64,000 nucleotides of DNA. Origin: Branchiostoma floridae (lineage: Eukaryota > Chordata > Leptocardii > Amphioxiformes > Branchiostomatidae). The stretch lies in contig NC_049979.1 in the NCBI RefSeq assembly GCF_000003815.2, positions 25,893,978-25,957,977 of the forward strand, read 5' to 3'. Within the stretch, counting starts at the first letter, position 1, and every line of letters starts with the position of its first letter. Shown piece after piece: positions 1 to 64,000 of the stretch. The position numbers and the translations under genes are program-made. A model generated the notes under the pieces. The model had not been told where the DNA came from and searched no databases. It was given only the letters and a program-made list of their open reading frames with translations.

Positions 1-9
1 CTAGACCTT

Positions 10-310
10 CTGCAATTATAAAGTTTGAGCTTTGTTTTAATGGAAAAAAACACCATGGATTTTTCATCAATCTCATCAACCTTTGTCAGATGTCTGATTC
101 ACTGCGCTGTCTTTTCGAGGGTCAAAAGTGCGATGACATCAGGAGTGAATCAAAAGTGGCGGGAAGATGGAACCTAGCCACCAACACGGCTCAATGGGTG
201 CCTTAATTCCCACCACGTTTGATTCACTCCTGATGTCGTTTGACGAGGTCGACCAAAAATTCATGGTGTTTTCTATGTGTTGGAACAAAGCTCAAACTTT
301 ACAACTACGA
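10..310. mobile_element. Inverted-repeat element (MITE)
   Basis: Arms beginning TAAAGTTTGAGCTTTGTT near 19 and its reverse complement ending near 301. Inner arms also pair (GATGACATCAGGAGTGAATC against its complement near 210-238). No coding content. Confidence 0.6.
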
Positions 311-434
311 ATTCTTCCGACACAGATGAGTCCTCATTTGAATAGATCTTCTATGGTTTAAGCACAATTGTGATCTGCCTACCTGCCCAAGTGCGTAGCT
401 TGTAATCTAGCTCTTGATGTGTGTTTCACTGTAG

Positions 435-629
435 TCTATCAACTTACCGTCCTATGCTGGGCGACGTGGTGGGAGTACCAGCAAGTCGGGTGGAGCAAGC
501 CCTGGAGAAGACGAATACAGTCGCGGCCTGGGAAACATCCGCGGCTGGTTGGCGGATGTGGAGAAGGAGTACCCCAAGGACATCATGGTGTACCATCAGG
601 ATGTGCAAGAGCACATCGAGGACTTGGAG
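435..629 (+). CDS. Spectrin-repeat gene, exon 1 in window
   Basis: 65 codons, phase 0 at both ends, from acceptor ..ctgtag to donor gtgagt. The first 30 residues are Ser/Gly-rich (RRGGSTSKSGG). A helical stretch follows with the spectrin-like motif GWLADVEKEYP, and the exon ends in HIEDLE. Upstream exons must exist because there is no start codon in this frame. The 3' half is much better supported than the exact acceptor. Confidence 0.65.
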
Positions 630-3600
630 GTGAGTATAATGATGGCATTTCCAAAAAGGAAGTTTGAGACTTGGTCACACCTAGTCCTGGAGAGGTTGAT
701 TTTACTGTATGACACCTTAATTCAGGTGACTGTCAGTGTCTTGTCTTTCTCTGATCTTACACAGTACATGTATGAATAAAGAGACTCTTCTTTCACAACT
801 TTTGCTTTAATTACTGACCCTGACTGACATTTCGATGAGCATCTTCATCAATTCTGACTGGTTCACATTGTACTGCAGCATTCAGTCTGAGTGAACGTGT
901 CAGAATGCATTGCACTGAGGAAGGTAACAAACGGTCACCGAAATGTCAGTCAGGGAGTAAAGAAAACAAGGGTTGTCGAAAAAGGTCACTCTCTACATTC
1001 AGTGATGTAACAACCTGATGAAACTATTCACTGAGTACATTGTACTGTTTGGCAGAAAAATTGCAGCTGCCTCCTGGTTAACCTTCAGCACACTGAAATA
1101 GCCATTTGGCACCCAATTTTCTATCAGTTATGAGGTTAGGCAGCAGTGAAATGGTTAACAAATGTAAGAACAGGACCAAACTGATACAGAATGAAAAAAA
1201 ACAGGCTCAACTTTTCAATGATGTTGTTGTTGGCATCCGTCTGTCTCGGAAGACAATGGTAGGCAGACAGGGTGGGTTTTAAGGCGACATGGGTTTTTTT
1301 TAAGGTGAAGGAGGTGTGTGTACGTCCTTCTCCACCCTCTCGTCCACTGGCGCACTAGTCCTACAGGGGCAACTGTATGCAACGTGTAAGACGTCTTCAG
1401 CAGATGTACAATGTATATGTTATCATGTAGGAGTACATTTGTAATTGTCTGTAAATATTGCTTCTCCGTCAGACGCTGGACACAGAGGCAGGGAAGCAGG
1501 AGGACAAGCTGAGTACCTTGAGTCGACAGGTGGACTCCGTGTTTGGTTCACGTGGCGACGAGGCCAGGGTCGCCAAGAGTGATCTGAACGATGTTCAGGA
1601 AGAGATCACAAGAGTGAGTCTTGTAAAAAAAAAACTTGTTTGTGGTAGGGCCTGACCTTACATTTTGTGGAATATTCTGAGAGTAATACAGTATCTTCGG
1701 ACAAGATACATGTACATGTGGTGTTTTTGTCATATTTTAACAGGGTGATCAGGGAAAAGGTAGTCTGTGGCTACTTTATGTTTTTGCTGATGTGTTCTTT
1801 TTCTTCTTCCATCTTCTTTTGTCATTTTGAAAGTATTTTTTTTCCGATGCCTCAGGGACAAGCCTAATGGTATTAGTATTGTGTGCATGTAGCTTGACAG
1901 AAGACAAATTACTGGAAGGGAAACATCCTGCATTTTCTTGAAAATGTCGCTTGTCTAGTTACAAGATGATTTATTTCACCCATGTATCATGCAGATCAGA
2001 AACGATGTCTCCAAGGAAAAGAACAACTGCACCCGGATGCTTCCATATGTGAAGCGTTTCGAGGACGACACGGCAGAAATCGACAACTGGTTGTCTGACG
2101 CTGAGAAGCTGATGATGTCTCATATGGTTGACTCCACCTCTGCCAAATTCAACCAGAGGGTGCAAAACCACAAGGTTAGTATTTGTATACTAACTGTACA
2201 TGTACAGTAAGTTGCGTATTGGTAGAGATTGCAGTTCATCAGACCATCACATGTCTCAGTGGCCGAGCAGTTTAAACAAACTCACAGCTTGGCCATCTGG
2301 ATCTGTTTTCATGGATCTGTGGGCCCGAGTTCGATTCCAGGGTCGGCTCAGCTCGGACTCATTGTAAGGGATTGCTTTCGTCTTTTGAAACGAACGTAAA
2401 ACGGGGGTCCCAGCCTAAAATCGAACCAACCGTTCCTACCTGGCCTGACAAACTCTATGAGAATGAGAATCATTGGCCAATCTTTTCCATGACTAATATT
2501 TTTATCAACATTACATACGTATGCTCTTCGACAACTCATTTTTTTTCTATCTACACACTCAGGAGTTCTTCACCACCAGAAACACCATGCGTAACAAGCT
2601 CAGCAGCTGTAACAGTGACCTGAAGAAGATCGAGGGTCTGTGCCTGGACAACCATGACAAGTCACCCCTGCAGACTCGCTTCGATGACATCGACTCCAGG
2701 TTTGAGGTGGGTTGCAGTAATATGAAAAATGTCTAACATGTAAATCTACAGATTCCGAGAGTGTGCCATAGTAATATAGGAATCTATTTAGGGATGTCAA
2801 CTGCATTGTTTTCATCATCATCATCATAGTGCATCCGGTTACACCTGAAGTACAGTCTGAAGTACAATTTTTCCAGTATGATCTGTCCTTCATGGCAGAC
2901 ATTAGTCACATCAACTTATATAGTGTGGCGTAACAGCAGGGTGTTTGGCTCATAACCCGGATGTCCAGCGTTCAAGTTCGTTCATATGCCACCTATTTTG
3001 TGCTATTAGCATAAAAATACACTTTCTACAACTTTCCTATTAAAAAATTGGCTACAGTCCTGGGGCAATTACTGTCATATTGAGGCTACTAGGCACTGTA
3101 TACAGACTGCCATATTATTACAAACCTTTGTGATTTAGCCCTGCCTATATAAGCTACTCGCAATGCAGTCCCTGTGACGAGAGAGTTGTCAACCTACCCA
3201 ATAACAGTAAAAAAGGCATCATCAGTATCCATAAAGCCCCTCTGCACATCAAGCATTGAACTTGGACGACGTGTTGGCTTTTTACCGAGTTAGTCGATTC
3301 TTAATTCGTCCATATGCAAGAGATGCTACCATCTCATAGGAGATATATAAACATTAGTAACGGATAGAAGTTGCCCGGGCCCTGTCCAATTTGTGAGGGC
3401 CAGATTTTCAGCGAAAAATACAGCCGATGCTCGGGTGATGTTGAAATTCGGGAGGCTCTGACTGATCTACAAATTTGGCCATCAATCGCATGAATTGTAA
3501 AGCCCGCTTAATGACACCCTGTCCTTTCCTCAGGATGGCATGGCGCTGTCTCTCACCTGGGACGACAAACTGGACGATATCCAGGAGAACTGGAGGGACT

Positions 3601-6600
3601 TCGACAAGCGCACAGATGACGTCGGGTCCTGGTTGGACAAGGCCAACGACATCATGACTGACCGTGACCAACCGCTGGACATTCAGATTGCTCGCCACGA
3701 GGTAAGACACGTTTTCTTAAAGGATCATCGTCAAGCACAAACATAATGTTAATGACAGTCCTCAAAGGTAAAAATTAACAGAGCTTCAATTTACCCTTCC
3801 TCTTCTTGTCATTCACTATGATGTTGTTCATGTTGCAAAAATCAAAATGGTGTGCATTTTGTGTTCATGATCATGGAAAAATGCACCAATGAGCAAACTG
3901 TTTGTGTTCCTTGATAAAGGCAGTGGTAATGTGCCCTCTCCTTGTATTTCTGCATCTGATTCAGATTCTTGGTCTTTGACCGGCACTGAATCAGGTCTGG
4001 ACAACCATTTCCCCAGTCAACCATTGACAGCTGTAACAAAAAAACAGATTTTATGAGTCAAATACACAGCCAAAATATCATATTGAACAGTAAAAACTTT
4101 CATACTCCCTTGTGATGCAATGTACTATGATTTTTGCATCATGACCGTGACCCAATTGGAAGAATATAAATGCTAATGGGTCACGCCCATACACTCCATG
4201 TCTTATTCATTCCTGCACATTACCCATTCCATACTCTGTGATCCATTGTGTGTCATATTCTTCCCCTCTGCCTCTAACTGCTCTCCCGGACCCAAGATGT
4301 TGGTGGTGAGTATGACACAGCTAGCTGATCCGCCCCTCAGGCATCGGTACTGTCAGCTTTTATGGGAGAACCAGCCCAGTATTAACTTTGATGCTGTTGA
4401 TATACCAGTGAGAGAAAAGGTAGAATCTAAGGCCAGAACAAGTGATTCCGTATGGCAATAACTTTCATCTGACATCTTTATATGTCGCCTCACATCCTGC
4501 ACCCTCCTATAATGCAGTATACAAAGCTCACTTTGTATATTTTGCTTCATTCATAGCATATGTAGTAGGCCCCTCTTTTTTGATTTCTTTTTTAATTCCT
4601 TGGTTTGCATGTGTAATGTTGGTTCACCTTTATCCACGGGGTAACCGTTGTTTTTAAAAACAGGGTACTTAGCCGTATATCAAGTCAACGACAGTGGTTT
4701 CAAACTGCAGTTTTTTTAAAAATGGTTTTGCATTGCAGTTTGAAACCACCATTGACTTCATATTCCTAAACACCCTGTTTTTAAGAATAACGGATGAAGG
4801 TTACCCCAGCAATAAAGGTGAAGTAATGTTGAATTAAATGCATCATGTACAACATACTTTCTTGACCTACATGTTCATCACTTCATTTGGACTCTTGTAA
4901 CAAACTCTAGTTCTAGCTAGCTCTAAAGAAATGCTTCAGTACCAAAAGCACTGTTATTGAATTTCCATAATAATTCTTATTTTATTTTACCACAACAAAG
5001 GCTGAAAAAGTAATACAAAACAATACTAATTTTTAAATGCCCCTTAGTTAACAATTGGTTCTGTCACTCTTAGTTGAAGCCTACATGATGTTGGATGAAT
5101 GAATGAAGACCTTTATTGTACATTTTTGCTTTCTAACAAGCTAAGTACAGGTCAGGGTGGATAAGAATACATCTGGTGAATCTAAGTACAATTTCTGATT
5201 ACAATATCATACCTTATTCTTATCTGAGAGGCAAATATCCAAATGGTCATGTTAACATTGATGTTGGAGTACCTTGTTGTTCCTACTAGACATTCTTCAA
5301 AGATGTGGACTCTGACATGATGGAGGGACTGGTGCAGAGTGGAGAGAGGCTGGCTGAAGACATGAATGACCCTGAGAAGGAACAACTGCAGGACCAAATG
5401 GGCAGGATTGAAAACAAGTGGAAGGTAAAGAAACAGTTCTTCGAACGTCAACTTGACAAACATATTATAGAAAAATGCTAACACTTTACTTCCAACACTG
5501 AATTAAACTATAGGGACTCACCACTCTAGATTTTCGGTCAAGCTCCGTCGACCTTGTTCACAGAATGACCCTTCTATCTCCAACAGTGACGTCAGGAACA
5601 CACCACTTTTGCAGGAGGGGGTCATAAGTATCAGAAAGTCTATGTTGCCCCCTGTCTCTGTTCAGACAAACATGTATTCGTCAGAAAACCTGACAATCAT
5701 GTACATTTGTATACATGTATGTATAACTTCAGTGACTGAAAAATTGTTTTCCCAAAGAAAGACCACAACATGGTCAAGTGTATACCATTCAATAAGCTAA
5801 CAGTTTTGACAACTTTAAGCAAATCAAAGGCTTTTTTGTACCCTCATTCTGAGCTTCAAAACTTGTAGCTGAGGTTCTTTAAAGATGACAAGTTGTCACC
5901 AGCATCTGGAGTGCTAACTAGGTACCCCATGGGAAGCTCCCTGTTTCCCCAATTACATGGTTCATCTGGTAGGACTTACTTAAACAAACATTAGGACTCT
6001 TATGCCACAGGGGGCAAGGGTATTCAACTGACAGCAAGCTGGCAGCTTCCTGTGTTTCCATTGGTGGAGAAGTTGGTCACAGACATTAGCTACATTTTTG
6101 TATAATTCCGCTATACCCTTACATCATGTGGAAATGTATTCCAATATGCATCTGCTGATAATAGTAGGACAGAGCTTTGTGAGGTTACCCACTGTTTGAT
6201 TGTGAACTGACAGAAATGTAACTAGTCTGTATAACACAAACTCTGCTGTCAAAAGCTACTGGCCCTTCCTGGCAGAGGAGCCTTGGCAGATGTTCAGCAA
6301 ACTGCTATAAGTGAGATTTAATCAGGCTAGAATGTATCGGTATTGGGTCAAAGGCATCTGAAAGTCAGTAATTTTGCACAGTCTTGCTTGAGTAAAAGTT
6401 GCTTCAACTTGTTAGCTACCAAGTGTTGCAAGTAGTTTAACAGTAGACAACATGTCACAAATGTGTTGTCTAGATCTTCTGACCGTCATTTTAACAATAG
6501 AGACATGCATGAGAGAGCCACCTATGCTAGATTGAACAAAGTATCGGTTGTGCCCTTCGCAGGATGTGATGTACCAAGCACCCATTGCCCTGATGAAGCT

Positions 6601-9600
6601 GAAATTCCGCAAGTCCCAGGACCTGTATAGGGAGACTGTAGACAAGGCGAATAAGGAGACGGACAGGGAATATGAGTTGTTGGTAAACCCATCGGTGGAC
6701 AGGGACGACCTCCGTCACACTCATGAGGTACTGCAGTCTCTCTCTACTTTGACTGACTCATACTCTAGGAATCTAGGAATTTAAACTGAGATATCGATAC
6801 ACTACTATACTAAGTTTTGCCGCTGGTGAGAAGCTTACATATGACATTTGCCATATTTCTTCAGCTATGTACTACTGTAAATGCAGAAATATTCGTGGTG
6901 GTTTTTATATTCACGGTTTTCGCGGTGGCCACTTTACCGCGAACTTAAAACCACCGCGAACATTTTTCCATTATAGTTTTTGACTACAATCTATGGCGCT
7001 GCTACGAATTTAAAACCACTGCGAAAACTTCATTTTCCTGCTGCCGTGAAATTAAATCCCCTTGAACTTAAATACATTTACAGCACATTCTACATTGTAG
7101 AAAGGCATTGAATTAAGCTGATCCAAACCAAGGTCCATGCATGTCAATCTGACCAGGCCTATGTTTACATATAACGGAGGATTCAGTTTTCATATCCATG
7201 CATGCCAGTGCCACATACAATCTTAGAAGAGCCATTTATTTTTGTAATCATCATGCTCCTGAATTTTCTGTCGCTGTCCCTGTATTGGACATTTACCTTG
7301 AATTTCAATTAATTCTTGTTTTCTTATGATTGCCTTTAATGATATCGTTTATTGAAATTTAATATGAATATGACAGTTGCTGTGAGTGACAATACAACTA
7401 TAATGCTAGTTCACCTTTATCCTTGGGGTAACCTATCTCCGTTGTATTAAAAAGCAGGGTATTTAGTGCAATCATACCAACGAAATTTGAGTTCAAACTG
7501 TTACATTTTGAAAATATCTAAAATTGAAACAACCGTCGACTTCATATCATTGAAAATCTGATATCCCTGAAAAGCAACGGATATAGGTTACCCCGCGAAT
7601 AAAGGTCAACTAACGTTACTAACTACTGTCTGTGATATCCTTAGGGCCTGTACCTCAGGGAGCCAGAAGGCTTCATACCAACTGCAGAAAGGCACGTGAG
7701 TGACATGGAAAACTACAGCCGGGAGCTGGTACAGTACAGTGTGGATGAGATGTCCCTGGTGGGACCTGCTAAAGATAACAGGGAGCACTTTGAGGGTGTG
7801 AGGAAGGAACAGCAAGTGTTGTGGGAAAAGTTGAGGAATGCAAGGGTGAGTAGCACAAGTATATGTGTATGATTGTATAGTCTGTGGTATTCCAATCCAA
7901 ATGTTTCTAAAGAGTGTAATATACTATTAATTTTCCTCCTATGTCAGAAAAATTAATACAGTTACGCTTTCTCTGTTTTCTGTTACTAACTACAAATGTG
8001 CAATGTATAATATACATTCTAATTTATTAATTAATTGTATAGTCAGTGGGTGTTTTACACAGTTTTCTTGAAGTCACAATTTAACAATAAGTTGTGTCTC
8101 TTACTACTCCGAACTCTCACCTCCCAACATTGGTCATCTGCTGATGGTCAACCCCACAGACTGACCAGGAGGGTAAAGGTCCAGGAGGATATCAGATTTC
8201 AACTAACGTTACACAGGTGCCTAAACTTCTTTTAACTATTCTTTTTCTGCGTAACTAAAGTTCGATTCTTATGTATGATATCCTCTTGTGTGTATTAATT
8301 AGAATTACTGTTCCCCATAACTATACTTTTAAGTGATGAAGAAGATATTTAATATATTGTTGCATGCTCATGTTTGACTAATTCTGACAAGATTCAGATA
8401 ACTGAAGGTGATAAGTGATTAATAGAGCTGAATTTAAGATTAAGATTTTTATTCCTACTTTAACATTTGTGTCACCAGTTGGATGAACTGATTAACTGGA
8501 AATTTTTAAACAGTTTTCCTGGTGGGAAAGATTGTAATGTAACCTCCTTAGTAGTAATCCTTTCCATGGCGCTATGTCAGGTACCTGGAGGTCATGGAGG
8601 TCAGGGCCTTGATGGTGTCTATGGTCCCAAAGGATACCCCGGAAAGGTGCCTAACATGATTTCACGACAGCCTATGCTTGCATGGCACTTAAAGAGTTTT
8701 GATGCAGTCTTTCATTTTTGTTGTAGGGCATATACATGTAAGGTGCTTTGTTTCCATACTTTTGAATTCTCTATATTGTACAACATGGAAGAAACTTTTT
8801 TCCTGATTTCTTCCTATTCCTAATTTTTCTTGGTGTATTAGTGGCTTGGCGACATGTACCTTAGGCCTGCTGGTGAGCTGTGTTGGTGATATCATATTTT
8901 GAAGCATTATTTACTGATAAAACAAACCCTTGTCCATCACAGGGTCGCCAGCCACCAGATTACAACAGCGTGGAGGGAGGGTACGGAATTGACGGCAATC
9001 AGGTGCCAATCATTTCTCAAAGTACACGTGCCCCTCCCCTGATTGACATCTTCATTCCCTCCTCTCGCTGACTTACATTTCATTCTTTCAGGGAATCATG
9101 CGGCAGGGTGTATCTATCTGCTGCTGCTGCAATGTTACTGGTGTTCTCATCCTTTAACTCTGGTTGGAGGACGCATACGTTTAAATGGATATACTTTTCT
9201 ATTGTTGGGTTCTACAGAGGTGATATTGTTGAGCATCCAACACTTTCTGAGAGAGCATTAATGGTCTAAAATGATCATAAGAATGATCAAACCAATCAGT
9301 TGCTCATCTGTTACCCAATGATGGCTGTCTTTGAACCATTGCTGAACTGAGGTACTGCTGGGAGACTTTCTATTATAAATGGTACTTCATGTATTTGTGG
9401 TTTATTTCCTACCTCAGCAACCTCAAAGATATGGTGCTTTGGACAGAGGTGGTAGATATGGTGGCGTCCCATCAAGGCTGTCCTATCAGGTGCCTGATAT
9501 TTGGGTTCAAGCTGTCTGTCTCTAAGCTTTCTTCTGGATGTCTCTCACAATTATCTGAGATGCTGCATTTTCCCCACTAAGTTGTTTGCCAACTGTGTGT

Positions 9601-12600
9601 GACTGTGATATTTTGTTATTAGTTATAATATAGCAGGATGCTGAATGTCATGTATACTCATGTATACTCATGTATGTCAAGTCTTGCATATCACATTGTG
9701 TCATGACATCAGTTATCTGTATGATAATGGGCGTTTAAGTGATAACAGCAATACATGTTTCTCCCTTCATCAACTCATGATCATATTCTGGCTATTCTAC
9801 ATGTACATCCACATTACTATATAATAATTTATCATTATTGCTTATCATCATTTCATAGGGATGTTAATTTCTTCTCTGTTCATTAATAACCCATTAATAT
9901 GATGAGAGTAGGACAACATTTTAAAGACAGACTTACGTGCAGTACTCAATACATAATATTCTTTAAAGGATGTACCATACGTGTACATTTGTATCTCACA
10001 TCCTCGTTTACATACGATATCCTTCAACAGAAGAACATCATATAACGTTACATATATATAGAGAGAGATATCTGAAATGTTACATCAACATGGGAGTGTA
10101 AGGTTCTGTTTTCCTTTCCCCCTCGGTGCCCCCCAGTACCCCCGGGGATACAGACGACCAGATAAAGGTTACAGATATGGTGGTGTTCCCTTCAATAGGA
10201 CCAAGCAGGTGCCCTTCTAGTCATGTACTCTCTTTCTTCTCTTGCATAGTTTTATTAACTATTACTAAATGATTCTGTCTTGAAATAGAAAACTTCTGTA
10301 CTGTTCACTAGTAGAGCAGGATATAGGTGAAAGCTGCTGACACCAATTGAATGCATTTTTTTGAAAATGATCTTTTTTTATGGACCTTTTTGAGGCATTC
10401 TCTAAGATTGTCCTTTTGGGGTTTTGTTTGGTGTCTTTGCAATGTCTTTTTCTTAGGACATGCTGATTGTCTTGCTAAGAGATTGGTAATGTCTTAGATG
10501 TCTGAGAATGGCAAACAGCTCTATATGAATAGTATTTTCTAATGAAAACAATGAACAATTCTATATTCTATTAATTTAATGAGGGCAGCAAATGTGTGAA
10601 GAAAAGATGTAAACCAAAACGTCTATTGCCAGTTAACAAGAAAAAAGGTAGATTTCGTTCGTTCAGAAATGTCTAATGCTCGTTTATTTCTAAAACATAT
10701 TCAGCTCTACTAGTGATCTCTGTTATTGCATGTTTTTGGTGCAGTACTCAATGTAGTGTGCTATACATGTCTGAGCTACATGATAATATTCTGAGCAGAT
10801 GCAATTAAAAGTTAGTAGTAATTGACACCCTAATGATAATCTGGGCATGCTTCTATAAAGCTTTTGTGGCATTTCCTCTATGCTTTTTTGCTGAGGTCAA
10901 CGGTTTTGATGCTTGCTTAGAGACAGATACTCACAGTGTTGATATGCATGACATAATTGCTTTGTTCCCCTCTAACTGCTTTGCCAGCCTGTGGAAGATG
11001 GGAAACAGGGAAAAGGTGGTGGTGATGCTGATGCTGAGAGCAGTGCCTCAGATACTCCATCTGATCAGGTGCTCATCAGTAGTGCTTATCCTGCATCTGT
11101 ATCTAACGCTCGTTCACCCTTATCCGCCAGATAACCTATATCCGTTGCTTTTAAAAACGGGGTATTCAGGGATGTCAATTCTACGGATGCTAGTTTCAAT
11201 GTGCAATTTTTCCAAAATATTGTAATTTGAAACCACCTTCCATCGACTTGATAATCCTAAACACCCTGACTGTTCTAAATATGACAGATATACATTGTTG
11301 TATATATATTAGCCAGTATAACCACCCTTCAGTATATTACACCAGCTGTTATGCTCTTTGCTCTGTATTTGCCATTTATCTTTCCTGAAATTTCTCGAAA
11401 CAACCTGCACTATCCAGAACGTGAATTAATGATCTGAATTCTCTTTAAGTATATGGAATAAAGCCTGTAGCTAAAATCCTCATGCAAGTACCCTGCTCGG
11501 AGATGTTAGTTCACCTCCCAGGAAAGTGTAGTTTTTCTAATGCCTGTAGTGAATTTTAGAAGTGTCCTTTTACAATTTGAATAAGAAGCATGATGTTTTT
11601 GTATTGGGAAGCATCTCATAAACTGTACTCAAATTTTTAAGACATGCGAAACCATCATGACATGAGTAGGCAATGGCAGTGGTCCACACCTCAAAGCTGT
11701 TTTTGGCTTAAAATACGTATTTGATATCTATTTTTTAAATTTACATGTAGCACTGCTTTGCCTGGCAACTTTCACCCCATTTCTAAGCTTTTTTTGATCA
11801 GATACTAGATGTGTATCTTGACCATACAGGGGTATTTTGCTTATTTGCTATTAATTGCTCTTATCCTTCAATGCTTTGCTGGCAGCCACCCAAAGAAGAA
11901 AAGCAGGAAATTGTTGAACCTGAGGCTGATACTGTAACTGTTGCTGTTGAAAGCAGTGATACAGTCCCAGCAGATTATCAGGTGCTTTAAAATCTGCTCA
12001 ATGCTTTGCTATTCCCTTCAGTTCAACACTTCACTTTATATATTTTTTAAAGAATTTGCTACATACATGTGCATGCACAAAAGGCCTTGCTGTACCTCTA
12101 CATTTTTGTCCATGCTGGTAAAGATCAGCATTATAGAACATATGATAATATATAATATTATAACAAAAACAAGCATTGCCAAACAGTTTTTTTTAATGTC
12201 CATACAGTTACATGTAGCTTAGCCCTAGAGGACGTACTTACAATAATGTACACTTACTAGTAGAAAAATACAATGTATGTCCTTAAAAAAAGTTCCCCAT
12301 GTCCATCCAAAGAATATGGGACCTTCCTTTGTGTCTTTAGATTAGAACGTAGGAGAGATTGGACTATATATAGCTAGGACACCCAAAATCTGGATCATTT
12401 TGTGTTACACTTTGTGCACAGCAAAATGGAATCTACTTTCATGGCTATACATTGAATGCAGAAATGGTTAAGATGTCCAACATAGATGTAATGTGTCCCC
12501 TCTATGTGCATTACTAGACTCCTGTTGAACAGAAAGAGCAGGAAAATATTGTAGCTGAAGACAATGAAAGCAGTGCTACGGTCCCAGCAAGTGATCAGGT

Positions 12601-15600
12601 GCTTTTCCAAGCTGTTTGCAAGTGATACTGTCCCTACCCCTGACTCGCTTTGTTACTGGATACCATATTTGTAGCAGTTTACCGTTTCAGAGTAACTGTT
12701 ACATCAAATCTCTAAGATAATTTTGTATTATTGAATATAATAGAGTTTTTGGATTGCAAAAGTATAGCTCCTCTTCCTAGACCCATCTTGTAGCTGGAGT
12801 GAATAGACTTCTTCCTCATATGTTGAGTAGTTATGTTTTGTCATCTTCATCATATAAAAGCTTTAATGCCCTTAAAAAGATTCTACAAGCTTTGTTATGT
12901 TCCACTTGTAGCAAGCTGCACTGCTTCGTTTTGGTGATACAATTTTGCTCACGGCTTTTATAGAAATTGGCAATGCATGGTGCTAATTGATTTTTTTGCA
13001 CTGGTAGCAACCTGCTGAAGAAGAAGAAAATCAAGAAAAAGTAGAAGCTGAAGCTGACTGCAGTGTTACAAATATACCAGATAAACAGGTGCTTCTGCAT
13101 GCTAGCTGCTTCATGTGTTTGTTTTGTTGCTGTTGTCTTAATAATCAGCCACACTGGAAAAGTAGTTTTGAGTATCAGTGCAATTGTAAGGCACAGCTTT
13201 GTTTTATTGATACAATTTTGCTTGCGGCTTTCATAGAAATCGGTAATGCATGGTGCTAATTGATTTTTTGCACTGGTAGCAACCTGCTGAAGAAGAAGAA
13301 AATGAAGAAAAAGTAGAAGCTGAAGCTGACTGCAGTGTTACAGATATGCCAGATACACAGGTGCTTCTGCTAGCTGCTTCATGTGTTTTGTTGCTGTTGA
13401 CACCGGCAAAGTAGTTTTGAGTATCAGTGCAATTTTAAGGCTTGTAGCAAGCTGCACTGCTTTGTTTTAGTGATACAATTTTGCTCACGGCTTTCATAGA
13501 AATTGGCAATGCATGGTGCTAATTGATTTTTTGCACTGGTAGCAAGCTGCTGAAGAAGAAGAAAATGAGGAAAAGGTAGAGGCTGAGGCTGACCGCAACA
13601 TTACAGATATGCCAGATAAACAGGTGCTTGTGCTAGCTGCTACATGTGTTAATGCTGTGTCACTGTTACCTTCCTGCCACACTGGCAAAGTCAAATTAGT
13701 CTAGTAGCAGTAGCAGTCTAGGTGTAATTGTAAGGCTTTTTCGTCAACTATTTACTGAGGTTATAAGAAACACCTTCACAATAGAAAAAGGCAGACAGTT
13801 GCCACATCCTCTTGAATCTTAACATTTTCATTCAATTTGAGAGGTAGATTTTTCCTTTCTGTTGTTCCATGGATCACTGTCCTCTAATGCTCCACAAACA
13901 TTTACTAAACGTCCATTTCTAAAAGGTACACTATGTTTGATATCTTTAGCAAATCGTGTGTCACAAACATTTACTAAACCATCATTTCTAAAAGATACAC
14001 AGTGTGTGTGTATTTGATATCTTTAGCTAGTAGTGTGTATTAAATCCTTACTAACATCCCTTTTTGTGCTTTGGTGGCTCCTAGCAACCCCAGGAGACTG
14101 GTCGTCCAGATAAAGGTGCCGGATATCATGGTGCCTCTTCTGGAGATACTCCCCAGCAGGTGCAGATATTATTAATTGCAGCAATTTGCATGTCATATCT
14201 TGACACATTTTGCAAGCGTGCTAGCTTTGCATGCCATGTTGCGATCAAAGTAGTACTTAAATTTTGCGAGCTACAAAAGTTTTTTTGTGTTTTTATGATT
14301 TTAGCTTCTAGTAGTTGGTAGTTTTAGATTGTGTTTGGCTTATATTTTGCGTTAACATGAATGATATTTTTTATATGGTGGCTTTGTTTATTTTTGCATG
14401 GGTGCAGCTTTATGTTTTGTTTTGCTTGTTCTCTAGTTACCTGACAGTACTGACAGTGGTGGTGGTGGTGCCAGTGATGCTACCATCTTTGCTACAGTTA
14501 TCCCCAAAGTACAGGTACTGGGGCAGCCTTAGCTAGCTGCCATCTGTCACAAACAAGCACATCAATAGCTGAAAGATATTCAACTTTTAAAGACCTTAGT
14601 TGATACCAAGAAGTAGAGCAGTCAAGCTACTATAGATAATAAAGAAAACAATATGATACATCGATCACACGTCAACAGTGATTCTTCAGGTCTTAGTTGT
14701 GTGAAACTGGCAACGATTCATGAAGAAAAGTTTGAGACTTTTCTGACACAGTTGTGCATTTTGTAATTGTATCTTTCTTGTCTTTCTCTCCTGTTACTTT
14801 CCCTGTACATAGCCTCATGCAGTCAGTCAGGACAGGTGGAGTGATAACTTTCCTACTCATAAGGTATCACACTGGGATACTTTTTGTCGTTGTCGTGGTT
14901 CTTTTCTACTGGCTTGCTGCTGTTCCTTTCACAAGTTTATCAAACCACTTAGTGAATGTAGTTTTGTTGTTGTTTGTGGAAATCATTGTGCCATTCTCAG
15001 CTTATAATGTTATACCTGTCTCTCATTATGTAGAAAGATAACGTTAAGTTTCAACTTTTCCATTGAAACTTAGCATTGTTGTTTCACTGTAAAAGCCTTT
15101 GCTTCTTTCTGCACACAATGCTGCTTGGTGCTCCGCTTCAGCCACCCCCATACCCAGGGTCCGCCGGCATTTCACATCTAGGAAACGTCAGTTCCACCTC
15201 TGAGTATGAGGTAGCCATTGGTCATGATGTAGTTGTGTTGTTTGTTGTAGTTGTGTTGTGCAAGCCTGTTCTTTCTTGCTGTTGTACAGTGTGATTCAGG
15301 CAGTCATAGATTTCATCACTGACGTGTCCCAAGACCCAATGCTGCTAAAGCTATAAGTGCACAGCCCGCCGTACGTGCAATTTGCCCGAAGGTTTTTTTT
15401 TTAGGCCACGTCCGCCACGTATTTCTGAAAACATTCAGGTTTTACAAGGCATGCATGTCGCAAGTGTGTACTGACATGTACGGGGGGCGAATCTGCAGCC
15501 CGATGGCAACACAAAGTTTTACCTGCACGTAAAGTTCTACAACGTCACGTGTCTGCGTGCTCCCAAATCCGTCGGATTCCCCATGAGTTTGTACGGAGGC

Positions 15601-18600
15601 GGTACTTACCACTTACGGATCCCAAAAGATTGCCCATGTTTGGCACGATGACAGCACGTCATATTTGCACATACGGCGGGTTGTGCCCTTAGCTTAAGAC
15701 TCTGCCACCCTTTGCTTGTTGAATTTGCACTGAGTCATTAACATATAATACACGTGTGCTGTATGTTTGAGTGTTTCTATTCTATCTGTCCTACGTGTGT
15801 ACAAATGTACATGTCCCCCTCCGTCTTTACTGTAGCCACCACTAGAGCCCAGACCAGAAGCCAGTCTAGATAGAAGAGACATATCAGCTAAACTCAATGA
15901 GGTACATGGTATCCTCCTATCATGATACATTGATTTAAAACCAACTTTTTCCCTGTCATTCTTTTATTGTTATTGACGTTCCCTTTCCAGCCACTTGTCA
16001 TCATTTTTACCAGTTAGTTTATGACTACATAAAGATTTTGTTTTAATCTCATGACGTCTTTTGTACTATTCTGGTATTGTTACTGGACAGTTGTTTGGAC
16101 AACAGGTACAAACTTATAAGTCTTTTTCTTATTACTTATTTCTTAAAGTCTTGCAGATGTCTGTGCTTAACTTAAGGGTGTAAAATTTCACTTGGTTAAG
16201 ACAAGCGCATCTTTTTCGAAGGCAAAATTGCATGTTTTATTTCCATTTGTTATTGACTGTCTTATATTCAATGAGTGTCATTGAGTTAAACATATAACAC
16301 TCAATACATATCTCAGCAGTTCGATTTGTTGCTTCCATCATAATTTTTTATTTTCACATTATCTTTCTTGAAATGTTAATCAATTAATCTGTGCTTTGAT
16401 TTAATTTGATTCCTTTTAACTGAGTTGATTTCATTTGATACGCTTCCTCTGATCCTTTCTGTCCGTGGATGATCCCAACTTTTGCGAATATCCTGCTTCT
16501 GTTGCGCACACGATACAGAAACGACACCCGTGCACTGCCATTGAAAACCGCGAACCTCGCTATACCTCCACACTCTACATGCAGGTACATTGTACACACT
16601 GCTATCCACCCACCACTACTCTACATTTCACATGAACAGATATTATTGTAATACGTATTTGTGCTCTTTACACATTTAACTTTCTGTTTTGCAAACAAGG
16701 AATGCTTTGTTTTCTTTATTCTAACAAAAGCTTGTGCCAAAAATAATTTCTAATTGGATGTGTAGCATGCTCTGTTAGAATTAACATACATGTATCTTAC
16801 CCTCTACTATCATGCTACCATTTAAGTTGAAAGTAATCAAGTTCAAGTTGAATCATTAACGGCAGTGTAAAAATTAAAGATCGAAGTTTTCGATACAATA
16901 CAATTATTATTATACCAATTTCTGAAGTTAACTGTCTGATTCTGTAATGAGTTTGAATATCCTGTAATGTCTTCCTGCATGCTGCTTGGATTTATGTGAT
17001 TAGCCATTCAGCCATCCTGGCCGCAACAGTGACAGAAAGGACATGCATGTCAGATTTGCCCCCGATCTTGAGGTAAAAAGAAGAAGAAGATACTTTGCTC
17101 TATTGTGGACAAGTCCCATCTAACGCTGGTTCACCTTTATCCGAGGGTGACTTATATTCGTTGTTTCTAAAAAAAAGCGTATTTAGGGATATGAAGTCGA
17201 CGGATGGTGGTTTCAAATCGGAACATTTTGAAAATATTGCAAATTTGAAACAACAGTCCACAGACGTAATACTCCTAAATGTGCTGTTTTTAAAGATTAA
17301 ACGAATAAAGGTCCCCCACGGATAAAGGTGAACTAGCGTTATATTGATTAAAACTTTTCTGATGGATGCAATAATTTTCCTCTTTAAACTGCATGTTGTT
17401 ATAAGAATCTAAAAGAAAATCTTGTGTTTTCTGCTGCTTTGGATGGAAGCAGACACCAACACATCCAGACAAGAAATATAACCTGAGTGGTGAACCCACC
17501 AACCTTGAAGCACCCATAACCATAGTAGTGTCTGAGAAAGAGGGAGATGCTATTGTTGTGTCTCCAGACAAGGTGCCTTAAGACATGTCATCTACACTTA
17601 ACTTGACTAGTTCTCACTATTCTCTTTCCTTGTCTTCTGTACTACATTATGATTAATGATGTGAATGTCATAAACATAAACATGGGTCTACACATTGTTT
17701 GATAACCTTCACTTTCTGTGATAACTAGACTAGTCTAACTTGCACACCATCTTACATATTATACATGTTCCATGAGTCACGTTTTTGTCTTCCCCTCATA
17801 CCATGCACACCAAGTCCTCTTGGTACAAAGGATATTATATGAAGGTACCGTTCAGTTTTCTGTACTGTTAAAGTAGCACTTCTGTTGCATATTATTTTCT
17901 ACTCAAAGTAAACTTGTTAACTTAGCACATTGAAGCTAAGTCTCTAGGAACCGAGTGTGATTCTGTATTTATGGATTTAGGCAGCAGGGAAATAGTTAGA
18001 AAATAGAAAATAGTACATAATTTTGTAGCACTATTAGAAATAGCTCATAAGAAACAATCCCAAGGTGTACTGTTGACATCTCTCTACTGTTAGTTTCTTG
18101 GTCTGTGTGATGGTTCTAATATTTTCATGTTGCAATTCAGACTGAGTGTTTTTCTATCTATGTGTCGTTCACCCAATCCATGCCTGTTCCTCACAATTCA
18201 TGTTGTCTTGCTTACATGCTTGGACGCAGATCTCGAACCCCATGGATCAAAACGTATGGAGACAAAACCGACACTTCCTTCTCTTGTGTTTGTGCAGTTG
18301 TGTCTATCAAGTAACGCTAGTTCACATTTATCCGTGGGGTGACCTTTATCAGTTACCTTAAAAAAAACAGTACATTTAGGAAATCAATATGAATTCTGCA
18401 GACAGGGGTTTCAAATTTGCAATATTTTCAAAATATTCCAATTTGAAACTACCGTCCATTGACTTCATATTCCTAAATATGTTTTTTCTCACAAACAACG
18501 AATATAGGTTACCCTCGGATAAAGGTGAACCAGTGTTAACATGTATGTTTTAATGTCTTCCTATATGTGAATTCAGACTACACTTTTTTGTCTTGTCTTC

Positions 18601-21600
18601 TTCAAAGTGCAGTTTGTGTTGCTCTGCGATGTTGGTTATGGCTAACAGTTTCAGACTAACCCCGTTCAATGTCGTAACAAACACACAGATTTCTGGAATG
18701 AAGGGTCGGGGAGGTGAAGACGACGACAGGGATAGAGACAGGGATGGCCTGCAGCGGTCTGGAGATGGTGCCTCACAGGTTGCCAATCCAATATCCATAT
18801 CCAGTAGATGTAGCCCCAGGCACCTTGCCTTCTATCCCAGCACACAACACTTCAGAATCTGTAGTATGAATGGATTTCTTCAGTGTTACAGACTTGACTT
18901 TCCAATCAAATCATCGACAAAGTCTGTCCTCTTTCTTGTTTATTGTTTGTTGATATTTTCAGGCTCCTGGGTAGCCCGATTCAGTTTTGACAAACTGATT
19001 TTTATCGGGGCCCAGGTACACATACAAGGAAATATCTAGCAAAGCAAAGCATTTTTATACACTTCTGTAGTATAAATGACTTGCAGCGTTAACGCTAGTT
19101 CACCTTTATTCGCGGGGTAACCTTTATCCGTTGTATTTAACACCAGGGTATTTCGGGATATCAAGTCAACTGATGGTGGTCTCAAACTGCATTATATTGA
19201 CAAACAATGCAATTTGAAACCACTGTTCATCTACGTGATATGCCCAAATATCCTGGTTTAGGTACAACGCATATAGGTTACCCCGCGAATAAAGGTGAAC
19301 TAGCGTTACAGACTTTACTCTTCAATCAAATCAAACTGTCCTCTTTGATTCTTGCAAAGCAAAATAATTTTATATGATATATTTGTTCCCTTTTCACTGT
19401 ATGATCTGATCTGATGAATATAAGAACTTGAATGAGAGCTGTATGTCCTTACCTAAATGTCTTGTGATAAATGTATCAGTAGGGTTATAGTATTGACTGT
19501 ACTTCCCATGTAACACCATAATGGTTGTGTTATCCTAGAGGGGTGGTGGAGATGGCTATGGACCAGGACAAGTTGTTGGAGGCCGGGATGGGTATAACGG
19601 AGGCGTTGGTGGTCAAATCAATATTCACGAGGTGGATGTGATTCTCAATATTTTCTAACAGTTAAACTTCTCTTAACATCTATCCTTGTTAATTTGCTGG
19701 TCCCGTTGGACATAATTACCATTAAATAATACCGTAATATAAGAAAATTCAAATGATTGTTTTCAATCATAATGTTAACACACTGACCTGATCTACAGAA
19801 GTTTGTGTTTGTTTTTTCAAATAATAATATTTTCAATGGACATCACTGTTTCTTTTTAATTTAAGTAACAACTTTTATTTTCTGTATCTTGTTATACCAA
19901 CTTGTCTTTGTGCTGTAAAAATTGCATGTTCTGGAAACAACTCTCTCTCAACATTTATACCAGGTCCTTCACATATTCCTCTTAGTCTCTCTTTTCATAT
20001 TACTATGTTTTAATGTTTCTGTCTGAGCCTTTTGCCAGTAGTTCACTCATGAGGCTTATATCTGATTAGAGCATCTTTAAGTGAAAAGAGTACTCTTGCT
20101 CAGGTTTGGGTTGCGTAGAGTTGTAGAATCTCATCTATTTGATCAAGGTTGTAATCTGGGACAGCTTGCTTTTCTTCCCCTGAATCATTTGAGCATACTT
20201 GAATTCAAAAAGGGCAATGCTTCTACCACTTTGCTTTCTCTTTATCTTGCAAAAGATGCCTCACATGTACTTTGGTACATTGAGTGCAACTTAGGATTTG
20301 CTATAGTTGATTTTTTCCTATATTGTCTTTTTCTCAATACATGTAGTTTATATATTGTAACTTTCTGCCAGCATAATTGTCATGGTACATGCACCTTTGA
20401 CTACGTTTATGCATGTAACGTTACGTTTTGTTGTGTGTTATTGTTTTTGTTCACCTTTCTTTGTTTTTACAGGTGTCCCTGTCCTGTTTTGATGTTTGGT
20501 AACATTTCTCTTGTCCTGATCTGCGTCCTGCACCTTTATCTCCTTAACTCTAATATTGCGTGCAAAAGGCCATAGCTTGCTGCTGGAAGAGTTGCAACAC
20601 TAACAACTGTGATATATTTTGCAGTACTGACGTTCCATTTGCAGGTTCTCTTTCATGCTTGGGTTCACCTATGAGCTGCAACTTGACACTCAGCTTAAAA
20701 TACTTTGCCACAAGCATAGAGTACAGCCTATTAAGCTGTTGCCTCCTGTCTTTGCACTGATTTTAAACAACAGTACAATCATGCTAACATTACAAAGTTT
20801 TAACCATAGCTTTCCTGAAGTAGTGAGCATTATATTTCTGCCCTACATGGTTAGCTGGTTAGCTGCCCTTACATAGCTGACCCCTTTTTTCCTCTACTGA
20901 AGTCTTCCGCTTGACAAGTGTATTCTGCTTGCAGCTGTAGTCATGCATATAGCCTAATATACTTCTTTCCCCAGCGATTATGCTTTTTGGTGCAACAGGG
21001 GCTGCAAAGGGAGACTAACACTGTTCTGAAAGGGCCGGGATGTTACCACAAAACAGGCATGGGTCATTTTTGCTGGCAACCTGCCCTGTCTCATTTCTGG
21101 GGAATAATGTCATGACAGTGCAAACCTGATTGGACCTTGCATCTCCTGATATATTGAAATATGTTCTTGTTTTATTTACGCCAACTTTCCTTCTTGCAGC
21201 ACAATTGGAAACAACAAGAATCAAAAAGAAATCAAAATTGTTTTTGCTTCACGATCATTGAATTTTCAGTCATACTGAATTCTCAATGCACTGGCCATGA
21301 TGGTCTTCCCCATGATCTATGGCTGGGGACAGGTAGGCTAACTTCTTGACCCTAACTCCTGTTTTGTCCCTACCACACAGACCATTGTGATCAATGAGTA
21401 TGAGCAAAACGTGTATCAACAGGGAAAAGGTGGCGGCTACGGAACCGGGTCCTGGAAAACTAGACCAGAGGAGATTGAACGAGCACACAGGTATGAATGT
21501 CTTTGGGTTTTTAGTTGTTTGGCCACAAATCTACATGAATAAGTCTTATGTGTATAATATTATATTCAGTTCTTTGATTGGGCCAATGAAAATGTTATGA

Positions 21601-24600
21601 TAACCTCAAAGTAAAAACTATTACCTGTTACGTAGTACCTGTAATATCTAATATACATAGTATATTCTGTGATAAGTATGTACTATGGACTAGTATAGAA
21701 ACACTGTAAGCTTTTGCATTCACTATATATATATTCAAGTCTTCTAAAATTTCAGCATTGCAATTTTTTCATCATTCATGTTCACAGTGATGTTTGTTAC
21801 CTGGACTGTAACCTTCACTTAAAAGTGAATGCCATGTCGTGCCCTTTCCCCCAAACCTCTATATTACCAACCCACAATTATCATGAAAAGAGAAGAAAAA
21901 AGTGGAAAATATGTCACTGATAGTTTTGAATTTGATTTTATTCAAACTGCAGCAAGGACAATACAATTGTGGACACCAGGCAGCTGTTTTAACACAAACT
22001 ATCACAGTGATGATAATACGGTCGCCTGATCATAATCTCCTTTCCTTGGCACAGGTGGAAGCAGTTCTTTGAGAAGAAGGAGGCTATGTTGCAAGAGTGT
22101 ACCCAGATTGATGACACCTTGGATGGGGAAGAGCAGCTGGAGATCACTCCACCCAATGTCAAGTCAAGGGATCATTTGTTTGAGGTACGTGTAGTCGGTA
22201 TTACCCACCTTGTAGAAAATGGTACAATTGGTAGTGCTTAAGCCCCGTTTACAAATCCAGAATTTAGCTCGGCCGAGTTGTCAGCGAGCTCTCAATTACG
22301 AGGAGGCATGACTCTGATGCCTACGAACAAATGGCAGAGTTTCTTCGTCGGCATCAGGNNNNNNNNNNNNNNNNNNNNNNNNNNNNNNNNNNNNNNNNNN
22401 NNNNNNNNNNNNNNNNNNNNNNNNNNNNNNNNNNNNNNNNNNNNNNNNNNNNNNNNNNNNNNNNNNNNNNNNNNNNNNNNNNNNNNNNNNNNNNNNNNNN
22501 NNNNNNNNNNNNNNNNNNNNNNNNNNNNNNNNNNNNNNNNNNNNNNNNNNNNNNNNNNNNNNNNNNNNNNNNNNNNNNNNNNNNNNNNNNNNNNNNNNNN
22601 NNNNNNNNNNNNNNNNNNNNNNNNNNNNNNNNNNNNNNNNNNNNNNNNNNNNNNNNNNNNNNNNNNNNNNNNNNNNNNNNNNNNNNNNNNNNNNNNNNNN
22701 NNNNNNNNNNNNNNNNNNNNNNNNNNNNNNNNNNNNNNNNNNNNNNNNNNNNNNNNNNNNNNNNNNNNNNNNNNNNNNNNNNNNNNNNNNNNNNNNNNNN
22801 NNNNNNNNNNNNNNNNNNNNNNNNNNNNNNNNNNNNNNNNNNNNNNNNNNNNNNNNNNNNNNNNNNNNNNNNNNNNNNNNNNNNNNNNNNNNNNNNNNNN
22901 NNNNNNNNNNNNNNNNNNNNNNNNNNNNNNNNNNNNNNNNNNNNNNNNNNNNNNNNNNNNNNNNNNNNNNNNNNNNNNNNNNNNNNNNNNNNNNNNNNNN
23001 NNNNNNNNNNNNNNNNNNNNNNNNNNNNNNNNNNNNNNNNNNNNNNNNNNNNNNNNNNNNNNNNNNNNNNNNNNNNNNNNNNNNNNNNNNNNNNNNNNNN
23101 NNNNNNNNNNNNTTTCCCCATCGCCCCCCTGAGGAGGAGAGCTCGCTGACAACTCGGCCGAGCTAAATTCTGGATTTGTAAATGGGGCTTTATGACTTGT
23201 AAGAGTGGGGTTCAAGGGACACCAGCTGATCAGTCTAACTGGACTCTGTACCTATTAGCCTAGCAGTTATTGCATTGGGTTAGTGAGCTGGTGGTCATAG
23301 GGTTGAATCCCGGGAGCCAGGGGACTGTACTTACATGGCCAGTGTACTGATTCACTGGTTCCTATGCTGGCCATGTGAATAATGGCATTTTTTTAGGCAC
23401 CACAAAACGTACCACACAGGGATATTGAACTCCAAGGACGACTCTTAAAAAAGAAAATATGGTAAGGGTAAGGGTGATAGTGGGCTTCAAGCGCCACCAA
23501 CTGAGCAGTCTAGCAGGTCCAAACCTTTCAGTGTTAGTGCGTTGGGTTCGTGAGCTGGTGGGCCCGGGTTTTAATCCCAAAAGCCAAAAAAACTTTCTCC
23601 ACACAGTATGTGGTGGTTGGCTGGTTCCAAAGTAATATGTCACATGTTTTGCTTAAGAGTATATCACAAGCCTTTCGACACTTCACACTCTGAACGTATT
23701 TGATAGACTATGGTGATAAAGAAGATAGATAGATGAAATTTAATGTTTACTGTGTGCCCCCTCTAGCGTCTAGATCGTGAGTTGAAGCAGAACAGAGGCG
23801 AGACCCCAGATCTGAAGGACATGGGCAGTTGGCTGGAGAGGGAAATGCCTCATAAGAAAGACGACATCGTGGGAGACATTGCCTTTGTTGAGAAGGCGCA
23901 AGATGAAACTGAGGTAGGTGGTATCAACTGTGACTTTCTGTAAAGCCATGTTAATTCAATTTCATGGATGACACCCTCATACGGCAAAGAATCGCTTTAA
24001 GATACAGTAGAATCCAGTTAATTGCACAACGGATTAACACAAACTTCTGTTAACTGCACGGAATCCCCAAATCCCAAACCAGTGCGGTCCAGCTAGATAA
24101 CTTCGCATTATTGCACCAGCCTGATAATTGCACGAAATTCACTGGCAAGTAGGCTGTGCAATTAAGCGGCTTCTACTGTATACAAATAATCATGTAAATG
24201 GTCAGAAAGGTTGAATTGGAGATTCTTTATTTTTGTTCTTTCACATCTTCTTTGACTTTGGAAGTGACTTTGGCATTCTATAACTGTTTACAATGAGTAT
24301 AGTATCCATCTGTAATACATGTTAATTGCTCTTTTTGCGGCTACATTGTACTTTGTATGATTTGTAGCATGGTCAAGAAAGTTTCTTTGGAAATGGCCCA
24401 ACATTGATGCATGTGCGCATTGATGTCATCCATGTAATCAAAGCAATTCAATTGGCCTTATGTCGTAAAGAGGATTAGTGATTGTTTTCAATGTTTAACC
24501 TGTTTGCACTTGATGACAATGAAAACATCTTCTTCTGGCAGGATCACTTGCGAAGAGCAAGAGAGGAGCACGAGAACCTCCTGACAAGGGTCAACGACTT

Positions 24601-27600
24601 CTATGAGTGCAAGGAGAGGACCCACAAGTGCATCGACAGGGCAGAGCTGGTGCTGAGGAGCAGGATCTGCCAGAGGCCTGCAGACATCGCCAGTCAGCTA
24701 GACAAGCATGAGGTCAGCTCTACATTTTTTTTTCATTCACAGGCCTAGGGTTGCTCAAAGCAATTAATGCCATTTAACCACTTCTATAAGAACTAAGTGT
24801 AGCCAGTGCAATGGCCTAGTGGGTAGAGTGTTTGCCTTGCATTCGGAAGGTCGTGAGTTCGATCCCGGCCGAGTCATACCAAAGACTTTAAAAAATGGTA
24901 CATGCTACTTTCTCTGCTTAGCACTCAGCATTCGGGAAAGAGTATGGAAGTTGAACACACACCACTACCAGTGGACTAGCCCCCTGCTGTAGTGCTGAGT
25001 GTGTTGTGTGTGGCCCAGGGCTAATGAAACAGAGATGGGTACCGCCCTATGTGCCATCTTGGCACGGGAAGGGTTTAACTTTTTTAATAAGAACTAAGTT
25101 GACAGGTGTTGGAAATGATTATGTAAGGAGATAGCGATGAACATCAGTTTTGAAGGCTTGAAGATTGTATACAGGGGGGAAACAGTTATCATTGAGTCAG
25201 AGAGAGTTCTATAGTTTTGAAGTCTGGGGAAAGAAGCTGTTGCTGTATAGAAGTGTTTTGAGACTCAGGTATAATGATGTGAGCTAGAGGAAAATCTTCT
25301 AATGTTATGTTAATTAGGATATCAAGTCTTATTCTATACACCTATTTTGTACTTTGTGTAACAGTCGTTGCCATACATTGTACCATGTACAAATGTCGAG
25401 CAATAAAGTTCATCCTATGATAGTACACTGCAAGGCACTGCTGCATTTGCTACGGATGTGGATGAACGTTTGTGTGCTATATTTCCCAATATTGCAGAAT
25501 GCAGAGGGAGAGCTTTCCAACAACATGCCGAAGCTGGACCTGATGAGTAAGAGAGGGACTGAACTGGTGCAGGATCTCAGGTCGTCCAACCTGTGGAAGA
25601 CAACCGAGATTCGTAAAGAGATGGACCACACCTCACACAGGTGGATCGAGGTAAGGCTGAACATTTTAACCATACTGTATTCTCATAAGGATATTTCAGT
25701 TTTCTTTTGCACAACCAGTTAAGTCTCAGTTAAGTTTGCTTACATGTACATTTCAATGTCTATCAGACATCTTCTTCAGAGCTTCTGACTGATCGAGTGC
25801 TGCTTCTCATCATATAGCTAATGTAGGTGGCACTTTTGCGACAAGAAACACGTGCCACCAACATTTGCTACACATGGCTGCAAGAGGTAGCACTCCAGTC
25901 AGAAACTCTGAGGAAGATGTCTGATAAACATTGAAGCGTAAGCAGGCCAGAAATATTGGCTGTGCAAAAGAAGACTTCTATATCCTATGTTCTACCAACC
26001 TGAATAATTTTTTTCGGATGTACTCGACAAGATTTTGAACCAAAATTTAATTTATGATATTCAGGTGAGTGAGCAACTGCATGACAACAAGGATGTGCTG
26101 CGGAACATGGAGAACATCTGGGATGAGATGTACAACATCAACAGTGACTTTGAGGACTGGTTCAATGGCCCAGTGGAGGACCTTCGCAAAAAGCTGTACA
26201 GCATCAGCGATGCCAGCGAAGTGCCCGACATGCAGAGGAGGCTAGATCTGTTCCAGGTGGGTTAGATGCTCATTTAATAATAATAATATCTGGTGTATTT
26301 TGCCAGCCAGTAGGTACCCAATGTGTTGAGCAATGAGGCTGTTTAACGTGGTCGAGGCACCTCCTCGAGCACGGGACCCCCGTTTTACGTCCCTCCCGGA
26401 AGACGATTTCGTGGAAAGCTTCGTGAAGCTACAGCAATCCGGACATCCTTGGTTGGTCCCCAATCCAAGAACTGTCCGGACCGCGCGTTGCTTAACTTCC
26501 GAGATTGAGGTATCGGGTGTACCAACGCGCCACGCGGCCGTAGCTAAACACCAAACCAATTTGATTATTTTCAAGTACTAGTAACTAAGTTCTTTCACGA
26601 TTTCACCATCATGACAGAGGTTAAGATATACAGTAATAGCAGCCCTGTGAGAGAATATCTGTACAGCTTATTCCTTTTCCTGCATTGCATCATCGTTTTG
26701 ATCGACAATTAGGCAAATCTTGAACAAACAGGACATAGTAACAGTCTTTTCCGGAAGTGGGACTTCTGTTTTTAACTTTTTAGTTGCAAGTTTGACTGTA
26801 ACTGTATCTGAGCCATCACTTTTGGGTTTAGACCAATTTTCTACCTAACACTTTCAGTGGGGAACAATACATCTTTCTCCATTATTTCACTCACTCACTC
26901 ACTCACTCACTCACTCACTCACTCACTCACTCACTCACTCACTCAGTCCTAGTTCATTTTATTTATCCATGTCCACATTACAATTTGTCCATTTTATTTG
27001 TCAATGTCCACATTACAATTCCAAAAGAAGAAACCTTTTCCTTGAAATCAACAAAACTTTCTGAAGCCTCTCACACCTTACTGACCAACGAAAAACCATC
27101 TTCGTCCAACCCCTTTATCTATGACAATGTTGGTCAATTCATCTCCCACTGCGTACAGAAAAGAAGTCAAACCAATGATATAGCTCAAGTAGAAGTAGAT
27201 TTAAAATAATAAATTTCCCTTTTAATTGTTATTTCTGTTTTTATGTAAGCCCAGGATTGGTCAATGAAGGTTAGACATCCAGGTAATAAGATATGCCAAA
27301 AAGCAGTTACTGGATATGATTTGTATAGAAGACCAGTTTCTTCCAGATCACTTTAGTATCACTGACAAAAACTAGTGGATGCTAGTTGAAAGTCTGACCA
27401 TTTCCAAAATCGGTTGCTTGAGTAACTGCTTTTTGGCACAAGCCCAGGATAGCCTGAAAAGCAGGTGTAGTCTGATCTGAGTTGTACATTCCTGGTAAAA
27501 TAAATAAAGTGAAACTGAATTGATCTGTAATTCTTATTTTCCTTCTTTGTATAAATACCCAATATTTTCACTCTATTTGACAGGATGAGATAATTGACCG

Positions 27601-30600
27601 TGAGAACCAGTGGACCAAGCTGAACAACCGTGCCCAGCGGCTGCAGGACCTGAACCAGAATGTGCCCATCTCTCTGGTGGAGAGGCTGGTGCAGAGGAAC
27701 AAGGACGGCATTGAGGAGGCCAAGAAGCTAGCCATTGAGGGAAGACGCAAGCTGGACAGCTTCAAGGCTAACCAGGTACAAGCTCAAACTGTCCCGACTT
27801 ACTCTCCATCTGAAGAGCTAACTATACAACGCTAGTTCACCTTTACCCGTAGGGTAACCTGTATACATTGTTTTCGAAAATTGGTATTTATGGATACCAA
27901 GTCAACGTACGATAGTTTCAAACTACACTACACTACTACACTGTAGTTTGAATATATTACAACCTGAAACCACTGTCCGTCGACTTGATATCCCTTAATA
28001 CCATGTGGGTAAACACAACGAATATAGGTTACCCTGTGGATAAAGGTGAACTAGCGTTAACACTCAAAATGATCACAGCCTTTCCAGAGATATCTATTTA
28101 TTATATCCAGGCATTCTCAAGTTATCGTGTTCACACACAGAAACACACATACGCAACCCAAAACATAACCTTCTTGGCAAATGTAACTAGGATATTTTGG
28201 CAACTTGACACTTTATGCACCTTTGTCTGATAGAAGATGCTACACAGGCAGTGCCTTGTTCCAGGTGTTGATATTCCTTGAAGATTTGTTCATGATGACA
28301 ATATTGACATATTACATGTATCCTTGTAGGACTTTGGCCGCCGCAACTTGGATCCTCTGCAGAAGTGGCTGGACAAGGAGGAACGATTGCTGAAGGCCCA
28401 GTATGACCTACAGATGGACATTTATAGCAAGAAGGCACAAAGAGACAAGTTTGAGGTATGACACCTTCTGTGCTGACTCATTTGAGATTGACCAAGCACT
28501 TGACTGAGGACCAATTCAAAGAATCAATTGATTGTTTAGTATACCTAAAATATGTCATGTGGGATTGAGTTAAGGGTGGCTGTATAAAACTGTTTTGGGC
28601 CTGTTCCATTCATGATGACGATTGCTTGATGATTTTATGAAAAATCCAAGCTTATTTCTGTAATATTTCTGTCATAAATGTTACATACTAGTGAAAAAAA
28701 GAATTTTATACAACCATTACCTGGTGGTCAGATGATTTTTAGTGAGCAAACTTTTTGCAATATGTTTTGGGCACTAAATTTGCTGCAAAGGGACAGCAGT
28801 CTTTGAAAGCGGAAGTTGACATATGGCCATTTTTTTCTACCAGCCGTAAATTGTTTCTTTGAATATAACTTTATTCGTTGTCGTCGTGACGACGTGGAAT
28901 CTTTATTCGTGACGACGACGACAAATATAACTTTATTGATGAAATGTGTTTCTCTGTGCACGAATTTCATTGAAGTTGGATGAAAAACGCCAACGCCAGG
29001 GTTGAGATGAGAGTAACTCCTGTGTGCTCACAGACCAGCCTTGAGGGTGTCTGGCAATGCCATAAATAATTATTTCAGAACAATAATGATGAATCTTGAC
29101 ATTTCAACTGATCTTCTTCCTGCAGAGTTTCTCCAATGAGATTGCCTCCCACCGCTGGAAGTTTGATGAGGTGAACTCCAAGGCCAGGGAGGTGAACCTC
29201 AGCCAGAACCCCGAGATTGTCAGGCAGCTGGAACAGATCAATGATCGCTATAGTGCTCTCAAGATAGAATGCGATGTAAGTATGACATGATCATACGTAA
29301 GTTGTCTAAGTTCTTGTGCCATTGTGAAAGGCACTTAACAGTGTTTAGGACCTTTCTTACTCCACCTTGGTGTGAAGATTGTATGAAGACTTTGGTTGGG
29401 GACGTAATTAATAAAAGTCAGTGGAAGGAAAGGGATGGGAGACAAATACCTGGACACAGAGAATATCCACTGCCCCTTCGGCCCCAAAAATAGGCTATTG
29501 GTCCGGGACTACTTTTACCTTTACCTAACTGGATTTAACCTAGTAATTGATTAGGGACCGTACAGCGTTTAGTGAGGGGGGAGGGCCGGTCGCCAGAGGG
29601 TCGGGTCAAAAAATTTTGGCATGGCCCTCCCCCCAGGTAAATTTTTTTTTGCTAGGCCCTCCCCCCAAGACAAAATATTTTTGCTTGGCCCTCCCCCCTC
29701 CCATCAACTTTGAAAAAAAATATTCAAGACGCCAATAAAACACTACGCTCCCGCATTTGGAAATGTGCTTTGCGTCATACTTTTTCATGATTTTCATCGA
29801 GAAGCAGATCTCTCACCCCTAGTAAAAAAAGGAAAACAGAATGGCTCAAAATATCTGCTTAATAGAGGGATAAATATCTGTTTCATAGAGGCATAGATAT
29901 TTGCTTTATAGAAGCTATTTCATTGTTTTGATATTAAAACAACACCTAAAAAGCATTTGTACCTGAATTTCTAGTAGATTTGCGCCACGAAGCGGCGCGC
30001 GCCCCGCTCCCTAAATTTACGTATTGCAAGCTCGCGGGCCTGAGCGGCTTGACGGAAACTATTTTCAATTTACATATATTTTGGACTTTTTCTTGGTTCT
30101 GTGGTGGTAATAACTTACGGTAAATCGGGGGGAAAAAATGAAAACCAAAACGACAGCACGATTCGACTTCCAAAACTGTAGTGGTGAGGGGGGCGCCGAC
30201 GCGTGACGCTGATTTTCCCACGGCGGGATTTCCTGCATTGCTTTTTTATGGGAAAATTTGCTGGTTAGATGACATTTCTATGAAAAAAAAATACGAGGGT
30301 TTCAAGTTTTTGAGAACGACGTTCCGAACACCATGTTCGGCGCCAAAGGCACGAAGAATCACAAGGTAGGTCCGGGAGAATTTTGAAATCTTGACCCTCT
30401 TAGAAGCTATTTCCTTCAGTTTGAGGAGATATTTTGCTGACAAACAAAGCTAACTTTAATAGCATTTCAATTTAGAAATACAAAATTAAATCCCCCCCAA
30501 ACACATTATCACGATGTCGGTCATCAAAGGCCGGTCACGTCAAAAGGGATCCAGGGAAATTTGCAAATATTTACCCTCGAGCTCTGAAACGCCATTTCTT

Positions 30601-33600
30601 ACATTTTGAGGGCAATAAGACGGGTAAATTTTGCTGGCAGACTAATCTAGAGTTTAATAACATTTCTGTACGTGAAGAGGGTTTTCGAGGGCGTCATGCA
30701 TAAGCCCCGCCCCCTCCCTTTCGCATTTTCACTGTGTCCCGAGCGCCAACCTTGGGCGATCCCTTGCAGATGTCCAGAAAAAATTTTTTGAAATCTTGAC
30801 CCTCTGAAACGCCGTTTCTTGGATTTTAAGGGACATATTTTGCTGGCAGACCAAGCTATTTTTTTTTTGCTTGGCCCTCCCCCCCCCTGGCGACCGGCCC
30901 TCCCCCCTCGCTAAATGCCGTACGGTCCCTTAGCACTTGGTATTAAAAATTTGTAAGTTTCTGTACTTCACTGTGCTTTCTGCTGTGTCGATAAAGCTGA
31001 CCTTTCTCTATATTGTACAGTCATTGTAGATTTGTATGATAAAGAAATTCATCATCATACTAGTAGTAGTCCTTTTCTACTAAAGGACCATCTGTTCACC
31101 GCCGATGGGCCCGTCGGTGTGCAGCAAGGATAAAGAAATTAGTGAGCCTGTAATTTGAAATTCTAGTTTCAAGACAGTTTAACAGTTCTTGAGTGTTGTA
31201 AGATTTTACTGAAAAAGCTTGCTACAGAAGAGCTTTTTTTTTAGAAATTACGTCTACATGTATCAGTGATAGAGTGACTTTCCTGTCCCTACCAAATAGG
31301 ACATAACAAAGAAGTGTGAGGGGCACGTGGCCGACCACAGCCAGTACGATGAGCTGTATGACGAGGCCTCCGAGTGGCTGAAGCAGCAGAGAGAGAAGCT
31401 GAGGGAAGCACAGCAGCCCACAACCGACTGGAAGGAACTGGAGGAGCATCATGCAAACATCAATGTGAGACCACTTTTATGATACTGATACAGTAGACAG
31501 CATCATGTGAACATCAATGTGAGACCACTTTTATAATGATACAGTAAACAGCATCATGTGAACATCAATGTGAGACCACTTTTGTAATTATAATGATATA
31601 GTAGACACCAGCTATTTGCATGATGGTCAATTGATTAAAGGATTTGCATACTAGAATTCTGAAAAGCCCAAACCCTTTCTCATTAACATAACTCACTGAT
31701 TGTACATGTTACTCCATGTGTCATACAAAAACAAATTTCTAACTGAAATGCGAAATTCTACCTATGATTACAGACTACATGTACATACACCTACATGTAG
31801 ACACATTTGCAAATGTCTAGTGTAGACTACATACACTATATATTTAGACCGTATGTAGACTGCATTCAATGTACTATGTAGACTACATACAATGTAATCT
31901 CCATAAACTTGTGAAAAAAAGCGAAAACATTTTGAGTACAATTTCTATGGATGCAGACTGTATATAACATAAGAAAATGCCAGTATGATCTTAGATTGCT
32001 TATAAATTATGCTATCCAATATTTATAGAGACTATTTGAACAGAGGTCTAATTTGCATGTACCTCACAATTAGCTCCTCCTCCTGACCAAGAAGAGAGGG
32101 GAGATCAAGATCAACAACACCTCGGAGAGGGCAGACGTCACCATGGATAACACGTCTGCTGACGGCAAGCCAATCATCATCGACCAAGTAGAATCTCTTC
32201 GCCACGAGTTTGAACTCTACCTGGAAGAGCTGAACGCAGCCAAGCTGAAGGTGGAGGGCCAACTGGAGGTATGTAATACTATGATAAGTGGTTTGTAGAT
32301 AGCATGTCTTGTGCAATACCTTTTCAGTTCTCAAGATTTAATCATGATTTTATTTTTAGTTTCCTTGATGTAGGTTAGACATCCAGGCAATAAGATACAC
32401 CAAAAGTAGTTACTCAAGCAACTGGATATGGTTTTGGAAACGGTCAGACGTTTCGGATAGAATCCACTATCCTTCGTCAGTGACACTGAAGTGATCTGGA
32501 AGAAACAGGTCTTTTATACTCTAACCATGAAACATTGTTAGACAATTCAGACAGAAGACAATTTGGATTCCAAAGAAAACACAGGTTTCTGTCCTATTGG
32601 ACATCTGAAATTGTCTTCATTCATGGTTAGAGTATAAAAGACCTGTTTCTTCCAGATCATTTCAGTGTCACTGATCGATGAAGGATAGTGGATTCTATCC
32701 GAAACATCTGACCGTTTCCAAAACCATATCCAGTTGCTTGAGTAACTACTTTTTGGTGTATTTTTTCTTATGACTCACATGGTATAGTTTCTTCTGACTC
32801 ACATGTAGAAGAGAATTAAAGCATGATACTGCATGGTTGTGGCGATTCATTGGATCATTGCTGACCAATTCAAGATGATGAAGAAACTCCACCACTAAGC
32901 AACTCTGACAATTGCAGCAGTCTCTATGTTGCTTTGAGAAATATTTAGCCTTTTTTTGTAGTGAAGAGTTTGGATCTTCATTAACCTTGTGCACACAGTC
33001 ACCCTTTGTCTGTTGTCACTTCTGTTGCAGGGTTTAATCCATTGTCTTTCTTGATTTCTCAACTATTAAGTACTAGAGGAATGCCAACAAAATAAAGTTG
33101 CATACAAATGTAGCTTTCCAAGTCTAATGAGCTTGCCCACAGTCTTAACTGAGTGTAATTCTTAAACTAACAAAAGGCAGTAGGGTACAATGTACAATGG
33201 GTTCTAGGATGCCTGAAATGTGTTATAATCAAACTGCACGTAGAACATTGTTGACTCTGTTTTATAAAATGCTTGTTTTTGGTGGCATGTTCTGTGCATG
33301 TTGTGAATGAACATTCTGCATGTTTTCTGTATATGTATGTCTATATGTTGCCTTGTGTTCTCAGCCGTTACCTATTAGCCGTTACCTAGTTCTTTCCTTC
33401 TGTTATCTTTATAACCTCTTACTGAACAAACTCACAGTGTATTATTATTGTGTTAACATCACTAACATAACACCATAGATGTCACTTGTCCTTTCATTCA
33501 TGACAATCCATTTTCACTTTTCATCGATTATCAGCTTTGTTGCTATATTTTTTGGCAGACATTTTCACCTGGAATGTTACCATTTGGTGCCAAGATTCAC

Positions 33601-36600
33601 AAAGTGGTGCTATTCATCACCAGACAACATGATTTTCACTGCAATTCAGGGTCATTGTTTTATGGTTTCAAACCCAGCAGAAGATTTTGTTACACCAGTA
33701 TGCTCTACGTCACTCTTTTGATTGGCTCTGTATGCAGATCAGTCCATGTAACCACTTTTAAAATTCAAATGACTGAAAGCTTTTGACCAAGCTAACTTAT
33801 TAATTAAGTCACAATTTGTATTTCAATTTTTGCAGTGTAGTAACCTCTTAAAGGGACGTCATTGATCATGAATAAAAAAGTGTGTTTTTGTTTTTCTACT
33901 GCAGTACAGAATTGTTTTCAACTACAAACCTCAAACACCCCCAAAACGTCCTTTCTGTGACATTAAGACTCTGCAAAAATACATGCAGTTACACTGACAG
34001 TTACCTTTATTGTGTAATTCAAGTCTAGTTTCTGTTGAGTCTGTTCAATGGAATGTGTCTCCAACTTATCAAATTTAATGCGATCATTATGAACAATCTA
34101 CGAGATCCTACACCTAGCCTACTGTATGGCAGAATATCCAGGCTAGCTGGTCCCAAAAAGCCCAGACCAGTCCAAACTTGGCCCCCAGTGTGTCCGAATC
34201 TCCAGTGAATGTGTCTGCATGTGGTGGTTTTTCTTTTTTACTTGTGTTGTTTTTCTGACTTATACCGTCCTCCCCTGAACCAACCCCAGGGAATGAAGCC
34301 CGAGATCAACCGCTCTAAACTAAGTGACAGGAGTATAGCGATCGAGCAGGTACTGGTGCAACCTTATCGTCTTCTGGTGGTGCTTTTATCCCGGGGTTAT
34401 GGCTGCTCATCGTCTGTGTTTGTGTCATTCCCCTCAATGTTGCCTGTTGGATGACATTATGTGTAAACCCAATAACCCTGCACACTAACAAGCACAACTG
34501 TGTCCTGTATTGTTCTGTGTTGTCGAAATGTTTCACTTATATGTTTTGTTGTTAACCCTCCCGTTTTTGTCCACTCACACAGAGACTTGACGAAAACCTA
34601 TCCCAGCAGTCAATCAGCAGTACCTACCAGTACACTCAGTCTACCAAAACTGTCTATGGCTCCCAGACCATTGGCGGTTCTGGTGGTGCTGGTGGTGCTG
34701 GCGGTGGATACGGTGGTATCGGCCAATCCGCTGGCGGTGGATACGGTGGTACTAGCCAGACCTCTGGCATTGGTATCGGCCAAGGCGGTGGATACGGTGG
34801 TATCAGCCAGTCCGCCGGCGGAGGATATGGTGGTGGCACCGGCAGTGGATACGGAGTCCAGACCACTAGTAGTACTTATAGTACTAGTGGTGCTGGTGGT
34901 GGTGGTGGTGTCAGTACAGGCGTCGGAGGAAGCTCCAGCATTAACCAGTTTCTGGGTGGAGGATCCTCGGCCGTCTTTGACGTGTCAGTCAGCCGTGTCA
35001 AGACGAGTTCTGTCACCAAGGACATTGGGATCCAGCCCAGTCCCAGTCGTCAGGTGGACACCATTGCTAACTACTATTAAAAACACGCCTTTCTATTTCT
35101 TTTCCTTACTAGCATTATACTCAGCCAGATCTGTAGACACTTCCGCAAGCTGGAAAACTTGTGCAAGCCTTCTGTGGTGATGGTAGTGTTCCACTCTGTA
35201 TGTTTAACTCACTAGATATCCAACTATTGCCAGCAAACTGTTTCTGCTTTTTCCAGGAGCTTTTACGTGCTTGCCTGCAATTTCCAAGTAGTCGTTCATG
35301 TAGTTGCAATTTCAGTAACATCATTGACCTTTTTATATTTTGCAGCTCCTAGCTAATACCTTTTATAGGCCAATCTCCTTTAAATTATTCTGTTTTTACA
35401 TTAGCATAACTTCCTTCCTCTTTGCATTAGGTTATCTCTGGCTTGGCATGCTGCTTCTGAATGGTTTTCATATCTGATCATGATTTCTCCAACATATTAT
35501 ACCGTATGCTGCAATACTACATATGTGCTGTGTGCTTGGCATAATCTTTGTCTTTCAGCTTTTTTTCACTTTGCTGCAGCTCCATAATAGTGTAATTTCA
35601 CAAAAATCTGTGTTCAAGTCAATACCTGTTGTATATGAATTAGAAAATATTAGAATGATGTACATGTATGTTATGTATTTTCGATTTATTGTTAAGATAG
35701 AGTACACGTAGTCGAGTTATTAGACTAGTAAGTGTTAATTCTTGGGAACCCTAGTCATCCATACAATCATGGTGGGTTATGCAACTATTCACAGGTGTTG
35801 GTGTAAATACACAACTATACTCATGAAATTTTTCAAATAGAAATCCTGGTACTGAGAGTGCATTGAATGTAAAATAGATGTCACTCACTCACTATCCATT
35901 GTGTGATCGCTACTAGAGGACCTTATTTTACACCTTAACTGATATTGGTGGGGTACACACGTGGTGTTCTGAAGCATTTTAAGATGTATGCAACTAAAAA
36001 ATCTGATCATGCCAACTTTGGTACAGTGGTGTTGGTCCGTTTGTTTTTGGATGACTAAGGTTTCCTCTGTGTGTCTCTGCACAGTTCCACTCTACTACCC
36101 TGAAAATAATGGCACCTTTAAAGCGCTCACCCTCCCAGAGGGCTGGCCGTCGAGTCCATAGGCTCTCATTAACAAGTGACCACCCTGTGCATGGTAATCT
36201 AACCCTCCCTTCCAACAAAAGATGTGATCTCAGAGATGTGGAAATGGGTTCTTTGTGTCTTGTAATGATATTGGATTATGTCAAAAACAACAATTTTTGT
36301 TGGTGTTTCAGTGTAGTGATAAAATCTTGTTACAGCACAAAAAGTTTGGGCATCAAATTTCAAGTGATCAATTTCAGAGATCATGTGATCATATAGGGAC
36401 ACATGACATTAGAAAGTGGTTTAAAAGCATTTATTGTGTTGGAAAAAAGTTCTGGCCCAGACTGTAGAATATCTACATCAGATTCTGTTGTCAGCAATTT
36501 TAAGTTAAAGCTCAAGTTTTGACTATTTCAAAGCTTAGATTTTGTGCTATTTTTAGTAGGATGCCATCTCTGAGATCACCGTTAAACCCCGTCTGTATAA

Positions 36601-37107
36601 CTTAAAGAAATTCTTTAACTCTCAGTTGCCAATCATTTTTATTACTAACTGCGTTTTGTTCATGTACTAAAAATATTTGCTGCATCGAGTTTGTGCTAAA
36701 CGCAATTTAACTCAACTTATTAAAGCTTTGTTTAAGACCTGAAAGTCTGCATTCAGCTGATTCCATGCACCTTGTAGATGCCAAAGAGATATGTTTTCTC
36801 ACTTCAGTCGAGTCCTTTGGTGGTCTCTAAGAAGAATACCAAAATATCAAAAATACCGCCCTTGTGCTAAAAACTGTGTTTACAATGTACTATCATCTTT
36901 CGTCCTCCACAGCGGACGAGCACTTCGACAGAGACCATGACTGACGACCTGCGAAAGAAGGTTGGCGACAAAGTGTTCCAGGAGATCGTGCTTCAGCCAG
37001 GCGAGCGTAGGACCTTCGGCAGCGGGGACAACGTCGTTCACTACCACAACAGCCAATCGGAACCAATCACGGTCAAAATCAACTACCTGGTCAACTACTA
37101 CGAGTGA
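435..37107 (+). CDS. Giant spectrin-repeat protein with mini-exon linker and Gly-rich tail (3' part of gene, multi-exon span)
   Basis: This is the overall span of a spliced gene whose 5' end lies outside the window; individual exons are listed separately. I chained 42 exons by reading AG acceptors, GT donors and an open frame. All junctions are phase 0 except the one between 21,490 and 22,055. Spectrin-type helix signatures recur: Trp-Leu followed by acidic residues (GWLADVE, NWLSDAE, SWLDKAND, SWLERE, KWLDKEE, EWLKQQRE). Several exons also end exactly after a K/R/T-H-E triplet, as in helix B of spectrin repeats. Order: about 443 codons of repeats, 535 codons of low-complexity mini-exons, about 600 codons of repeats, then a Gly-rich C-terminus. 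No actin-binding, KASH, SH3 or EF-hand domain is visible here. A plakin, nesprin or spectrin relative acting as a cytoskeletal spacer is inferred; I cannot name the orthologue. Introns carry MITEs and SINEs. Confidence 0.8.
1473..1613 (+). CDS. Spectrin-repeat gene, exon 2
   Basis: 47 codons between acceptor ccgtcag and donor gtgagt, phase 0. Charged amphipathic helix (KQEDKLSTLSRQVDSVFG, then LNDVQEEITR), consistent with helices B/C of a spectrin repeat. Confidence 0.8.
1995..2174 (+). CDS. Spectrin-repeat gene, exon 3
   Basis: 60 codons, acceptor tcatgcag, donor gttagt, phase 0. Contains IDNWLSDAEKLM, a clear spectrin helix-A Trp motif, and ends KFNQRVQNHK, the typical place for a helix-B intron in this gene. 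Confidence 0.85.
2252..2460 (+). repeat. Class-II tRNA-headed SINE sharing a body with the 5S-headed SINEs
   Basis: Box A-like TGGCCGAGCAGT and box B-like GAGTTCGATTCC, spaced as in a Leu/Ser-type tRNA with a long variable arm. The downstream segment with CGTAAAACGGGGGTCCC is also found, reverse-complemented, at 26,370 and 58,265. Too diverged to be a functional tRNA gene. Confidence 0.6.
2563..2706 (+). CDS. Spectrin-repeat gene, exon 4
   Basis: 48 codons, acceptor cactcag, donor gtgggt, phase 0. Helical sequence with TMRNKLSSCNSDLKKIE and TRFDDIDSRFE, matching helices B-C. Confidence 0.8.
2922..3010 (+). repeat. tRNA-derived SINE head fragment
   Basis: TGGCGTAACAGCAGGG followed by a CGTTCAAGTTCG box-B-like motif. 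Related to the fuller copy at 60,717. Confidence 0.35.
3534..3701 (+). CDS. Spectrin-repeat gene, exon 5
   Basis: 56 codons, acceptor tttcctcag, donor gtaaga, phase 0. One of the clearest spectrin segments: WDDKLDDIQENWRDFDKR, then VGSWLDKANDIM, ending IARHE just before the intron. Confidence 0.88.
4617..4830. mobile_element. Palindromic MITE, GTTCACCTTTATCC family, copy 1
   Basis: Left end GGTTCACCTTTATCC, right end near-complementary (AATAAAGGTGAAGTAATG). Internal arms pair, including GGTTTCAAACTGCA. Located in the intron between exons 5 and 6. Confidence 0.7.
5290..5424 (+). CDS. Spectrin-repeat gene, exon 6
   Basis: 45 codons, acceptor tactag, donor gtaaag, phase 0. Reads FFKDVDSDMMEGLVQSGERL then DQMGRIENKWK, the helix B/C end of a repeat with its terminal Trp. 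Confidence 0.82.
6563..6727 (+). CDS. Spectrin-repeat gene, exon 7
   Basis: 55 codons, acceptor ttcgcag, donor gtactg, phase 0. Helical and charged (MKLKFRKSQDLYRETVDKAN), ending DLRHTHE. This is the same helix-B intron position used by exons 5 and 33. Confidence 0.85.
6875..7083. mobile_element. Inverted-repeat MITE, CTGTAAATGCA ends
   Basis: Begins CTGTAAATGCAGAAATA and ends ATACATTTACAG, with GGTGGTTTT/AAAACCACC arms. Intron between exons 7 and 8. Confidence 0.6.
7402..7617. mobile_element. Palindromic MITE, GTTCACCTTTATCC family, copy 2
   Basis: Left GCTAGTTCACCTTTATCC, right GAATAAAGGTCAACTAACG. Ends 28 bp before exon 8, close to its acceptor. Confidence 0.72.
7645..7845 (+). CDS. Spectrin-repeat gene, exon 8
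   Basis: 67 codons, acceptor tatccttag, donor gtgagt, phase 0. Reads YLREPEGFIPTAERHVSDM, later FEGVRKEQQVLWEKLRNAR. It is the last helical exon before the run of low-complexity mini-exons. A MITE copy ends 28 bp upstream of it. Confidence 0.82.
8160..8216 (+). CDS. Mini-exon 9 (Gly-rich linker)
   Basis: 19 codons, acceptor ccccacag, donor CAG/gtgcct, phase 0. Reads TDQEGKGPGGYQI. First of the series that ends in Gln followed by gtgc. Confidence 0.65.
8581..8646 (+). CDS. Mini-exon 10 (Gly-rich linker)
   Basis: 22 codons, acceptor atgtcag, donor aag/gtgcct, phase 0. Nine or more Gly (GGHGGQGLDGVYGPKGYPGK). The Gly spacing resembles collagen in places but is not a regular Gly-X-Y repeat. Confidence 0.68.
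8943..9002 (+). CDS. Mini-exon 11 (Gly-rich linker)
   Basis: 20 codons, acceptor catcacag, donor CAG/gtgcca, phase 0. Reads GRQPPDYNSVEGGYGIDGNQ, repeating the GGYG theme. Confidence 0.68.
9418..9489 (+). CDS. Mini-exon 12 (Gly/Arg/Tyr linker)
   Basis: 24 codons, acceptor ctacctcag, donor CAG/gtgcct, phase 0. Reads QPQRYGALDRGGRYGGVPS. Similar to exon 13, suggesting descent by exon duplication. Confidence 0.68.
10137..10208 (+). CDS. Mini-exon 13 (Gly/Arg/Tyr linker)
   Basis: 24 codons, acceptor gccccccag, donor CAG/gtgccc, phase 0. Reads YPRGYRRPDKGYRYGGVPF. It shares RYGGVP with exon 12 and the RPDKG motif with exon 20. Confidence 0.72.
10988..11068 (+). CDS. Mini-exon 14 (acidic/Gly linker)
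   Basis: 27 codons, acceptor tttgccag, donor CAG/gtgctc, phase 0. Reads VEDGKQGKGGGDADAESS. It marks the shift from Gly/Tyr-rich to acidic linker exons. Confidence 0.7.
11105..11285. mobile_element. Palindromic MITE, GTTCACCTTTATCC family, copy 3 (degraded right end)
   Basis: Left end AACGCTCGTTCACCCTTATC and the central arms are recognisable. The right terminus has decayed or is truncated. Confidence 0.6.
11886..11981 (+). CDS. Mini-exon 15 (Pro/Glu/Val linker)
   Basis: 32 codons, acceptor tggcag, donor CAG/gtgctt, phase 0. PPKEEKQEIVEPEAD then VAVESSDTVPADYQ. Rich in Pro, Glu, Val and Lys, a PEVK-like composition. Confidence 0.72.
12518..12598 (+). CDS. Mini-exon 16 (Glu-rich linker)
   Basis: 27 codons, acceptor ttactag, donor CAG/gtgctt, phase 0. 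TPVEQKEQENIVAEDNES. The C-terminal half (ESSATVPASDQ) parallels exon 15. Confidence 0.72.
13008..13088 (+). CDS. Mini-exon 17 (Glu-rich linker, duplicated copy 1)
   Basis: 27 codons, acceptor ctggtag, donor CAG/gtgctt, phase 0. QPAEEEENQEKVEAEAD then CSVTNIPDKQ. First of three near-identical exons, with their flanking intron also repeated. Confidence 0.78.
13280..13360 (+). CDS. Mini-exon 18 (Glu-rich linker, duplicated copy 2)
   Basis: 27 codons, same acceptor and donor context as exon 17. It differs by a few residues (ENEEKVEAEADCSVTDMPDTQ region). Phase 0. Confidence 0.78.
13543..13623 (+). CDS. Mini-exon 19 (Glu-rich linker, duplicated copy 3)
   Basis: 27 codons, acceptor ctggtag, donor CAG/gtgctt. 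QAAEEEENEEKVEAEAD then RNITDMPDKQ. Third copy of the tandem exon unit; the reading frame is kept in all three. Confidence 0.78.
14085..14159 (+). CDS. Mini-exon 20 (Gly-rich linker)
   Basis: 25 codons, acceptor gctcctag, donor CAG/gtgcag, phase 0. QPQETGRPDKGAGYHGASS, related to exon 13 through RPDKGxxY. Confidence 0.7.
14437..14514 (+). CDS. Mini-exon 21 (linker)
   Basis: 26 codons, acceptor ttctctag, donor CAG/gtactg, phase 0. LPDSTDSGGGGASDATIF then a hydrophobic TVIPKVQ. Confidence 0.62.
14813..14863 (+). CDS. Mini-exon 22 (linker)
   Basis: Only 17 codons (PHAVSQDRWSDNFPTHK), acceptor gtacatag, donor gtatca, phase 0. Shortest exon in the chain. It is supported mainly by splice sites and phase. 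Confidence 0.5.
15142..15210 (+). CDS. Mini-exon 23 (linker)
   Basis: 23 codons, acceptor cgcttcag, donor gtagcc, phase 0. PPPYPGSAGISHLGNVSS, Pro/Ser-rich. Confidence 0.6.
15355..15692. mobile_element. Inverted-repeat element with GCACARCCCGCCGTA ends
   Basis: Left GCACAGCCCGCCGTACGTGC, right ATACGGCGGGTTGTGCCC. A partial reverse-oriented copy is at 61,021. Confidence 0.65.
15836..15901 (+). CDS. Mini-exon 24 (linker)
   Basis: 22 codons, acceptor tactgtag, donor gtacat, phase 0. PPLEPRPEASLDRRDISAK, Pro-rich then charged. Confidence 0.62.
16519..16584 (+). CDS. Mini-exon 25 (linker, tentative)
   Basis: 22 codons, acceptor gatacag, donor CAG/gtacat, phase 0 (KRHPCTAIENREPRYTSTL). Size, phase and CAG/gta donor match its neighbours. 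The acceptor has a weak pyrimidine tract and the sequence has no repeat kinship, so it may be false. Confidence 0.4.
17004..17072 (+). CDS. Mini-exon 26 (linker)
   Basis: 23 codons, acceptor gtgattag, donor gtaaaa, phase 0. PFSHPGRNSDRKDMHVRF, basic and polar. Confidence 0.6.
17121..17340. mobile_element. Palindromic MITE, GTTCACCTTTATCC family, copy 4
   Basis: Well-preserved ends TAACGCTGGTTCACCTTTAT and GATAAAGGTGAACTAGCGTT, with complementary interior. Confidence 0.75.
17453..17572 (+). CDS. Mini-exon 27 (linker, longest)
   Basis: 40 codons, acceptor gaagcag, donor aag/gtgcct, phase 0. HPDKKYNLSGEPTNLEAP then ITIVVSEKEGDAIVVSPDK, a Val/Glu/Lys/Pro mix. A MITE ends 112 bp upstream. Confidence 0.7.
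18312..18539. mobile_element. Palindromic MITE, GTTCACCTTTATCC family, copy 5
   Basis: Ends GTAACGCTAGTTCACATTTA and GATAAAGGTGAACCAGTGTT. Confidence 0.75.
18689..18778 (+). CDS. Mini-exon 28 (Asp/Arg-Gly linker)
   Basis: 30 codons, acceptor cacacag, donor CAG/gttgcc, phase 0. MKGRGGEDDDRDRDRDG, then LQRSGDGASQ. A strongly charged alternating Asp-Arg run. Confidence 0.68.
19090..19308. mobile_element. Palindromic MITE, GTTCACCTTTATCC family, copy 6
   Basis: Ends AACGCTAGTTCACCTTTATT and AATAAAGGTGAACTAGCGTT are nearly perfect complements. Confidence 0.78.
19539..19631 (+). CDS. Mini-exon 29 (Gly-rich linker)
   Basis: 31 codons, acceptor atcctag, donor gag/gtggat, phase 0. RGGGDGYGPGQVVGGRDGYN, about 40 percent Gly. 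Last of the phase-0 mini-exon series. Confidence 0.7.
19632..21380. other. Long intron between exons 29 and 30
   Basis: 1.75 kb of AT-rich sequence. I see no supported exon or repeat boundary. Several CAG/gt-like junctions occur but none brackets an open phase-0 segment. Confidence 0.4.
21381..21490 (+). CDS. Spectrin-repeat gene, exon 30 (linker to repeat)
   Basis: 36 codons plus two bases, acceptor ccacacag, donor ag/gtatga. INEYEQNVYQQGKGGGYG then TRPEEIERAH. The split Arg codon makes this the only non-phase-0 junction in the chain. It joins the elastic-type linker to the next helical block, so skipping this exon alone would break the frame. Confidence 0.75.
22055..22184 (+). CDS. Spectrin-repeat gene, exon 31
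   Basis: One base plus 43 codons, acceptor ggcacag, donor gtacgt. RWKQFFEKKEAMLQECTQID then LEITPPNVKSRDHLFE. Helical sequence resumes. The following intron contains the assembly gap, so a further exon could be missing. Confidence 0.78.
22241..23189. mobile_element. TTA-flanked inverted-repeat element interrupted by assembly gap
   Basis: Terminal repeats of about 53 bp starting AGCCCCGTTTACAAATCC match the reverse complement at 23,137-23,189 with one mismatch. TTA directly flanks both ends (22,238-22,240 and 23,190-23,192). A 3-bp TTA target duplication is typical of PIF/Harbinger-type elements. The middle is N. Confidence 0.7.
22359..23112. other. Assembly gap (754 N)
   Basis: Run of N inside the inverted-repeat element. 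Open frames across it are meaningless. Confidence 1.
23225..23620. repeat. Two direct copies of a tRNA-like SINE segment
   Basis: The segment with CTAGCAG, TTGGGTTAGTGAGCTGGTGG and a GGGTTGAATCCCG box-B-like motif recurs about 270 bp later as GTTGGGTTCGTGAGCTGGTG and CGGGTTTTAATCCC. Probable degenerate SINE pair. Confidence 0.45.
23767..23913 (+). CDS. Spectrin-repeat gene, exon 32
   Basis: 49 codons, acceptor ccctctag, donor gtaggt, phase 0. RLDRELKQNRGETPDLKD then GSWLEREMPHKK, the spectrin helix-A Trp motif. Confidence 0.82.
24005..24178. mobile_element. Tigger/pogo-type MITE (174 bp)
   Basis: Starts CAGTAGAATCCAGTTAATTG, ends CAATTAAGCGGCTTCTACTG, and is flanked by TA on both sides. Terminal CAGTAGAA and TA duplication are typical of pogo/Tigger elements. 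Confidence 0.75.
24542..24712 (+). CDS. Spectrin-repeat gene, exon 33
   Basis: 57 codons, acceptor ctggcag, donor gtcagc, phase 0. EEHENLLTRVNDFYECKER, then IASQLDKHE ending at the helix-B intron position. Confidence 0.85.
24799..25086 (+). mobile_element. Full-length tRNA-derived SINE with 13-bp target duplication
   Basis: Box A-like TAGTGGGTAGAG and box B-like GAGTTCGATCCC in the first 80 bp, 288 bp in total, ending in a T-rich tail. ATAAGAACTAAGT is duplicated exactly at 24,786-24,798 and 25,087-25,099, which defines the insertion. Confidence 0.85.
25498..25650 (+). CDS. Spectrin-repeat gene, exon 34
   Basis: 51 codons, acceptor tattgcag, donor gtaagg, phase 0. MPKLDLMSKRGTELVQDLR, ending DHTSHRWIE with the conserved C-helix Trp. 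Confidence 0.83.
26065..26256 (+). CDS. Spectrin-repeat gene, exon 35
   Basis: 64 codons, acceptor atattcag, donor gtgggt, phase 0. NMENIWDEMYNINSDFEDWF, then DMQRRLDLFQ. The exon opens with gtgagt, which mimics a donor. A 5S-derived SINE sits directly downstream. Confidence 0.83.
26272..26543 (-). mobile_element. 5S-rRNA-derived SINE, copy 1
   Basis: Read on the minus strand it begins CTACGGCC and continues with CTCGGAAGTTAAGCAACG and GTTCTTGGATTGGGGACC. These match the 5' end, box A region and box C region of eukaryotic 5S rRNA. A body with ACGTAAAACGGGGGTCCC follows, then a short ATT-repeat tail. Resembles SINE3/AmnSINE-type organisation. Not a functional 5S gene: many substitutions and a long non-5S body. 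Confidence 0.8.
26886..26945. repeat. (TCAC)n microsatellite
   Basis: About 15 perfect tetranucleotide units. Confidence 0.97.
27282..27440. mobile_element. Short inverted-repeat MITE related to the element at 32,385
   Basis: Starts AATAAGATATGCCAAAAAGC, ends GTAACTGCTTTTTGGCA. Shares ACCAGTTTCTTCCAGATCAC with the larger relative. Confidence 0.6.
27584..27775 (+). CDS. Spectrin-repeat gene, exon 36
   Basis: 64 codons, acceptor tttgacag, donor gtacaa, phase 0. ENQWTKLNNRAQRLQDLNQN, then GIEEAKKLAIEGRRKLDSF, classic coiled helical sequence. Confidence 0.85.
27828..28059. mobile_element. Palindromic MITE, GTTCACCTTTATCC family, copy 7
   Basis: Ends AACGCTAGTTCACCTTTACC and GATAAAGGTGAACTAGCGTT; starts 52 bp after exon 36. 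Confidence 0.76.
28330..28455 (+). CDS. Spectrin-repeat gene, exon 37
   Basis: 42 codons, acceptor ccttgtag, donor gtatga, phase 0. LDPLQKWLDKEERLLKAQY, a strong spectrin helix-A match. Confidence 0.83.
29126..29275 (+). CDS. Spectrin-repeat gene, exon 38
   Basis: 50 codons, acceptor tcctgcag, donor gtaagt, phase 0. SFSNEIASHRWKFDEVNSK, then QLEQINDRYSALKIECD, the end of helix C. Confidence 0.83.
29554..30929. mobile_element. Harbinger-type non-autonomous DNA transposon (1,376 bp)
   Basis: Terminal repeats start GGGACCGTAC and continue as GAGGGCCGGTCGCCAG. The right end is complementary. TTA flanks both sides (29,551-29,553 and 30,930-30,932). GGG-starting ends with a TTA duplication fit PIF/Harbinger. 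No transposase frame; interior contains repeated GCTTGGCCCTCCCCCC motifs. Confidence 0.8.
31300..31464 (+). CDS. Spectrin-repeat gene, exon 39
   Basis: 55 codons, acceptor aaatag, donor gtgaga, phase 0. YDELYDEASEWLKQQREKLR, ending ELEEHHANIN. The last coding bases and the donor are repeated twice more in the intron (31,501-31,615). Confidence 0.82.
31447..31615 (+). repeat. Three tandem units covering the exon 39 donor
   Basis: Units of 51-54 bp starting CATCATG and containing AACATCAATGTGAGACCACT. The first spans the real exon end and donor; the next two repeat both in the intron. Confidence 0.88.
32074..32268 (+). CDS. Spectrin-repeat gene, exon 40
   Basis: 65 codons, acceptor acaattag, donor gtatgt, phase 0. 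LLLLTKKRGEIKINNTSERA, then VESLRHEFELYLEELNAAK, the last clear helical stretch. Confidence 0.78.
32385..32772. mobile_element. Long-arm inverted-repeat element (about 390 bp)
   Basis: Arms of about 150 bp. The left includes GGAAACGGTCAGACGTTTCG and GAAACAGGTCTTTTATACTC. The right carries the complements in reverse order. Located in the intron after exon 40. Confidence 0.8.
32773..34289. other. Intron between exons 40 and 41, right part
   Basis: 1.5 kb of AT-rich sequence. An open stretch at 33,559-33,729 with splice-like ends is considered and rejected elsewhere. Nothing else seen. Confidence 0.4.
34290..34349 (+). CDS. Spectrin-repeat gene, exon 41
   Basis: 20 codons, acceptor accccag, donor CAG/gtactg, phase 0 (GMKPEINRSKLSDRSIAIEQ). 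It shares the mini-exon style of ending in Gln. Confidence 0.68.
34583..35080 (+). CDS. Gly-rich C-terminal exon 42 with stop
   Basis: 165 codons plus TAA, acceptor ctcacacag. Starts RLDENLSQQSISSTYQYTQS, then a run of GGGYGG, GQSAGGGYGG and SGAGGGGG units. It ends in a non-repetitive cap (INQFLGGGSSAVFDVSVSRV, then SPSRQVDTIANYY). The Gly/Ser/Tyr loops resemble tails of keratin-type or other cytoskeletal proteins, but homology is not claimed. A CAG/gtggac donor near the end, phase 0, could instead splice to 36,913. No AATAAA was found shortly after this stop. Confidence 0.78.
   Translation, partial: RLDENLSQQSISSTYQYTQSTKTVYGSQTIGGSGGAGGAGGGYGGIGQSAGGGYGGTSQTSGIGIGQGGGYGGISQSAGGGYGGGTGSGYGVQTTSSTYSTSGAGGGGGVSTGVGGSSSINQFLGGGSSAVFDVSVSRVKTSSVTKDIGIQPSPSRQVDTIANYY
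35081..36912. other. Between the two alternative terminal exons
   Basis: 1.8 kb without convincing coding sequence or repeats. It would be 3' UTR if exon 42 is terminal and intron if exon 43 is used. I see no canonical AATAAA here. Confidence 0.4.
36913..37107 (+). CDS. Alternative terminal exon 43
   Basis: 64 codons plus TGA after acceptor ctccacag, phase 0. TSTETMTDDLRKKVGDKVFQ, then GSGDNVVHYHNSQSEPITVK and ITVKINYLVNYYE. Alternating polar and hydrophobic residues suggest a small beta-sheet fold. Ending in NYYE mirrors the NYY end of exon 42. It would be reached from the CAG/gtggac donor inside exon 42 or directly from exon 41. The downstream AATAAA signals support a real transcript end. 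I do not recognise the domain. Confidence 0.62.
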   Translation, partial: RTSTSTETMTDDLRKKVGDKVFQEIVLQPGERRTFGSGDNVVHYHNSQSEPITVKINYLVNYYE

Positions 37108-38280
37108 CACAGTGGGCAGGGCCTAGGGTTACCAAACCAGCCCAGGAATTTTCCACCCACTGTTCACTAAAGATCATGCATCTTTTGCATTTAGTCATTT
37201 ATACGTCAGCTTACTTTTTATCCAAAGCATTATAGGATCTCCTAAAGTGATAAATGTTAATATTTTAAGTCACTGGTTGCGGAGAGCTGTCTGGTACACA
37301 GTATATATTTACGACGCTTTGATTAGAAAGAATTACCAATTGTAAATTAGGGTGGTGGATATGCAGGAATGGAAAATAGCAAGAAGCTAACTGTGTAAGA
37401 ATGGATGGCTTGCTGGGAACTGTGATGCAATAAACAATTAAGTGGGACAGTAAAAACTCACCCAGTAAGGTATATGTGTAATTGCCACACATTGTGCTAG
37501 TTAATGGATAAGATTGGAAGGATTTGAACATGTAGAATTTCATTGGCAAAAAGGTTCATTTTGGCAGTTCATCGGCCTTTGAATTCATCTACATCATAAT
37601 GATACATATTAAGTATAAAAGATCATGCATGGAAAGTGACTGTCAATCAATTTGATGAAATGGAATGAATTTTTGAAAAGAAGAAGGTTTATGCTCATTA
37701 AATTTAGGGTCTTTGTGACACAAAGCTTGCATTATCTGATTACAAACTACTTTTTATAGTTTTTGTTTAAGAATAGACATCCAATACAGGTGTGGCTGAA
37801 AAAATCTGTTAAAAAAATTATAGTAGGTTACAATAGTTGTTTAGAGAACGCACTAACATTAGATTTTAGTTTTACTACATGTATAGTCATTGGGGAAGAT
37901 GGAAGCATATTAAAGGTAGACATAAAAGAAGAGCCTATTCATAGAAAGATTTTATACTTGCAACAGCAAGCAATTTCTGCAGAAACATAATAATCACATG
38001 GATGGCCAGTAGATGCCCTATATCAGCTATTATGAAAGTGCAAACGTTGATGGTGTCGTTATTGTTGAGTTTGCCTGTACGAGACTTCTAGTCTACTGCA
38101 ACAGTTTACGCCTTTGAGATTGCTTTATGTTATGTGACGTTACAAGGTGTCTGAGGGAAGAGAGTCATTTTGTAGTGCAGGAAAGTGTGTTCGTATATGT
38201 TCAAGTGGGTTACAGGTGCAGGATGAAATGATACTGATACTTTAGTGTTCAAAACCAATAAAGATGCGTCTTAGTCATGC
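37108..38280 (+). other. Probable 3' UTR of the spectrin-repeat gene
   Basis: No coding potential. Two AATAAA hexamers, at about 37,429 and 38,258; the second is followed by a T/GT-rich stretch, as expected downstream of a cleavage site. Sequence is unique-looking and AT-rich. Confidence 0.5.
38258..38263 (+). promoter_or_regulatory. Candidate polyadenylation signal AATAAA
   Basis: Canonical hexamer followed within 30 bp by a TGTGTTTTCT-type downstream element. Best candidate for the gene's transcript end. Confidence 0.45.
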
Positions 38281-38299
38281 CAATGTGTTTTCTCCGTCT

Positions 38300-40912
38300 T
38301 TCATTGATAACAATAGCTACCTACTACTCAAAAATCATGACCAAAACATGAGAAATCTAAAATGGAAGTTCTGCAGTTGTACCTTAGAAAACCGCTAGGG
38401 GTCCCATTAACTTGAACTTGACCTTCCTTTTCCCTTTACCCCTACCCACCCACTGAATATCATTAGGATCCCTCCAAGGCTTTCCAAGTTATTCTGTTCA
38501 CACACACACACACACTCCCACACACACACACACTCCCAAAATATTACCTTCTTGGCAAAGGTAAAATGAGCAACAGTTACATCATATACATGGCTTTTTG
38601 TAAGCGTCTAATATAATATAATGGTATGATATTAAATGGGCAGGAATAATAAACTAAAGTTGCATGACCCCATACCAAATGGTTTTAACCTTCATGACTG
38701 ATGTATTATTTGTGTTTCTCGTTACTTATGCAAATTAAGGCCTTATTTACATAAATTATACTAGTGGAGTATCTCCTACACCCACATAACAGACGTTGAT
38801 AGTCTTAATTTAAGAAAGAAGGCCAAAGGAGCATTTTCTGCATATAATTTATGCAAATGAGCTTCTCTGCATAATTAATGCTCAACTATGTTCCCCATGT
38901 AGCTTCCTAATGACACAAGTATAAGATTCCCGTCATTTACAACTATGGAATTAAAGCAATTCCTCATTGATTATGCAAAGTTGGATTTCATTTGCATAGT
39001 TTTCATCAATCATTGTTCTTCTCTTTCATAGTCACAGGTTCAAATGGTCCTAGTATTGAACGGAGTGGATATATGAAATTTATTATGCAAATGAGGGTGT
39101 TTTGAATAATCATCATGTAATTGAATAATTATCATCTAATTACATCAAGCATCACTTATGCTTCAAAGTCTGAAGCTAATTATAAACGAGCTCTTGCAGT
39201 TCCAAATATCCGCTAAGGGTCCATGGCAAACTTAGACCACTTACTCTTTACCTTGAGAGCTATCTACCACTCAAAAGTGACGACCATAGCATGTCCAGAA
39301 CTACATATTAAATAAAAACCAGACCAAGGAGGTTATATATAACCTTGACCAGGCGTAGTACCGCAACAAGCCGCCAGGGGGGCCAAAATCCAATCTATAT
39401 CACGCAATATCAACGCAATCCATCTAGGCCTTCTTTAGTTATGCACACACATACACGCCTATTATACATAAACGCTACCGAACACATAACCTTCTAGCTG
39501 AGGTAATAAAAAAAGTTACAAAAAACGACGGTACAACGACTTCCCAGACACAGTGCATCTGAATAGTTGTCTGTCTGTCAGTCCAGTTTCTAATTCAAGC
39601 TTCTTCAAAGTTAGCCTTGGGCGGCAGCCGCGGCACCCGTTTCTCAGAGAAAACAGGTGTCACAAACAAGAGTTTTCCGACTCTTCTACGAGCCACATGG
39701 CCGGCAAGGACTAGTCGATGTTGTTTAACAACAGATGTTAACATTTGGTAATGACCCATATAGCAGACTATTTGTAATGTGTTTCCACCATGGTGTATCA
39801 TACACTACCCTTAACATTCTTGTATAAGTGCCATCAAGTTTTTTTGGAGCGTAACGAGTTTATTACGCATGCCGCTGAACCATACAATTGGCAAGTTGCT
39901 TCAATACATGCTTTAACTTAATAAACACATTTGTCTTTGTTTTCTAATGGGAGCTTTCCAAATTTTACGTAGAGAGTAAATAGCACTCCATGCCTGAGCC
40001 ATCCTTACATCCATGTCATGTACACTATCGGAGTAACCGCCTAGGTATTTAAAATCAGAGGATGCCCGAAGATGGTATGAACAACGAGAATCATTTGTCC
40101 TAATGAGTCAATGTTTTAAGAAACAACCAGCGGTAGTAATTGGAACTGCAAGCTATCATATGCGTGCTCGTTTATATATTTTCAACTCTGAAAATAAACC
40201 AGAAATTGCTATTATTTCAAAACAACGCGAATTTCGGATATACGCTAGTCTTCTACGTCCAGTGCAGTATCATTTGAGACCTGGTAGCGTTTTGCAATCA
40301 TCAGTGTCAGTCGCTTGAATGATGCTTTCATAGAAAGTCATATTACATTTGCTGCCGTACGTCACATTTGCTGCCGTACGTCATAAAACCATCAGAAAAA
40401 TGACTTGAGGCTACAATTTTGCCTCACTGTTTTGGATGCGCCGTCGATAGATCAAAGGGTTTAAACGATATAATTCAATTGGGGCGAGTCCAATTTTGTG
40501 TTGGAAATTACGTGTACAGTTTGACTATAGCTAGTTCAATAGAGATTCAACGAAAATAGCTCGTAAAATACATTCTTTTCCTTGACACTAAATGCAGGGT
40601 AATGAAACACAGCGCGTAGGCATTGCAAATCGATTTAAGGTAGTTCTTTTTTTTCGGTGTGGATCCAAAATGTATCAGCTTTCCTTTCCAGCCATGACCC
40701 CTTGTCTCTGAGGTTGGATATGGGTAAATTCTCGTGCTGATATCATTTCGGTGTGGGAGATGGTATTACGTGACAGTCGTTAAAAAACATAGGATGCATT
40801 CCGCGTCAAATTTCCCCCAGCGGCGGTTCAGTATGTATTAGCTTGTGTCCGCGCGGCTTGGTTCGTGTTGTTTGGTTTTCAGTAGTAGTTGGTAGGGTTT
40901 GAGTGCTCGAGA
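38300..40912. other. Intergenic region between spectrin-repeat gene and K+ channel
   Basis: The left part (about 38,325-39,515) contains minus-oriented pieces of the dispersed CTCCATGAAA-type repeat, with CA-rich runs near 38,500. The rest is unique AT-rich DNA. At about 40,350-40,385 a 19-bp sequence containing CCGTACGTCA occurs twice in tandem. The last 100 bp before the channel start is more GC-rich and would hold its 5' UTR. Confidence 0.5.
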
Positions 40913-42208
40913 ATGGCGGCGGCTCTAGTTGCGATGGGGCAGGCTAGCCAGTCCGTGGACATCGCCACCCCTCGGACGCTACGCCGCCAGATGTCCTGGC
41001 CGTTCAAGAGCAGATCCCCAAACTGGAAGGACTTCGACCGCGACCTTACCGAAGAGTGGCGGCGAGCCGAGTTCTCCCTTCACAAGAAGCGAGTCATCAT
41101 CAACGTTAGTGGTCTACGATTCGAGACGCAGCTAGAAACTCTCAGCAGATTTCCAGACACGCTTCTGGGCAATCCGGACAAGCTCTCGAAGTACTACGAC
41201 CCCGTCCGGATGGAGTACTTTTTCGACCGCCATCGACCAAGCGCCGAAGCCATACTTACATACTACCAAACGGGCGGGGTGCTGAAGAGACCCATGGAAG
41301 CCCCCGTGGATGTTTTCACCGACGAGCTTCGCTTCTTCGAGATGGGGGAAGATAACATTGTCAGCTTTCGCTACGAGGAAGGCTACGTGAAGAAGCAACC
41401 AGTCCACAAGCCAAAGGGTGACTTACGGAAAAAGATCTGGCGGATCACAGAAGACCCGAAAAGTTCCTGGATCGCTAAGCACTTCTCCTACACGTCTGTG
41501 TTCTTCATACTTCTCTCTACATGTGTGGCGTCGCTAGAAACTCTCTCGGATTACATAGGAGAGCTATCGATGGAGGATAGTCGATTCACAAACCCATTTT
41601 TCATTCTAGAAATCGGAGTAACCGTTTGGTTTGTTATTGAGATTGCTCTTCGCTTGACGGGTATTGTGAATAAGAGGGCGTACGGACGTTCATGTCTTGG
41701 TGTGTTAGACATCATGTCCATACTACCTCTCTTTTTTAACGTTATCGCTATGTTGGCCATACGAGATGCGCAAACACTACACACCGTCCTCCGATGCACG
41801 CGGATGATTCGCGCTCTTAGGATCCTGAAACTTTCCCGACACTCCAGAGGTTTGAAACTCATGGGGAAAACTTTGGCCGGAAGCCTGAGCGACATCGCCA
41901 TGTTGTTAGGCTTCATGGCTATACTCATCGTCCTCTTCGCGGCGGGGATTTTCTTCGCGGAAGAGTCTGATCCTGACTCTCACTTCCACAGCATCCCCGA
42001 GGCGTTCTGGTGGGCTCTGGTGACGATGGTGACTCTAGGGTACGGGGACATGTACCCGCAGACGCCCGGCGGGAAGTTCGTCGGGTCCGTGTGCGCTGTC
42101 GCCGGCATCCTGACTGTCGCGCTGCCGGTCCCTGTCATCGTGACAAACTTTGACACCATGTACAACCTACGGGAGGACGAACCAACTGAGGAGGACAAGG
42201 AAGATTGA
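40913..42208 (+). CDS. Voltage-gated potassium channel alpha subunit, Shaker/Kv1-like, intronless
   Basis: 431 residues; the ATG at 40,913 has A at -3 and G at +4. The open frame extends 8 codons upstream but without ATG. T1 tetramerisation domain about residues 60-160 (INVSGLRFETQLETL, then NPDKLSKYYDP). S1 about 190-210, S2 228-249, S3 262-284. S4 is 288-311 with R294, R297, R300, R303, K306 and R309 at every third position. S5 about 325-348, pore helix 360-373, filter TLGYGD 374-379, S6 with the gating hinge PVP at 405-407. A tetramer in the plasma membrane would conduct K+ on depolarisation. The T1, S4 and S4-S5 sequences are Kv1-like, but the filter and following MYPQT match the Kv3 style. 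The tail is short, ends TEEDKED, and lacks the Kv1 PDZ-binding end. Single exon, as for vertebrate Kv1 genes. Confidence 0.95.
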   Translation: MAAALVAMGQASQSVDIATPRTLRRQMSWPFKSRSPNWKDFDRDLTEEWRRAEFSLHKKRVIINVSGLRFETQLETLSRFPDTLLGNPDKLSKYYDPVRMEYFFDRHRPSAEAILTYYQTGGVLKRPMEAPVDVFTDELRFFEMGEDNIVSFRYEEGYVKKQPVHKPKGDLRKKIWRITEDPKSSWIAKHFSYTSVFFILLSTCVASLETLSDYIGELSMEDSRFTNPFFILEIGVTVWFVIEIALRLTGIVNKRAYGRSCLGVLDIMSILPLFFNVIAMLAIRDAQTLHTVLRCTRMIRALRILKLSRHSRGLKLMGKTLAGSLSDIAMLLGFMAILIVLFAAGIFFAEESDPDSHFHSIPEAFWWALVTMVTLGYGDMYPQTPGGKFVGSVCAVAGILTVALPVPVIVTNFDTMYNLREDEPTEEDKED

Positions 42209-43474
42209 TTCACATGTTAAGGTTAAATTAAAATCCTTCCCGTACCAGATGGTGCATACGGCGACGCCCATCTCCGCTTCAATAGCCCTTATGCCACACA
42301 AATTTGTTCAATCACTACAGCACAGGTAGTGGTCTGTGTGTTCAACCAAGGCATGATTGACAGACCAGATGCTTTATTTATTCATCCCTTCGTGCAAGGA
42401 CGTCAAAGTCACGGACAAGGGCATGGACAAAAAACTACAGCCATATGTGGATTTCACAGTTTTAGACGATGCACCGTTCAGATATATTCTTCTGTAATGG
42501 ACTAGGGGATTGGGGGTTCAATGCGGTCAATGTAGTTGCACTTGACATAATGATAAATGGTTTGTAGTGCGGGATATATTTGGATGAGGGCTGTTAACGT
42601 TTCGGTCACGCGCGGCACTCGTTAGTTCGCGCGGCGACAGATACAACTTGTAGCCAGTATGTAATACGTATGTTGGGATCGAATTTTGTAAAATCTTGGA
42701 ATTATCGTGATTTTTTTACTCTTTTGCATAGCGTGTCATATTCTCATCTCTGATGTTCAGAAATCGAAGCCAACGTGTTGTATTTGTAAACCTCACTCTT
42801 GCTCAACCATGTCAATGAAGACCCCACCCCATTTGTCGTTCGATCGTCGCACAAACTGAGGGTGTTCATTGTCGTGTATATGTCGTACAAAGGTTGGCTG
42901 TCTTGCAACGGTTGTTTGTGTCACAGGCCACATGTACTTTTGTAGTCGCATGTGACCTCACCGTAACATATTAAGTAACATGTCACATCGGATACGTTTT
43001 AGGTATGTCGGTGAAAATATTTTTTGTGACCTTTCTATGTTTAGGAACATTCATACAGAGTGTGTGAAAGCATGCACACTGAGTATAAATTGTCAATGGG
43101 TTTTGAAAAGAAAACATTATGCTCTTGTCAGGGGTTCTTTGAAGCGCCGATGGTGCTGCATTTTCTGAAAATACATACTGGAAATATGAACCATAACGTG
43201 GGGGTACGAACGCAAACTCAAAATACATACTGGAAATATGAACCATAACGTGGGGGTACGAACGCAAACTCTATTTTCTACGCGTAGATTTTCCTTCTTG
43301 TGTACAGTAATGATTGTTTTATAGTATGTTCTGGTTTGAGTTGTGAGTTTTACAACCGTAAAAAAAGTTTCCGTGTTTTTTTTTGTCTCCACACTTTTCC
43401 AACTTGTCTGATGTCTTTAAGTGCAACTTTGGTAATACATATTAGTAGTTTACAGTTACGTGTACGTTACGATG
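42209..43474. other. Downstream region of the K+ channel gene
   Basis: Contains the presumed 3' UTR; an ATTAAA variant lies shortly after the stop at about 42,227. At 43,167-43,275 a 53-bp segment is perfectly repeated in tandem. No further gene seen. Confidence 0.4.
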
Positions 43475-44382
43475 TTACGCTAGTTCATTTATTCGCGGGG
43501 TAACCTACATGTATATCCGTTATCACCCCCACGAAACTCCTTTTCCGCCGTACCCTAAAAATCTCGCCGTACCCGCTGAAAAATCTCGCCGTACCCGCTA
43601 GGCTCTGCCGTACCCGCTAAAAAATATCGCCGTACCCTAAAAATATCGCCGTACCCGTCCCTATCCGCCGTACAAAAACAGCCGACACCGCTCGGCCACA
43701 GGGCATACTCACACGAAAGTCGCATCTAAAAACCCTTTACGCCAACGACACACGGTCTCATATAGCCTATGCTCTGGGAAACATTCCTGGCCACCTCTCT
43801 GCCCAGTGGCGTTGTACAAATCGCGCCCAATCCTGAGAACACTTCGGAAAACTGTGGTGAGAAGCGGTCTGTAGGGCCCGAGGAACCCGGAAGTGAGCTT
43901 CGCATCAGCATCAGCACGCTTCGAAGGGAACGACGTCGGTAGACAAGTAAGTAATGTTACGTATTTCACAATTCCATTCATTGTATTGTACTGATATGGC
44001 GTGTCCCTTGTATTCCTGCCCTCTTAGTTCACTATCCGGCTAGGGAGTTCCTGCAACGTTTGGTGCTCAATTCCCATTGCAGGGATTGAATTCAACGTAT
44101 AAGTTATAACCCATTTTATTTGTGGAAGTGGAGGTTGGTGATCATGACAATGACTCTGTATCATGAAGGAGAAGTGTTAATACAATGTAGCAACCCATTA
44201 TATTCATTTTTGTTGATTTTTCCAAGTCTTCATTATAGTAAGAGTTAAAGTCATTTCACATTTGGAAGCAAATGGTGAGTAAAGCAGTGATTATATAAAA
44301 TGATATATTTACAGATATCTTATTACTTGGCATCTTATACAATGTAACCTTATTGCTGCTGATGTGTCACTCTCAGGGATCC

Positions 44383-44452
44383 TCCATCAAAGTTTAGCTC
44401 CACAGAGTCAGAGGAATATGAGTGGGATGATATAGACATCTGCATGAGCTAA
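44383..44452 (+). CDS. Exon-like segment inside the 2.9-kb element (tentative)
   Basis: After a tctcag acceptor, one frame reads DPPSKFSSTESEEYEWDDID and then a short CMS end before TAA, the look of an acidic protein C-terminus. A gtaagt donor lies at about 43,949 in the left part of the element. Could be a captured or element-encoded terminal exon, or chance. Confidence 0.25.
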
Positions 44453-45518
44453 CATTACTTATAACAAGTTATCTGTCCAGCTGGACTTTATACACATCAT
44501 ATGTTGTCAGAATATGATACAAAATCATTGTTTCATCTGCACAATGACATCTAATGTAGTGTTGCAGCAAAAGTAATAACGCTGAAAAGTTGAGATAAAG
44601 CAATGCTTTGGTACTGTGGTTATAATATGTTTCAGTTCTGGTTCCTGCTGAATGAGATTAGTTGAGTAGTTACTGCTAAACCAGTTTTCTTTAAGTTAAA
44701 TCCAATGCATTCATTCTTGATATATTTCAGTATCTGTAATTCTCCTGCAGATTTAGACCTAGTAGGACTTTATATTGTAAGAATGGAAAGGAAATCTAGG
44801 ATCTAGTAATGGAAACAAGTAGTCTGTGCATATTGAAAACATTCTTGTCTGAAATATGTCTAAGTACCATACACTCATTAGCAACTCTTCTATGATGAGG
44901 TTAAAGTTGGACTCAATTGCTAGTATGATTTTATTACAGGGCACCTGTGTGCTGTAGATAGCTAAATGATGGCTTCTTATGCTTTATGATAATGATAGAG
45001 ACCATTTTATTTCCATTTTTATTTAGATCTTCTGGAGAATTTCTGGAGAAGATGATGAAGGGGCAGGATGTCCTCAACAACACAACAGAATGGGAAGCCA
45101 GATGTCACTCAATATGGTGTTTTTTGGTGCTAATAGCGAAGAAGCAGGCTATTAATTATCTTAGTATGCATACATAGACTGTTGATTTGTACCAAAGGTG
45201 CAACCGAATATGTAGTACACGCATATGCAAAACTAAAAATATAAGTAGTAATAAAGACATGTAACGTTAGATAAATTTTCGCTAATGTACAAATATATTG
45301 TACAATACAATTGTACAGAAGCAAATGAATAAAGAAAGCTCATCTGTAAGTTTTGCACTTAGAACTGCCCTGGCCTTCTGTATGCTGTATTCACTGGTGG
45401 TGGGGATCTCTATCTGCACTCATTTGTGGTGGTGACTCAGGTGTGAGGGTGACTGAACTGATAATGGAATATCTGCGATTGTGACTGTACAAATTGCATG
45501 TTTGTGTTACTTTCCAAG

Positions 45519-45675
45519 CAGAGGTTAGGTGCCGGCTGTTTGTTTGTTTTTTTAACTTTTTTTATGTGTTTTTATCGGGCTTTCTATTTTGTACCATTTT
45601 CTTAGGTCACAAAATGGAAAGCTCGATGAAGACGCTAAAAAAGGGTTAAAAAAAACAGCCGGTGCCTAACCTCTG
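45519..45675. repeat. Inverted repeat (157 bp) inside the 2.9-kb element
   Basis: CAGAGGTTAGGTGCCGGCTG at the left, AACAGCCGGTGCCTAACC then TCTG at the right. Probably a separate small MITE nested in the element. Confidence 0.65.
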
Positions 45676-46661
45676 TTTGGGGAGTATGTTTGTGCTGCAT
45701 GCAATCTTATCAAATCGCCACATATTGCAGTAAAACATAATTCCACTATGCTTGGATCCACTAGCCCTTTATCTCACACCACCCCTCATTAGTATACCCA
45801 AGGTGTGTACAGACCCACAAAGACCCCTGTGAACAGGCACTATATTATCCGGAACAGAGACAGTCGCCCAGACTGCTGTCATGGCTGTTTAATACCTGTT
45901 GTTTCTTATTATAATGAACTGGCAATAGTTTGTTCCTGTAGGACCGGATAGTTTAAGTTGACTTCAAAGTTACAGCAATTCTCTCCGCGTGCTGAAACCG
46001 GTACAAATCAAACTTATCACCACAGACGATTGTCACTTCCGGGTTACGCGGGATCTCTGCTTCTCTACAGACCGCTTCTCACCACAGTTTTCCGAAGTGT
46101 TCTCAGGATTGGGCGCGATTTGTACAACGCCACTGGGCAGAGAGGTGGCCAGGAATGTTTCCCAGAGCATAGGCTATATGAGACCGTGCATCATTGCCGT
46201 ACAGGGTTTTTAGATGCGACTTTCGTGTGAGTATGCCCTGTGGCCGAGCGGTGTCGGCTGTTTTGTACGGCGGATAGGGACGGGTACGGCGATATTTTTA
46301 GGGTACGGTAATATTTTTTAGCGGGTACGGCAGAGCCTAGCGGGTACGGCGAGATTTTTCAGCGGGTACGGCGAGATTTTTAGGGTACGGCGGAAAAGGA
46401 GTTTCATGGGGGTGGTTATTTTAAAAAACGGTATGTAGAGATATCAAATCGACGGATGGTATTTTCAAACTACAACATCTTTAAAACATTGCTGTTTGAA
46501 ATTACCGTCCGTCGATTTGATATCCCTATAAACGCGTATTTAAACAACGGATATAGGTTACCCTGTGGATAAAGGTGAACTAGAGTTAAGATCAACTCTT
46601 ATAATTTGTGTACCCAAACACCACCGAAGGTGAGGGTGGCCAACCCCAGAATCGGATGTTA

Positions 46662-46845
46662 TCTCCATGAAAAATGGAGATATAGTTTTGGGTGTGTCTG
46701 TGCGTCTGTGTCTTTGTGTTTCCGGATATTTGTGGTCAGCATAACTGAAGAACCTCTGGATAGATTTCCATGATATTTGGTATGTGGGTAGGTGTTGGAA
46801 AGACGAAGGTTAAGGTTTTTTCCTTTTCCTGACAGCAACATAGTT
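46662..46845 (+). repeat. Dispersed CTCCATGAAA-type repeat, fragment
   Basis: TTATCTCCATGAAAAATGGA, then TGTCTGTGCGTCTGTG and a GGATAGATTTCCATGATATT motif shared with copies at 56,655 and 62,577. Confidence 0.55.
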
Positions 46846-46847
46846 TC

Positions 46848-47126
46848 CTATTTATCATGCGTAGCTACAGGTTCTCCGATATGAGTGATGCGGAAATCGC
46901 CGTCTGGAGCCTAAGGCTTCAAGCCGGCTATGGCGCCCGCCCCAGAACGGGCGCTTGTACCCCACCAAAATGGCCATCTGTCAGGGTGGGCGGGTGGGTC
47001 GCTTAGGCTCCAAAGGCGTACGGAGAACCTGTAGACTGCAGTGATCTATTCCTCCGCTGTGCTTTATAGAGTGGGTGTGATGACGTCACCCATATCTCTC
47101 AACCAATAGCATCGCATGACAAATAG
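46848..47126. mobile_element. 279-bp MITE sharing ends with the adjacent 6.8-kb element
   Basis: Left end CTATTTATCATGCG, right end CGCATGACAAATAG; internal GGAGCCTAAG/CTTAGGCTCC arms. The right 130 bp is nearly identical to 53,816-53,943. Preceded and followed by TTTC. Confidence 0.8.
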
Positions 47127-47219
47127 TTTCCTATTTATCATGCGTAGCTACAGGTTCTCCGATATGAGTGATGCGGAAATCGCCGTCTTCCGCCATTGCT
47201 CTACTTGGGCATTACGCCC

Positions 47220-48420
47220 TGATCTTCTCTAAATACATACCCCTATCCTCCTCTTTAGTCTCGCCTCCCACTTCTCAATTCCATCTCTCATTGGCTGTTA
47301 AGCCCTATCCTTCTCTATATTCTTGTCAATCCTCACCTTAGATTAGCCACCAGCCCACTCTCATTTATATACTCACTTCCCCTCCCCCATACAAAATTCT
47401 CTTCCTTTCCAAAACCCCATAACACCTTTTGCCCTTTCCACCAAACAAAATAAATCTTGAATGCCTACCCTGTTTTTCAGGCTACATTTCATGGTCATGT
47501 AATTGGCGGACCAAATACCACCGGCTATTGCCCCCAATAAAACTAAGTTAAGCCACAAGGCACACCCCTTGTAAATTGTGACGCTACCACAAACTCTTGC
47601 CTTGCTATAAACTCTGCCTGGATCTGGAGTGGTTCCTGTGGTGCTGAAGCACCTCCCCTCCAAATTTACTGAATGGGTGTCAGCAGGGAGATGTCACTAA
47701 CTGTGGGTAGAGTCAGCTTCTAAACTCCTCCAACTCCCGATGCAATATTCCATACCATGTACAAAAAGCACCCCTTATAGCTAGAAACACAACTTGGAGG
47801 ACAGGAGGCACGTCAGCACCCCGGTTACTTTGGCTCGGGGATGACCTTTTCGCCAGAGTGCATGACTACCTCCCCTAAAATGAATTAGCTACTCGCTTAC
47901 TACTAGCAATTGACAAGCTCGCGATGTCTATGCTAGTCAATCCACATTGCAAATTATGTGGCCAAATTGCACCCGTTGTACAAATGATTTTCGCCAATGC
48001 CACGACTCCGTTAATATACCAATTACGCTGCCAAAACCCTTCGCTTCCTAGGTTACACACGGGCACCGGATTTAAATCAAATTTCCGGGTAACTAATTAG
48101 TTAAGTCCACATCCCGCTTCACAATGTGAAGCACACTAAGACTTAAACTCCAATTACCGGACAGTATTCAGTCGACTCCACATTCAATATTTATAGCACA
48201 CAAGATACCGAATTCGTATGAAAATTTCCGGGCAAACCATTTGCCCTTTCCACCGAACAAAAACAAATCGTTAAATCGTTGAAAATGACGGTCGTTTCTG
48301 GCGATCCCTATATTTCTTACCCGTTTCGAATCCGGAGACAACATACTAAAACCTCCGTTCCCACCACGGAGGGGACAAGATGCTAAATCACTCGAACTAC
48401 CATGTAAACACACCTGCGTT
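47220..48420. other. Left interior of the 6.8-kb element
   Basis: Pyrimidine-rich on the plus strand (purine-rich on the minus) up to about 47,400, then unique-looking sequence. No supported gene; short minus-strand frames lack splice or start context. Confidence 0.35.
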
Positions 48421-50610
48421 GTTCACCCCGCGATCTAATGTCGAACCAAGGACTGAGCCAGTCTTGAAGACAACTTCACTCCTCGACCTGAAGTCAGACC
48501 GGGCCCGCAGGAACTGTACTTGATTTAGAACCGGCGTGTAACTTACCCCGCGACCCGAGGTCGAACCGGGAATTGCACCTTGCACTGCATGTGACTCAAC
48601 GCCGAGGCCGAACCGGGAACTATACCTGGACCGAGACCAGAAAGCATCATCATCCCGCGACCCGAAGTCCGAGAATTTAACCTGGTCTCGCACTGGAATC
48701 TAATCTCTCCCCACGACCCGAGGTCTGACCTGGAATCTTACCTGGTCTGGCACCCGAAAGTAACTTTACCCTGCGACCATGTACAAGAAGTCGGACCGGG
48801 AACCTTACACCATTTCACATCGGAAGGTAACTACGCCCCGCCACTCGAGGTCAGACCGGGAATCTTGCCCAAGTCCCATACCGGAAGGTAACTTCGCCCC
48901 GCAACCTAAGGTCGGCCTGGAATCTTACTTAGGCTCGCAAAGGACTACAGCTTCACTCCGAGACCCGAGGTCGGCCGGGAATCTTACTTGGTCTCACACA
49001 GGAATGCAGCTTCGCCCCGCGACCCGAGGTCGGCCGGGAATCTTAATTAGGCCCGCAAAGGAATGCAGCTTCACTCCGAGACCCGAGGTCGGCCGGGAAT
49101 CTTACTTGGTCTCACACCGGAATGCCGCTTCACCCCGCGACCCGAGGTCGAACCGGGAATCTTACTTGGTCTCACACAGGAATGCAGCTTCGCCCCGCGA
49201 CCCGAGGTCGGCCGGGAATCTTAATTAGGCCCGCAAAGGAATGCAGCTTCACTCCGAGACCCGAGGTCGGCCGGGAATCTTACTTGGTCTCACACCGGAA
49301 TGCCGCTTCACCCCGCGACCCGAGGTCGAACCGGGAATCTTACTTGGTCTCACACAGGAATGCAGCTTCACCCTGCGACCCGAGGTCGAACCGGGAATCT
49401 TACTTGGTCTCACACCGGAATGCCGCTTCACCCCGCGACCCGAGGTCGAACCGGGAATCTTACTTGGTCTCACACAGGAATGCAGCTTCACCCTGCGACC
49501 CGAGGTCGAACCGGGAATCTTACTTGGTCTCACACCGGAATGCCGCTTCACCCCGCGACCCGAGGTCGAACCGGGAATCTTACTTGGTCTCACACAGGAA
49601 TGCAGCTTCACCCTGCGACCCGAGGTCGAACCGGGAATCTTACTTGAGCTCGCAAAGGAATGCAGCTTCACCCCGCGACCCGAGGTCGAACCGGGAATCT
49701 TGCTTGGTCTCCCACAGGAATGCAGCTTCACCCCGCGACCCGAGGTCGAACCGGGAATCTTACTTGGTCTCACACAGGAATGCAGCTTCACCCCGCGACC
49801 CGAGGTCGAACCGGGAATCTTGCTTGGTCTCGCACAGGAATGCAGCTTCACCCCGCGACCCGAGGTCGAACCGGGAATCTTGCTTGGTCTCACACAGGAA
49901 TGCAGCTTCACCCTGCGACCCGAGGTCGAACCGGGAATCTTGCTTGGTCTCACACAGGAATGCCGCTTCACCCCGCGACCCGAGGTCGAACCGGGAATCT
50001 TACTTGGTCTCGCACAGGAATGCAGCTTCACCCCGCGACCCGAGGTCGAACCGGGAATCTTGCTTGGTCTCGCACAGGAATGCAGCTTCACCCCGCGACC
50101 CGAGGTCGAACCGGGAATCTTGCTTGGTCTCCCACAGGAATGCAGCTTCACCCCGCGCCCCGAGGTCGAACCGGAAATCTTGCTTGGTCTCACACAGGAA
50201 TGCAGCTTCACCCCGCGACCCGAGGTCGAACCGGGAATCTTGCTTGGTCTCACACAGGAATGCCGCTTCACCCCGCGACCCGAGGTCGAACCGGGAATCT
50301 TACTTGGTCTCGCACAGGAATGCAGCTTCACCCCGCGACCCGAGGTCGAACCGGGAATCTTGCTTGGTCTCGCACAGGAATGCAGCTTCACCCCGCGACC
50401 CGAGGTCGAACCGGGAATCTTACTTGGTCTCGCACAAGAATGCAGCTTCACCCCGCGACCCGAGGTCGAACCGGGAATCTTACTTGGTCTCGCACAGGAA
50501 TGCAGCTTCACCCCGCGCCCCGAGGTCGAACCGGGAATCTTGCTTGGTCTCGCACAGGAATGCAGCTTCACCCCGCGACCCGAAGTCGGACCGGGAATGG
50601 AACCTGGTGT
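48420..50610. repeat. 60-bp minisatellite with diverged edges
   Basis: From 48,961 to 50,580 about 27 units, almost all exactly 60 bp, built on CGCGACCCGAGGTCGAACCG and CTTGGTCTCACACAGGAATG. Diverged units extend left to about 48,420 and one lies at the right edge. Higher-order structure: A/B alternation (GGAATGCCGC versus GGAATGCAGC) at 49,261-49,620 and a 178-bp triple unit repeated at 48,980-49,330. Because 60 is a multiple of three, three plus frames and one minus frame stay open for over 1 kb with 20-residue periods. This is not evidence of coding. Confidence 0.97.
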
Positions 50611-50788
50611 TAAACAACAGTGCACACACACCGCGTACCGGATACCTCCGCTCCGCCAACCTGGAGACAACAAACAAGTTACAAAACATATCTTAAAAAT
50701 ACGTCCAATCTCACTCCAGACACATACCCAGCTCCACGCCCCTAGCCTGAAAAGCTGAGCCTGGTCCTGAAGCATGGTGCGCACTTAC

Positions 50789-51106
50789 AGCTAAACTGGC
50801 TGTGTCTGGAACCACCAGGACCGACGCAGCGCGCGCCGGAGTCTGACTCTCTGCCGGGGAGGAGCTGCCATCTGGGGTGTGGTAGCGCCTGAGGGCCGGA
50901 CATCCCTCCCACTCCGACTCGTGTTCGGGCAGGCTGCCGTACTGAGGACCGCTACTGACGCTGTCCAAGGGGCCCGGGCGTCCACCGAAGCCGGAGGTGA
51001 TCTGCGTCTGACTCCTTACGTGGCGGGGGTACTGAAGCCCGGGGCCTGGCTGCGCCTGACGGCTCGTCTGTTGTACTGTCGTTGTCAGCGTGTAGTCCAC
51101 TCCAGT
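50789..51106 (-). CDS. Exon-like segment, Ser/Pro/Gly-rich, inside the 6.8-kb element
   Basis: 106 open codons between a strong minus-strand acceptor (caattttttag) and a consensus donor (gct/gtaagt), phase 0 at both ends. Reads VDYTLTTTVQQTSRQAQPGP, later SGFGGRPGPLDSVSSGPQYG and HESEWEGCPALRRYHTPDG. Codon use is GC-rich and unlike noise; the sequence looks like a disordered region. A second possible minus-strand exon at 52,705-52,874 (LNLPEMESEGVPQISAPSTS) follows acceptor tttcgtag. I do not recognise the protein. It could be a captured host-gene fragment. Confidence 0.45.
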
Positions 51107-52588
51107 CTAAAAAATTGAAACACATCGATAAACAGCTGACCGATTATCAATCATCCAACACACGGTTAAGGTAGACAGGACCCGGAGTGTTATTCACAAA
51201 CCACGCTCGACCACACAGCCTGGACCTCAAAGGTGGGCGAATTCCACGATAACATGAGAGAATTAGAAACAGGCGCCAGCCACACAAACTCACCTTTCGC
51301 TTCCAACCACACAACGAACGAGAATTACTGAAGACGACATATAGGGTACACGCCTAGAAAAAAAAAAAAAAAAAGATACCACTACAAACCGTCGCCATGG
51401 GTGGCCAACCGCGCCACCGTGACCACGTCGACTGTGACTCACGTGCGAGGGATGCCTCTTGTAGCGGCTCGGAGACTGTAACTGTCGAGAACACCTCAAT
51501 TAAACAGCAACAACAGGAGTAGCAGAGTGTCTCTACACACCACGTGCAACACGGCGGATCCTGGTCTATAGCAAAGCTAAAAACTAAATTGCAGAGCTTC
51601 AAATGAGAGGCACCCGGACACAGAACAAACCGGAGTAAACACGCAAACTGATTCCTAGGCATCAAGGAGCTTTCATCAACCCCATTTGGAGCCCACGTCG
51701 AGGCAAGTTGGCGCCAAATCCCACGCCGCGACCAGGTGGCACATACCTGCAAACAATGAAATCACAGGGGACAAAACAGAGATGGGAAAACAGATTTAAT
51801 TCATCTCAAACAGGTGGTAATACTTCCTCTGCTAGGATGAAGAACCGCAAAACTAGCCCTGTAAAACCAGTCGCTGTAAAGGGCTATCAGGCTGAAACAC
51901 TTAAGCTTGGTGAAAGGAGTCAATTCCTAACCGGGAGAAAACAAAACAAAACAGAAGCTGTCAGTTCCCCAAGCACATCTTAGAGCTATGAACACCAACA
52001 TGGCACAAATATTTCTCCCGACATGAAAGCAACTCGAAACAAACCACACAACAGTAACACGGGGAGGCATTGATGTGTCTGAAACCACGTGCGACACGGT
52101 CGAAACTGATCGACTCCACGTCGTCCGCTGCTAATCACACTGACCTAGCTGCGGAAAGTAATTAGGTTCTCGTCAGGTTGTCATACACATTTGTTCCATC
52201 ATCCTGGAAGTCGCCCCTGGAATACCCCAACGACAGCTAATTCTGGAAAGGAAATGTGACAGAATAGCCTCACACCGCACAAAGGAGACCCGCGTGACAC
52301 GTAAGTGTTTCACTGGCTCACACCTGAAAGAATTCATGTGCACGTGCTCCGCCTCGCTGCCGGTGGTACATACCTGCGAACAATGGGACGAAGTGGGGTC
52401 ATACAGGGAAGGGAAAATAGGCACAACTTGTCTACAACGCTGGGTTTTCTTCTTCAAGAAGGACAAAAATGGAACTGACTCTGTCACGTCTGCTGTACAC
52501 ATACAAGGCTGTCAGACTGACACGTCAGGAAAGTTCTAAACTGTTAATCGGGAGAAAGAAACGTCAATTCCACCCACTAACAAATGCA

Positions 52589-52676
52589 CCAACACAGTAA
52601 TAACGCTCGTCCAATACAACCACAAACAAATGCACCAACACAGTAATAACGCTCCTCCAATACAACCACAAACAAC
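52589..52676. repeat. Tandem duplication of about 43 bp
   Basis: ACAGTAATAACGCTCGTCCA and following bases, including ATACAACCACAAACAA, occur twice in a row with one difference. Confidence 0.9.
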
Positions 52677-54171
52677 GATAAAATTCCCGTATACCAGTTT
52701 ATACCAACCCAACCGCGGCCACCGCGGATGAAAATGCTGGGGACGTAGCTGATGGGGCTGCCGAGGTGGACGCCAAGACCACGGTAGAGTGAGCCCTGCG
52801 CCGAGACCCTAAGGAGGTGGAGGGCGCCGATATCTGGGGGACCCCTTCGCTTTCCATCTCTGGCAGATTCAAGCCTACGAAAATTAAAGAGATAACCAAA
52901 CAGCGACACATTAGTACTTTAACCTTGATGCGCCAAGCTCGTAACTGCACGAGGCAACACATTCTCACACGCCAGAATCACACAGCCTGACCTCAAAGGT
53001 GAGCGAATTTCACGATAACATGAGAGAGAGGCTTCAAACACCCAACACAGGCACATACATCAACCAGCAATAAAGCACCCACGATACAAACACAATTACA
53101 CACACGCAACAGCAAGGAATTCCGTCACCTTCATCCGCATACCTGAGAACAAAGCACCAACTACACAGCTAGCTGCCGTGCACGTGTAGGGACTAATCCG
53201 TTCAAGCTCTAACGACGTCCCTCCCTGGACCTGCAAAGTCTATCGACTAAACGAACAAAGAAACACATAGCAAAATGCCAACTCAACGAGAAAATAAAAT
53301 GCGGGTACATGCAACGCACAAACACTCCCTTGTCCTAAGTCGAAACAAAGGGGAAAGAAAAGAGGAAACGAGGCAGCCTGTCTGGCGTTTTGATGACTCC
53401 GAATTCCCACGTGCGTGACCAGGTGTCAAAGATTAACTCACCTCACGGAGACAAAGCAAAAGTTAACACAGGATTAAACCTCTCACATATAGCTTGGCCG
53501 TCTCCTTTCCTTCACCGAACCTGGAAAATAACGTAGCGAGTGAAAAGGGAAGAAGTACAGAACAAAAGTCCAACCTCTTGGTCGCTCCTTCGACGCACAT
53601 GAAGAACGGACAGCCAATCTGTCAGGCAAGAACATGCCACAAACGTATAACACGACGGCGCTACACGCCCACCACAACATTCTACATAATCTCATACCAC
53701 CAGAACCGCGCACGGGCGAACTACCAAACCTTAAAACGGGATGGACGACTTCTTCGCCATTGTCACAGTTCACAAGATGGCCTTTTGGTGGGGAGGAAGC
53801 GACAGCCTGGTTCTGTCGCTTAGGCTCCAACGGCAGGCGGAGAACCTGTAGACTGCAGTGATCTATTCCTCCGCTGTGCTTTATAGAGTGGGTGTGATGA
53901 CGTCACCCATATCTCTCAACCAATAGCATCGCATGACAAATAGTGTAGACGTACGTATTTTATGTATGCTATTTATTTCACACAGTAGCAGTAGAGACTT
54001 ATTGTAATCAAGATAACATTATTAGCAATTCTTTTAGTCTTGATTTTCTGCTGAGGCAATCCTGAATAAAATGTTGTTTAGTTATAGAAAGATAGGAATG
54101 TAGCGCGCGTGAGATAAAACATTTTTTTGCGCACAACGTTAGAAACTACGATTACCGATTTTTAATAATTT

Positions 54172-54990
54172 TTAATGATTTTTAATGTCTCAGTCCGTAT
54201 AGTCAAATATTGGCTACGACTCAGACAATTAAACATTTCTTCACATCCGTTACAAGTAGATGCACTTCAGTCACAACAATACATACCAGAGAACAGTCGC
54301 AGGAAAAATTGGATACATCATGTAAAGGAAGTACTCAATAACAGCGGCTATTCACCGACATCATAGACAACAGTTATTCATGTAGATTGTTGAATGACAT
54401 GTATACTCAAACTTTCTTTTACAAGTTATCTGCAGACGAAGGAAAACTTAGATTTTACAAAAACTTATATACGACATGGAAAACTACTTGTACCATAATA
54501 ATTTTGATTACTGCTCAGCAATATGTAAGTTACGAATTAGTTCGCACCCGTTTAGAAATAGAGAAAGGGAGATACAAAAAGCTACCTGTTCAAGAAAGAA
54601 TTTGTAAGCAGTGCACAACGAATGCAGTGGAAAATGAAACACATTTTATTTGTGAATGCCCCCAATTCGATGCCGAAAGAAAAAGACTATTTGAAAGAGT
54701 GACCGAAATCACACCAACATTTTCATTGTTAGAAACGCCACAAAAGATTCTCTTCCTACTAAGATCACCGAATTAATCTATTATAGAATACATGGGGCAT
54801 TTCATTTTCAGCTGTCTTCAAAGAAGAAGTCAAACCCCGCAATAGTTACGTAGACTTAGTACCCTATTCTGTATCGTATGTACATTCATCTACATGTACA
54901 TTCATCTACATGTACTCAGACCACATTCATTCATTTCATGTATTTAGTCTTTTTTCTCTTGCAATTAGCCCAATCGGCATGAATTTGCAA
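54172..54990 (+). mobile_element. LINE (non-LTR retrotransposon) 3' fragment, decayed
   Basis: Two frames give the C-terminal region of a LINE reverse-transcriptase polyprotein: IVKYWLRLRQLNISS upstream, then ELVRTRLEIEKGRYKKLPVQ and ERICKQC..ETHFICECP. The terminal Cys/His knuckle (CxxC, then H and C) is visible. A stop and a frame change separate the two parts, so it is a dead 5'-truncated copy. The 3' end probably lies near 54,990. Confidence 0.8.
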
Positions 54991-55692
54991 TAAAATATTC
55001 TCGAAATTTAATCACTCATATACATCATAAAGTTTTATTTTAGAAGTCATTTTCTTCACTGCAAGTATGCTGTGTCTTTTATTTAACACCATTTTGCTTT
55101 TTCTGATAGTAAAATCTAGTTATCACAGTGCTTCTTGGTTAAAACATACGTCATTTTTTTTTACTCAAATGCATCGTTATAATCTACGGAACTTACTGCG
55201 ACGTGTTGATCATCTGGACACAGAAAGAAGATGTACTGACTGCACTTAATATTTGTACATGCAATATGCAGTGAATATACGTTCTAAACATAGTGTCTAC
55301 ATTGTATTTTCTGTTGCAGTGCCTTTTCCTAGATTAGACTACCTTCTTCAGTTTATTTTCTTATTCCAGTCCAGACTCTCGTTACTTAGAAACCAATCAT
55401 CATCATCATGATATTGTTTTTAACCTTGGTGTCCGACATTGCCCATTGTGCCAACACCTGCAGGAATCCTCAATTTGAAATTGCCACCGCTGGGCTGGGT
55501 GCTGCTGTCAATCAAATTTTGGTTGTTGAGAAAAGTATGACCATATGTGAATTGAAAGAAGCTTTAAATTCGTGATATGGCTTCTGCCTGAATGTGGTTG
55601 GTTGCTCCAGGCGGTTGGCGGGTCAGGTTTGGGAAGCACTTAGATAACTGTCGAAGTAGGAAATCCGTGGACGCGTCTTGGCATTGCTGACA
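54991..55692. other. Region between LINE remnant and small membrane protein exon
   Basis: AT-rich. On the minus strand an AATAAA (reverse complement at 55,352-55,357) could end the transcript of the gene at 55,693-55,950. Confidence 0.4.
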
Positions 55693-55950
55693 TCACACGT
55701 TTTTCATGTCATGGCTAAGGAGAAAGTACAGAACGGCTGCAACAACGAGCACAACACACACCACGGGAATTATGCATTCGAGGCGACACCCATGGTTGTC
55801 ATGATTGGCTGACTGGTTTCCATGGTAACCCACTGCGAGACCATACTGTGCAGATGTGTGAGAGGAAGGCATCCGGGAACTGGCAGTGTGGGGGTTCCCC
55901 GGGGGCACGAGTGGTGTTCTTTCGAAGTCCTCGTCCAGTTGAATTGACAT
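55693..55950 (-). CDS. Small single-pass membrane protein, last coding exon
   Basis: 85 codons from ATG to TGA. The N-terminal 60 residues are polar and Pro/Ser/His-rich (MSIQLDEDFERTPLVPPGNP, then QYGLAVGYHGNQS). A hydrophobic segment at about residues 57-79 (CIIPVVCVVLVVAAVLYFLL) and a short tail SHDMKNV follow, so the layout is tail-anchor-like. A ttaagcag acceptor sits just before CCTACTCCGTC-ATG, suggesting an upstream non-coding exon. A minus-strand AATAAA lies 340 bp downstream. I do not recognise the family. The composition and gene-like flanks argue for a real gene. Confidence 0.55.
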   Translation of the reverse strand: MSIQLDEDFERTPLVPPGNPHTASSRMPSSHTSAQYGLAVGYHGNQSANHDNHGCRLECIIPVVCVVLVVAAVLYFLLSHDMKNV

Positions 55951-55964
55951 GACGGAGTAGGCTG

Positions 55965-56160
55965 CTTAAATAAGACAAATTCATTTGTACTTTCATGCTT
56001 AAAATCATGCTCTCTATATATATTCCTCGATCTTTCCAGCACCTACCAACATACCAAATATCATAAGGATCCATCCACAGCTTCTCGAGTTATGCTGTCC
56101 ACAAAAACAAAGGCAGACAAACAAATGACACAAAGAATTGCCTTCTCGGGCGAATGTAAA
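55965..56160 (-). repeat. Dispersed CTCCATGAAA-type repeat, minus-oriented fragment
   Basis: Contains ATCATAAGGATCCATCCACA and GAGTTATGCTGTCCACAAAA, complements of motifs in the copy at 56,700-56,790. Confidence 0.5.
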
Positions 56161-56219
56161 AAAAATAAAGGAAGTCGTAGCTCGAAATCGAACATTATTT
56201 TTCCCCTCGCAGTCTGCTA

Positions 56220-57828
56220 AGGCCACAGCAAGTAAATGTTATGGATGACAATAGCGCGCGCATTAATTTTCGCCTGATTTCAGAAAAAAAACAAACAAAT
56301 TTTCTTCTTCTGCAGGGAAAGTCAACATAATAAAGTACCAAAATGAGCAAATATGTTGTGTTGTAGCCTAATGATCGTACTTGTAGTTAAGTCACAATTG
56401 CGAGGTACCCAGGACTGTAGTTGTAGAAATTAAACTTATTGGATAGTTGTGAAAGTGAAACCAATATGGAAGCCAATAGTGTGGTTACCAACTTTGTTAG
56501 TGATACCAGGCTACCACACTAGTGTCACTTTTACCACACCAGCACATGTCTTGAATACAGGAATGAATGCCTTGTTGGCTCTGATACCCTTTAATTCTTG
56601 TTTCAACATTCATCACAACTTTATGGTGCCTATGTTGAAAATGTAGCCATCTTGTTACCTCCATGAAATTTCATGGAGGTTATATTTTACCCCGCGTTTG
56701 TCTGTGTGTCTGTGTGTCTGTCTGTCTGTCTGTGTGTAAACAAGATAACTCAAGAACGGCTGGGTGGATTGGTTTGATACTTGGTGTGTTGGTAGGGTGT
56801 GATGAAAGCTGGAAATGATTAGATTTTGGGCCCCCTAGCGGCTCCCCTTGGTACTGCAGCGCAACTTCCGGTTTTGCTATCTTGGTGTTCTGAACATGCT
56901 ATGGTCACGATTTTTGAGTATTAGATAGCTCTTGTGCTCAGGAAGAAGTGACATAAGTTTGGGCCCCCTAGCGTCTAGTTTTGGGATAGCAGGGGCATTT
57001 TTGTCAAAAACTTCTGACGAGGATAACTCAAGAAGGGAACAACGGATTTTCATGATTTTTGGTATGTAGGTACCTTGGGCAATGTTGTACAAGATGAAAT
57101 ACTAATTATGCAAAATAGGAGCAAATTTGCATAATTAATGACAACATTCAATCATAGCAGTTTTTTCTATGTATCTCTTGTCTTGGACGTTATATGGTCT
57201 TGAATTTTGGGTGGTAGATAGCTTTCAGTGTCATGACAAAGTGGAGCAAGTTTCAGCCCCCTAATATTCAATTTAGGAACTGCAGGGGCATTTTTGTCAA
57301 GACATTCCAAAGAGGATAACTGCAGAAAGGATTAACGGATTGTCATCATATTAGGCATGCGGGTACCTTAGGCAAAGATGTTCATAATGATATACATGTT
57401 ATGCAAATGAGGACTTAATTTGCATAATTAATGAGGAAATTGTATAATTCCATTGTTTTCAATAACTGGACTTCTGATAAATGTAACACATGTTAATTAT
57501 GATAGGTGGAATATAAGCAGATACTAAATATGGTAATGAGGAACTTATTTGCATAATTTATGTAAAAATTGCAAAACCACTTTATGATTAATAATAGGAA
57601 TTTTATAATTGCGACATGTGTACGATTGTCAATGATGAACAACACCATGCATAAATTATGTTAATGTCTTAGTCATTTGCGTGAAATTTACAAAAGCTCT
57701 AAATTTTCATGGAGGTATGAGGTCGCCGAACTCTAGTTTTCCTTATCCATCTTGTTTTTTTTTCGCCCTATCACACTATTTTTGCAGTCTGCAGAAGATG
57801 TCATCCATAAAATTTATTTGCTGTGGCC
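56220..57828. mobile_element. TAA-flanked Harbinger-type MITE split by a nested repeat
   Basis: Ends GGCCACAGCAAGTAAATG and its complement (CATCCATAAAATTTATTTGC then TGTGGCC), flanked by TAA at 56,217-56,219 and 57,829-57,831. The intact relative at 60,001-60,482 shows that 56,655-57,730 is an insertion. Confidence 0.75.
56655..57730 (+). repeat. Dispersed CTCCATGAAA-type repeat, long copy nested in the MITE
   Basis: Starts with a short hairpin (TTACCTCCATGAAATTTCAT), then a TGTCTGTGTG microsatellite. Three internally similar segments follow, each with GGATAACT-type motifs, CCCCCTAG, and a GCAAAT..TTTGCATAATTAATG element. Ends TTCATGGAGGTATGAGGTCG. Confidence 0.65.
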
Positions 57829-57831
57829 TAA

Positions 57832-58175
57832 CGGCTAATACACACTGTAAGTGTTCGTGTGCTCTACCAACCACACAGGTACCTACCTGTTATGCAGGGT
57901 CGGTTCACAGCCGTGTTGAGGTGCTGGTGTAATGTAGTGTTTGTTGCTGGGAAAGCTAGACAGAGAGCCTGACTCGTACAGTCGATCACGAGTGTTCCAG
58001 CAAGACCGTGTCTAATGGCATGGCAACGACAATATGCAGTTTGTAAAGTACTCGACTTTGAACTTTATTATAGCACCACTTTGTAGGCACATGGGTCAGC
58101 TTGAATTGTGTTGGTGTGTACACGTACAGCAGATCATTTCAAGGTTCGTTATCAAAAACTAACAACGTTCAATGA
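57832..58175. other. Unique-looking intergenic sequence
   Basis: No open frame, repeat boundary or RNA gene that I can support. Confidence 0.35.
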
Positions 58176-58410
58176 TAATCACCAGGTGTATTTTGCCAGC
58201 CAGTAGGTACCCAAATTATGAGTAATGAGGCTGTTTAACGTGGTCGAGGCACCTCCTCGAGCACAGGACCCCCGTTTTACGTCCCTCCCGGAAGACGATT
58301 TCGTGAGGCTACAGCAAGCCGGTCTTCATTGGTTGTTGGTCTCTCATCCAAGAACTGACCGGACCGCGCGTTGCTTAACTTCCGAGATCGCGGGATCGGG
58401 TGTACCAACG
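58176..58410 (-). mobile_element. 5S-rRNA-derived SINE, copy 2 (5' truncated)
   Basis: Minus strand shows TACACCCGAT, CTCGGAAGTTAAGCAACG and AGTTCTTGGATGAGAGACC, which are 5S rRNA box A and box C regions, then the body with ACGTAAAACGGGGGTCC. Closely matches the copy at 26,272-26,543. Confidence 0.8.
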
Positions 58411-58454
58411 AAAACTTATTACAATTAATTCTATTAAGTGTGGCAATGAAAATG

Positions 58455-58865
58455 CATTTTTATGTATATATTGAATTATACATTTGCTGTTGTTGGTGTG
58501 TTTTAGTATTCGCCTTTCCTCTGGCTCTGTTTACAGCCTGTCAAGTGCTAACAAGGTCCAAACTAGCTACTTGATGGCTGGGCTGTCAACCTCTACCCTG
58601 CTATCTAGCAACTATGACCTCTTACAGACATCTTGGAATGCCTGTCCCGATTCCTGGGACTCTAAAGACAATAGGACTGTGTCCTACCTCTCTGCCTCTC
58701 TCCACCAAACACTGTCAGTTCTTTTTAACATTGTGAGTCGCATCCTGTTTCTGAACATGCCATGGTGACGGAGTTATGGTTTATATGTATCAAATTGTAC
58801 ATTTCGTATTGTTGGTGTTTTTTAGTATTCGCCTTTTATCTTTGGCCTGGCTGTATTTGTAAAGG
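58455..58865. repeat. Diverged tandem duplication
   Basis: A segment with ACATTTGCTGTTGTTGGTGT and TTTTAGTATTCGCCTTTCCT recurs about 315 bp later as ATTGTTGGTGTTTTTTAGTA and TTCGCCTTTTATC. Function unknown. Confidence 0.45.
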
Positions 58866-60000
58866 ATGTTATGCAGATGTTCTCTACTAATCTTTCTCTG
58901 GTACTCTCCTTAACACTCGGGTGCTTGGGAATTCCATTTGGGGAACGGAAGAATGCAGACCAGCATGATGCAACTACGCACGAGCGGACTCTAAATTCCT
59001 CACATGCCTGTCCAATTCTGGGAATTCCTGACAAACGGTCGCACACTATACTATTAGGCGTCGCCACTGAGGCGTCGCCAAAAATAATCATACGTACAAT
59101 CGCTACAAGAAACATAAAAGAGGGTTGAAAAGGGATGTTGTCATTCTTTTTTTTGCCAATGTCTGCAGAACACATTTATTGGAAGAAACAAAACGGATGT
59201 TAGCTTAATTCAGGCACCTGTTAGCTTTATTGACACAACGAAAGTACATACAGTCATCTAAAATTTTAGATAAGTAAACAGCTGCCCCTACGCCCGGTGA
59301 GGCTATGGGACCGGTGAGGTGAGGTGAAACAGAATTGGTTTAACATAGTAACCACAAGGTACATGAGTATAGCAATGTACTGGGTTTACTAAGCGTGTGC
59401 GCTACAGTCTCTACGATGTCTCAGAAACGTTCTCTAATGTACGAACAGCGCCAATCAGAAATACTTTACAGAACTCAAATTTCGGCATACAATTATGCAG
59501 AATGAACCCTTTTATGAATGTTCACCAAATTTCAAATCATCGTGATCCTTACTTTCGAGTAGACGTCCTTCTTAAAAACGTAAGTGGCGATGGAATCAAC
59601 TGGTCAACTGTGAGTTGTGTAGGTCGTTTTCATCAAAGCATGGAATGTGCCTAAACATTGTTAAAATGCTTTGTGAGGAGTCCCTTCGTATTTAAACTGG
59701 AAAGAAGTGGGTATTTGACTTTCAGTAGAGCTGAAGTTGACAGCTCAATTGTCCTTATCTCTCCTTTAGAGTTACTGATTTTAAAAAAGTTGCATGCAAA
59801 ATAAGGATCAGAATAATTAGAATTTTGATAGGCTTTCATGGTTTATGTCCCAAAGGCTTTTTGGTATGAGTATGCCCCAAAGTTCGAGCTATCATCTTAT
59901 TTCTGGGTCAGGTCCAGAACGTATTGATCACCTGTAGTATTTACCTTCAGATATGACGTGCGTACATCCGCGCGCACACCTGCTTCTTTTCTCACCTTTA
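58866..60000. other. Intergenic stretch without a supported gene
   Basis: Two short frames (58,871-59,128 and 59,397-59,654) were examined and not accepted. Tandem CATTCTGGGAATTC-like motifs near 58,930 and 59,020. Confidence 0.35.
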
Positions 60001-60482
60001 GGCCACAGCAGGTAAAACTTATGGATGACATCAGCTAATTATTTTTCGCCTGATTTTGAAAAAAAGAGAAGATTTTTTCCTTCGGAAATTGTGAACATGA
60101 CGAGAAAGTACCCCAACGGGAAGATATATCTTTTGGTAGTCTTGATCGTACTTGTAGAAGTGACACACATGTAGTCATGGCTGTAGTTGTAGAAGTAAAA
60201 CTAGTTCGATAGTAAAATTGGCACCAATGTGGTAGTCATGACTGAAGTTTTAAACTGATACCAGTTTACCGCACTGGTGTCACTTTGTGCACGTCTTGAA
60301 TACAGAAATAAAAGACTTGTTGGCTGTGATACCATCGTCGCTTCAGTTCTTGTTACAACGTTTATTGTATCTTTTTCGAAAATCTAGCCATTTTTTCCAC
60401 CCATCATGTTTTTTTTTTCATCCTCTCGAATTACATTTTGAGTTAACAGAGGATGCCATCCATATATTTATTTAGTTTGGCC
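60001..60482. mobile_element. Harbinger-type MITE, intact relative of 56,220
   Basis: Starts GGCCACAGCAGGTAAAAC and ends near TTAGTTTGGCC; TTA precedes, TTTA follows. The interior is colinear with both halves of the split copy. Confidence 0.7.
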
Positions 60483-60716
60483 TTTAATTACTCACTCCCC
60501 TCTACAAAATAACTAGTCGTCCACCATTCGTTTTCCTCTCCACGTCTCTTCTTTGCCAAGAGATCGGATTCAACATTTCAGTAAGTACTTTTGATCCATT
60601 TTGACATTTCGAACGATAGCCAAAGAAAGTATCTAGCTTAAACTCTCATACTAACTTTTTATACTAGTTAGAACGTTCAAAAATCGAATACATGCGCGGA
60701 CCTGACTATCGGTGGG

Positions 60717-61010
60717 GGCGTATGGCGTAGCAGCAGGGTTTTTACCCCATAACCCAGAAATCCTGGGTTCAAATCCATTGATATTCCGACGTGTTGCGTC
60801 CTTGGAAATATCACTTTATGAGTCGTTTGATTAAGGCCGTTGACATTAAATGGAGGACCCGTGTTTGCGGAGAGCCACACTTCGAACATGTTAACACACA
60901 AAGAACCCACCGCATCGAAAAGAGTAGGGGTCCTTCCCGGTGTGAGTGCTTCAAACCTACAGCCCTACGACTTCAGCTAGGGCAGGTACCGTCGTATTGA
61001 GGTCACTTGA
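60717..61010 (+). mobile_element. tRNA-derived SINE
   Basis: Box A-like TGGCGTAGCAGCAGG and box B-like GGGTTCAAATCC in the first 65 bp. The body includes TTAACACACAAAGAACCCAC and AGAGTAGGGGTCCTTCCCGG. Confidence 0.65.
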
Positions 61011-61020
61011 GTTAAGCTCA

Positions 61021-61312
61021 GGGCACAGCCCGCCGTACGTGAAAATACGTGCTGTCTACGTGCTAAAACGTGGGCAATCTTTTGGGATCCGTAAGTGGTG
61101 AGTACCGCCTCCTCACGAACTCGTAGGGAATCCGACGGATTTTGGAGCACGCAGACACGCCGTAGAACTTAACGTGCAGGCAAAACTGTGTGTGCCATTT
61201 GGCTGCGGATTCGCCCCCCGTACGTACGTACGTACGTGCCAGTACAGGCGACGCGCCTGCCCTGTACAGCCTGAACGTTTTCAGAAATACGTGGCGCGAA
61301 CGTGGCCTCCCC
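61021..61312. mobile_element. Partial reverse-oriented copy of the CCCGCCGTA element
   Basis: Starts GGGCACAGCCCGCCGTACGT and follows the complement of 15,395-15,690 (shared CTTTTGGGATCCGTAAGTGG and GGAATCCGACGGATTT). Contains a (CGTA)n run at about 61,219-61,237. Its far terminus is missing. Confidence 0.7.
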
Positions 61313-61327
61313 CAAAACACCCCCGTT

Positions 61328-61476
61328 AAACTCCAGCTCCGGCCCGCACGGTCCAGCTCTTGCCCGCACGGTCCAGCTCTTGCCCGCACTGATTCCAGCT
61401 CCGGCCCGCACGTTCCAGCTCCGGCCCACACGTCCCAGCTCCGTCCCGCACGGTCCAGCTCCGGCCCGCACGGTCC
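61328..61476. repeat. 20-bp tandem repeat (about 7 units)
   Basis: Units of the type CCAGCTCCGGCCCGCACGGT, some reading CTCTTGCCCG. GC-rich, abutting the truncated element. Confidence 0.92.
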
Positions 61477-61479
61477 CTT

Positions 61480-63230
61480 TTTCACTAAAAAATTGGCCAA
61501 AAAAGTTTAAAAGTTGCCCATTTTAAGAAAATTTCGGAATGATATGCAAAACTTTTTAGCGCATTCGTTGGCTAACATGTTCGCCCATCCCCTGACCGAA
61601 TATGACGGCCCAAGACCCGCTGGTTTTTGAGATTACCCCATACCTCCCGTCGCGATACCATAAGTCAGGCGCGCCTAGGCGTAGAACGCCATACTATTAG
61701 TCAATGAAAGTTTCCGCTTTCCGCACTGAAGCAACGCACGATCTTTGATAAATACAGATAACATAGATAACATGACTGTCCATTTTCACAACTTCAAACG
61801 GTGGTCCATGAACCGGTTCCTCTTGCGACACCCATCATGCCCCTGAGTGGCCCTGAATGACTTCTATATGGCTAAAAATGCCCATGATAGAGACTACTTA
61901 CTTAAAGCTTGTATGTGGTTAACAAAATACCCATGCTCGTAACTATCAGGATGATGCATATCACCTCATATCTATAGATGCTTACAAATTAACATGTGTG
62001 ATATACATGTATACAATGGAAACAGTTGTTGTACTTTCATGGTGAGCACATGAGCAAGAAATGAGATGTATTGGACATGCCCCAAAGTTTGTGTATCCTG
62101 AGGAAAGGCTGAATGATCGTGAACAGTGACGAACAGCGAAAAAGTGTCTTTTGTGGGGATTGACTAATTACCTGCTTGAAAAAAGCAGGTCTTGATTCTG
62201 GTAGGGATTTTTGTGATTCCGGACCAATATCTTTAGAAACTCTGGATGGATTGCGATCACGTTTGCTATGGGGATAGATATTGTGAGCCATTGTGCTATA
62301 GCGCGCATTAGAAGGTTGCTGCAGTTTTGTGATTCGTTTTAAAAAAATTATTTACACCCCTTTTTGTCAGGAGTAGAGTGGTCCTAGTCAGTTTGTTTAG
62401 ATGGCCAATTGGCTGGAGGCAGCCCACCCGCACCAGCTGGGTGCAATTAGTGTTTAGTTTCAGTGTCCTGCAGTCATTATGGTTTCTTCTACACCTTCTA
62501 GCATCTCCTTCAAAAGTGTTACATTTATCAGGTTGTATGCAATGTAAATCTACAAAAGTGAATGTTACCTTAAGCTTGTTACCTCCATGAAAATTGGAGG
62601 TACTGTTTTTGTTTTTTTATGTTTTGGGGGTATATATCAGTTTTTTTGCAGTTTTGTGGTTGATTAAAAAATATATAGAGTAACTGTGACCATCCCTGTG
62701 ACCTCTGTATGGAATGAACCATTATATACACCTTAGGGATATGTGCCAGGTGCAGGTGTAACAATAGGAAATAAAAATGAAATGGCTAGGTCACGAAAAA
62801 GGTGTAGTTTTGGATCTCACTGTTTATCATAATATAAGTAGATATATAAGAAAAATGATGGATTGCCAAACGTCAAACCATATCAACCCTACGCACCATC
62901 ACAAAACAAAATATTTCATGCAGGCTTGAGTTTTCAGACTCTTCTTGTAGTTTGTAATTGCTATAAGCAATGTATGGATTATGGTCATTGGCAATATTTT
63001 TCCATTATATAGACTAAATGTGCCCAACATAGAATGAAAAATCTGCTGACATTTCATGTAGCTTCAATATGAACGCGTCCATGTAAAACATGTATTATAA
63101 CATAGAAGTCTATGGGGAGAAAAAACTCATCAATAAGACCATAAGATGATAGTAATAAGCTAAATGTTATTCCAACCCAATGTTGTTGGTCCACCTTTTC
63201 CCTACAAAAACGGTACATCGTTGTATTTTT
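61480..63230. other. Intergenic region upstream of the secreted-protein exon
   Basis: Mostly unique AT-rich DNA. A CTCCATGAAA-type repeat fragment occupies 62,577-62,765 and related motifs occur near 62,190-62,290. No gene supported. Confidence 0.35.
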
Positions 63231-63237
63231 GCAGACG

Positions 63238-63370
63238 ATGGCTGTTTTCCTTGCCGTGTTGCTGATTGTGTCGGTAACGAGCGCCGCCAAGCTGCCACTG
63301 CGGGGACTGCAGGCTCGGACAACCACCACCGCTACTACAACTACTCCACACTTCCACACAACCACTCCTT
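63238..63370 (+). CDS. First coding exon of a probable secreted Thr-rich protein
   Basis: Begins with ATG three bases after a tatttttgcag acceptor, so a non-coding exon may precede. 44 codons plus one base, to donor gtaagg. Residues 1-17 (MAVFLAVLLIVSVTSAA) are a textbook signal peptide with likely cleavage after Ser-Ala. A Thr-rich linker follows (ARTTTTATTTTPHFHTTTP), typical of O-glycosylated mucin-like spacers. The mature domain would be in the next exon, beyond the window or unrecognised. Function unknown. Confidence 0.55.
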
Positions 63371-64000
63371 GTAAGGAGAAATACGTTGTTTTTTCTACAA
63401 AATATCTATTGGATATTGTTTTTCCCACTAGTACGCTCTCTCACCTGCTTACGTTTCGATGTCTACAAGACATTTTCCTCAGACCTTCTGACTTGAGTGC
63501 TGCTCATAGCCGCGCATTTGCGGCGAGAACACAATCCCAAACGTGACTAAGTTTGTATCCCCCCTCGTACCGTGCCAGTAAGCAGGTAGAGAGTGTAAAA
63601 AAAAAGAAGAAAAAAAACTCCATTATCTTATGTTCTGCACTACTATACTACCAGGCTTTCTATCCGAGAGCGTCGCAAAAGTTGAAATTAGGAAACATCC
63701 TAATGGAAATGTTATACCAATATGTCAAGTGTTCAAAAAGTCCAATTCAAGCGATTTGTATACGGCATAAGAAGTAGACGCGAGCCGAAATTTTCATAGT
63801 GATACAACCATTTTGAATCTAGAGGTCCTCACAGGCTTCAAAAAGATGGGCCCAACTCATGTTTTTTTTACCAAATGTTAAAGTCCGCCAATCGAAAAAT
63901 TTCAAGTGCTTCTACAGTCTGAATAACACTGAACGGGATCTTCGGCGCATGCCTGTATAAGTGACGTTTGCTCTTGACCTATCTTGTTCGTCACGTCAGC
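63371..64000. other. Intron or flank after the secreted-protein exon
   Basis: No further exon recognised up to the window edge. Confidence 0.35.

Follow-up and report, generated by a model that had tools for sequence, protein, structure and literature searches.

The gene that runs through this window (the whole stretch of 64,000 nucleotides analysed here) raises two questions: what kind of protein it encodes, and what purpose is served by dividing a low-complexity linker between its two rods into 21 small exons. The reading we prefer, with a probability of about 0.55, is that of a KASH-less, nesprin-like actin-binding protein whose linker is a co-regulated splice cassette of 21 duplicated mini-exons, probably under Muscleblind-type control.

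Domain organisation of the gene

According to the exon-chain prediction, the gene lies on the forward strand, starts 5' of the window at about -13 kb and ends in a stop codon at 37105-37107. The predicted protein of about 2358 residues consists of two CH domains, a Gly/Ser-rich stretch, spectrin rod 1, the linker, rod 2, a Gly-rich stretch and a small tail. The predicted features in the window are:

435..7845, +, rod 1, spectrin-repeat exons (exon-chain prediction), 443 aa, every exon phase 0-0: 435-629, 1473-1613, 1995-2174, 2563-2706, 3534-3701, 5290-5424, 6563-6727, 7645-7845
8160..19631, +, low-complexity linker of 21 mini-exons, 535 aa
21381..34349, +, rod 2 (exon-chain prediction), 591 aa, phase 0-0 in 10 of 12 exons: 21381-21490, 22055-22184, 23767-23913, 24542-24712, 25498-25650, 26065-26256, 27584-27775, 28330-28455, 29126-29275, 31300-31464, 32092-32268, 34290-34349
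34583..35053, +, Gly-rich stretch with GGGYGG loops, 31% Gly, single 471-nt exon
36913..37107, +, final coding exon, 64-aa tail and stop; small beta domain predicted

The initial annotation had placed the linker inside a spectrin-repeat gene, and it does lie between two spectrin-type rods (Pfam Spectrin, 1.1e-13 for rod 1 and 1.1e-18 for rod 2). Rod 1 alone exceeds the Spectrin_SYNE1 cut-off of 35 bits, with a score of 43 bits (5.2e-11); the last exons of this rod (about 6563-7845), taken alone, matched no family. Among solved structures the sole clear match of rod 2 is nesprin-1 (6xf2, 6.7e-9). A tandem CH pair is present, with two stretches matching Pfam CH (1e-31). The CH domains are located 5' of the window, and the actin-binding, nesprin-like setting was therefore invisible to the initial annotation. 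Gly/Ser/Tyr-rich stretches additional to the linker flank both rods.

Relation to nesprins and other CH-spectrin proteins

The nearest kin of the gene seem to be the nesprins (SYNE1/SYNE2; Drosophila Msp300, C. elegans ANC-1). Like these, the predicted protein has spectrin rods and, at its N-terminus, two CH domains separated by a Ser/Lys-rich insert, and Spectrin_SYNE1 and nesprin-1 are the best matches of the rods. Unlike nesprins, it has short rods with the mini-exon linker between them, and it also carries Gly-rich stretches and a tail present in single copy. A KASH domain was found at three places elsewhere in the same genome, none of them near this gene. Nesprin isoforms without KASH are known.

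The combination of CH-CH and spectrin repeats is shared with spectraplakins, dystrophin/utrophin, alpha-actinin and beta-spectrin, but the linker, the Gly-rich stretches and the tail match none of the Pfam domains of these proteins. Compared with solved structures, the CH pair is best matched by MACF1 and plectin. In the same genome, the closest CH2 outside the gene (50% over 66 aa) is located 89 kb 5' of a KASH exon on the same strand; 50 kb separates it from the traced KASH-side exons, and it is placed on the KASH-gene side by position. Over the same stretch, the CH2 of our gene scores 186 against this KASH-side CH2 and 152 against MACF1, a modest margin (32/62 versus 29/60 identical), and the exon ends of the two lancelet CH2 domains differ in phase. 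Calmin has been linked to the nesprin and spectraplakin families, and a KASH-less nesprin paralogue in the lancelet would bear on how these three families split.

The mini-exon array

The linker exons are listed below in order. All are multiples of three and phase 0-0 in the model.

8160..8216, +, mini-exon 1, 57 nt, Gly-rich, CAG/GTGC donor
8581..8646, +, mini-exon 2, 66 nt, Gly/Tyr-rich, AAG/GTGC donor
8943..9002, +, mini-exon 3, 60 nt, Gly/Tyr-rich, CAG/GTGC donor
9418..9489, +, mini-exon 4, 72 nt, Arg/Gly/Tyr type, related to 10137 and 14085, CAG/GTGC donor
10137..10208, +, mini-exon 5, 72 nt, Arg/Gly/Tyr type, CAG/GTGC donor, zero UGCU/GCUU within 80 nt
10988..11068, +, mini-exon 6, 81 nt, acidic, related to following exons, CAG/GTGC donor, 12 UGCU/GCUU within 80 nt
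11886..11981, +, mini-exon 7, 96 nt, acidic, PEVK(A) ratio 0.62, CAG/GTGC donor
12518..12598, +, mini-exon 8, 81 nt, acidic, CAG/GTGC donor; in-frame acceptor 12533 scores slightly higher
13008..13088, +, mini-exon 9, 81 nt, acidic, recent tandem copy 1 of 3, CAG/GTGC donor
13280..13360, +, mini-exon 10, 81 nt, tandem copy 2 of 3, CAG/GTGC donor
13543..13623, +, mini-exon 11, 81 nt, tandem copy 3 of 3, CAG/GTGC donor
14085..14159, +, mini-exon 12, 75 nt, Gly-type, related to 9418 and 10137, CAG/GTGC donor
14437..14514, +, mini-exon 13, 78 nt, CAG/GTACTG donor
14813..14863, +, mini-exon 14, 51 nt, low exon score (0.9)
15142..15210, +, mini-exon 15, 69 nt, Pro-rich start
15836..15901, +, mini-exon 16, 66 nt, Pro-rich
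16519..16584, +, mini-exon 17, 66 nt, provisional, manual, weak acceptor, absent from automatic run
17004..17072, +, mini-exon 18, 69 nt, provisional, manual, weak acceptor
17453..17572, +, mini-exon 19, 120 nt, provisional start (17450 also in frame), manual, weak acceptor, AAG/GTGC donor
18689..18778, +, mini-exon 20, 90 nt, charged, Asp/Arg-rich, provisional start, manual; automatic run started at 18608
19539..19631, +, mini-exon 21, 93 nt, Gly-rich, provisional, manual, absent from automatic run, matched by tblastn of linker

This confirms the earlier count of 21 phase-0 exons of 51-120 nt, five of them 81 nt, with the last five weaker than the rest. No stop interrupts the 535 codons of the joined frame; the two alternative frames contain 13 and 56. 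A home-made exon-chain search, using a codon table trained partly on the mini-exons themselves, scored 164.5 on the linker, compared with 16.3 for the reverse strand and no more than 13.8 for any of 40 Markov controls. It placed 18 exons, 17 of which were 0-0, and recovered 16 of the 21 mini-exons exactly. With a codon table from rod exons only, the linker scored 60.4, the reverse strand 10.2 and no control more than 12.8. This table recovers 6 of the 21 mini-exons exactly and makes only 2 of 15 exons 0-0, so the phase of the mini-exons rests on the open joined frame and not on codon statistics. In a frame-blind test, with the 21 donors chosen beforehand, the best AG 30-150 nt 5' of the donor gave a multiple-of-three length in 16 of 21 cases (7 expected; binomial P 7e-5).

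We consider it somewhat unlikely that part of the set is spurious, the true linker having about 12-16 exons and the remainder being chance open stretches. The exons at 16519, 17004, 17453, 18689 and 19539 have poor acceptors and were missed or differently bounded in the automatic run, which recovered none of them exactly; however, all five, though hand-picked, share the open frame and lack a G at donor position +5.

It had also been argued that any subset of these exons could be skipped without a frameshift. That is not evidence for splice tuning, because nearly every exon of the gene is frame-neutral: 50 of its 54 introns are in phase 0, and in the KASH-nesprin used as control 29 of 45 exons are frame-neutral.

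Donor sites and splice strength

The mini-exons form a donor class of their own. G at donor +5 is found in none of the 21, whereas the rods have it in 16 of their 21 exons (Fisher 2.4e-7), the upstream exons in 8 of 11 and the KASH-nesprin exons in 31 of 45. Thirteen of the 21 donors are GTGC, eleven with the CAG/GTGC exon end noticed in the initial annotation, and none of the rod (0/21), upstream (0/11) or KASH-nesprin (0/45) donors is. Between 8100 and 19700, CAGGTGC occurs 11 times on the forward strand and never on the reverse, and all 11 occurrences are mini-exon donors of the model. An exon-compatible frame and acceptor accompany all 11 in the linker; outside it, in 264 kb, this holds for 7 of 30. 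Mini-exons score lower than rod exons at donors (2.78 versus 4.18, P 0.019) and at acceptors (0.85 versus 3.42, P 0.006), while the predicted U1 pairing of their donors is not significantly weaker (-6.48 versus -7.46, P 0.17). A donor signature of this kind, CAG/GUGC without +5 G and limited to one block of one gene, would allow a direct test of joint control of weak exons.

Duplication of the mini-exons

Among the 210 mini-exon pairs, 16 are above z 3, and they fall into two classes, Arg/Gly/Tyr and acidic. Three 81-nt copies (13008, 13280, 13543) stand in a 263-nt tandem unit, and a 60-nt block comprising exon end and donor is common to five exons; given this block, donor likeness inside the acidic class may be due partly to descent. 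Across the three recent copies, conservation of the intron 5' of the exon equals that of the exon itself, and there are more amino-acid changes than silent changes, so peptide selection is not evident there. At the likeness cut-off for flanks, the only pairs are the recent copies and one downstream pair (10988/17004).

The tandem unit and the shared block would also suit real but constitutive mini-exons, a tandem-duplicated low-complexity linker that took its donor from one founder exon and undergoes no regulated skipping; the phase-0 introns, a general trait of the gene, and the U1 pairing agree with this too. We nevertheless find it unlikely. The missing +5 G spans all 21 mini-exons, including classes without detectable mutual kinship, and beyond the recent copies and the 10988/17004 flank pair the distinctive donors persist, as does the UGCU/GCUU close to exons described below.

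Motifs in the flanking introns

With the donor hexamer excluded and two of the three recent tandem copies removed, TGCT/GCTT, a motif picked after the donors had been seen, occurs at 2.43 per 100 nt within 80 nt of 19 mini-exons, compared with 0.72 for 32 other exons and 0.92 for 45 KASH-nesprin exons (P 3e-4). The enrichment, about threefold, is found on both sides of the exons and holds after removing the four richest (P 0.008), with uneven counts (0 or 1 in 7 of 19). Deep introns of the linker (>150 nt) are not enriched (0.87, like elsewhere).

The specificity of MBNL1 is given as 'YGCY + GCUU', conserved to Ciona and Trichoplax, in PMC5041496. Like Muscleblind-regulated cassette exons, the mini-exons are weak and cassette-like, with UGCU/GCUU close by on both sides; unlike them, they stand in a long row within a single gene, most of their donors themselves contain a UGC(C/U) core, and their regulation is a prediction. 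The YGCY total in the flanks is 60, against 50.1 +/- 4.7 in 300 dinucleotide shuffles (maximum 64), so little above the shuffles that much of the signal is base composition. YGCC, one half of the motif, shows no enrichment in the flanks.

The regulator of a splice-tuned linker could instead be Rbfox, a PTB-like binder of pyrimidine tracts or a combination of factors, which appears doubtful to us. All-pyrimidine runs score as high as the motif, YYYY being the top pattern in the shuffle comparison, and TGCATG, the Rbfox core, occurs 9 times near mini-exons, compared with 8 times in a control set that is much larger (log2 2.2). Among the listed tetramers, however, TGCT ranks first, and TCTT (rank 15) and CTCT (rank 24) are weak. 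Together, the missing +5 G and the UGCU/GCUU-rich flanks do point to regulated splicing, and a Muscleblind-type factor is the candidate that we retain.

Linker composition and comparison with titin PEVK

As described earlier, the linker modules are Gly/Tyr-rich first and then Glu/Pro/Val-rich; the second group is acidic and also rich in Ala. The likeness to titin PEVK suggested by the initial annotation stands for the layout, i.e. many short frame-neutral exons (a trait of most exons in this gene too), a low-complexity linker between folded segments and partly local duplication. It does not extend to composition. Titin PEVK exons are identified by a PEVK(A) ratio of 0.54 or more (PMC6469411), a value that only 4 of the 21 mini-exons reach. 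Unlike titin, the gene carries CH and spectrin domains only, with no Ig/FN3 setting, and its linker modules are acidic and Gly/Tyr; none of the searches made gave homology of the linker to titin PEVK. The best reading is that the linker is PEVK-like in layout only.

The sequence itself shows the anatomy of the gene, the donor class, the motif enrichment and the duplication; from these features we infer a disordered, compliant linker, exons that are both spliced and skipped, and an actin-linking role. In this reading the linker grew by exon duplication to 21 mini-exons, all with weak donors of a separate class (CAG/GUGC, or at least without +5 G), and a Muscleblind-type factor acting through the UGCU/GCUU crowded into the 80-nt flanks would probably set the number included per tissue. 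Exon choice would then make the disordered segment joining the rods longer or shorter and shift its charge, through basic Arg/Tyr/Gly or acidic modules, leaving the folded parts untouched.

More tentatively, a chordate nesprin-like protein may have independently evolved a titin-PEVK-like device from duplicated frame-neutral mini-exons with a common non-canonical donor and Muscleblind-type flanks, one splicing factor setting length and charge of an actin-to-cargo link by tissue. If so, splice-tunable linkers would not be peculiar to titin-like sarcomere proteins, a nesprin relative having the same layout with other chemistry.

The net charges also fit adhesive or phase-separating segments, Arg/Tyr stickers and acidic blocks in place of a spring: the basic Arg/Tyr/Gly exons at 9418 (+3) and 10137 (+6) adjoin six acidic exons (10988-13543) with a sum of -43, and the further Gly/Ser/Tyr-rich stretches beside the rods agree with it. 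The basis is composition alone, and we regard this as quite improbable. The remaining low-complexity stretches of the gene are encoded by one exon each (288, 366 and 471 nt), so low complexity by itself is not the cause of exon splitting in the linker.

Gene model and domains

The gene is KASH-less and nesprin-like, and carries a PEVK-like exon cassette with an unusual class of splice donors. It was found with a home-made exon-chain search covering the window (C1:25893978-25957977, in a genome of 513 Mb and 431 contigs) and 100 kb on either side, negative coordinates being upstream of the window. The search gives one gene on the + strand, from about -13064 to a stop codon at 37105-37107, with an assumed start codon at -13047 and a predicted spliced product of 2358 residues. 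An exon at about 41.8-42.2 kb, Kv-channel-like by inspection, marks the next gene. The main features are:

-2622 to -74, + strand, Gly/Ser/Tyr-rich stretch
435-7845, + strand, rod 1
8160-19631, + strand, linker of 21 mini-exons
21381-34349, + strand, rod 2
34583-35053, + strand, Gly-rich exon

Pfam identifies two CH domains (1e-31) and spectrin repeats in both rod 1 (1.1e-13) and rod 2 (1.1e-18). When nine overlapping pieces of the rods were searched, two passed the Spectrin cut-off singly, and the end of rod 1 matched no family. The Spectrin_SYNE1 family is found in rod 1 with 43 bits, above the cut-off of 35; in rod 2 it stays below, at 26.6 bits. Among solved structures, the sole clear match of rod 2 is nesprin-1 (6xf2, 6.7e-9), and the best matches of the CH pair are MACF1 and plectin.

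Outside the gene, the best CH2 of the genome maps to the minus strand at C1:18707196, with 50% identity over 66 residues. A KASH exon on that strand (C1:18618373) lies about 89 kb downstream of it, and the 40 kb adjoining that exon hold a series of spectrin-like exons. The CH2 of the gene scores 186 against this domain vs 152 against MACF1. As this margin is modest, and the exon ends of the two CH2 domains differ in phase, kinship with the nesprins is likely rather than proven. The gene has no KASH domain nearby: the genome search located three KASH sites, all elsewhere, and the genome therefore has at least three KASH genes. The two further KASH exons are at C1:2907971-2908141 and C2:2643197-2643382.

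Mini-exons and their donors

The initial annotation described 21 mini-exons in the linker, and their lengths and phases agree with the sequence. Joined, they have no stop in 535 codons, the other two frames having 13 and 56. An automatic exon-chain run recovers 16 of the 21 exactly with a score of 164.5, obtained with a codon table trained partly on the mini-exons themselves; the reverse strand scores 16.3, and 40 Markov controls at most 13.8. A table from the rod exons alone scores 60.4 (controls at most 12.8), with six of the 21 exact and mostly the wrong phase. Five mini-exons with poor acceptors are provisional; by start coordinate they are 16519, 17004, 17453, 18689 and 19539.

The idea that frame neutrality marks these exons is not borne out. 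Phase 0 is found in 50 of the 54 introns of the gene, and 19/21 rod and Gly exons are 0-0, as are 29/45 exons of a KASH-bearing nesprin-like gene elsewhere in the genome, used as control. It is the donors that are special. None of the 21 mini-exon donors has G at +5, vs 16/21 rod exons (Fisher 2.4e-7), 8/11 upstream exons and 31/45 control exons. GTGC donors occur in 13/21 mini-exons, and in 0/21 rod, 0/11 upstream and 0/45 control exons. Between 8100 and 19700 there are 11 CAGGTGC sites on the + strand, every one at a mini-exon end, and none on the - strand. An open frame and an acceptor that fit an exon accompany 11/11 of these sites vs 7/30 elsewhere in 264 kb. Splice scores of the mini-exons are below those of the rod exons (donor P 0.019, acceptor P 0.006), and predicted U1 pairing shows no significant difference between the two sets (P 0.17).

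Flanking motifs

Because the donor core is UGC(C/U), the Muscleblind motif was examined; PMC5041496 gives the MBNL1 specificity as YGCY and GCUU, and reports its conservation to Ciona and Trichoplax. The count of TGCT/GCTT within 80 nt of the exons, which disregards the donor hexamer and keeps a single one of the three recent copies, reaches 2.43 per 100 nt for mini-exons, vs 0.72 for 32 other exons and 0.92 for 45 control exons (P 3e-4). More than 150 nt deep in the linker introns it is 0.87, the same as elsewhere, so the enrichment is linked to the exons and is not regional. TGCT is the highest-ranked tetramer in an open comparison, and among 84 composition-matched tetramers TGCT ranks first and GCTT third. 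Several results weigh against this signal: it is uneven, with 0 or 1 motif in 7/19 mini-exons; YGCY overall shows only a mild excess (60 vs 50.1 +/- 4.7 in dinucleotide shuffles); YGCC is not enriched in the mini-exon flanks, and pyrimidine runs are enriched as well. When the four richest exons are removed the difference still has P 0.008. Weak, shared donors and motif-rich flanks together suggest common control of the mini-exons.

Origin of the linker

Of 210 exon pairs, 16 resemble each other more than shuffled sequences do (z > 3). They fall into two classes, one Arg/Gly/Tyr (9418, 10137, 14085) and one acidic (10988 to 13543). Exons 13008, 13280 and 13543 lie within a 263-nt tandem unit; in these three, the exon and the intron upstream of it are equally conserved and amino-acid changes exceed silent ones, which fits a loose constraint on the peptide. 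Of the genome candidates that were scored, none is a second copy of the linker. Large exons encode Gly/Ser/Tyr-rich stretches with keratin-like GGGYGG loops flanking both rods (34583-35053, -2622 to -74), and the low-complexity stretches of the gene outside the linker each lie within one exon (288, 366, 471 nt). The division of the linker into many exons is therefore no by-product of composition.

Linker introns also hold a MITE-like element of about 220 bp with terminal inverted repeats of 42-58 nt (TAACGCTAGTTCACCTTTATCC...), whose four copies are all in these introns:

11104-11268, partial copy
17118-17344, copy
18311-18538, copy
19090-19308, copy

Proposed working and comparison with titin

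Actin would be bound by the CH pair, with the two rods serving as stiff spacers. The linker of 535 residues is enriched in Gly, Glu, Pro, Asp and Ser and would be disordered. Exon choice could set its length anywhere from zero to 535 residues and would also alter its charge, given the net -43 of six acidic exons and the net +9 of two Arg/Tyr exons. We infer every step from RNA onward.

The linker layout would work like that of titin PEVK. It is not a member of that class: a PEVK(A) ratio of 0.54, the threshold for PEVK exons in PMC6469411, is reached by just 4/21 mini-exons, and the gene is without the Ig/FN3 setting of titin PEVK. The initial annotation was right in its observation and partly right in its interpretation, the likeness in layout standing and frame neutrality as a mark falling away. 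No paper on such a gene was found in a literature search with most subscription journals outside its coverage.

Elsewhere in the window, a 60-bp tandem array at 48836-50598 (29.5 copies, 91% matches) has hundreds of open codons in several frames on both strands, and is probably a minisatellite, not a gene. An open frame on the minus strand at 55696-55965 has what looks like a single predicted membrane span close to its end.
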